From the NCBI GenBank assembly GCA_947307015.1, contig CAMZHV010000029.1, forward strand, positions 1 to 35,476: DNA of 35,476 nt. The letters are read 5' to 3'. Each line of letters starts with the position of its first letter. Position 1 is the stretch's first letter. The position numbers and the translations under genes were made by a program. The notes below the pieces were generated by a model, which had not been told where the DNA came from, did no database searches, and saw nothing but the letters and a program-made list of their open reading frames with translations. Of the stretch, positions 1 through 35,476 are shown piece by piece. The stretch comes from an uncultured Prevotellaceae bacterium (GTDB lineage: Bacteria > Bacteroidota > Bacteroidia > Bacteroidales > Bacteroidaceae).

Positions 1-378
1 GGCTATCTCTTTGCCACGGCTGGCGGCGAAACCACCAAAGCCGTTGTCAAGCAGAGTTGTGCAGGGTCTGATTTTGACACCCAGCGCAACCGCATGGCCG
101 CCAACTCCAACTACGGACTGCTCTCCGTGGAGGCTACTGTAGGCGACGACGGCCAGATTACATTCGGCATCAAAGAACCCACCAATGGCACCACCTGGCT
201 CGTATGGGACAACTTCACCCTGACTTATCAAGGTCCCGCTCCTGATCGCATAGAACAAATAGTAAATAGTAAATCGTCAAATAGTGAATGTTTCGACCTC
301 AGTGGTCGTAAAATCGTAAACAGAAAATTGCCGAAAGGCGTTTATATCATCAATGGACGTAAAATACTCGTGAAATGA
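1..378 (+). CDS. C-terminal part of a large secreted protein with sorting-type tail (5' end outside window)
   Basis: The reading frame is open from base 1 to the TGA at 376-378, so this is the 3' end of a longer gene and the first ATG at 94 is internal. The visible 125 residues contain a beta-sandwich ending of the kind WLVWDNFTLTYQG, which recurs in the phosphatase and GH51 proteins of this operon (DNVTLTYCG, DNVGLTYYK) and looks like the end of a carbohydrate-binding-like module. A short linker follows, then the tail CFDLSGRK...KGVYIINGRKILVK, the abbreviated Prevotella version of a type IX secretion sorting domain. The linker (256-290) is made of near-repeats of AAATAGT. The stop overlaps the next ATG as ATGA, implying translational coupling. 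The catalytic function cannot be told from this piece. Confidence 0.8.
   Translation, partial: GYLFATAGGETTKAVVKQSCAGSDFDTQRNRMAANSNYGLLSVEATVGDDGQITFGIKEPTNGTTWLVWDNFTLTYQGPAPDRIEQIVNSKSSNSECFDLSGRKIVNRKLPKGVYIINGRKILVK
256..290 (+). repeat. Short tandem repeat in the linker before the sorting tail
   Basis: This is a run of near-copies of AAATAGT/AAATCGTC in frame in the linker between the last beta-sandwich and the tail. Similar A/T-rich tandem repeats sit at equivalent linker or end positions at 6441-6468, 14084-14113 and 28930-28960. Confidence 0.5.
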
Positions 379-1844
379 TACGACACAAAACGATAAATAT
401 TGTACTTGCGTTCGTGTTGGCCTGTATTCAGACCGCACGGGCACAAGTTTTTGTGCCCACCCTTCCTGACTCCGACGGACCGCACGCTTCCATGCGCTAT
501 CATGTCCGTGTCCGCCCCCTTGCAGGCGGGGCATGGCAGGGCGTTCCCGTGTTGCGCTGCGATGTCAACACACGGCGCGTGCAGCAGGCTGCCTTTGCCG
601 AATGGGACATGGGAGAACCTGTTGTCGTACAAATCGTAAATTGTAACTCCGTATATTCTAAAACGTCGCTAGTCGTTCGCCCCACTTCACGAGGCATCAC
701 GCCCACGATGATCAACGACAGCACCGTCCAACTCATCCTTCAGCGACCCGAATACCTCAGCGTGGAGTTCGATGGCGACCGCCAGCACAACCTCCACCTC
801 TTCGCCAATGCATCAGCACCCTCCATCACCCCTGATGGCGACGGCCTCGAGCAATGGGGCATCACCCCGCTTGGCGATACAGAGCCACGACGTATCATCA
901 ACTGGCAGGGAGAGCAGTCGCAAGATGTCTTCGTCCGCAATCCTAACCTCATCTACTTCCCTCCCGGTGTGCACAAGCCCAAAGACCTGCCTGGTGGCGA
1001 CATACGCATACCAAGCAACTGTACCGTATATCTCGCCCCCGGAGCAGTGGTCAAGGCACGCCTCATCGTCGATCATGCCGAAAACGTACGCATCATTGGG
1101 CGCGGCATCGTGGACCATCCGCTGCGCGGCGTCGAGATAACCCATTCACGCAACGTCATCGTTGACGGACTCACCTTCCTCAACCCTGCACATTACACCA
1201 TCTTTGGCGGCGAGAGTACCGACATCACCATACGCAACATCAAGACCTTCTCTGCACGCTCGTGGAGCGACGGCATAGACCTCATGTGTTGTCGCCGTGT
1301 GCACATTGAGAACTGTTTCCTCCGTACCAGCGATGACTGCATAGCCCTCTACAACCACCGCTGGTGGTACTGGGGCGGAAGCGAAGATATTGAAGTCTGT
1401 CGCTGCATCCTATGGCCAGACGTCGCACATCCCGTCAACATCGGGTCCCACGGCGACGACCGCAACGCCGACGGCGAGACGCTGCAACGCGTACACATCC
1501 ACGATTGTGACATCCTCGGCGACGATGCCGACGGACTCGGACTGCTCGCCATCAACTGCGGCGACAACAACCACATTCGCAACATACGCTTCACCCGCAT
1601 ACGAGCCGAGGCCCTGCGACGCTCACGCCCCTTCGACCTCCGCATCCTGCAGTCGCCGAAATACAACCGAGCCCCCGGCTGCTGTATCGACAGCATTGCC
1701 TTCGAAGATATCATCATACATCCCGATGTCCCCGACTCATGCATACTACCCAGCCGAGTAGAAGGCATGAAGGAGCACCCAGTGGGACGATACACCCTTG
1801 AGCGGGTCTCACACACCGCCGTCGTGACAGCAACCAATAAATGA
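375..1844 (+). CDS. Secreted beta-helix glycoside hydrolase, GH28/GH49-like
   Basis: 489 residues with a signal peptide (about 1-23, cleavage after ARA). Residues ~30-145 form a beta-sandwich with the motif SVEFDGD, resembling the N-terminal domain of GH49 enzymes. Residues ~165-470 form a right-handed beta-helix. Candidate catalytic residues sit where pectinase-fold hydrolases have them: Asp299 in WSDGID, Asp320-Asp321 in TSDDC, and His359 in IGSHGDD. The family acts on polysaccharides by inverting hydrolysis; polygalacturonase (GH28) or an alpha-glucan enzyme of GH49 type are both possible, and the exact substrate is not readable. There is no sorting tail, so it is probably periplasmic or released. 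It overlaps both neighbours by ATGA (375-378, 1841-1844). A paralogous domain lies in the middle of the fusion protein at 10620-14393, sharing the SVEFDGD, WADVAHP and AINCGDNN signatures. Confidence 0.85.
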   Translation: MIRHKTINIVLAFVLACIQTARAQVFVPTLPDSDGPHASMRYHVRVRPLAGGAWQGVPVLRCDVNTRRVQQAAFAEWDMGEPVVVQIVNCNSVYSKTSLVVRPTSRGITPTMINDSTVQLILQRPEYLSVEFDGDRQHNLHLFANASAPSITPDGDGLEQWGITPLGDTEPRRIINWQGEQSQDVFVRNPNLIYFPPGVHKPKDLPGGDIRIPSNCTVYLAPGAVVKARLIVDHAENVRIIGRGIVDHPLRGVEITHSRNVIVDGLTFLNPAHYTIFGGESTDITIRNIKTFSARSWSDGIDLMCCRRVHIENCFLRTSDDCIALYNHRWWYWGGSEDIEVCRCILWPDVAHPVNIGSHGDDRNADGETLQRVHIHDCDILGDDADGLGLLAINCGDNNHIRNIRFTRIRAEALRRSRPFDLRILQSPKYNRAPGCCIDSIAFEDIIIHPDVPDSCILPSRVEGMKEHPVGRYTLERVSHTAVVTATNK

Positions 1845-4800
1845 ACAATAATAATATAAACAAAAAAAGCAAACAGCTCATGAAACAGCTATTACGATTC
1901 TTTATGCTATGGCTCATCGGCCTGATGGCAACGAGCCTACAAGCCCAAACGTGGACGGCCAGTCCTGTAGGCAATGGCACTTTCTATCTTTACAGTGTCA
2001 GTGAGGGTAAGTTCATCACCGCCGGTACAACCAACTCCACTCGTGCTTCACTTACGACCCAAGGAGGCGTGGCCATGACATTTACTGCCGTAGATCAGGC
2101 TAACAATGTCTATTCCATCTCCACGGCTCCGACTTTCAATGACAACTTGACAATGGGCATTGGCAACGATGGTAACGAAGCCTACTTAGACGTAGCGGCA
2201 TCGGCCACCAATGCATCCAACTGGAAGTTCATTCCTGTCGAAGGCCAGGATAACACCTATTTCATCCAGTCGGTGAAGAATAGCAAATACATGGTAGCTC
2301 ACGCCACAAAACTAGACAGGACTTCCGTAACCAGCACAACACAGCCTACCACTAATAAGGGCTACTGGAAACTTGTAACCAAGGAGGCTTTGATAGAGAA
2401 TCTGTCAAATGCAACGGAAGAGAATCCCATCGATGCCACTTTTGCACTGATGAATCCTTTTTTTGCCGCATATGGTCGCATCTCGCTTTGGGGCACTGAC
2501 TATACGGATTATAATGGCGTTACCGACAACAAATGCATCGAACAGTTCAACCGCACCTTCGATATGTACCAAACCATAACTGGTCTTCCCAACGGCGTGT
2601 ATAAGATGCAGTGTCAGGGCTTCTATCGAATGGGAGGCAGGACAAATGCGCAAAGTAACAGGAATTCAGGTACTGAAACACTGAATGCAAAGTATTATAT
2701 CAATACGACGGACGGCTCATTGATGTCTATCTTCGACGATAATGATGCAACGGGTAGCTATAAGGATGGATACAATGAGAATAAAGCCTATGCCTTAGAT
2801 GACGGTGGCAATCATTATCTACCCAATTCGCTTAATCAGGCTTCCAACTGCTTCCTTGCAGGCTATTATAGGAATGAACCCATCAGAGCCGTTGTCACAG
2901 ACGGAACAATAAAGATAGGTTTTCGGAAAACGGTGACCGTCGGTGATGACTGGGCGGCATACGACAATGTGACGCTCACTTATTGTGGTATTGACCTATC
3001 CGCCCTTGTGGCAAGCTACGAGGAGCAATTAGCTAAAGCTAAAGCTCTTCTGTCAGAGCCAATGCAAGCCAGCGTGAAGTCAGCTTTGGATGCTGCCGTT
3101 ACTACTGCTGAGACCGATGTGAACACCGATTCGCAGGAGTGGTTGGAATCGACACTCAGCACCCTTGGCACTGCCATCACCAATGCGCAGACCAGCAATG
3201 ACCTTTACACGGGTGCTATTCTCACAGCTGTTAATGGAATGAAGGCACAATCGACGAGCGAGAGCGTCAAAAGCGCTCTTCAGACGAAATACGATGAAGG
3301 TGAATACACCTCGGCTGCTGACGTCTATGCCATCTATCAGCCATTGGAAATTGCTGCCCTTTCGCGCGACGCAAACACCTCTTATACTTCCGCCATTATC
3401 AACCCAAGCTTTGAGTTGGGCAACATGGATGGCTGGAATTGTCTGACCACAGGCAATGATACGGGCGTACACCACACGGACAATGCCACCTATTCCTATT
3501 CCGGCACGGATGGCGACTATCTCTTCAATTCTTGGGCTACGAGTGTTAAGACGCTCGACGTGGGTCAGACCGTCACCGGATTGCCTTCAGGTTATTATTC
3601 CCTTTCCGCTGTCGTGGCCAGCTTCGGCGATGGTGCGGCGGTGACCATGACGGCCAACGGTACCTCGGCCAGTGTACATCCCACCGATGCCGGCAATGTG
3701 GACGGCCACAAAACAGTGGGCTATACATTGACCGTAGATAATATCTTCGTGTCGGATGGTTCTCTCTCTTTCCGTGTACAGAACACGGGTAAGGGACAGA
3801 CTTTGCTCAAGGCCGACCACTTTCAACTGACACTGGCAAACAGCTATGTGGACAATTATACAGACTTGACACTTGAACTCAATGTGGAAAACGGCGAAGT
3901 GGCGGGCTATCTCACCAACACGACCTACACGGAAAGCACGGCAAGCGTCATTGGGAATTATTCTACGGACGCCGCTTTGCGCAATGACCAGCCGAATACA
4001 ATAATGATTCCTTTGCCTGAGCAGGCAGAGGATGCCACCCTCAGCCTTGCTCTTAACAGCACCTATACCGATGCTGAGACGTTCACCCTCACTGCCGGTA
4101 CTGTGCTCTACGAGGTGAAGAACCTGCTTCCACAACAGACATATTATTATAAGGTAGAAGCCAGTGGCGACGTCGTAGCCAACGGAACGATTACCACAAC
4201 AGGACACTTGCGCATGATAAAGGCTGATGGCATTGCGAACATGCGCGACCTGGGCGGCTGGACGAATGCCGACGGCAACCGCATCCGCTACGGCAAACTG
4301 TTCCGTGGCTCGGAGCTTCGAGGCGGAAAGACCTATACCGCCAGCGATGCTGACCTCGCGATGCTGAAGGATCAGCTCCATATCGGTGCCGAGGTGGATC
4401 TGCGCGAAGACATAGACTTCGGTTCGGGTACGATGAATGCCTCTGCCATCGATGGTGCAACCTACTACTATGCGAACCTTAGTCGTTGGAGCGAGGATGC
4501 CCTGAACTTCGACAACGCCAAGTTCAAGAGTGCCTTCGACCTTGTGCTCGCTGCCTTGAAGGCTGACAAGGCCGCTTATTTCCACTGCATCTTCGGTGCC
4601 GACCGCACAGGTTGCTTCGCCATGCTGCTCGAAGGTCTGCTGGGTCTGCCCGTAGATCAGCTCTACAAGGACTACGAACTCACCTCGTTCTCCATACTGC
4701 GCGACAAGACAGGTATCGACCACAAACTGCAGTACATCAAGGCGCTGCAGGGCGACAACCTTCAGCAGAAGTTCTACAACTACTGGCGCGGCGCCGTGGG

Positions 4801-6559
4801 CGTGAGCGAGAGCGACCTCAACGATTTCATCAACATCATGATTGACGGCTCCAGCCCCATCACTACGGCTACGCTGGCTGACCTCCCCGCCAAAGCTGTG
4901 ACAGACGGTGACTACTATATCTATCTGCCCACACAGCAGAAATTCCTAAGCCGCGGCCGCAGTTACGGCACTCAAGGTGTGCCTGACAGTTATGGCGTTC
5001 CTGCCACCGTTACCACCAACGGCGTGGGCGTCACCACCATCAAGTTCCTCGACAACAACCTCTACTTCGGCAGCGATGGCATGACGGACAAAGCCGAAAA
5101 CTACAACAGCGTGTCGTGGAGCGTCGAGCAGCGGGGTGATGACCTCGTGATGAAGTCGCACAACGGTAAATACTTCTATATGAAAGAAGGAACGCGCGCG
5201 TATGTCGATGCTGCTTCGGCTGCCAATGCTGATGCTGTGACGTTCAAGTCACGGACTGATCATGATGACCTCGTCGCTGCCACGCAGAATGCAAATATCC
5301 TTGCCGCTGCCACGGCTGCAGGCATCAATGCCGACGACATCGCTGCTTTTAACTCTCAACTGTCAACTAACTACACCGCTGTAGCCTCCACTGCTACCAT
5401 CAAAAGCGCCACCGCAGGCAGTACCACCAACTGGGCGCTTAGCGAGCCCTACGCCCACGGCGAGACGGCCAACCACGGCAACGCTTACAACGTCGGCAAC
5501 TACGGAGGCGAACTCTATCAGAAAAATGCCAGCGTCAGTCAGACTGTCACCGTGCCCCACGCTGGCCTCTACAAACTCACCCTCAATGCACTCTACCGTC
5601 AGGGCTCCAAGGAGCTGTGCTATGCCGCAGGTCAGAAGGGGTTTGAGATGAGCAATGCCTATGTGAGCGTCAACGGCACCTATTTCGCTCAGATTCCTTC
5701 GTGGTACAGCGGATGCGCTTCCATGAGCGACCCCGACAACACAGACCAAGCCGTAGCCCGATTCAATGCTGGACAGTACAAGGTAGAGGTCTATGCCTAC
5801 ATCGACGACTCCAAGACGGCGACCATCAAAGTGAACGTGCCCGGCTTCGTGCCCCTCGGCTGGTGTATCTTCAACAACTTCGCCCTGACGGAGTACGCCA
5901 AGGAAGTGACCATCGTTGAATCCGCCACTACAGCCCCCGAAGCTTGCGACTTCGCAGCCGTCACCCTCATACGTACCCTCCAGCCTGACATCTGGAACAC
6001 GCTGAGCCTGCCTTTCGCCCTTGACCGCGACCAGATTGCCGCTTCGTCACTCAAGGATGCTACCATCTATGCCTTCTCTCAGTCCGATGCCTCCAACATC
6101 ACTTTCGAGAGCGCCTACACCATCGAGGCAGGCAAGCCCTACTTGGTGAAACTGCCCGATGAGGCTGCAGCTATCCAGAATCCCACCTTCACGGGTGTCA
6201 CCGTCGAAGCCACCGAGGGTGAAACCGAAGGCACTGTAGGCAACGTGCAGTTTGTGGGTCAGACCTACAACAAGTCGCTGGACGGTGTCGCCAACGTCTG
6301 CTACCTCTCTACCAACGGCAAGGTGAAGCAGCTCTCTGACGGCGGAAGCATCAAGGGTCTGCGTGCCTACTTCATCGTTCCCGATGCCCAGCAAGGTGTC
6401 AAGCTATTCTTCAATTCAATAGAGGATGGCATCGAAGCAATTGACAATGGACAGTTGACAATGGACAATGCTGAGATTTACAACCTCGCAGGACAGCGAC
6501 TGAAGAAGGCTCAGCGCGGCGTAAATATTATCAACGGCAAGAAGGTTCTGATTAAGTGA
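1841..6559 (+). CDS. Secreted multidomain protein with tyrosine-phosphatase domain and carbohydrate-binding-like modules
   Basis: 1,572 residues; the start may instead be ATG 1880 (MKQLLRFF), which directly opens the signal peptide (cleavage after LQA). Modules read in order: a beta-trefoil/ricin-like repeat (~37-180), a beta-sandwich carbohydrate-binding-like module (~197-384), a helical linker (~386-508), a second sandwich (~515-665), a fibronectin-III-like domain (~670-785), a phosphatase domain (~787-1000), a second trefoil-like domain (~1020-1130), a third sandwich (~1180-1355), a beta-rich domain (~1365-1530), and the tail RGVNIINGKKVLIK. The phosphatase has NMRDLGG (from residue ~795) and the CX5R loop HCIFGADRTG with Cys916, Asp921 and Arg922, as in the Y_phosphatase3 family (PF13350), so the catalytic cysteine and arginine are present. 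Family members hydrolyse phosphotyrosine or phosphoinositides; the substrate outside the cell is unknown. A 14-nt unit repeated twice (6441-6468) forms the linker before the tail. Confidence 0.85.
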   Translation: MNNNNINKKSKQLMKQLLRFFMLWLIGLMATSLQAQTWTASPVGNGTFYLYSVSEGKFITAGTTNSTRASLTTQGGVAMTFTAVDQANNVYSISTAPTFNDNLTMGIGNDGNEAYLDVAASATNASNWKFIPVEGQDNTYFIQSVKNSKYMVAHATKLDRTSVTSTTQPTTNKGYWKLVTKEALIENLSNATEENPIDATFALMNPFFAAYGRISLWGTDYTDYNGVTDNKCIEQFNRTFDMYQTITGLPNGVYKMQCQGFYRMGGRTNAQSNRNSGTETLNAKYYINTTDGSLMSIFDDNDATGSYKDGYNENKAYALDDGGNHYLPNSLNQASNCFLAGYYRNEPIRAVVTDGTIKIGFRKTVTVGDDWAAYDNVTLTYCGIDLSALVASYEEQLAKAKALLSEPMQASVKSALDAAVTTAETDVNTDSQEWLESTLSTLGTAITNAQTSNDLYTGAILTAVNGMKAQSTSESVKSALQTKYDEGEYTSAADVYAIYQPLEIAALSRDANTSYTSAIINPSFELGNMDGWNCLTTGNDTGVHHTDNATYSYSGTDGDYLFNSWATSVKTLDVGQTVTGLPSGYYSLSAVVASFGDGAAVTMTANGTSASVHPTDAGNVDGHKTVGYTLTVDNIFVSDGSLSFRVQNTGKGQTLLKADHFQLTLANSYVDNYTDLTLELNVENGEVAGYLTNTTYTESTASVIGNYSTDAALRNDQPNTIMIPLPEQAEDATLSLALNSTYTDAETFTLTAGTVLYEVKNLLPQQTYYYKVEASGDVVANGTITTTGHLRMIKADGIANMRDLGGWTNADGNRIRYGKLFRGSELRGGKTYTASDADLAMLKDQLHIGAEVDLREDIDFGSGTMNASAIDGATYYYANLSRWSEDALNFDNAKFKSAFDLVLAALKADKAAYFHCIFGADRTGCFAMLLEGLLGLPVDQLYKDYELTSFSILRDKTGIDHKLQYIKALQGDNLQQKFYNYWRGAVGVSESDLNDFINIMIDGSSPITTATLADLPAKAVTDGDYYIYLPTQQKFLSRGRSYGTQGVPDSYGVPATVTTNGVGVTTIKFLDNNLYFGSDGMTDKAENYNSVSWSVEQRGDDLVMKSHNGKYFYMKEGTRAYVDAASAANADAVTFKSRTDHDDLVAATQNANILAAATAAGINADDIAAFNSQLSTNYTAVASTATIKSATAGSTTNWALSEPYAHGETANHGNAYNVGNYGGELYQKNASVSQTVTVPHAGLYKLTLNALYRQGSKELCYAAGQKGFEMSNAYVSVNGTYFAQIPSWYSGCASMSDPDNTDQAVARFNAGQYKVEVYAYIDDSKTATIKVNVPGFVPLGWCIFNNFALTEYAKEVTIVESATTAPEACDFAAVTLIRTLQPDIWNTLSLPFALDRDQIAASSLKDATIYAFSQSDASNITFESAYTIEAGKPYLVKLPDEAAAIQNPTFTGVTVEATEGETEGTVGNVQFVGQTYNKSLDGVANVCYLSTNGKVKQLSDGGSIKGLRAYFIVPDAQQGVKLFFNSIEDGIEAIDNGQLTMDNAEIYNLAGQRLKKAQRGVNIINGKKVLIK
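6441..6468 (+). repeat. Two tandem copies of a 14-nt unit in frame
   Basis: The unit TTGACAATGGACAG occurs twice (second copy ends in A) and is translated as part of the linker just before the C-terminal tail of the phosphatase protein. Confidence 0.75.
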
Positions 6560-6601
6560 ACGCAATGAAAGTTAATTATCTAAATCTCTAATTTCCAGAA
6601 C

Positions 6602-6793
6602 ATGAAAAAGATATATATCCAACCGGCATTGACGTCAGTCATAGTCAATAGCGAGTGCCCCTTGGCCGGGTCCAATGAGGTGTTTGGGCAGGGCATCGAC
6701 TTCAATAAAACGAATATGGACGCAGGCAGCGGAAACGATGCTGCCGTGAAAAACGCCAACTACTCCGTCTGGGATGACGACTGGAGTAAATAG
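6602..6793 (+). CDS. Small conserved-type Bacteroidales peptide ending in WDDDW
   Basis: 63 residues, between the phosphatase protein (42 bases upstream) and the GH51 gene (26 bases downstream), same strand. The layout is MKKIYIQPALT at the start, a middle PLAGSNE, a Gly/Asn/Asp-rich stretch and an acidic aromatic end SVWDDDWSK. From memory, Prevotella genomes carry many such 55-70 residue proteins with the same opening and a W-D/E-D/E-W ending; this was not checked by search. It has no convincing signal peptide, membrane segment or cysteine pattern. Its position inside the operon argues that it is translated. No function can be assigned; a secreted or processed peptide and a small regulatory protein are both open. 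Confidence 0.7.
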   Translation: MKKIYIQPALTSVIVNSECPLAGSNEVFGQGIDFNKTNMDAGSGNDAAVKNANYSVWDDDWSK

Positions 6794-6819
6794 AGAACCA
6801 TAAATCTATAGTAACCATT

Positions 6820-9800
6820 ATGCGTAATAGGGTTATCACTTCTATCTTTTCACTATTCACCGTTGTGTTTAGTGCTATGTCGCAGGTAAGCTTCGACTTC
6901 TCCACGGCGCAGCGCGGCCCTGTCATCGGGCCGCTACACTACGGTATCTTCTACGAAGAGATCAACCACGCGGGCGACGGAGGACTCTATGCCGAGCTCA
7001 TCCGCAATGGTTCCATGGAGGAAAATCGCTCGAATCCCGACTACTGGTGGACAATCGGCGATGCCACGTTCAGTATCTCGTCGCAGAACCTCATTAATGG
7101 CGCTCAGAAGCGGGCCATGCACCTCAACCTGACGAAGACGGGTGATGGAACACGCAATATCGGTTATTGGGGTATCAATATTGTGAAAGGCCAGACATAT
7201 CGTGCTAGCTTCTGGGTGCGTACAGCCAACAACTGGACGGGTGACCTTACCCTCACCCTTGAAAGTTATGAAGGAGCAGACCTTGGACACTCTATTGTTC
7301 ACGTCACCGATGCGGGACAATGGAAGAAATACACCGCTGAAATCACAGCCACGGGCTCCTATCAGCTTGGATGGTTTGCTATCCGAGGGAGCAAGGCTGG
7401 AACCATCTACTTGGATTGCGTCAGCCTCTTCCCGCCAACCTACAAGGATCGCCCGAACGGGATGCGCCGCGACTTGGCAGAAAAACTGGAAGCACTGCAC
7501 CCACGTTTCATGCGTTTCCCCGGTGGCTGCTACATCGAGGGCGGCAACCGCTATCAGTGGCGCCACACCGTCGGCCCCGTAGAGGAACGACTGGGCATCT
7601 ACAACAGCCATTGGGGCTATCCCGTATCCAATGGCATGGGCTACCATGAGTTCCTGCAATTGGCTGAAGACCTTGGCGCGGAGCCCTTGTTCGTGGTCAA
7701 CGTGGGTTTGGGTCACGGATGGTTGCAAGACTATCAGCATATCGAGGGCTTCATCCAGGAGGCACTGGATGCGCTGGAGTATGCCAACGGCGATGTCACC
7801 ACTTATTGGGGCGCCAAGCGTGCAGCGGCAGGACATCCCGAGCCTTTCAACCTGCATCTCATAGAAATCGGTAACGAGAACTACAATTTCCATGCCGACG
7901 ACAACACCGACCAGAGTGACCACTATGCCGAGCGCTTCAAGCAGTTCTACGATGCCATCAAGGCACGCTGGCCAGAGGTCACGTGTATCGGCAATGTTGA
8001 GAGTTGGGGCACTGACAATCCCACCTGGCGCAACCGATATGCCGTGGATGTGGTCGATGAGCACTACTACCGCTCACCCGACTGGTTTGCTGCCAACTAC
8101 CACAAGTATGACAACAATAGCCGTAGCAGCCACAAAATCTACAACGGTGAGTATGCGGTCACCAGTGATTTTGGAACCAACGGAACACTGAAGGCTGCGC
8201 TCGGAGAGGCCATTTATATGGCTGGAATGGAACGTAATTCAGATGTCTGCATCATGGCCAGCTACGCACCCATTTTCATGAATGAGAACGAGGCGCAGTG
8301 GCGGCCCGATATGATTCACTACAATGCCCATTCCTCCTTCGGCACACCTTCTTATTGGGCACAGCAGATGATGGCATCCAACGTTGGTAACCAAAACATC
8401 ACATGGACAGAGACGGGCAACAGCATCAGTCTTGCCGCTGGCGCACGCTTGGGCTTGGGATCATGGAATACTGATGTGACATACAGCAACCTAAAAGTGA
8501 CCAATGGAAAAGGTGCTATCGTATTCGACCAAACCGAACCTTTCCATTCGCCGGCATCAACACAGGGTACTGCCCATGTCTTTGGCGTGGAGACGGACAA
8601 CTGCACTATTGAGGTGGATGCCGTCAAAAACGCGGGTGACGAAGGCTTCCTCCTCTGCTTTGCCTACGCCGACGGAAACAACTATGCATGGTGGAACCTC
8701 GGTGGATGGGGCAACGAGCGTCACGGCGTGGAACAGGCGGTGAACGGTTCGAAGACAACCCTTTCCGCCGCTGACGGAACTATCGAGACAGGAAGAACCT
8801 ATCACCTGAAGGTCGTACGTAGCGGACTTACGGCACTATGTTATCTCGACGGAGAACTCGTACACACTATCACCCTCTCCGAGGCAGCAGGCCAGCAACT
8901 TTACCTCTGTGCATCCTTGAGTGATACTGAGGATGCAGCCATTCTGAAGGTGATCAACTATGGCGGTGCCGACATCCCTGCCACTTTCCGCTTCAGCGAT
9001 GCCACAATCGGCGGCGCAGCACAAGTGCGTGTCATGAGCAATCCTGACAACTACGCTGAGAACTCCATGGACAACCCCATGAACGTTTGCCCCAGAAAAG
9101 CTCAACTCTCCGCTGTCAATTCACAGTTCTCTTACAATGTTCCCGCCTACTCCCTCTCCGTAATCACAGTACCACTCTCTGCCGTCAGCCCAGAGGCTAT
9201 GCTGCAACCTACAACGCCACCCGCACCCGCCATCCGCTACGGTTTCGAGGACGGCGAAGTAAGAGATGATGCAGCCTCCCTCAACGGCACGCTGCAAGGT
9301 AGTGCCGCCGTACTGGAACTTGCCGATGGAAATCGCGCCCTCTATACCGGGGGCAATGAGGAGAATGGATATTTGGATCTCGGAGGTGATGCCGCACAAG
9401 CTATCGGTACTGTCCTCAATGGGAAGGCGTGGAGCGTCAGTATTAACCTACTACTGACCGAAGGAGGCAATCTCGACAACTACTGTTGGGCATGGAACGT
9501 CAACAATGGTACGAGCAGCTATCTGGGGCTCATCAGTCAGGCCAACAACCAGAACTGGTATTTCGAAAAAGTGCGCTCCGGCACATGCAAGGTCAGATCA
9601 CATGCGGGGCTGAGCCAAAACATGTGGCATAACATCACAATCACTTCCGACACTGAAGCTACATGCATCTACGTTGATGGACAACTGCGTAATACGAAAG
9701 CCTCCAATACCACAGCCCTCACCCTGAACAGCAACACCATGGCATGGCTTGGGCGCAGTCCTTTCGAGGCAGACGCCTATATGACGGGCACTTTCTTCGA

Positions 9801-10623
9801 CGACCTCAACGTCTATGACCGCGCCCTCACACCGGCGCAGGTGCTGGCGTTATACGAGGTAGCAGCCACGAAGGCTACCGGATGCGAAGCACTGCTACCA
9901 GTCCCCGACACCGAACCCCATACAGAAGCCGTCAATCTCATCGGTGATAACACCGAGGCTGACCTCACTCTCCTCCTCCGTAACCCCGACTTCTCCGATG
10001 GAAACGACGGATGGGAAGGAACGCCTTTCAGCGCGGCACCGGGTACCGTGGCTGAACATTACTACCAGCTTTTCGATACCTATCAGGTGCTGAAGAACAT
10101 GCCCGCAGGGCATTATCGTCTCAGTTGGCAGGGTTTCTATCGGAACGGCAACATCCAGAACGCATGGCTGCGCCACACGATGGGTATGGAAGATAAGGCA
10201 GAGGTTTATGTTGCCGCCAATACCCACCAAGAATGGTCCGACCTCGCTCAGGGAGCCATGCTCTCGCTCTATGATCCATCTACCCCCTACACCTACGAGC
10301 CCTACACTTACCCGGACGACATCAGCACGGCAAGCCGGGCTTTCTCTAACGGATACTATACACAGCACCTTGACTTTGAACTGTCGGATGTAAGTGATTT
10401 GCGAATTGGCTTCCGCCACTTCACCCCAACAGTTTACGACTGGGCGTGTGTGGATAATGTCGGTCTTACCTATTACAAGGATGGAACTATAGTGAAGAAT
10501 ATACGAGAGAAGAAAGAAGAAAGAACGCCCTTGATATATGATTTATTCGGACGAATCATCCAGCACTCACCACTGCGAAAGGGAATATACATCATCAATG
10601 ACAGGAAAGTGCTAGTCAAATGA
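6820..10623 (+). CDS. Secreted alpha-L-arabinofuranosidase, GH51, with LamG and carbohydrate-binding-like modules
   Basis: 1,267 residues with a signal peptide (~1-22). A GH51 TIM barrel follows, with a CBM4/9-like sandwich between its first strand and the main barrel (~75-195). The acid/base is Glu353 in EIGNEN and the nucleophile is Glu444 in YNGEY, both matching GH51. Residues ~526-700 form a concanavalin-like (DUF1080/LamG-type) sandwich inserted between barrel and the GH51 C-terminal beta-domain (~705-782). After that come a LamG-3-type domain (~805-1012), the operon's recurrent sandwich module (~1048-1215), and the tail KGIYIINDRKVLVK. GH51 enzymes release terminal arabinofuranose from arabinans, arabinoxylans and arabinogalactans. 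The tail suggests export by the type IX system and surface attachment. The stop overlaps the next start as ATGA (10620-10623). Confidence 0.93.
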   Translation: MRNRVITSIFSLFTVVFSAMSQVSFDFSTAQRGPVIGPLHYGIFYEEINHAGDGGLYAELIRNGSMEENRSNPDYWWTIGDATFSISSQNLINGAQKRAMHLNLTKTGDGTRNIGYWGINIVKGQTYRASFWVRTANNWTGDLTLTLESYEGADLGHSIVHVTDAGQWKKYTAEITATGSYQLGWFAIRGSKAGTIYLDCVSLFPPTYKDRPNGMRRDLAEKLEALHPRFMRFPGGCYIEGGNRYQWRHTVGPVEERLGIYNSHWGYPVSNGMGYHEFLQLAEDLGAEPLFVVNVGLGHGWLQDYQHIEGFIQEALDALEYANGDVTTYWGAKRAAAGHPEPFNLHLIEIGNENYNFHADDNTDQSDHYAERFKQFYDAIKARWPEVTCIGNVESWGTDNPTWRNRYAVDVVDEHYYRSPDWFAANYHKYDNNSRSSHKIYNGEYAVTSDFGTNGTLKAALGEAIYMAGMERNSDVCIMASYAPIFMNENEAQWRPDMIHYNAHSSFGTPSYWAQQMMASNVGNQNITWTETGNSISLAAGARLGLGSWNTDVTYSNLKVTNGKGAIVFDQTEPFHSPASTQGTAHVFGVETDNCTIEVDAVKNAGDEGFLLCFAYADGNNYAWWNLGGWGNERHGVEQAVNGSKTTLSAADGTIETGRTYHLKVVRSGLTALCYLDGELVHTITLSEAAGQQLYLCASLSDTEDAAILKVINYGGADIPATFRFSDATIGGAAQVRVMSNPDNYAENSMDNPMNVCPRKAQLSAVNSQFSYNVPAYSLSVITVPLSAVSPEAMLQPTTPPAPAIRYGFEDGEVRDDAASLNGTLQGSAAVLELADGNRALYTGGNEENGYLDLGGDAAQAIGTVLNGKAWSVSINLLLTEGGNLDNYCWAWNVNNGTSSYLGLISQANNQNWYFEKVRSGTCKVRSHAGLSQNMWHNITITSDTEATCIYVDGQLRNTKASNTTALTLNSNTMAWLGRSPFEADAYMTGTFFDDLNVYDRALTPAQVLALYEVAATKATGCEALLPVPDTEPHTEAVNLIGDNTEADLTLLLRNPDFSDGNDGWEGTPFSAAPGTVAEHYYQLFDTYQVLKNMPAGHYRLSWQGFYRNGNIQNAWLRHTMGMEDKAEVYVAANTHQEWSDLAQGAMLSLYDPSTPYTYEPYTYPDDISTASRAFSNGYYTQHLDFELSDVSDLRIGFRHFTPTVYDWACVDNVGLTYYKDGTIVKNIREKKEERTPLIYDLFGRIIQHSPLRKGIYIINDRKVLVK

Positions 10624-13600
10624 AAAAGTTTTTTCTCACCCTCGCGCTTCTCTGCGCAAGTCATTTTTCATTTTTAGCTTATCACCTTTCATTCGCTTCA
10701 GCGCTCGCGCAGGAGTATAAGATGGCTGGCCCTTACGAAGTGGTGGCGCGCGATGGAGAGTTCCGTAGTAGCAAAAGCGGCAGCGAGCGCGATATGAAGG
10801 CGGCGTGGGACTTCGCCAAAGAGGGCAAGCATGATGAGGCGGTGCGTATCATCAATGCATACGCGGAGAAGCTGCAACGACTGGACGGTCACGATGCGCC
10901 GCTGTGTGCAATTCAAGGATATTGGTTGGTGAGGGCGATGATAGAAATGAAGACCCTCTCCCCGCTCCCCCGTGAGGGGGAGAGCCTCACTTCGTTCGAT
11001 AGCAACGCGCAGCCACTCCCCTCCATTACGGGAGGGGTTGGGGGTGGGTCTTGGTCCTCTATGATTCGCCGTGCTTTTCTTCCCATGATGGAAAAGTTTG
11101 AGGCGGACAGCCCGTATGCTAACGGCAATTGGGGAGCGATTGTGAACCGCTTCCGAATGGCCTGTGCTATCGCCATCGGAGACTCGGCGATGTATCAGGC
11201 TGCTATCGACTATTACCTACACGCCTACGACAACGGCTCGTTACCGAAATATGTCGGCGAGACGGGGCAGTGTCAGGAGACGGGGCGCGATCAGGCACAT
11301 GTGCAGTTAGGCCTCGGAGCGCTGTGCGACATCTGCGAAATGGCTTGGCAGCAGGGCGATGACCTATGGGGAGCGCTCGACAACCGCCTAATGAAGGGCA
11401 TCGAATACTCCGCCCGCTACAATCTCGGCTACGATGTACCCTTCGAGACGTGGACGGACTGCACAGGACTCTACAATGACTGGACGGAACCAGGCTCGAT
11501 GGGACGTGGTCGTATTCGCTGCATCTACGACCTGCCCTATAACCATTTCGTGAAGCGCAAAGGACTGAAGATGCCTTACACAAAGAAACTGCTCGACCTA
11601 CAGGCAAAGGCCGAAAAGCGAGGCGAGATTCAACAAAACCCAGAGGCTAATCAGTTCACCGTAAAGGGCGTGACAGGCTCCCTCCCTATGGGGGAGGGCG
11701 GGGGGAGAGGCCCCCTCCATCAGCTCTTTTCCTACGCCGCCCCCGATGGTGCACCGCTGAAGCGCGACTATGATGTATTCGTGCAGCCGCGAGGCAGTAA
11801 GGAGTGGACGAGGGTGGATACATATATGGCGAAGGTCAATAGCCCCCTCCCGACCTCCCCCAAGGGGGAGGGGCTCAAGCATCAGGTGAGTGAAATCTCC
11901 TATTGCATATTCGATTTCACGGGCGATGTGTTTGTGAAGGTTATAAGCAAAAACAAGAAGTTCAAGGCCGCGAGGATAAGGCCAGACTACAGGGGCGTGA
12001 TTGCCAACGTGCAAAATGATAGCACCGTACAGTTCCTGCTTTTTCAGCCAGAGAACGTCAGCGTGGAGTTTGACGGGGATATAACTGATAATTTGCTCGT
12101 GTTTACGTCCAAGCCGCCAATGAGCAAGGAAGAGGCTGAGAAGCAGGCGAAGAAAGAAGGGTGTGCTTTCAAATGCTACGAATCAGGACTCTACAATCAG
12201 CAGGACACCATATACATTAGTTCGAACACTACGGTTTACTTGGAGGGTGGCAGCTATTTCACTGGCACTTTCGCCATCAACGATGCTGAGAACGTGAGCA
12301 TTCTTGGTCGAGGCATCGCACGGCCTGAACGTGGCTACGAGGGTGCTCATGTCCATCGCTCGAAAAATGTGCTGATTGACGGCCTTGTGCTCAACACCTG
12401 CCCCATCGGTGAATCGCAGAACGTAACCCTGCACGATGTCCGCAGCATCTCGCATCCCGGCTGGGGCGATGGACTGAATGTTTTTGGCGGCTCCAGCGAC
12501 ATCATCTTCGACCGCGTGTTTTGCCGCAACTCAGATGACTGCACTACAGCCTACGCCACCCGCAAGGGCTTCAACGGATCTACCCGTAACGTGACCATGC
12601 GTAACTCTACGCTTTGGGCCGACGTGGCACATCCCATCTTCATCGGCATCCACGGTAATGCTGAGCGTGGCGACACCATCGAGAACCTGCATTACGAGAA
12701 CATCGACATCCTCTTTCAGGCCGAGCCACAGGTGGACTATCAAGGCTGCATGGCCATCAACTGCGGCGACAACAACCTCGTACGCAACGTCACCTTCGAG
12801 AATATCCGCATTGAGCAGATCCTTCAGGGAAGTTTACTACAAGTCAAGGTAGGCTACAACCAAAAATACTGCGCAGCACCAGGCCGTGGCGTAGAAAATG
12901 TCACCTTCAGAAATATCCGCTATAAGGGTACAACGCCCAACCTCTCCATCATCAACGGCTACAACGATGAGCGCAAGGTGAAAGGCATCACCTTCGAGGG
13001 TATCAAGATCAATGGTCGCCTGCTGCACGACAAGATGCCTGGCAAGCCTGCGTGGTATAAAACCGCCGACTACATTCCCATGTATGTGGGCAATCATGTG
13101 GAGAACGTCGTGTTCAGTAAGGACAGCCGCAGTACGATGGTCAGCCAGTCGCTGAGCTACTGCTCCTCGCAGGTGGACCGCGCGTTAGAGGTACTGCGTC
13201 CATACGACTTCACGATGATGCCACGAAATATATTGAATGGGGAAAAAGTTTGGAACCTCCGCAAAGCCAAACCTGAAGAATGGTGTTCCGGTTTTTGGCC
13301 TGGTATCCTGTGGATGACCTTTGCCTATAACAAGAGCGAGGCCGTGCAGAAGGCTGCAAAGGGTTACACCGATGCTTTGATTCCCGTCGTGGAGGCTCCC
13401 GTCTATGACCACGACCTCGGCTTCATCACCATCAATTCATTCCTGAAGGGCTACGAAGTAACGAAAGAGCCTCGCTACCGCGAAGTGGCTCTGCGTGCTG
13501 CCGACTCCCTCGCCACGCTCTTCAATCCCACCGTCGGCACGATACTCTCATGGCCGCGCCACGTGAAGGACTACGGCGGCCATAACACCATCATGGACAA

Positions 13601-14393
13601 CATGATGAATCTCGAGTTATTGTTTTGGGCAAGCAAAGAGCAGACCCACCCCCTTACCCCTCCCGTCAAGGGAGGGGAGCTCCAGTTCTCTGGAAAACAA
13701 AAGGATGGCAACGCGCCAGCCCTCCTCCCCATTACGGGGGAGGCCGAGAGGGGGTCTTTGTATGATATAGCCGTGCGCCACGCAGAAACAACGATGAAGA
13801 ACCACTTCCGCAAGGATGGTAGCTGTTACCACGTGGCTGTGTATGACACCCTCGACGGCCATTTCGTGAAGGGCGTAACGCATCAGGGCTACTCCGACAA
13901 TTCCATGTGGAGTCGCGGACAGGCATGGGCCATCTACGGCTACACGATGGTCTATCGCTACACAAAAGACCGACGTTTCCTCGACTTCGCACAGAAAGTC
14001 ACCGACATCTATCTGAAACGCTTGAAAGAGACATCAGACGATTGGGTGCCCTTCTGGGATATGGACGATCCAGAAATACCGGAAGTGAAAAGTGAAAGAG
14101 TGAAAAGTGAAAAATTAAAGGATGTTTCAGCCGCCTGCATCGTTGCCTCCGCTTTGTTAGAACTGTCTGATTACGTTTCAGCCGACCGGGCTACCACCTA
14201 CCGCGACTTTGCCATCAATATGCTCCGTGACCTCAGCACCGACCGCTATCAGAGCCGCGACAAGAACGTATCCTTCCTCCTCCATTCCACTGGTCACCAT
14301 CCTGCCGGCTCAGAGATTGATGCCAGCATCATTTATGCCGACTATTACTATCTCGAAGCTTTACAAAAGCTTTTAACCCAAATCGGTCATTAG
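10620..14393 (+). CDS. Three-enzyme fusion: alginate_lyase-like + GH28/49-like + GH88-like unsaturated uronyl hydrolase
   Basis: 1,257 residues with a signal peptide (~1-30, cleavage after ALA). Residues ~35-345 resemble the alpha/alpha alginate_lyase superfamily (PF05426 type), with ETGRDQAH at 220-227 and a YNDWTEP motif. Residues ~375-850 repeat the two-domain layout of the 375-1844 protein: SVEFDGD, then a beta-helix with Asp617 (GWGDG), Asp639-Asp640 (NSDDC) and His678 (GIHGN). Residues ~853-1257 form a GH88 barrel with Asp932 (HDLGF) and Asp993 (IMDNMMN), corresponding to the catalytic pair of the Bacillus unsaturated glucuronyl hydrolase, plus SRGQAW and DYYYLEAL. The inferred role is eliminative and hydrolytic cleavage of a uronic-acid polymer, then removal of the unsaturated sugar. 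Four G/C-rich palindromic insertions are translated in frame. The last codons and the TAG stop lie in a mobile repeat. There is no sorting tail. Confidence 0.85.
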   Translation: MKKFFLTLALLCASHFSFLAYHLSFASALAQEYKMAGPYEVVARDGEFRSSKSGSERDMKAAWDFAKEGKHDEAVRIINAYAEKLQRLDGHDAPLCAIQGYWLVRAMIEMKTLSPLPREGESLTSFDSNAQPLPSITGGVGGGSWSSMIRRAFLPMMEKFEADSPYANGNWGAIVNRFRMACAIAIGDSAMYQAAIDYYLHAYDNGSLPKYVGETGQCQETGRDQAHVQLGLGALCDICEMAWQQGDDLWGALDNRLMKGIEYSARYNLGYDVPFETWTDCTGLYNDWTEPGSMGRGRIRCIYDLPYNHFVKRKGLKMPYTKKLLDLQAKAEKRGEIQQNPEANQFTVKGVTGSLPMGEGGGRGPLHQLFSYAAPDGAPLKRDYDVFVQPRGSKEWTRVDTYMAKVNSPLPTSPKGEGLKHQVSEISYCIFDFTGDVFVKVISKNKKFKAARIRPDYRGVIANVQNDSTVQFLLFQPENVSVEFDGDITDNLLVFTSKPPMSKEEAEKQAKKEGCAFKCYESGLYNQQDTIYISSNTTVYLEGGSYFTGTFAINDAENVSILGRGIARPERGYEGAHVHRSKNVLIDGLVLNTCPIGESQNVTLHDVRSISHPGWGDGLNVFGGSSDIIFDRVFCRNSDDCTTAYATRKGFNGSTRNVTMRNSTLWADVAHPIFIGIHGNAERGDTIENLHYENIDILFQAEPQVDYQGCMAINCGDNNLVRNVTFENIRIEQILQGSLLQVKVGYNQKYCAAPGRGVENVTFRNIRYKGTTPNLSIINGYNDERKVKGITFEGIKINGRLLHDKMPGKPAWYKTADYIPMYVGNHVENVVFSKDSRSTMVSQSLSYCSSQVDRALEVLRPYDFTMMPRNILNGEKVWNLRKAKPEEWCSGFWPGILWMTFAYNKSEAVQKAAKGYTDALIPVVEAPVYDHDLGFITINSFLKGYEVTKEPRYREVALRAADSLATLFNPTVGTILSWPRHVKDYGGHNTIMDNMMNLELLFWASKEQTHPLTPPVKGGELQFSGKQKDGNAPALLPITGEAERGSLYDIAVRHAETTMKNHFRKDGSCYHVAVYDTLDGHFVKGVTHQGYSDNSMWSRGQAWAIYGYTMVYRYTKDRRFLDFAQKVTDIYLKRLKETSDDWVPFWDMDDPEIPEVKSERVKSEKLKDVSAACIVASALLELSDYVSADRATTYRDFAINMLRDLSTDRYQSRDKNVSFLLHSTGHHPAGSEIDASIIYADYYYLEALQKLLTQIGH
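10950..11052 (+). repeat. Composite palindromic repeat inserted in frame (site 1)
   Basis: The 103-bp segment begins AAGACCC and ends GGGTCTT. It contains two G/C-rich palindromes (CTCCCCC..GGGGGAG and ACTCCCCTCC..GGAGGGG) joined by a stretch with AGCAACGCGCAGCC. It encodes a low-complexity Pro/Gly/Ser peptide at residues ~111-145 of the fusion enzyme. The site at 13642-13757 has the same layout, including GGCAACGCGCCAGCC. Confidence 0.85.
11674..11722 (+). repeat. Palindromic repeat inserted in frame (site 2)
   Basis: This is a single G/C-rich palindromic unit (CTCCCTCCC, then GGGGGAGGG) followed by GGGGGGAGAGGCCCCC. It is translated as GSLPMGEGGGRGPL at about residues 352-366, in the linker after the lyase-like domain. 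Confidence 0.75.
11841..11875 (+). repeat. Palindromic repeat inserted in frame (site 3)
   Basis: A 35-bp unit opening AGCCCC and closing GGGGCT with CCTCCCCC/GGGGGAGG inside. It is translated as SPLPTSPKGEGL (about residues 408-419), between beta-strands of the GH49-like N-terminal domain. Confidence 0.8.
13642..13757 (+). repeat. Composite palindromic repeat inserted in frame (site 4)
   Basis: A 116-bp segment bounded by AGACCC and GGGTCT with two G/C-rich palindromes separated by a spacer. It encodes a low-complexity loop (about residues 1008-1046) in the GH88 barrel, shortly after the catalytic Asp993. The same composite architecture as site 1 shows a repeated family rather than chance. 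Confidence 0.85.
14084..14113 (+). repeat. Two tandem copies of a 15-nt unit in the GH88 domain
   Basis: The unit AGTGAAAAGTGAAAG is present twice (last base differs), translated as EVKSERVKSEKLK, a charged loop in the GH88 domain. Confidence 0.75.
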
Positions 14394-14507
14394 GATTGAT
14401 GCCAGATTGGTATTTGTTTCGAGCAGATTGGCCATATTGTTATCGAAGGCGTAGCGGGCTACGGCGAGATGGCAATGCGGACAAGATGCCGAAAGAAATG
14501 CTAAGAT
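14377..14507 (-). mobile_element. Truncated copy of MITE-like element (131 bp), inverted relative to 17251-17381
   Basis: Bases 14377-14507 match the reverse complement of 17251-17381 over 131 bp with three mismatches and no gap by eye. The outer end carries the terminal repeat CCCAAATCGGTCATTAGG. Homology stops after CTAAGAT at 14507, so about 64 bp of the full element is missing. The TAG stop of the upstream fusion enzyme (14391-14393) lies within this terminal repeat, and its last residues TQIGH are at least partly encoded by it. Confidence 0.85.
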
Positions 14508-14517
14508 CTTTCACTTG

Positions 14518-14560
14518 GACTGTCCAAAAGGACAGTCGGACAGTCTTGCCTGTACAAGAC
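14518..14560. repeat. Pair of perfect hairpins next to the truncated element
   Basis: GACTGTCC-AAAA-GGACAGTC (14518-14537) forms a perfect 8-bp stem. It is followed by GTCTTG..CAAGAC with a six-base loop. The direct repetition of GGACAGTC and lack of a T-run make this look like a palindromic repeat rather than a terminator. Confidence 0.6.
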
Positions 14561-14604
14561 CGACCCGACCAGATGCTTCGGTGCGGCTCGCGGCAAGGCT
14601 GTCT

Positions 14605-14841
14605 ATGAAGGGCATCCGCTCCAACACGCAGCTGACACATACGCACAAGGCCAGTGCTGAGAGTTTATTTGTAGATACTGCCTCTCTCCAGCGTTACACT
14701 CATCATGAGGTCACGGAAAACGCCGTAGTAGAGAAAGAGGTGAAGCCTCCAAACACATTCCGCAATCTCGCATTCCTCATCATGGCTGTAGCCATCCTCC
14801 TCGGTGTCCTGCTCGTCGCAGTAGGCAAAGGCGTCAAATAA
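14605..14841 (+). CDS. Possible small single-pass membrane protein (or gene remnant)
   Basis: 78 residues from ATG 14605; the frame is open back to ATG 14515, but that start lies against the hairpin repeat at 14518, so the later start is preferred. The N-terminal half is polar, and the C-terminal end FLIMAVAILLGVLLVAVGKG is a clear transmembrane segment followed by a lysine. A good intrinsic terminator follows 54 bases after the stop, consistent with a transcribed unit. I do not recognise a family. Because the upstream side is occupied by the truncated element and hairpins, this could be the 3' remnant of a larger membrane protein gene that was interrupted. Confidence 0.4.
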   Translation: MKGIRSNTQLTHTHKASAESLFVDTASLQRYTHHEVTENAVVEKEVKPPNTFRNLAFLIMAVAILLGVLLVAVGKGVK

Positions 14842-14894
14842 TAGCTTTTCTTGACCTTTTCGGGTCGTTTGTATGCAATTTTGCATGTTCTCAT

Positions 14895-14924
14895 GGGCAA
14901 AAATGAACTTTTTTGCCCTTTTTT
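14895..14924 (+). terminator. Intrinsic terminator
   Basis: The stem GGGCAAAA (14895-14902) pairs with TTTTGCCC (14911-14918) and is followed by six T. It lies after the small membrane ORF and could also end read-through from the polysaccharide operon. Confidence 0.75.
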
Positions 14925-14969
14925 AGTGTTTTTCACGCGCCCGAACCTTAATTATTGGAGATGTTTATT

Positions 14970-14977
14970 TATTTTTG
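14970..14977 (+). promoter_or_regulatory. Possible -7 box for the methyltransferase gene
   Basis: TATTTTTG fits the Bacteroidetes -7 consensus TAnnTTTG, 109 bases upstream of ATG 15087. It lies in A/T-rich sequence, so a chance match is possible. Confidence 0.35.
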
Positions 14978-15086
14978 ACCTCAAAATGAGTCAGAATTGA
15001 ACAAAATCCTTATCAAAATGGACTCTTTAGAACGTATTCAGCTCCCCAAATGGCATATTGGGGCGTGATAGAGCAATAAAAAATAT

Positions 15087-15758
15087 ATGACAAAGAAACT
15101 ATTCTTTCAGGCATTGACGAAGTTTGTTGCCGGATTAGCGATTACGATGGCACTGCTGTTTATTCCGGCTGGAACTTGCTGTTACTGGCAGGCATGGCTG
15201 TTCATCGGCATTCTGTTTATTCCGATGCTTATCGTGGGCATTGTCCTGATGAAACGTAATCCGGAACTGTTACGCAAACGCCTTGATGCGAAGGAAAAAG
15301 AGAACGAACAGAAGAGCGTCGTAGCCATGAGCAGCCTGTTGTTTGTGGCAATGTTTGTGATAGCAGGCCTCAACCACCGTTTCGACTGGTGGATATTGCC
15401 CGACTGGCTTGTGATAGCGGCAGCCGTCCTGTTCCTGCTGGGCTACGCCATGTATGCAGAGGTCATGCGAGAAAATGTCTGGCTGTCAAGAACTGTTGAG
15501 GTACAGGATAATCAGCAGGTCGTCGATACGGGTTTGTATGGCATTGTGCGTCACCCCATGTACTCCGCCACATTGATTCTCTTTCTCACGATGCCCCTCG
15601 TGCTCGCTTCACCATGTTCGTTCGTAATCATGTTGCTTTATGTGCCTGTGGTAGTCAAGCGCATACAAAACGAGGAAAAGGTGTTGAAACAGGAACTCCG
15701 CGGCTACCAGGAATACACACAGCGTGTTCGCTATCGGTTAGCCCCCTTTATCTGGTAA
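15087..15758 (+). CDS. Integral membrane methyltransferase of the isoprenylcysteine carboxyl methyltransferase (ICMT)-like family
   Basis: 223 residues with about five hydrophobic segments (near 13-32, 34-54, 88-107, 110-130, 167-190). The C-terminal part has the family signature: VDTGLYGIVRHPMYSA at ~149-164, then a basic segment KRIQNEEKVLKQEL ending YRLAPFIW, as in bacterial ICMT/PEMT-like proteins that bind S-adenosylmethionine at the membrane face. The substrate is unknown, since bacteria generally lack prenylated proteins. It stands 31 bases upstream of guanine deaminase on the same strand and may be cotranscribed, though no functional link is obvious. Confidence 0.85.
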   Translation: MTKKLFFQALTKFVAGLAITMALLFIPAGTCCYWQAWLFIGILFIPMLIVGIVLMKRNPELLRKRLDAKEKENEQKSVVAMSSLLFVAMFVIAGLNHRFDWWILPDWLVIAAAVLFLLGYAMYAEVMRENVWLSRTVEVQDNQQVVDTGLYGIVRHPMYSATLILFLTMPLVLASPCSFVIMLLYVPVVVKRIQNEEKVLKQELRGYQEYTQRVRYRLAPFIW

Positions 15759-15789
15759 TAATGTAATCACATAAAAATAGGAAACGACA

Positions 15790-17064
15790 ATGAAGAAAGT
15801 TTATAAGGCTCATATTCTCTACACGAAGGAGAGGAGCTGTTTTGAAGTGCTCGAAAATGGCTATATCGCCGTGGATGACAACGGACGCGTGATAGGCGTG
15901 GCGACAGATCTGGCCTCGTTAGGGTGTGAGGATGCAGAGGTCACGGATTTCGGCGACCGCCTTCTTATTCCCGCCATGAACGACCTGCACGTGCATGCCC
16001 CACAGTATCGCAACCAAGGTATCGCCATGGATCTGGAACTGCTGCCGTGGCTCCAGAGCTACACCTTCCCCGAAGAGATGAAATATGCCGACACGGGCTA
16101 TGCCGAGCGGATGTACCGCCGCTTCGTCCGCGACCTGTGGCGCTTCGGCACCATGCGGGCCTGCGTGTTTGCCACCATCCATACAGAGAGTACCCGCGTG
16201 CTGATGCGCCTGTTCCAAGAGGCTGGCATGGGAGCACTGGTGGGCAAGGTGGGCATGAACCGCAACTGCCCCGAGGGACTCACGGAGCAGGTGGAAGAGA
16301 TGGTGCGGGGCTATGAGGAGCTGGCGAATGACGAATGCCCTCCCCTCGTGCGAACAATCATCACCCCCCGCTTCATTCCTTCGTGTACGCCGGAGATGCT
16401 TCGCGCCTGTGGCGAACTGGCTGTCAAATACCAGCTGCCCGTGCAGTCGCACCTCTCTGAGAACAAGGACGAGATTGCCTGGGTGCAGGAGCTGGAGCCG
16501 GAAAGCAGCTGCTACGGCGATGCCTACGACCGCTACGGCCTTTTCGGGCAGACGCCCACCGTGATGGCGCACTGCGTATGGAGCGACGGCGAAGAGGTGG
16601 AGCTGATGAAACGGCGCGGCGTCATGGTGGCTCACTGTCCGACATCGAATTTCAACGTGGCATCGGGCATGGCGCCCATCCGACATTTCCTCGACGAGGG
16701 TCTGCACGTGGGCCTCGGCAGCGACATCAGCGGCGGCCACGACCTGAGCATCTTCAGGATGATGGTCTACGCGATACAGGTGAGCAAGATGCACTATCAG
16801 CAAAACCACGAGCTGCCGTTCCTCACCTTGTCCGAAACCTTCTGGATGGCCACGAAGTCGGCAGGCAGCTTCTTTGGCCGTGTGGGCAGCTTCGAGCCCG
16901 GCTATGAGTTTGACGCCCTCGTCATCGACGACAGCGACCTCAACCACGATAATTATTCGCTGTTAGAACGCTTAGAGCGATACATTTATCTGGGCGATGA
17001 CCGCCAGATCACGCACCGCTTCTGCTGCGGAAAAGCCATCACAGAACCGAAGATTATTATTTAA
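15790..17064 (+). CDS. guaD: Guanine deaminase (amidohydrolase family)
   Basis: 424 residues, the usual length. It converts guanine to xanthine and ammonia in the cytosol, for purine salvage or nitrogen supply. Zinc ligands of the amidohydrolase barrel are all present: His67-x-His69 in DLHVHAPQY, His221 in QSHLSEN, His261 in MAHCVW, and Asp312 in GSDISGG. The HAPQY and SEN contexts are typical of guanine deaminase rather than the related chlorohydrolases. The C-terminal part has the expected SAGSFFGRVGSFEPGYEFDALVID. It is followed by hairpins and the MITE-like element, not by other purine genes. Confidence 0.9.
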   Translation: MKKVYKAHILYTKERSCFEVLENGYIAVDDNGRVIGVATDLASLGCEDAEVTDFGDRLLIPAMNDLHVHAPQYRNQGIAMDLELLPWLQSYTFPEEMKYADTGYAERMYRRFVRDLWRFGTMRACVFATIHTESTRVLMRLFQEAGMGALVGKVGMNRNCPEGLTEQVEEMVRGYEELANDECPPLVRTIITPRFIPSCTPEMLRACGELAVKYQLPVQSHLSENKDEIAWVQELEPESSCYGDAYDRYGLFGQTPTVMAHCVWSDGEEVELMKRRGVMVAHCPTSNFNVASGMAPIRHFLDEGLHVGLGSDISGGHDLSIFRMMVYAIQVSKMHYQQNHELPFLTLSETFWMATKSAGSFFGRVGSFEPGYEFDALVIDDSDLNHDNYSLLERLERYIYLGDDRQITHRFCCGKAITEPKIII

Positions 17065-17089
17065 GTTTCGCAAGCTCTGCTTGTTTCTG

Positions 17090-17128
17090 AAGTTCTTGAC
17101 CTTTCAAGAACTTCCGTCGCGAAGCGAC
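17090..17128. repeat. Two adjacent hairpins downstream of guanine deaminase
   Basis: AAGTTCTTGA-CCTT-TCAAGAACTT (17090-17113) is a perfect 10-bp stem, followed by GTCGC-GAA-GCGAC (17116-17128). Neither has a T-run after it. They may help end guaD transcription or be a dispersed palindromic repeat. Confidence 0.55.
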
Positions 17129-17186
17129 TAACTTCTTTAACTTCCATAAAATTTATGACCTTCTGAACTGTGGTTCCTGGGATTAT

Positions 17187-17381
17187 CCCAAATCGGTCAT
17201 TAGGCCGACATATAATATAATACAGTTGTTTTTTATGGTCTATTGATGTCATCTTAGCATTTCTTTCGTCATCTTGTCCACATTGCCATCTCGCCGTAGC
17301 CCGCTACGCCTTCGATAACAATATGACCAATCTGCTCGAAACAAATACCAATCTGGCATCAATCCTAATGACCGATTTGGG
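17187..17381 (+). mobile_element. MITE-like element, 195 bp with 18-bp terminal inverted repeats
   Basis: The ends are CCCAAATCGGTCATTAGG at 17187-17204 and its exact reverse complement at 17364-17381. Its 131 right-hand bases are repeated in inverted orientation at 14377-14507. The inside holds no credible ORF and includes the small palindrome GTAGC-GG-GCTAC. The right end abuts the TAA stop of the M18 aminopeptidase (17383-17385). No transposase lies in the window. The 318-base stretch 17065-17382 contains only this element and the preceding hairpins. Confidence 0.8.
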
Positions 17382-17382
17382 A

Positions 17383-18678
17383 TTATTGATAAAAGCGGGT
17401 GAAGGCACGGACACAGTAGAGATGGTCGGCAACGGCACCAGTCTCGCGACAGCTGTGCATGGCGAGGATGGGATTGCCCATGTCTACGCCGCGAAGAGGC
17501 AGCGAGGAGGCAAGGATATTGCCGAGGGTGCTGCCACCAGCCACATCGCTATGGTTGACAAAACGCTGGCAAGGTACACCTGCCTCGCGGCAGAGTTCGG
17601 CGAAGACGGCAGCTGAGGCAGCGTCACTGGCATATTTCTGTGCAGCATTGAACTTGATGACGGGACCACCGCCGAGGACGGGATGGTTCGTGGGGTCGTA
17701 TTTGTCGCTGTAGTTAGGATGCCAGGCATGGGCATTGTCGGCTGACACCATGAAAGCACGCTCGACAGCTTGATAGAAGGCTTCCACTGTGCCGCTCTGT
17801 GCCAGCGCGATGCGCTGTAGGATGGTGGCGAGGAAGGGACTGCCAGCGCCCTGCTTGGTCTGCGAGCCCGTCTCTTCGTTGTCGAAGATAGCCAGCACCT
17901 TGGTCACGTCGGAGGCGGGAGAGGCAAGGAGGGCTTCCAAGCCCGCGTAGCACATCGAGAGGTCGTCGAGACGACCAGAAGAGAGGAACTCGTCGTGGAC
18001 ACCGAAAGTACAGGCTGGGGTGGCATCGGCGAGGTAGAGGTCGAAGTCGAGGATGTCCTCGCGGCTGACAGGCTGTTCCTTGCCTAACTCTTCGAGGATG
18101 ATGTTCATGAGGAGATTGCCGCGCTCAAGCTCGTTGGTGATGATGCCGAGGATGGGCAGCATGTCCTTCTGCTTGCTGAGCTTCACGCCATCGTTGACCT
18201 CGCGATTGAAATGGATAGCCAAGTTGCTGATTTGCAACAGCGGGCGGCGCACATGGATGAGCCGCGTCACTGGGCTCAGCGCATCTTCGCCACGGACAAT
18301 GACACGCCCCGCGAGGGTCAGCGGACGATCGAACCACGTCGCCATGATGGGGCCGCCATAGACCTCGGTGTTGAGCTTGACAATGCCGCCTTCGCAAGTC
18401 ATCTCCGCATTCGGCTTGATGCGGAAGGTGGGGGAGTCGCAATGAGCGCAGATGATATGGAAGCCCGCGTCGGCCAATGTCTTGCGGCCAATCTCAAAGG
18501 CATAGATGGAGGAATCATTTTTCGTGACGTAGAACTTATCACCAGCGGCAACAGCGCCAAGGGGCTGACGAGGATCGAGACGATGATAGCCTGCCGACTC
18601 CAGTTGGGCAGCAAGCGCCTTCACCGCGAAAAAGTTGACGGGTGAAGCATCAAGGAATTTCAGTAAACGGGTAAGCAT
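17383..18678 (-). CDS. apeB: M18 family aminopeptidase
   Basis: 431 residues from ATG 18678 (MLTRLLKFLDASPVNFFAV), which matches where M18 enzymes normally begin. An in-frame ATG at 18738 would add 20 residues and sits closer to the -7 box, so it cannot be excluded. M18 enzymes are cytosolic zinc metallopeptidases that remove N-terminal, often acidic or neutral, residues. Visible signatures are AHCDSPTFRIKPN, the DEFLSSGRLDDLSM segment, FDNEETGSQTKQGAGS, SADNAHAWHPNY, and HSDVAGGSTLGN near the C-terminus, which carry the metal ligands and catalytic acid of the family. It is divergent from the CobW gene. The stop codon directly adjoins the MITE-like element. Confidence 0.93.
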   Translation of the reverse strand: MLTRLLKFLDASPVNFFAVKALAAQLESAGYHRLDPRQPLGAVAAGDKFYVTKNDSSIYAFEIGRKTLADAGFHIICAHCDSPTFRIKPNAEMTCEGGIVKLNTEVYGGPIMATWFDRPLTLAGRVIVRGEDALSPVTRLIHVRRPLLQISNLAIHFNREVNDGVKLSKQKDMLPILGIITNELERGNLLMNIILEELGKEQPVSREDILDFDLYLADATPACTFGVHDEFLSSGRLDDLSMCYAGLEALLASPASDVTKVLAIFDNEETGSQTKQGAGSPFLATILQRIALAQSGTVEAFYQAVERAFMVSADNAHAWHPNYSDKYDPTNHPVLGGGPVIKFNAAQKYASDAASAAVFAELCREAGVPCQRFVNHSDVAGGSTLGNILASSLPLRGVDMGNPILAMHSCRETGAVADHLYCVRAFTRFYQ

Positions 18679-18763
18679 GAAGGGGAGAATTTGAGTGTTA
18701 TGTATTGAGAAATTAGTTTCCAAAAAGGTCGTTTCCACATCCTTTCGGTTCGTTTTGGTGGGA

Positions 18764-18771
18764 CAAAGGTA
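18764..18771 (-). promoter_or_regulatory. -7 box for the M18 aminopeptidase gene
   Basis: On the minus strand the sequence reads TACCTTTG, an exact TAnnTTTG match, 25 bases ahead of ATG 18738 and 85 ahead of ATG 18678. Confidence 0.65.
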
Positions 18772-18844
18772 ATAAAAAGTTTAAAGTTTAAGAGTGAATG
18801 TTTAAAGTTTTTGCACAAAAAGCACAAATTAGCCAAAAAAGCAG

Positions 18845-18852
18845 TAACTTTG
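18845..18852 (+). promoter_or_regulatory. -7 box for the CobW-type gene
   Basis: TAACTTTG matches the TAnnTTTG consensus, 47 bases before ATG 18900. No -33 TTTG was seen at ideal spacing. Confidence 0.65.
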
Positions 18853-18899
18853 CGCGCTGAAAAAGTCAAATCATATATCATACATCGTACACTAACATT

Positions 18900-20189
18900 A
18901 TGACAATAGCTCAAATCCCTGTGCTGCTGCTCACCGGTTACCTCGGCAGCGGCAAGACAACACTCCTCAACCGCATCCTCAACAACCGCCGCGGCATCCG
19001 TTTTGCCGTCATCGTCAACGATATAGGTGAAGTGAACATCGATGCCGACCTCATTGAGAAAGGCGGCATCGTTGGGCAGAAGGACGACAGCCTGGTGGCT
19101 CTGCAGAACGGCTGCATCTGCTGCACGCTGAAAATGGACCTCGTGGAACAGCTGCGCGACATCACTCGTCAGCAACGTTTCGACTACATCGTCATCGAAG
19201 CCAGCGGCATCTGCGAACCTGCGCCTATCGCCCAGACCATCTGCTCTATGCCTGTCATGGGGCCGGAATATGTCAAGGACGGCGTACCCGTCGTGGACAG
19301 CATCGTCACCGTGGTCGACGCGCTACGGATGCGCGATGAATTCGGCAGCGGCGAGTCGCTCCTGCGCCCCAACCTCGACGAAGATGACATCGAGAACCTG
19401 GTTATCCAACAGATTGAGTTCTGCAATATCATCCTGTTGAACAAAGCTTCGGAAGTGACACCTGATGAGTTAGGACGTGTCCGCGAGATCATCCGTGCCT
19501 TGCAGCCCAAGGCTGAAATCATCGTCTGCGACTACTGCGATGTCGACTTCGACAAAATCCTGAATACACACGCCTTTGACTTCGACAAAGTTGCCACCTC
19601 TGCCGCTTGGATTGACGCCATCGAACACCATCACGACGACGACGATGATGATGATGAAGAGGAAGAAGAGGAACATGAGCATCACCACCACCACGATGAT
19701 GGAGATGAAGACGAAGAAGAGGAACATGAGCACCACCACCACGATGATGAAGAGGAACACCACCATCACCACCACCATCATCATCATCACCATGACGACG
19801 AAGGCGAGGCGGAGGAGTACGGCATAGGCACTTTTGTCTACTACCGCCGTCAACCCTTGAACCTCGGTTTGTTCGACGAGTTTGTCGCACGCAAATGGCC
19901 CCGCGGTGTCATCCGTGCCAAAGGTATCTGCTGGTTCTACGGCGAACCTGACACCTGTTATGTCTTTGAGCAAGCAGGCAAGCAGGTCAGCCTCCGCGAT
20001 GCAGGCAAGTGGTATGTCACGATGCCCGACGACGAGCTACGCGACTTGATGGCACAGACACCCGCCCTCGTCCGCGATTGGGACAAGCAGTACGGAGATC
20101 GTATGCAGAAGCTCGTGTTCATCGGTCAGCACCTGGACCGCGAAGCCATTACGGCAGAACTCGACAAATGCTTAGTCGACCTGCAATAA
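18900..20189 (+). CDS. CobW/COG0523-family GTPase metallochaperone with extreme His/Asp/Glu-rich linker
   Basis: 429 residues. The GTPase domain (1-~235) has the P-loop GYLGSGKTT (13-21), the metal-binding CxCC motif Cys72-Ile-Cys74-Cys75 and the SGICEP segment. Between it and the C-terminal CobW_C domain (~305-425, from YGIGTFVYYRRQPLN) lies a linker of about 60 residues (242-302) containing 26 histidines, including one run of twelve, mixed with Asp and Glu. COG0523 proteins use GTP hydrolysis to deliver metals, commonly zinc, to target enzymes; His-rich linkers in the family are thought to store or pass metal. The linker is unusually long and charged. Zinc is the likeliest metal, but nickel or cobalt cannot be excluded from sequence. 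No Zur-type operator was recognised upstream. Confidence 0.92.
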   Translation: MTIAQIPVLLLTGYLGSGKTTLLNRILNNRRGIRFAVIVNDIGEVNIDADLIEKGGIVGQKDDSLVALQNGCICCTLKMDLVEQLRDITRQQRFDYIVIEASGICEPAPIAQTICSMPVMGPEYVKDGVPVVDSIVTVVDALRMRDEFGSGESLLRPNLDEDDIENLVIQQIEFCNIILLNKASEVTPDELGRVREIIRALQPKAEIIVCDYCDVDFDKILNTHAFDFDKVATSAAWIDAIEHHHDDDDDDDEEEEEEHEHHHHHDDGDEDEEEEHEHHHHDDEEEHHHHHHHHHHHHDDEGEAEEYGIGTFVYYRRQPLNLGLFDEFVARKWPRGVIRAKGICWFYGEPDTCYVFEQAGKQVSLRDAGKWYVTMPDDELRDLMAQTPALVRDWDKQYGDRMQKLVFIGQHLDREAITAELDKCLVDLQ

Positions 20190-20209
20190 TAAGAGAGGAT
20201 AATCCGTAG

Positions 20210-21010
20210 TTAATCTTTTTGTCGCAGTTCCCAAAAGGCGACAGCTGAGGCTGCTGCGACATTCAGCGAATCTACGCCGTGGGCCATGGGAATGCGTACG
20301 GTGTAATCCGCAGCTGTTATGGTGTCCATGGGCAGGCCGTCGCCTTCAGTTCCCATGATGATGGCCAGGCGCGGCTCAGCCTTCAACTGCTCGTCATCCA
20401 AAGAGATGGAGTTGTCGGTCAGCGCCATCGCAACTGTTTTGAAACCCAAAGCCTTGACAGCCTCAACGCGCTCAATCCATGTCCACGGCACAAGGAACAC
20501 GCTACCCATCGACACGCGCACAGCGCGGCGGTTCAATGGGTCGCAAGAATTTGTTGTCAGAAGCACAGCGTCGATACCCAGCGCTGCCGCCGAGCGGAAA
20601 ATAGCGCCAATATTCGTTGTGTCCACTACCCCATCGATGATCACGATGCGCCGTGCCCCCTCGCACACCGCTTCGAGGCTTCGCGGCGCGGGACGACGCA
20701 TGGCACAAAGCACGCCGCGTGTCAGCGTGTAGCCCGTGAGTTCCGCCAATAGTTCTCGCTCACCTATATATATAGGTATATCACCCGCGCGTGCAACGAT
20801 GTCGGCAGCATCGCCAGCGATGTGGCGCTCCTCACACAACAGCGCCAATGGCTCATAGCCCGCATCCAAGGCAACACGTATGACCTTCGGACTCTCCGCG
20901 ATGAACACACCCTTTTCAGGCTCCAACCTATTGCGGAGCTGAGCCTCAGTAAGCGTAGCAAAAAGTGCTACACCGGGGTCATTCAGCGATGTAACGGGGA
21001 TGATATTCAT
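20210..21010 (-). CDS. TrmH/SpoU-family RNA 2'-O-methyltransferase
   Basis: 266 residues from ATG 21010 (MNIIPVTSLNDP); this start overlaps the upstream stop as ATGA and is preferred over a longer frame that begins inside the upstream gene. The SPOUT signatures are visible: DGVVDTTNIGAIFRSAAALG (motif 1), LAIIMGTEGDGLP (motif 2) and SLNVAAASAVAFWEL (motif 3), the knotted S-adenosylmethionine site. An N-terminal substrate-binding domain precedes (~20-95). It methylates ribose in rRNA or tRNA; the target nucleotide cannot be told. It is the last gene of a minus-strand trio and is convergent with the CobW gene, 20 bases away. Confidence 0.9.
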   Translation of the reverse strand: MNIIPVTSLNDPGVALFATLTEAQLRNRLEPEKGVFIAESPKVIRVALDAGYEPLALLCEERHIAGDAADIVARAGDIPIYIGERELLAELTGYTLTRGVLCAMRRPAPRSLEAVCEGARRIVIIDGVVDTTNIGAIFRSAAALGIDAVLLTTNSCDPLNRRAVRVSMGSVFLVPWTWIERVEAVKALGFKTVAMALTDNSISLDDEQLKAEPRLAIIMGTEGDGLPMDTITAADYTVRIPMAHGVDSLNVAAASAVAFWELRQKD

Positions 21011-21714
21011 TTTCCAAACAAAAAGATGGCGGGTGTCTTGGAGAGGTCTGTCAGGCGCTGACGGCGCCAGTCGGCAACGGTGCGCGTACAGATCCATTCA
21101 TCATCAGTAGTGATGCCAGCCGCGATGCAGAGGCGCGTCTGAGGGCGAAGCGTCTGACAGAGTGTCTCGAAGAGTTTGTGGTTGCGATAGGGCGTCTCAA
21201 TAAATAGCTGTGTCTGCTGTTCGCGCCAGGCCCGTTCCTCCAACTGTTTCAGCCGCTTGATGCGATCGGCAGGATCAATAGGCAGATATCCATTGAAAGC
21301 AAAACTCTGGCCATTGAGCCCCGAGGCCATCACAGCCATTATCATCGACGAAGGTCCCACAAGCGGCACCACCTTCAGCCCCTTTCGCTGAGCTATCGCC
21401 ACGATGTCTGCCCCCGGATCGGCGACGGCAGGACAGCCCGCCTCGGAGATTACACCCATGCTCTCGCCCGCCTCCAAAGGCTTCAGGTAACGCTCAAAGA
21501 GTGCGTTGTCGGCATGTTTGCCCATGGGATAGAACGTCAGGGCATCGATGTCGATGTCGCGGTCTACGCGCTTGAGGAAGCGTCGCGCCGAACGCACCTC
21601 CTCGACAATGAAGTGGCGGAGACCGGCGATGATGTCGCGGTTGTAAGACGGCAACACGCGCTGCTGCGGGGTCTCGCCGAGCTCAACGGGGATGAGATAG
21701 AGGGTCGCTGACAT
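21007..21714 (-). CDS. RsmI-like SAM-dependent methyltransferase (tetrapyrrole methylase fold)
   Basis: 235 residues from ATG 21714 (MSATLYLIPVELGET); the longer frame from 21762 would run further into the upstream gene. The fold signatures are the N-terminal LYLIPVELG, the glycine-rich SEAGCPAVADPGADIV and the VPLVGPSSMIMAVMASG segment, as in the 16S rRNA C1402 2'-O-methyltransferase RsmI and its short paralogues. It lacks the longer C-terminal part of canonical RsmI, so it is probably the shorter Bacteroidetes paralogue, and its RNA target is uncertain. It overlaps the GldB-like gene by 32 bases and the SpoU-like gene by 4, so the three are almost surely one transcript. Confidence 0.87.
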   Translation of the reverse strand: MSATLYLIPVELGETPQQRVLPSYNRDIIAGLRHFIVEEVRSARRFLKRVDRDIDIDALTFYPMGKHADNALFERYLKPLEAGESMGVISEAGCPAVADPGADIVAIAQRKGLKVVPLVGPSSMIMAVMASGLNGQSFAFNGYLPIDPADRIKRLKQLEERAWREQQTQLFIETPYRNHKLFETLCQTLRPQTRLCIAAGITTDDEWICTRTVADWRRQRLTDLSKTPAIFLFGK

Positions 21715-22333
21715 TTCCACGATACTGCAAATAGGCGCTGATGGCATCGCTGACGATGGCACTGCGGTTCATCTGTGCCCGCTGTTCCTCGCTGTAATAC
21801 TCGCTATAGAGCGGGAAATCAGCGCCGAGGTATTTGTCGAGGCTGATGCCGATGAGCGTGTCACCCACCACAATGCTCTGGTTGAGGCAGGAAATTTGGG
21901 TGTAGACATGGGGAATGCGGAAAGAAGGATCTTTCCGCTTCAACTCTTTGAACACATGATCGAAGTCTGCCTCCAAATCACTCAGATCGTTGTACTGGCG
22001 ATGCACCTCGTCCAAAAGCACTTGCACGGTAGAGTCAAGATAGTAATAACGCAGGCGCTTCTCCACGTCCGCCTCGTCGACATCACCCAGTTCCAGCACA
22101 TTCTCTATGAGCAGTTTCGTCTCCATGGGATACTGCGTATTCATCTGGTGAAGTGCTGTGTAGCTCCCGAGGGACACGTATTCGTCAAGAACACGATCGT
22201 AACGGTCTATCCTCACTGTCGTCACAGGCTCCTCGTCCATGAACCACCCTTCCCACGGCTTCGCCAGCCAGCTCCACAAACCGAAGGCGCAGAGCAAGAC
22301 CAAGAGAATGGAAAGGGTGAGGAGGCGCTTCAT
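21683..22333 (-). CDS. GldB-like gliding-motility-related envelope protein
   Basis: 216 residues with an N-terminal hydrophobic segment (residues 4-24) and no good lipobox, so probably a membrane anchor. The segment VGDTLIGISLDKYLGADFPLY followed by YSEEQRAQM resembles the core of GldB lipoproteins, which are needed for gliding and for stability of type IX secretion in Flavobacteria. Canonical GldB is about 320 residues; this one ends soon after that core, so it is a shortened relative or only a remote homologue. A link to the secreted proteins with sorting-type tails in this window is plausible but inferred. It is the first gene of the minus-strand trio. Confidence 0.6.
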   Translation of the reverse strand: MKRLLTLSILLVLLCAFGLWSWLAKPWEGWFMDEEPVTTVRIDRYDRVLDEYVSLGSYTALHQMNTQYPMETKLLIENVLELGDVDEADVEKRLRYYYLDSTVQVLLDEVHRQYNDLSDLEADFDHVFKELKRKDPSFRIPHVYTQISCLNQSIVVGDTLIGISLDKYLGADFPLYSEYYSEEQRAQMNRSAIVSDAISAYLQYRGNVSDPLSHPR

Positions 22334-22361
22334 AATTCTTTATCTATGTTAATTTTCGGGA

Positions 22362-22369
22362 CAAAGTTA
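22362..22369 (-). promoter_or_regulatory. -7 box for the GldB-like/methyltransferase operon
   Basis: TAACTTTG on the minus strand, 28 bases before ATG 22333, matches TAnnTTTG. Confidence 0.65.
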
Positions 22370-22515
22370 GTGAAAACTTGTTTATCCTCCAAATAAAATG
22401 CTAAAAATCTTAAACAAAAGTCACATAATTGACCATTTTGTATGGAATAAGGTCGAAATACGATGCTTTTGTGTTAAATACTGTTGATTATTACGTCGTC
22501 TACAATTTCATTTCG

Positions 22516-22523
22516 TACCTTTG
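22516..22523 (+). promoter_or_regulatory. -7 box for the MFS transporter gene
   Basis: TACCTTTG followed by CAG matches the TAnnTTTG consensus, 67 bases before ATG 22591. The rest of the 257-base divergent gap is A/T-rich with no other site recognised. Confidence 0.7.
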
Positions 22524-22590
22524 CAGACGAATTGTGAAAAAACGAAAAAATGTAAAATCATTATCATAATACAATTTGTCAAATCAATCT

Positions 22591-24216
22591 ATGACACAAG
22601 CAATTCAAAGAACTCTGCGTGACAGCGCTGCGATGCGCTGGACTGCGTTGCTGCTGCTGGCATTGGCCATGTTCTGCAGCTACATCTTCATGGACATCCT
22701 CTCTCCTATCAAGGATCTGATGCAAGAGACACGGGGCTGGGACAGCGCCGCCTTTGGTCGTATGCAAGGTGCTGAAGTATTCCTGAATGTCTATGTATTC
22801 TTCCTTATCTTTGCCGGCATCATCCTCGATAAGATGGGGGTGCGTTTCACCGCTGTGCTTTCCGGAGCCGTCATGCTCTTTGGCGGTATCATCAAGTTCT
22901 ATGCCGTCAGCGAATCCTTTATCGGGACAGGCTTGGAGGCTTGGTTCACCAATCACTTGAACTGGAATGGCGACCTGCCCGTCATCGGTGCCATCCTGCC
23001 CTTTGCCGCAGGGATGCCGGCATCGGCGAAACTCGCTGCACTGGGTTTCATGTTCTTCGGTTGCGGATGCGAGATGGCCGGAATAACCGTGAGCCGCGGT
23101 ATCGTGAAATGGTTCAAAGGCCGTGAAACAGCTTTGGCTATGGGCTCGGAGATGGCGCTTGCCCGTCTCGGCGTGGCTACCTGTATGATTTTCTCGCCCT
23201 TCTTTGCCAAATTAGGCGGCGAGGTACATGTTGAGAATTCAGTAAAATTCGGCGTGGTGCTGATGTGCATTGCCCTGATGATGTTCATCGTCTATTTCTT
23301 CATGGATAAGAAGCTTGATGCACAGACCGGTGAGGCTGAGGAAAAGGACGATCCCTTCAAGATCAGCGACTTGCAGAAGATTTTCACCAGCCTCGGTTTC
23401 TGGCTTGTGGCTCTGCTCTGCGTGCTTTACTATAGTGCAATCTTCCCCTTCCAGAAATATGCCGTCAACATGCTGCAGTGCAACTTGACGCTCAATCCTG
23501 CTGAAGAGGGCTCCTATTGGGCCAGCAACTCTGTGACAATTGTCCAGTACGTCATCATGCTGGTGGTGGCCGTATGTGCCTTTGCCAGCAACTTCCAGAA
23601 GAAAAAAGGCATGAAGCTCGGCTTGATGGCCTTAGCAGTGGTTGCCCTGGTCGTCTATTGCTTCATGGGCTATATGCGCGGCACGGCAGAGACCATCTTT
23701 GCCGTATTCCCACTGTTGGCCGTCGCCATCACCCCCATCCTGGGCAGCTATGTGGATCATAAAGGAAAAGCCGCTTCCATGCTGATGCTCGGCTCCATCC
23801 TTCTGGTAGTTTGCCACCTGACCTTTGCTTTCATCCTGCCAGCCTTCAAGGGCGACGCCGTCGGCGGTACCGTGGTGGCATACGTCACCATCCTGGTGCT
23901 GGGCGCTTCCTTCTCATTAGTGCCTGCAGCCTTATGGCCTTCGGTGCCCAAGCTGGTCGACGAGAAGATTATCGGTTCCGCTTACGCCGCCATCTTCTGG
24001 ATTCAGAATATCGGCCTCGGACTCTTCCCTGCCCTCATCGGCATTGTGCTGACCAAAACCAACGCAGAGGGAACAGCTGCACATGAGCTCAACTACACCT
24101 GGGCACTTGTGATGTTGGCAGCACTCGGTATTGCCTCACTTTTGATCTCCATTTACCTCAAGGCCGTGGACAAGAAGAAGGGCTATGGGCTTGAAGAACC
24201 CAACATTAAGGAATAA
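22591..24216 (+). CDS. Major facilitator superfamily transporter
   Basis: 541 residues from ATG 22591 (MTQAIQRTL); a TTG five codons upstream is a weaker option. About twelve membrane segments are visible, the first at ~19-36, with the cytoplasmic loop after helix 6 (DKKLDAQTGEAEEKDD) in the expected middle position. The sequence DKMGVRFTAVLSG after helix 2 is the MFS motif A region. The segment ALWPSVPKLVDEKIIGSAYAAIFWIQNIGLGLFP near the C-terminus resembles MFSD1-type and related carriers. The substrate is unknown; small peptides or organic anions would fit relatives. It has its own promoter and a strong terminator, so it is a single-gene unit. Confidence 0.9.
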   Translation: MTQAIQRTLRDSAAMRWTALLLLALAMFCSYIFMDILSPIKDLMQETRGWDSAAFGRMQGAEVFLNVYVFFLIFAGIILDKMGVRFTAVLSGAVMLFGGIIKFYAVSESFIGTGLEAWFTNHLNWNGDLPVIGAILPFAAGMPASAKLAALGFMFFGCGCEMAGITVSRGIVKWFKGRETALAMGSEMALARLGVATCMIFSPFFAKLGGEVHVENSVKFGVVLMCIALMMFIVYFFMDKKLDAQTGEAEEKDDPFKISDLQKIFTSLGFWLVALLCVLYYSAIFPFQKYAVNMLQCNLTLNPAEEGSYWASNSVTIVQYVIMLVVAVCAFASNFQKKKGMKLGLMALAVVALVVYCFMGYMRGTAETIFAVFPLLAVAITPILGSYVDHKGKAASMLMLGSILLVVCHLTFAFILPAFKGDAVGGTVVAYVTILVLGASFSLVPAALWPSVPKLVDEKIIGSAYAAIFWIQNIGLGLFPALIGIVLTKTNAEGTAAHELNYTWALVMLAALGIASLLISIYLKAVDKKKGYGLEEPNIKE

Positions 24217-24217
24217 G

Positions 24218-24240
24218 AAGTGTTAAAAAGACACTTTTTT
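24218..24240 (+). terminator. Intrinsic terminator of the MFS gene
   Basis: AAGTGT (24218-24223) pairs with ACACTT (24231-24236), followed by TTTT, starting one base after the stop codon. Confidence 0.75.
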
Positions 24241-24295
24241 CGCCGTCTTAGATAAAATATCTAAAGAAAACAACGCGATACTAAAAAAATCGTTG

Positions 24296-24303
24296 TACCT
24301 TTG
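24296..24303 (+). promoter_or_regulatory. -7 box of the CotH-domain gene
   Basis: TACCTTTG is an exact TAnnTTTG match. It rules against an upstream in-frame ATG-less extension and places the start at ATG 24364. Confidence 0.7.
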
Positions 24304-24330
24304 CGGCGCAGACTGAGCAGGTCTGCGCCG
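24304..24330 (+). promoter_or_regulatory. GC-rich hairpin at the presumed transcript 5' end
   Basis: CGGCGCAGAC pairs perfectly with GTCTGCGCCG around the loop TGAGCAG. It starts directly after the -7 box, so the transcript would begin in or just before it. It is followed by TTTGCTTT, which could make it a weak early terminator; alternatives are an mRNA-stabilising 5' stem or a protein-binding site. Confidence 0.6.
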
Positions 24331-24363
24331 TTTGCTTTATATTATAACTATAACCCAAAAAGA

Positions 24364-27300
24364 ATGAAAAAATTTGCGCTACTGACGCTTTTGTTTCTGG
24401 CCATTGCGACGATGGCCAGTGCACAAACATGGATTGACATCACCAGCGACTACGTCAAAAACCCAAGCTACGACAACAACACGACAACGGGATGGACGAT
24501 TGAGCAAAACTGTAGCGGCCGAGGTGCCGCCGTCAACATGATGGAGTTCTGGCAGGGGACATGGGACATCTATCAGACCATTCCATCCCTCAGCGCAGGG
24601 CGCTATCGTATCAGCGTACAAGGTTACTTCCGACCTGGGTCTTTCGACGACAATGCCGTGGAAGCTCACGAACAAGGAAGAGAGGAACTGACCTGCTTCC
24701 TCTATGCCAACAACAAGCAGACGCCAATCATGAGCGTATTTGCCCACTATTCAACAGAATATGTTGACGGATGCTGGACGTACGGCAACTGGTGGAGCGG
24801 CAATATGCGCTACTATCCCAATTCCATGGAATCAGGCTCCGTTTTCTTTCAGAAAGGCGACTATAGCGACAATCAGGTGGTCGTCGAGCTCGCATCAAAC
24901 GAGGAGCTGACATTCGGATTGAAGAATGAAAAATGGACAAACAACAACTGGGCGCTCTTTGATAACTGGAAGTTGGAATACTACGGCACTGTGGTCGCGG
25001 TAACCTCCTTACAACTCAACAAGACCACGGCAACCATGAAACAGGGCGAACAGCTACAGCTGACAGCCACCCCCACCCCCGCCAACGCCACCTATAGGGG
25101 CGTCACATTTACCAGCAGCAATGAGGCCGTGGCTTCCGTTGATGCCGACGGACTCGTGACGGCATACAAGCCCGGCATCACCACCATCACCGCCACATCC
25201 ATCAAATATGAAGACATCAGCGCAAGGTGCATCATCACCGTCGAAGCAAACGAAGTGACACCCAATGCCGTCATCATCAACGAAGTGCAGCAGGCTAACG
25301 TGGATATGTTCATTGACCCGTCGTTCAACTACGGAGGATGGATCGAGCTCTATAACAGCACGGAGAGCACCGTCATGCTCGACGGCCTTTACGTGCAGGA
25401 CGACCAAGGACACCGCTTTGCATTGACATCCACGCGCAACGGCTCAATTCCCGCCAAAGGATTCCTGGCTTTATGGTTCGACCATTTCTCGTGGTGGACA
25501 CCCAATACGATCAATTTCAAGCTCGACTATGACGGCGGACACATCGCCATCACCAATGAGCAGGGCACGGTGCTCTCCTCTTTCGACTATCCACCAGCCA
25601 TCAGCCGCACCTCATACGCCCGCACCACCGACGGCGGCAATGAATGGAACTACACGGACCAGCCCACGCCTGGAGCGAGCAATACCTCGTCATCTTTTGC
25701 CGAGACACGTCTCGAAGCGCCCCAGTTCGACAAGGCAGGCGGCCTCTTTACCGACAATTTTACCGCTCAGGTGACCAACATTCCCAGCGGTGCCAAGTTA
25801 CGCTACACTACCGACGGAAGCACGCCGACATTAACGAATGGAGAGACGAGTACAGACGGACGTTTCAGCATACAACAGACAACCATCTTGCGCGTACGCT
25901 TCTTCAAAGATGGTATGCTTTCCAGCCCAGTTGTCACGCGTTCCTTCATACATAAAGAACAAGACTTTACGCTGCCCGTCCTTTCACTCGTTTCCGATGA
26001 CAAGAATCTCACAGGTGCCGACTACGGAATATTTGCACGCGGCAACGGCAACGGAAGACCAGGTAACGGACAGAGCGGCAATTGCAACTGGAACATGGAC
26101 TGGGATCGTCCCGCAAACGTTGAATACATCGAGGAGGGCCAAGCTGTCTTCAACCAGGAAGTGAGCGTGGAGGTGTCAGGAGGCTGGAGCCGCGCATGGA
26201 CGCCGCAGTCCTTCAACATCAAGGCCAATAAGATCTACGAGGGAGTCAACCGCATGAACTACCAGTTCTTCAAGGACAAGCCCTTCCTGCGTCACAAGGG
26301 TCTGAAAGTGCGCAACGGCGGCAACGACTACAATTCCGGACGCATCAAGGACGCTGCGATACAACAGGTTGTAACCACCTCTGGACTGTATGTTGAGACA
26401 CAGGCATACCAACCCATACACGTCTACCGCAACGGCAAGTACCTGGGACTATTGAATTTACGCGAACCCAATAACAAGAACTACGCTTTTGCCAACTACG
26501 GCATCGACACCGACGACGATGATATGGATCAGTGGAAGATGTCCCCCGACAGCAACTACGTTCAGCAGGTCGGCACCAAGGATGTCTTCAACGAGTGGTA
26601 TTCGCTCTCGCAGAACGCAGCCGATGCGCTGGCCTATGAGCGTATCAAGCAGATTGTCGATATTGAAGAGATGTGCAACTACCTCGCCGTGGAGTTCTAC
26701 GTTTGCGGCAACGACTGGCCCAAGAACAACATTAAGAGTTTCCGTGCACGCACAGAAGGCGAGAGCAACAGCCGCTTCCGTGCCGTCCTCTTCGACCTCG
26801 ACCACGCTTTCAACAATGGCACCGATGAGTTCAATTGGTTCTTCGAGAGATCGATGAGCTGGACCTTCGACCAACTCTACGGCGCGCAGGTCATCGCCAA
26901 GTACGGCGACAGGATTACTGCAGAAATTGAGTTTGCACGTATCATCAAGAATATGCTTCAGAACGCAGAGTTCAAGAAACAGCTTGTAGACCAGTTTTGC
27001 ATCGTAGCGGGCAGCGTATTTGAACCGACACGCTCCAGCGAGATTATACAAGACATGATTGACCGTGTTGCACAGGATGGTTTCTCGGCTTCCAGCGGTT
27101 ATAGCGTCAAGAGTTCTCTCAACAGCTCCCGCCAGTCATCGACCGTCGAGAATATGCGCAACTACTTTGGCCTCGGTTCTGCCATGCAGGTCACGCTGTC
27201 TTCGAATATCGAAGAGGCCGGCCTGCTCATCAACGAACTCAACGTGCCTACGGGCAAGTTCTCTGGCAAACTCTTCGCACCCATTGCCGTCACGGCGGCA

Positions 27301-28725
27301 GCACCGGCAGGCTATCGTTTCGTAGGATGGGAATCCAGCCAGTCGACGGCAGGCATCGCTCTCTTCAGCAAAGGCGCGGAATGGAGCTACTACGACCAGG
27401 GGTCCCTCGACGACGAGGACTGGACAGCTACCGGCTACAACGCAACTTGGCCTGATGGACAGGCGCCCCTCGGCTATTTCGTTGGCGACAACAATAGTCG
27501 CGGCTACAAGACCTTCCTTGACTACGGCGGCAACAACAGCGACAAACGGCCGACCTACTATTTCCGCAAGCAGGTCACGCTCGCCGACACGCCCAAGAGC
27601 ACGGAGAGCTTCACCCTCAACTGGGTAGCCGACGACGGCTTCATTGTCTATGTCAACGGTGTGGAAGCTGGGCGCTACCTGATGCCCTCGGGCAACGTCA
27701 GCTACAGCTCTTTCGCCACAACGTATGCTAACGGCAACCCCGACTCCGGCTCGATGACCCTCAACACCGACCTCTTCAAGAAAGGTGCCAACATCATCGC
27801 CGTCGAAGTCCACAATAATGCCGCCAACTCCACAGATATCATGTGGGACGCCGAACTGCTCTATGTCAAGGAGGGCGCTGGCAACATCGCATCAACAGAG
27901 GCCACATTCCGCATCCCCGAGAGTACGTCGTCCATCACCCTCACAGCCGTCTATGAGAAGCTCAACGCCAGCGACGCAGAGGCTTGGGATGCACATCCCG
28001 TGAAGATCAACGAGGTCAGCGCCGACAATGATATTTTCGTCAGCGATATCTTCAAGAAGAGCGACTGGATTGAGCTCTGCAACACCACCGACGCCCCCGT
28101 CGATGTCGCCGGCATGTACCTCTCCGACCACCTCGAAGAGCCTGAGAAATGGCAGATTCCCGTCTCCGACGGCTCCTTCACCACGGTTATCCCCGCCCAC
28201 GGACATCTTGTCATCTGGTGCGACAAAGAAGAGAGCGGCTCGCAGCTCCACGCCAACTTCAAACTCAACAACGAGGACAACAGCCTCGTCGTCCTCACCG
28301 CTGAGGACAAGAGCTGGGCCGACACGCTCATCTATTGTGCCCACGATGGCTACCACAGCGTAGGTCTCTACCCCGACGGCGGATCGCAGGTTTACGTCAT
28401 GGAGCGACCCACCATCGGCAAAGCCAACGTCCTCACCACCCTCGCCAGCGTCTGGCAAGAGCCGGTATTCGAGCAGCCTGAGCCTGACGCCATTCACGAT
28501 ACCGAAGACACCGAACTCCTGCTCGCTTACAACGGTGCAAGCCTGACGCTTAGCGGAGCTGCAGCAGCACGCCTCGACATCTTCAACACCTCCGGCCAGC
28601 TCGTCATGACGACCCGCATCCGTCAGTCTTCACCCGTCAGCATCACTACCCTACCCCGTGGTCTGTATATTGCACGAGCAAAAACTGAGGATGACGACAC
28701 CGAACTCAAATTCATCATCCAATAA
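24364..28725 (+). CDS. Secreted CotH-kinase-domain protein with lamin-tail, Ig-like and type IX sorting domains
   Basis: 1,453 residues from ATG 24364 (MKKFALLTLLFLAIATMASAQ, signal peptide); the frame stays open farther upstream only through the promoter. Order of parts: carbohydrate-binding-like sandwich (~22-210), Big_2-type Ig domain (~210-294), lamin-tail domain (~300-440), chitobiase C-terminal-like strand region with YTTDGSTPTL (~452-533), CotH domain (~537-900), a sandwich often found after CotH (~1000-1165), a second lamin-tail domain (~1213-1355), and a sorting domain (LDIFNTSGQLV, LPRGLYIARA). CotH proteins are atypical secreted kinases; the FDLDHAF motif with Asp811 and Asp813 matches the metal-binding acidic pair. 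Likely substrate: other secreted or surface proteins. The tail differs from the short IINGRK type used by the polysaccharide operon. Confidence 0.9.
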   Translation: MKKFALLTLLFLAIATMASAQTWIDITSDYVKNPSYDNNTTTGWTIEQNCSGRGAAVNMMEFWQGTWDIYQTIPSLSAGRYRISVQGYFRPGSFDDNAVEAHEQGREELTCFLYANNKQTPIMSVFAHYSTEYVDGCWTYGNWWSGNMRYYPNSMESGSVFFQKGDYSDNQVVVELASNEELTFGLKNEKWTNNNWALFDNWKLEYYGTVVAVTSLQLNKTTATMKQGEQLQLTATPTPANATYRGVTFTSSNEAVASVDADGLVTAYKPGITTITATSIKYEDISARCIITVEANEVTPNAVIINEVQQANVDMFIDPSFNYGGWIELYNSTESTVMLDGLYVQDDQGHRFALTSTRNGSIPAKGFLALWFDHFSWWTPNTINFKLDYDGGHIAITNEQGTVLSSFDYPPAISRTSYARTTDGGNEWNYTDQPTPGASNTSSSFAETRLEAPQFDKAGGLFTDNFTAQVTNIPSGAKLRYTTDGSTPTLTNGETSTDGRFSIQQTTILRVRFFKDGMLSSPVVTRSFIHKEQDFTLPVLSLVSDDKNLTGADYGIFARGNGNGRPGNGQSGNCNWNMDWDRPANVEYIEEGQAVFNQEVSVEVSGGWSRAWTPQSFNIKANKIYEGVNRMNYQFFKDKPFLRHKGLKVRNGGNDYNSGRIKDAAIQQVVTTSGLYVETQAYQPIHVYRNGKYLGLLNLREPNNKNYAFANYGIDTDDDDMDQWKMSPDSNYVQQVGTKDVFNEWYSLSQNAADALAYERIKQIVDIEEMCNYLAVEFYVCGNDWPKNNIKSFRARTEGESNSRFRAVLFDLDHAFNNGTDEFNWFFERSMSWTFDQLYGAQVIAKYGDRITAEIEFARIIKNMLQNAEFKKQLVDQFCIVAGSVFEPTRSSEIIQDMIDRVAQDGFSASSGYSVKSSLNSSRQSSTVENMRNYFGLGSAMQVTLSSNIEEAGLLINELNVPTGKFSGKLFAPIAVTAAAPAGYRFVGWESSQSTAGIALFSKGAEWSYYDQGSLDDEDWTATGYNATWPDGQAPLGYFVGDNNSRGYKTFLDYGGNNSDKRPTYYFRKQVTLADTPKSTESFTLNWVADDGFIVYVNGVEAGRYLMPSGNVSYSSFATTYANGNPDSGSMTLNTDLFKKGANIIAVEVHNNAANSTDIMWDAELLYVKEGAGNIASTEATFRIPESTSSITLTAVYEKLNASDAEAWDAHPVKINEVSADNDIFVSDIFKKSDWIELCNTTDAPVDVAGMYLSDHLEEPEKWQIPVSDGSFTTVIPAHGHLVIWCDKEESGSQLHANFKLNNEDNSLVVLTAEDKSWADTLIYCAHDGYHSVGLYPDGGSQVYVMERPTIGKANVLTTLASVWQEPVFEQPEPDAIHDTEDTELLLAYNGASLTLSGAAAARLDIFNTSGQLVMTTRIRQSSPVSITTLPRGLYIARAKTEDDDTELKFIIQ

Positions 28726-28786
28726 CTCGTCAGCTTGTCAAATCGTCCAATAAATCAAATAAGTAACTATACAAAAATATATAAAT

Positions 28787-28880
28787 GATTGACGATAAGA
28801 TTGACGTAGATTGACGGGGAATATAAACACTTGAATAGATTTGTTTTAGCCGTCAATCTACGTCAATCAAGTCGTCAATC
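28787..28880. repeat. Inverted repeat built from six GATTGACG iterons
   Basis: A 31-base left arm (28787-28817) pairs with a 31-base right arm (28850-28880) with three mismatches, around a 32-base A/T-rich loop. Each arm has three copies of GATTGACG. It fills the gap between the CotH gene and the next gene. It may act as a terminator, a protein-binding site or a small mobile palindrome. Confidence 0.8.
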
Positions 28881-28937
28881 TTCGGAAATCTATAATGTTA
28901 ACTAATAATGAGTACTTACTTAAAAATAAATTGTTAA

Positions 28938-29543
28938 TTGTCAAATTGTCAAATTAAATTACTTTATCTCCACGGTTTCGCCGGTAGTGGTGCCAGCGGT
29001 ACTGCCACATCACTCCGCAATGCCCTCTATGAGCACGGTGTGCAGGTCATAGCCCCTGACATCCCTGTCATGCCGGCTGACGCTATGCCCTTTCTCCGTG
29101 AGCAAGTCGAAGCTCTTTGCCCCGACCTCATCGTCGCCACTTCCATGGGCGCGATGTATGCAGAGCAGCTTCGCGGCCACCTGCGCATCCTTGTCAACCC
29201 CTCCTTCTGCATGGCCCGCCTCCTGACCTTCGGAGGTCTCGGCCGCAAGCCCTTCCGCAACTCGCGACAGGACGGCGCAAAGGACTTCAAGGTCGACAAA
29301 GACATGATCGCGCAGTTCAAAGACATCGAAAAGCATAGCTTCGAGGGTATCACAGCAGCTGACCGCGACCTCGTCTACGGCCTCTTCGGTGACCACGACA
29401 AACGCGTCAACTGCCAACCCCAATTCAAGAAAGCTTACGGCACCGCACACTTCGCCACCTTCGACGGCGAGCACTACCTCAACGATGCCGTCCTCAAAAG
29501 AGCCGTGCTGCCCCTCGTAAAACGACTCCTGTCCCTTAGCTAA
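28938..29543 (+). CDS. YqiA-like alpha/beta hydrolase (putative esterase)
   Basis: 201 residues. The N-terminal LLYLHGFAGSG is the oxyanion-hole strand of the family, VATSMGAMYAEQL (~66-78) carries the nucleophile Ser in SMG, GDHDKRV holds the likely acid, and GEHYLND the catalytic His. This matches the YqiA/UPF0227 small esterases, which are cytosolic. No ATG is available: a TAA lies one codon before TTG 28938, and the conserved YLHGF starts ten codons later, so TTG 28938 is the only ordinary start. That codon lies in a TTGTCAAA-type tandem repeat. The natural substrate is unknown. Confidence 0.8.
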   Translation: MSNCQIKLLYLHGFAGSGASGTATSLRNALYEHGVQVIAPDIPVMPADAMPFLREQVEALCPDLIVATSMGAMYAEQLRGHLRILVNPSFCMARLLTFGGLGRKPFRNSRQDGAKDFKVDKDMIAQFKDIEKHSFEGITAADRDLVYGLFGDHDKRVNCQPQFKKAYGTAHFATFDGEHYLNDAVLKRAVLPLVKRLLSLS

Positions 29544-29635
29544 AGCAAAGCTTCATGCACACGTTATTTGAGAGGAAAGTGATATTAATAAACGTTAAAT
29601 GATTGGAAAGATTCAACTATTTGGCATAAATATTG

Positions 29636-29643
29636 TATTTTTG
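29636..29643 (+). promoter_or_regulatory. -7 box for the YjbH-like gene
   Basis: TATTTTTG followed by CACC fits TAnnTTTG. It lies downstream of the first in-frame ATG (29599), which argues that translation starts later, at TTG 29677. Confidence 0.6.
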
Positions 29644-29659
29644 CACCGATTTAGACAAT

Positions 29660-29680
29660 ATGAAGCCCGAAGAACGTTGA
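29660..29680 (+). CDS. Possible six-codon leader ORF (MKPEER)
   Basis: ATG 29660 opens a six-codon frame whose TGA (29678-29680) overlaps the presumed TTG start (29677-29679) of the next gene as TTGA. Its spacing after the -7 box is suitable for a leader. It may couple translation, or the overlap may be chance. Confidence 0.3.
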   Translation: MKPEER

Positions 29681-30903
29681 AGCAGACCAAAACATACGTC
29701 ATCATAGCCGTCATTTGTGCCTGTTTCCTCTCCTCAACAGACCTCCGAGGACAGACTGTAGAGACAGTGTCCATTGAAGAGATTCTCAAGGAACAGGGAT
29801 TCGAAGACATCAAAGTTAAGCTCCAACAAGACACGCTCTTTGCGACTATCGAAAATCGCTCATACAGAGGAACGTTCCGAGGAGCTGCAACAGCTATCCA
29901 ATGTATAGCAGAGCAGCAGCCCGACATCAACCAGTTCGAACTGATACTCACCGACTATAAGATGCCACAGCTCATCGTCCACGCCTCCAGGCGAGGAGGA
30001 ATATGGGACGTGAGGGTGGACCGAGAAATGACGCTGACTCGAGAACGTCTCACCGATGTCAAGGCGATAGCACCTTCGACAGGAAAAATAGACGTCACGT
30101 TCGTCCCCATGGTGAGCCTCGTCAACAACAAGCTGGATCACCTCTTCGACTACTCCGTCAGGATTGCTCCAGTCATCGCAGCCACGCTCTGGAAAGGTGC
30201 CAGGTTGACCCTACAACCAATCATCCCTATCCTGCATAACCTCGATGAGAACGACACCAAACGGTACGTACAGATCGGCAATGCCAACTTGAGTCAGCAA
30301 ATCGTTTCCACAAGCGTATGGCAGGCATCAGCTGCCGCAGGATTCTTCCATAGCGAGCGCCTTGGTATTCAAGCCAGAGTAGGTGTCCACATCGGACGGA
30401 ACCTCGACATCTATGCCGACGGAGGTATCACCTATAAAGCCAACTACAGCAAACAGCACGGATTCGGCATCGTCAACGGCTCAAGGCAGATTAACGCTAT
30501 GCTCCACGCCGACTACTACGAGGCCTATACCAAGCTGCAAATTGAGTTGCAAGGTGGACGCTTCCTCTACGGAGACTACGGCGGACGACTTGACGTCACA
30601 CGCCACTTCGGCGAATATGCCATCGGCGTCTACGGCATCATCACCGGAGGGGAGTACAACGCAGGATTCCATTTCGCCATCCCCCTCGGAGGCAAGCGGC
30701 AAAAGCGCAAAGCTTTCATACGCCTACGCCTGCCAGAGTACGTCGCATGGGAATATTCCTATCAGTCGTACTTCCGCTACTGGCTCGAAAACATGGGACA
30801 ATCCTACGTCACACAACACGACCAGAACCATGCCGCTCACTACTGGGAACCGCGTTTCGTAGAGGAATACATACAACGCATCCTCAATGGCGATTTCAAG
30901 TAG
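29677..30903 (+). CDS. YjbH-like outer-membrane beta-barrel protein
   Basis: 408 residues from TTG 29677 (reads KQTKTYVIIAVICACFLSS after the start, a good signal peptide, cleavage near LRGQ). ATG 29599 in the same frame would place 26 residues before it but precedes the -7 box. The N-terminal part (~30-130) is a small alpha/beta domain; the rest is alternating strands ending in aromatic residues. The C-terminal RLDVTRHFGEYAIGVYG, then GFHFAIPLGGKR, resembles YjbH-type proteins linked with exopolysaccharide export. The pairing with a small surface lipoprotein downstream would fit an envelope or exopolysaccharide role, but this is inference, and a generic porin-like barrel is possible. Confidence 0.65.
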   Translation: MKQTKTYVIIAVICACFLSSTDLRGQTVETVSIEEILKEQGFEDIKVKLQQDTLFATIENRSYRGTFRGAATAIQCIAEQQPDINQFELILTDYKMPQLIVHASRRGGIWDVRVDREMTLTRERLTDVKAIAPSTGKIDVTFVPMVSLVNNKLDHLFDYSVRIAPVIAATLWKGARLTLQPIIPILHNLDENDTKRYVQIGNANLSQQIVSTSVWQASAAAGFFHSERLGIQARVGVHIGRNLDIYADGGITYKANYSKQHGFGIVNGSRQINAMLHADYYEAYTKLQIELQGGRFLYGDYGGRLDVTRHFGEYAIGVYGIITGGEYNAGFHFAIPLGGKRQKRKAFIRLRLPEYVAWEYSYQSYFRYWLENMGQSYVTQHDQNHAAHYWEPRFVEEYIQRILNGDFK

Positions 30904-30966
30904 TAACAACTGACAAAGATAAATTAATTAATAACAAAAACCCTTTTTAATCATTTCATCACAACA

Positions 30967-31401
30967 ATGAAAAAATTTCTTCTTTCCCTCTGTATGCTTG
31001 CTGTGGCAAGTGTATGTGTGTTCATGACTTCCTGCAAGGATGATGATGTGCCCATCGTGAACGTTACGTCTAACGTATCCAACCTTGAGGCAGCTGAGAA
31101 GGCAAACCCCGACATGACTTATAAGTACGAACTGGACGGTGTCATCTACGACAGCGTTGAAGAACTCCAAGCTGCTCTTAACGCCCTCGAGCCGGGCAGC
31201 ACGGGCCACACTTATACCGTCATCGGTACCGATAAGAACGACCCCACCAACACACAGCGTAGTGAGACTGTTTCCTTCACCGTTCCTACTCAGGGTAATG
31301 TTACTGTGACCTTCAGCTTCCCCACACCGCAAGGCACGGTCACCGTGACGATTATCGTCACTGTCACCCCGACCTCTCACTCTGGTGGTGCAATCATGTA
31401 A
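30967..31401 (+). CDS. Small surface-exposed lipoprotein
   Basis: 144 residues with a lipoprotein signal peptide: basic MKK, hydrophobic core, and the lipobox FMTSC with lipidated Cys23. The residues after Cys, Lys-Asp-Asp-Asp, match the Bacteroidetes lipoprotein export signal (K-[D/E]2), so it probably faces outward. The rest is Thr/Val-rich with short beta-strands (TVTFSFPTPQGTVTVTIIVTV), suggesting a single beta-sandwich. No family was recognised. It lies 63 bases after the YjbH-like gene and ends with a strong terminator, so the two likely form an operon. Confidence 0.85.
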   Translation: MKKFLLSLCMLAVASVCVFMTSCKDDDVPIVNVTSNVSNLEAAEKANPDMTYKYELDGVIYDSVEELQAALNALEPGSTGHTYTVIGTDKNDPTNTQRSETVSFTVPTQGNVTVTFSFPTPQGTVTVTIIVTVTPTSHSGGAIM

Positions 31402-31427
31402 TTGTCTCTCATCTTTTTAATAATAAT

Positions 31428-31464
31428 AAGAGGTGAACACAGCGATTAGTGTTCACCTCTTTTC
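31428..31464 (+). terminator. Strong intrinsic terminator after the lipoprotein gene
   Basis: AAGAGGTGAACAC (31428-31440) and GTGTTCACCTCTT (31449-31461) form a perfect 13-bp stem with an eight-base loop, then TT. Confidence 0.85.
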
Positions 31465-31539
31465 GTATTCACTTCTCCTATCATTCCCATTAGATTATAC
31501 CCATCAAATTCTTCTTTTGGCATGATACAATCATAAAAC

Positions 31540-31579
31540 ACATCGCCCTCTGTCCTTCACCTTGGACAGAGGGCGATGT
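31540..31579 (-). terminator. Strong intrinsic terminator for the minus-strand MBG gene
   Basis: A perfect 16-bp stem (31540-31555 with 31564-31579, loop of eight) lies 43 bases after the stop of the MBG-repeat gene; read on the minus strand it is followed by TTTTAT after one G. It faces the plus-strand terminator across about 75 bases. Confidence 0.8.
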
Positions 31580-31622
31580 TGTATGTACTGGAAATGGAAG
31601 GCAGATACTTTGCTCTTCGATT

Positions 31623-34304
31623 TTACTTGATGATGACCTTTCGGCCATTAACAATATAGATGCCTTTCCGATTTGGAACCCCATCAAGCTTCTTGCCATC
31701 GATAGTGTACCAAGTTTCGGATTGATCATCGAAAACAGAATCAATTCCGTCGGGCAGAATTATAGTCAATGTTCCTGGCTGATACGTTAACGCATAGTTC
31801 TGAGCACTACCTCCGCTGACCACAATGGGATATGTCCCAGGCAGAGAGTTGCTTGTGGCTATCGTGGAGGCTGAGGGCTTCGCTGTGAAAGCCGTGGACT
31901 CAGTATCGCCATTGCGGAAACCACTGTATTTCAAAAGGAACGTCGGAATGTTCTCTCCCTGAACGATTGAAGCATCCTCAACGCTAACGGTAAGTGGCGC
32001 CTTTGTGATGGTCAGCGTACCGTTGACGTATGTATCATTAAAGTTCGTCACGCTACCTTTCTTGATAACAATAGGATAGGTGCCGACTGGTGAACTTGCC
32101 GTTGCTTCACACGTAATCTCCGGCCTTCCGCTCAGTTCTGCTCCGATGGAAGAGTAATCGAATGTCGGGTTGGCATCGCCATACATACGTGTATAGTCTT
32201 TGGCAATAATGATCACAGCATCTGCTTCGGTTACGACCAACTTTCCATTCATGTAGTTCAAATCATAGTTCTGAGCTGTGCCACCAGATACAACAACCTC
32301 ATACTCGCCTACAGGTGAATTCTTGACGGCTGTTGTCGTTACTGTTGGCTGTGTCGTTAACACGCTTGCCGTTTCATTGTTCTTGAATCCAATGTACGAC
32401 AGTGTAAACTCAGGATTCTCTTCACCTTGTTTCTTGGTATAGGTGCCTGCCTTGATGAGCAGCGGAGCCTTGGTGATGGTCAGCGTACCATTGACATAGC
32501 TATCGTTGTAGTTCGTCACGCTTCCCTTCTTGATGACAATAGGATACGTTCCGACGGGTGAAGTGGCAGTTGCCTCACAGGTAATCTCAGGAGTACCATT
32601 TAAAGGTGCTCCAGATGAAGTAAAGTCAAACGCTGGGTTCGCGTCACCATAGACTCGAGTATAATCCTTGGCTACGATTGTGATGGCGTCTGCCTCTGTC
32701 ACCTTCAAAGTTCCATTCACATGAGTGATATCATAATTCTGAGCCGTAGCACCAGATACAATGACCTCATAATCGCCCAATGGAGAGTCTTTAGTGGCTG
32801 ACGTATAGACTGATGGCTGCGTCGTTAAGACGGCAGCCGTCTCATCGTTCTTGAATCCTTCATACGTCAGTTTGAACTCTGGATTATCCATACCCTGTTG
32901 CTTGGTGTACGTTCCAGCCTTGATGGTCAACGGAGCTTTGTTAATCGTCAACGTGCCATTGACGTAGGTCACCTTCTGGTTAGCAACCGTTCCTTTATTT
33001 GCCGTGATGGGATAAGAACCTACGGGGGATGTTGAAGTAGCAGTTGTCTTGAGCTCAGGCGTGCCTCTCAGGTCGCCGCCTTCCTTGGTATAAGTCAGTT
33101 GGGGAACAGGATCTCCGTATGTCATCGTCACGTCAATGACTTTCACGGTAGCCGGTACATCGTCTTCTGGGTTGACATCAGCTTCTATGCGGAATAGGTC
33201 AGTGAAAGTTTCACCCCATTGTTCAAGCAGATTCTTTGCTCTGAAATGGAACGTATGATCACCTTCGCTTAGATTGGAGATGTCAATGCTGAACACGTAT
33301 TCTGTCTTGGAGTCTTTACCCGTTACTTTATGGGCTACATCATCGTCTATCCAGTACTCGTATTCTGCAATTCTACCTCCTGAAGATGCATCCTTCTGAG
33401 CGATGTAGAACATCTGACGAGTAAGATTACCCCAGACACCTTCATTGTCTTTAGCCCGATAGTTGAAGTAGTGGACGCCACTACCCAGATGGCTGATATC
33501 GATGCTGAAGGTCTGCTGAGTATTACTGCCTGTAACTGTCACCTTGCTGGCATAGTCATCATCCAGCCAATATTCGGCAGAGGCTATGGAAGCATTGGTG
33601 TTCACCTTTGTCTGAGGAATATAGAACATCTTACGAACAGGACATCCATATTCTCCTCGCTCGTTGAATGCACGGCAGTTGAAATAGTGAACGCCACTAC
33701 TCAGACCTTCGAGACTGACAGCCAATGTGGCATTCCTTCCAGCAGAATTACTGATGGTCTTTGCCGCATAGTTATCGTCGAGCCAGTATTCATAGCCCTT
33801 AATGGGTGATACAGAGGTCTGTTCCTGCGATAGCGGCACATAGAACAGATAGCGTTCGCTGTTGCCACGTTCGCCTGTTGCAGATATCGGTGTGCAGTTG
33901 AAATAGTGGACTCCAGGCTTTAGTACACTGATATCAATGCTCAGCGATAGGCTTCCACTGCCTGCCGTCTCGCTTTTGACACCAGTCAAGTCGTCGTCGA
34001 GCCAATATTCCACTTTCAAATTTCCTGCATCCGCAATGTTTGGCATAGTCGGGATATAATAGAGGTAACGGTAGAAGTTACCCCATACCTCATCGCTTCT
34101 TTTAGCGCGGAAGTTGAGGAAATGTATGCCTGTACTCAGCGAGGATGTAGAAACATCAAATGAGACGTTTCCTACCGATGAACTCACCACGCTGCGGTTG
34201 GCATAGTCGTCGTCTGTCCAATACTCGTATTGCGATATATCTTGAGCATAAGCTCCGCATAGCAGCAACAGGAGTAACGACAGACTTGTTATTACTCTCT
34301 TCAT
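31623..34304 (-). CDS. Secreted repeat protein: five YWxDDD repeats and six alternating MBG-type repeats, sorting tail
   Basis: 893 residues with a signal peptide (1-21). Residues ~24-380 hold five repeats of about 72 residues, each starting (Y/V/A)EYWxDDD or DDN and ending in a GVHYFN..RA / FYIP strand pair. Residues ~383-850 hold six MBG-type Ig-like repeats of about 78 residues in strict alternation: type 1 with YTRVYGDANP or equivalent and SPVGTYPI, type 2 with YTKKQGEENPEF and the AQNYD segment. The end is KGIYIVNGRKVIIK, the Prevotella sorting tail. It is likely a surface-anchored stalk or adhesin; no enzymatic motif was seen. It lies 13 bases after the beta-helix gene. The type 1/2 pairs are repetitive at DNA level (about 465 bp apart), inviting copy-number change. 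Confidence 0.88.
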   Translation of the reverse strand: MKRVITSLSLLLLLLCGAYAQDISQYEYWTDDDYANRSVVSSSVGNVSFDVSTSSLSTGIHFLNFRAKRSDEVWGNFYRYLYYIPTMPNIADAGNLKVEYWLDDDLTGVKSETAGSGSLSLSIDISVLKPGVHYFNCTPISATGERGNSERYLFYVPLSQEQTSVSPIKGYEYWLDDNYAAKTISNSAGRNATLAVSLEGLSSGVHYFNCRAFNERGEYGCPVRKMFYIPQTKVNTNASIASAEYWLDDDYASKVTVTGSNTQQTFSIDISHLGSGVHYFNYRAKDNEGVWGNLTRQMFYIAQKDASSGGRIAEYEYWIDDDVAHKVTGKDSKTEYVFSIDISNLSEGDHTFHFRAKNLLEQWGETFTDLFRIEADVNPEDDVPATVKVIDVTMTYGDPVPQLTYTKEGGDLRGTPELKTTATSTSPVGSYPITANKGTVANQKVTYVNGTLTINKAPLTIKAGTYTKQQGMDNPEFKLTYEGFKNDETAAVLTTQPSVYTSATKDSPLGDYEVIVSGATAQNYDITHVNGTLKVTEADAITIVAKDYTRVYGDANPAFDFTSSGAPLNGTPEITCEATATSPVGTYPIVIKKGSVTNYNDSYVNGTLTITKAPLLIKAGTYTKKQGEENPEFTLSYIGFKNNETASVLTTQPTVTTTAVKNSPVGEYEVVVSGGTAQNYDLNYMNGKLVVTEADAVIIIAKDYTRMYGDANPTFDYSSIGAELSGRPEITCEATASSPVGTYPIVIKKGSVTNFNDTYVNGTLTITKAPLTVSVEDASIVQGENIPTFLLKYSGFRNGDTESTAFTAKPSASTIATSNSLPGTYPIVVSGGSAQNYALTYQPGTLTIILPDGIDSVFDDQSETWYTIDGKKLDGVPNRKGIYIVNGRKVIIK

Positions 34305-34317
34305 AGGCTACTGCGTA

Positions 34318-35334
34318 TTACTGTGGAGAAACGGTCAGATTTACGTTCAGCTTTTTCTGCTCTGTATCGAGTTTAATATCGCTGCTCGTTACTTTGGGAA
34401 CAGAAGGCACAAGCATATTGTCATCGAATGGAGTGTCGCCACCATACACGCCTACGACTGTTCCATCAGTACCCAAGTATCCTTTTGTCTGGAGTGAAGA
34501 AGTTGACGTGTCCAAATATTGGGTTGATTTGATATAACAATTTTGGCATACACTGCTCGTTCCTATAGACATGACCGAAAGACTATAATCATAATCAGAA
34601 TATTGGTTTATGAGTGATCTAACTAAAACTGTCGAATTTAAGGTCTTATTACCAGTCGTATTATGTGTAACAATAGAATTAATAATTGTTGCAGAGAAAT
34701 ATGCACAATTAGATATAGCAAGATTACAATTTACAAAAGTCGTATTGCTCGTGGCCCCAGAATTAGCTGAGAGACTAGATATCTTTGTATTTATCACCGT
34801 CATACTTTTAATCGTTGATGACAAGGCTAGGCCACTGGTAATATCACTCCTGTCAATGGTTAAGTCCTGTATTGTACCAGTAAAGGACATTGACCCAATC
34901 TGGCATCTCTCTATCGTACCTTTGGCAACCTTTGCCTGAAGATTCAACCCAGATAAAATCTTGCATTGGCGCATCATGAAATTAGAAACAGCATTATTAA
35001 CTGTCACAGAGCCTGATACAGCCAAAGCTTCCAATACAGGATTTTCCAAAGTAGGATTGTTGGGGATAGAGATATTCACATCACCATCAATAACAGTTGT
35101 CTTGCCTGTTCCACGAATCGTTATCTTCTTCGTCACATAAAAGGGTTTGAATGTTCCCAAGGTCAGATAGATGACATCGCCATCTGCAGCTGCATTAACA
35201 GCATCTTGAATCTTATCGCCGTCAAATAAAGTCACCTGACCATTGTGATCCAACAATGCCTTGTTAATAGTAATCGCACTTGCAGTCATGCTCATCATGA
35301 TGAGACAAACTGCCATAAATAAATACTTTTTCAT
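34318..35334 (-). CDS. Secreted right-handed beta-helix protein
   Basis: 338 residues with a signal peptide (MKKYLFMAVCLIMMSMTASA, about 1-20). Residues ~38-80 (IQDAVNAAADGDVIYLTLGTF) are the usual entry cap of pectin-lyase-fold proteins. Residues ~80-270 form a regular beta-helix with Asn, Ile and Thr ladders, e.g. TFVNCNLAISNC and TIINSIVTHN. No Asp/His set as in glycosidases of this fold was seen, so it may be structural or binding. It has no sorting tail. Codon and base use is more A/T-rich than the operon neighbours, mainly around 34,550-35,000, hinting at transfer or relaxed composition. It is the first gene of a two-gene minus-strand unit. Confidence 0.82.
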   Translation of the reverse strand: MKKYLFMAVCLIMMSMTASAITINKALLDHNGQVTLFDGDKIQDAVNAAADGDVIYLTLGTFKPFYVTKKITIRGTGKTTVIDGDVNISIPNNPTLENPVLEALAVSGSVTVNNAVSNFMMRQCKILSGLNLQAKVAKGTIERCQIGSMSFTGTIQDLTIDRSDITSGLALSSTIKSMTVINTKISSLSANSGATSNTTFVNCNLAISNCAYFSATIINSIVTHNTTGNKTLNSTVLVRSLINQYSDYDYSLSVMSIGTSSVCQNCYIKSTQYLDTSTSSLQTKGYLGTDGTVVGVYGGDTPFDDNMLVPSVPKVTSSDIKLDTEQKKLNVNLTVSPQ

Positions 35335-35476
35335 CTAAGTTGTCTTTTAAGTTTGTTATTTATTGGTTTTGTATACGTACAAAAAAACGTGGACAATTTA
35401 CATCGTCTACGTAATCTGAGGTATCGGCAAACACCTTTGTAGCTTAAACGAGCAAATGCCCACGCCCAACGGCGTG
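35335..35476 (-). promoter_or_regulatory. Upstream region of the beta-helix/MBG unit
   Basis: No TAnnTTTG box was found on the minus strand here. Small palindromes are visible: TTTTGTA-TACG-TACAAAA at 35367-35384, an imperfect ACGTGGAC..GTCTACGT at 35388-35413, and CACGCC..GGCGTG at the very edge. They may be operators, but no regulator can be named. Confidence 0.4.

Follow-up and report, generated by a model that had tools for sequence, protein, structure and literature searches.

A three-domain protein from an uncultured Prevotellaceae bacterium, predicted to degrade an acidic glycan and carrying in-frame palindromic repeats

The window, a 35,476-nucleotide stretch of DNA from an uncultured Prevotellaceae bacterium related to rumen Prevotella (contig CAMZHV010000029.1), contains a long open reading frame in which a lyase-fold domain, a beta-helix domain and a GH88 domain follow one another. 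This raises the question of whether the three form one genuine protein, and whether they work together on one substrate. Our reading, held as probable on balance, is that the product of 10620–14393 carries three fused domains that break down a single acidic glycan one step after another. The preliminary description had taken the frame to encode a single polypeptide with three domain types, and this was borne out: one frame was open throughout, and the Pfam matches for all three families exceeded the curated cut-offs. A search of the 1,257-residue protein against NCBIfam gave no family match. Export to the periplasm is suggested by a signal peptide lacking a lipobox and by the absence of an evident C-terminal sorting tail, both judged by eye. 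The frame overlaps the upstream GH51-type frame by 4 nt, and this gene and the Y_phosphatase3 gene are both likely to share an operon with it. The upstream GH28-like product is a paralogue of the beta-helix part, with 37% identity over query residues 531–778. Features are collected in Table 1.

Table 1. Features of the window, with positions counted from its first nucleotide.
Feature	Position	Strand	Basis or remark
Upstream GH28-like protein	375..1844	+	Pfam and sequence comparison
1,572-aa protein with Y_phosphatase3 domain	1841..6559	+	Pfam
GH51-type arabinofuranosidase with CBM_4_9 and Laminin_G_3	6820..10623	+	Pfam
Three-domain protein ORF	10620..14393	+	1,257 aa, open throughout
Predicted Sec signal peptide, about residues 1–31, without lipobox cysteine	10620..10712	+	Read by eye from sequence
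Predicted PL5/PL38-type alpha/alpha lyase-fold domain, residues 34–350	10719..11669	+	Pfam, model, fold, conservation
Repeat site 1, double-palindrome element, in frame, lyase-fold domain loop	10953..11060	+	DNA folding z −1.67
Repeat site 2, single palindrome, in frame	11676..11717	+	DNA folding z −1.29
GH49/GH28-like domain, residues 366–843, beta-sandwich and right-handed beta-helix	11715..13148	+	
Repeat site 3, single palindrome, in frame	11844..11879	+	DNA folding z −0.46
Asp617, predicted catalytic	12468..12470	+	D in 89/89 (from best 120 of 1,537)
Asp639-Asp640, predicted catalytic pair	12534..12539	+	Each D in 89/89 (from best 120 of 1,537)
His678	12651..12653	+	H in 89/89 (from best 120 of 1,537)
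GH88 (alpha/alpha)-barrel domain, residues 844–1257	13149..14390	+	
Asp932, equivalent to D115 of S. agalactiae UGL	13413..13415	+	Alignment; D in 86/86 covering rows (from best 120 of 1,537)
Asp993, equivalent to D175 of S. agalactiae UGL	13596..13598	+	Alignment; D in 86/86 covering rows (from best 120 of 1,537)
Repeat site 4, two palindromes between helices of GH88 domain	13644..13760	+	DNA folding z −4.05
Repeat site 5, short tandem GTGAAAA-type repeat, GH88 loop	14079..14114	+	No DNA folding

Conservation was assessed among homologues of the whole protein. The best 120 of 1,537 matches were taken; the 89 proteins longer than 1,100 aa, among them that of the window, were aligned, and the 31 that did not exceed this length were set aside. 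Set A1 comprised 88 of these best 120 of 1,537 homologues. The same domain order was seen in many homologues among the matches listed; a near relative, P0004, is 1,155 aa long.

The first domain matched the Pfam family Alginate_lyase at residues 163–267 (30.9 bits, cut-off 22.2). Its structure model had a pLDDT of 89.6, and fold comparison of the model found an alpha/alpha toroid lyase fold in residues 34–350. The alginate_lyase-like alpha/alpha domain first described is supported by a profile match above the cut-off and by the predicted fold; its activity is a prediction. Catalytic residues of the Alginate_lyase type are Asn/Gln, His, Arg and Tyr. Ten residues, N168, N170, W171, Q219, E220, R223, D224, Q225, H227 and Y303, were identical in all 89 aligned proteins (from the best 120 of 1,537), and R296 was kept in 88 of the 89 (from the same 120 of 1,537); N168, N170, H227, R296 and Y303 are candidates for the catalytic set. 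For comparisons of lyase domains, 7 of 76 were skipped, and the near-copy L073 was left out of set A2. Searched against PDB sequences as a single sequence, the domain gave no match at E values up to 10; its profile reached a designed helical protein at E = 0.12 and nothing else, and the route through a paralogous neighbour matched only an Ig-like chain. Relative to the alginate and multi-uronan lyases of PL5, PL38 and PL17 (Smlt1473, 7fi2; PanPL; A1-III; BoPL38, 8bdq; Alg17c), the domain is set apart by the absence of a significant sequence match, by an identity of 9–14% to the PL5 structures closest to it in fold, and by its fusion to two hydrolase-type domains. This distance, together with a Pfam match limited to profile positions 162–268 of 275, would fit a domain that is not, or is no longer, a lyase and has a binding or scaffolding role instead, leaving only the beta-helix and GH88 domains enzymatic. 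We regard this as possible but unlikely, given that ten identical residues are what would be expected of an active site, that the QE-GRD-GH motif is retained by both neighbouring-gene paralogues compared (L084, L040), and that GH88 requires a lyase product.

The middle domain was assigned to GH28 by Pfam (Glyco_hydro_28, residues 599–799, 24.9 bits, cut-off 22.9), whereas GH49 was nearer by fold and ranked first; the fold found was of the GH49 type, with an N-terminal beta-sandwich preceding the beta-helix. Against GH49 isopullulanase and dextranase and GH28 polygalacturonases identity was about 20%, with GH28 the family found by sequence. PDB sequences gave no match to the domain, either as a single sequence or as a profile (profile E values up to 1). 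For comparison among middle domains, set A3 held that of the window and 36 of 76 others. The motifs of family GH28 comprise three catalytic Asp, a His and a Lys. The predicted Asp617, Asp639-Asp640 and His678 were all present and invariant (89/89, from the best 120 of 1,537), and K743 occurred in 88 of the 89 (likewise from the best 120 of 1,537); these are candidates for the GH28 catalytic residues. The domain may be an ordinary GH28 pectinase, although GH49 tops the fold ranking.

In both sequence and fold, the C-terminal domain is homologous to characterised unsaturated glucuronyl hydrolases. Glyco_hydro_88 matched at residues 1040–1179 (30.2 bits, cut-off 26.6), and the GH88 domain of a modelled relative was 37% identical to 3wiw over 352 residues. 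Both catalytic aspartates are present, and hydrolysis of unsaturated uronyl ends is predicted. The equivalence of the aspartates to those of the S. agalactiae enzyme comes from alignment with the D115N and D175N chains; they were conserved in 86/86 covering rows (from the best 120 of 1,537), the other 3 of 89 having a gap, in agreement with the barrel and residues first proposed. Known GH88 enzymes (heparin-specific 3wiw; 2zzr and 3ani from S. agalactiae; 1vd5 from Bacillus) share the fold and the Asp pair; in contrast, the GH88 domain of the window makes up the last third of a chain of three domains, and is interrupted by a repeat stretch of about 39 residues, a point against the reading proposed here.

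In the proposed scheme, cleavage beside a uronic acid by the lyase-fold domain would produce an unsaturated end, a neighbouring linkage of the acidic glycan would be hydrolysed by the beta-helix domain, and the GH88 domain would take off the unsaturated uronyl residue; we infer both the lyase activity and this order of action. Neighbouring GH43, GH97, GH127 and GH51 genes point to a plant substrate containing arabinose, galactose and uronic acid. Across the 79 loci counted (L079 was dropped), 54 were without GH97 and 59 without a separate GH43, so this hint is loose. One neighbour protein in each of L066, L014 and L061 had no Pfam match.

The same domain order was then sought in other genomes, as the preliminary description had proposed. 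It recurred in one frame in 38 of 80 related loci, with the lyase domain only partly in frame in four of them (L034, L037, L039, L043), and in 10 of 101 genomes of the same genus; the 38 loci include those of two cultured species, Hallella seregens (L031) and Xylanibacter muris (L040). Among titles and abstract openings in the literature, no characterised protein with this order was found. At the 41 complete two-domain loci, a separate GH88 gene lay within 200 bp in 20, and GH88 was absent from the DNA examined in 17, of which nine have one flank shorter than 4 kb and eight more than 6 kb on both sides. At least seven changes between fused and split states were placed on the tree. Such repeated swapping, and the existence of split genes overlapping by 4 nt (L060, L082), might indicate a neutral fusion, in which a stop was lost between neighbouring operon genes and the modules act independently or on different substrates. 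We find this unlikely, and slightly less probable than a non-lyase role of the first domain: the same GH88 partner appears in three split layouts (divergent, upstream and downstream), which suggests co-function over read-through, and the fused order persists with its conserved acids in the 38 loci.

The initial observation stood for the domains, their order and their residues, and its interpretation was supported in part; it had missed that the 1,257 aa include five in-frame repeat stretches. The site 1 element consists by sequence of two inverted repeats, and its loop had a pLDDT below 50 in the model. Stable DNA folding is not a general property of the repeats, as site 4 alone departed from shuffled sequences. 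Counterparts of the five sites in relatives were empty, or held the same or other repeats (4 of 89 proteins were dropped before loop lengths were counted). At the DNA level, one clean 96-nt gap was found only in L152, L153 and L156, L154, L155 and L159 were ambiguous, and the locus of L151 was too short. It is likely that the repeats are translated into flexible loops and that the enzyme stays working.

The double palindrome of about 103 bp is widespread. At least 61 matches were counted in this genome, where 40 of 174 candidates were scored; in repeat-rich genomes scoring covered a subset of the candidates, which makes the copy numbers minimum values. As a short palindromic repeat in many dispersed copies, it resembles REP-type elements. 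Of 37 genomes of the genus, 24 carried the double palindrome; among 24 from other families, none did. Many copies lie inside core genes (ValS, UvrA, RF3, BipA, Mfd), and 27 of 32 in-gene copies, in both orientations, share one codon phase. The RF3 frame was open across the site in 30/30 genomes, 14 carrying an insert. Both sets were selected as open frames, which biases them towards an open, in-phase result. The genome, 86% complete, yielded one Y1_Tnp gene, whose flanks (L119) hold other palindromes; a RAYT-type gene as mover of the repeat is therefore unsupported.

We lean towards the view that a genus-wide coding palindrome has the glycan enzyme among its targets: a mobile element of about 103 bp that keeps one codon phase in either orientation and is translated as loops in core proteins (RF3, BipA, ValS, UvrA, Mfd) and in secreted enzymes, the same loops being occupied by unlike repeats in sister species. 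That the repeats break into folded domains of essential proteins could instead mean that they are skipped, by splicing or bypass, and not translated. This is improbable, as skipping would need neither an open frame nor a single codon phase, and both were found, albeit in sets favouring that outcome. Least credible is an assembly chimera of separate genes: the genome is a draft of 94 contigs, but the independent fused records, in congeneric genomes and related loci including the cultured species, exclude chance or assembly error.

Intragenic palindromes as such are already known, in Rickettsia and elsewhere. A published paper (PMC3733652) describes palindromic repeats in frame within ORFs, including uvrA, tRNA synthetase and truB genes, as intragenic REPs and Rickettsia palindromic elements; a Bacteroidetes repeat class is listed there, and the intragenic cases of its section 15 name none of Bacteroidetes. 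The present element likewise lies in frame within ORFs, uvrA and a tRNA synthetase gene included, and differs in being confined to one genus of those sampled and in keeping one codon phase in both orientations. Titles and abstract openings yielded no report of in-frame palindromes in genes of this group.

If the proposed scheme is true, one chain holding a lyase, a beta-helix hydrolase and an unsaturated-uronyl hydrolase would form a self-contained kit for an acidic glycan. The lyase-fold domain could reveal a lyase family without a solved relative by sequence, and the repeated gain and loss of GH88 offers a system for studying the benefit of fusion. Gene annotation and domain calling can be misled by the in-frame palindromes, which also suggest that mobile DNA may insert peptide loops into enzymes, a translation GTPase among them, without breaking them. 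A genus-wide coding palindrome would parallel the Rickettsia palindromic elements as an independent case in Bacteroidota, and would amount to a large-scale experiment of nature in loop insertion.

Pfam searches of the 1,257-residue product of the three-domain ORF, which occupies a single open frame, recovered, from the N to the C terminus, Alginate_lyase, Glyco_hydro_28 and Glyco_hydro_88, with every score above its curated cut-off and every margin modest. The preliminary description had proposed one polypeptide with three apparent catalytic domains in this order. That finding is real, though its domain names need small changes, and the chemistry is a prediction. The ORF and the GH51-type gene upstream of it share 4 nt, and the two are likely to form a four-gene operon with the GH28-like and Y_phosphatase3 ORFs. 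Coordinates, with those of other proteins encoded in the window, are collected in the table.

Features of the window and in-frame stretches of the three-domain protein
Feature	Position	Remark
GH28-like ORF	375–1844	likely operon with three-domain ORF
ORF with Y_phosphatase3 domain	1841–6559	same likely glycan-degradation operon; product 1,572 aa, tyrosine-phosphatase-like domain at 794–960
Three-domain ORF	10620–14393 (+)	
Site-1 repeat	10950–11058	
CobW-type GTPase	18900–20189	long His/Asp/Glu-rich stretch separates its two Pfam domains
CotH kinase and lamin-tail protein	24301–28725	1,474 aa
Protein with MBG_2 stretches	31623–34304	six stretches
Site 1	residues ~112–147	C-rich/G-rich inverted repeat by sequence
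Site 2	residues ~353–366	C-rich/G-rich inverted repeat by sequence
Site 3	residues ~409–419	C-rich/G-rich inverted repeat by sequence
Site 4	residues ~1009–1047	C-rich/G-rich inverted repeat by sequence
Site 5	residues ~1154–1165	short tandem repeat

All of the putative catalytic residues named beforehand were present. In the GH88 domain, D932 and D993 fell in the same alignment columns as D115 and D175 in the S. agalactiae enzyme, whose mutant chains D115N and D175N carry N in the matching columns, and both were D in all 86 aligned proteins covering the two positions. D617, D639, D640 and H678 of the beta-helix domain did not vary among 89 aligned proteins. In the lyase-fold domain, N168, N170, W171, Q219, E220, R223, D224, Q225, H227 and Y303 were the same in 89/89, and R296 was kept in 88/89; R296 and Y303 are separated by 7 positions, a spacing known from PL5 enzymes. 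Conservation among relatives makes the lyase and beta-helix residues candidates for catalysis.

The most unusual feature of the protein is its in-frame repeats. The preliminary description missed additional stretches at five sites, as found by comparison with 88 aligned relatives. DNA folding was clearly better than that of shuffled sequences at site 4 only, and the site-1 stretch formed a low-confidence loop in the structure model. Some relatives had nothing at these sites; others had the same repeat (e.g. P0011 at site 1 and P0036 at site 4), a different palindrome or an unrelated tandem repeat. Rows at least 8 residues above the shortest numbered 22, 6, 13, 31 and 23 of 85 for sites 1–5, respectively, part of this excess not being repeat, and there are further insertion points.

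The site-1 repeat, a double palindrome of ~103 bp, is matched in full or in part at least 61 times across the 2.99-Mb genome, a lower bound from scoring 40 of 174 candidates. Among 30 fetched loci (L089–L118), a copy lay within a gene frame at the window and at 20 more, and at four (L102, L109, L110, L112) the named copy lay outside any long frame. Pfam domains were present in all 20 frames scanned (19 genes, as L100 and L116 share one). The genes include those for Mfd, ValS, UvrA, BipA, RF3, a MutS2-type protein, TruB, carbamoyl-phosphate synthase, asparagine synthase, glutamate synthase, FeoB and GH2. One codon phase was used by 27/32 in-gene copies (12/14 forwards, 15/18 backwards), and the main phases of the two directions have codon boundaries in common; because frames were picked as open, copies that break a gene would escape this count. 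The single phase is used despite another open frame in each direction of the window's copy. The repeat occurred in 24/61 genomes, all of the window's genus (24/37), and in 0/24 genomes of other families, the sample holding no other genera of the same family. One Y1_Tnp (RAYT-type) gene was found in the genome (L119, C32:18081–18422); the palindromes at its flanks are others than the in-gene site-1 repeat.

Comparison of BipA (L097 and L150–L179; 41 genomes searched, 35 others with a match) showed that the match stopped at residue 397 and restarted at 432–435 in 35/35 other congeneric genomes. The palindrome-derived insert of about 32–34 residues was missing from all of these, and is therefore the window genome's own among them. 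In one (G019), the two parts of the match were 97% and 99% identical, with 6 bases between. For RF3, 37 of the 41 genomes searched had a match, and the comparison covers the 30 loci that were returned (L120–L149). Between TTSVMEFDY and YKVNILDTPGH, 16/30 genomes had 2 residues and 14/30 had 8–39, comprising several unlike, partly repeat-like sequences with the frame open; this stretch lies in a hairpin of the release factor.

Palindromic repeats within genes of other bacteria, uvrA, a tRNA synthetase gene and truB among them, have been described (PMC3733652), so the phenomenon is known. Rickettsia protein-coding palindromes are cited there, and a repeat class in Bacteroidetes is listed, the listing itself giving no in-gene placement. 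An open-licence literature search returned no report of palindromes inside genes of the window's genus, nor a description of a single codon phase in both directions or of unlike repeats occupying the same loops.

The three-domain order was also found elsewhere. The protein search gave 1,537 matches; of the 120 listed, 89 exceeded 1,100 aa, the window's own included. A scan of public genomes found 224 relatives. Among the best 80 loci, 38 had the fused frame, four of them (L034, L037, L039, L043) with part of the lyase domain only, and 42 lacked it, one (L051) being cut by a contig end. Within the window's genus, 10/101 genomes held a complete fused frame, and at least 23, as read from the matches, held a lyase and beta-helix protein ending near residue 780. 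At the level of the order, 149 genomes were covered, most genera being represented by a single one; among the matches listed, the fusion occurred in the window's genome only and a separate beta-helix relative in 7, of which 3 had a GH88 gene 1.6–6.5 kb away.

Within 10 kb of 79 loci, a second Alginate_lyase-family protein was found at 41, GH97 at 25, separate GH88 at 22, GH43 at 20, a two-component-type regulator at 19, GH127 at 10 and DUF4861 at 6; the window has GH51 and GH28 in place of those families. Together these neighbours suggest that the substrate may be a side-chain glycan of plants that contains arabinose, galactose and uronic acid, e.g. arabinogalactan or a pectic side chain. A further conserved neighbour of ~430 aa (L066 14264–15571 and relatives; cluster c5, 10 loci) had no match in Pfam or NCBIfam, as judged from its representative.

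A separate GH88 was found in the fetched DNA of 24/41 complete split loci, within 200 bp in 20. Of these 20, 14 have it in divergent orientation and 6 on the same strand, one of the latter being L060, where it lies downstream with a 4-nt overlap. At L056 (15361–18147), GH88 is joined to GH43, which replaces its usual lyase/beta-helix partner, and in several congeners GH88 is also found in frames of 927–959 aa. A tree of the part common to fused and split proteins was built by a quick method from 77 rows, of which 36 are fused and 41 split. The fused/split label has to change 10 times on this tree, and well-supported branches require at least 7 of the changes; the mean after shuffling was 25.5. 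The remaining 17/41 had no GH88 in the fetched DNA; in the 8 with more than 6 kb on both sides, the module may lie elsewhere in the genome or may have been dispensed with. The simplest reading is selection for joint action of GH88 and the lyase/beta-helix protein, whether or not they share a chain.
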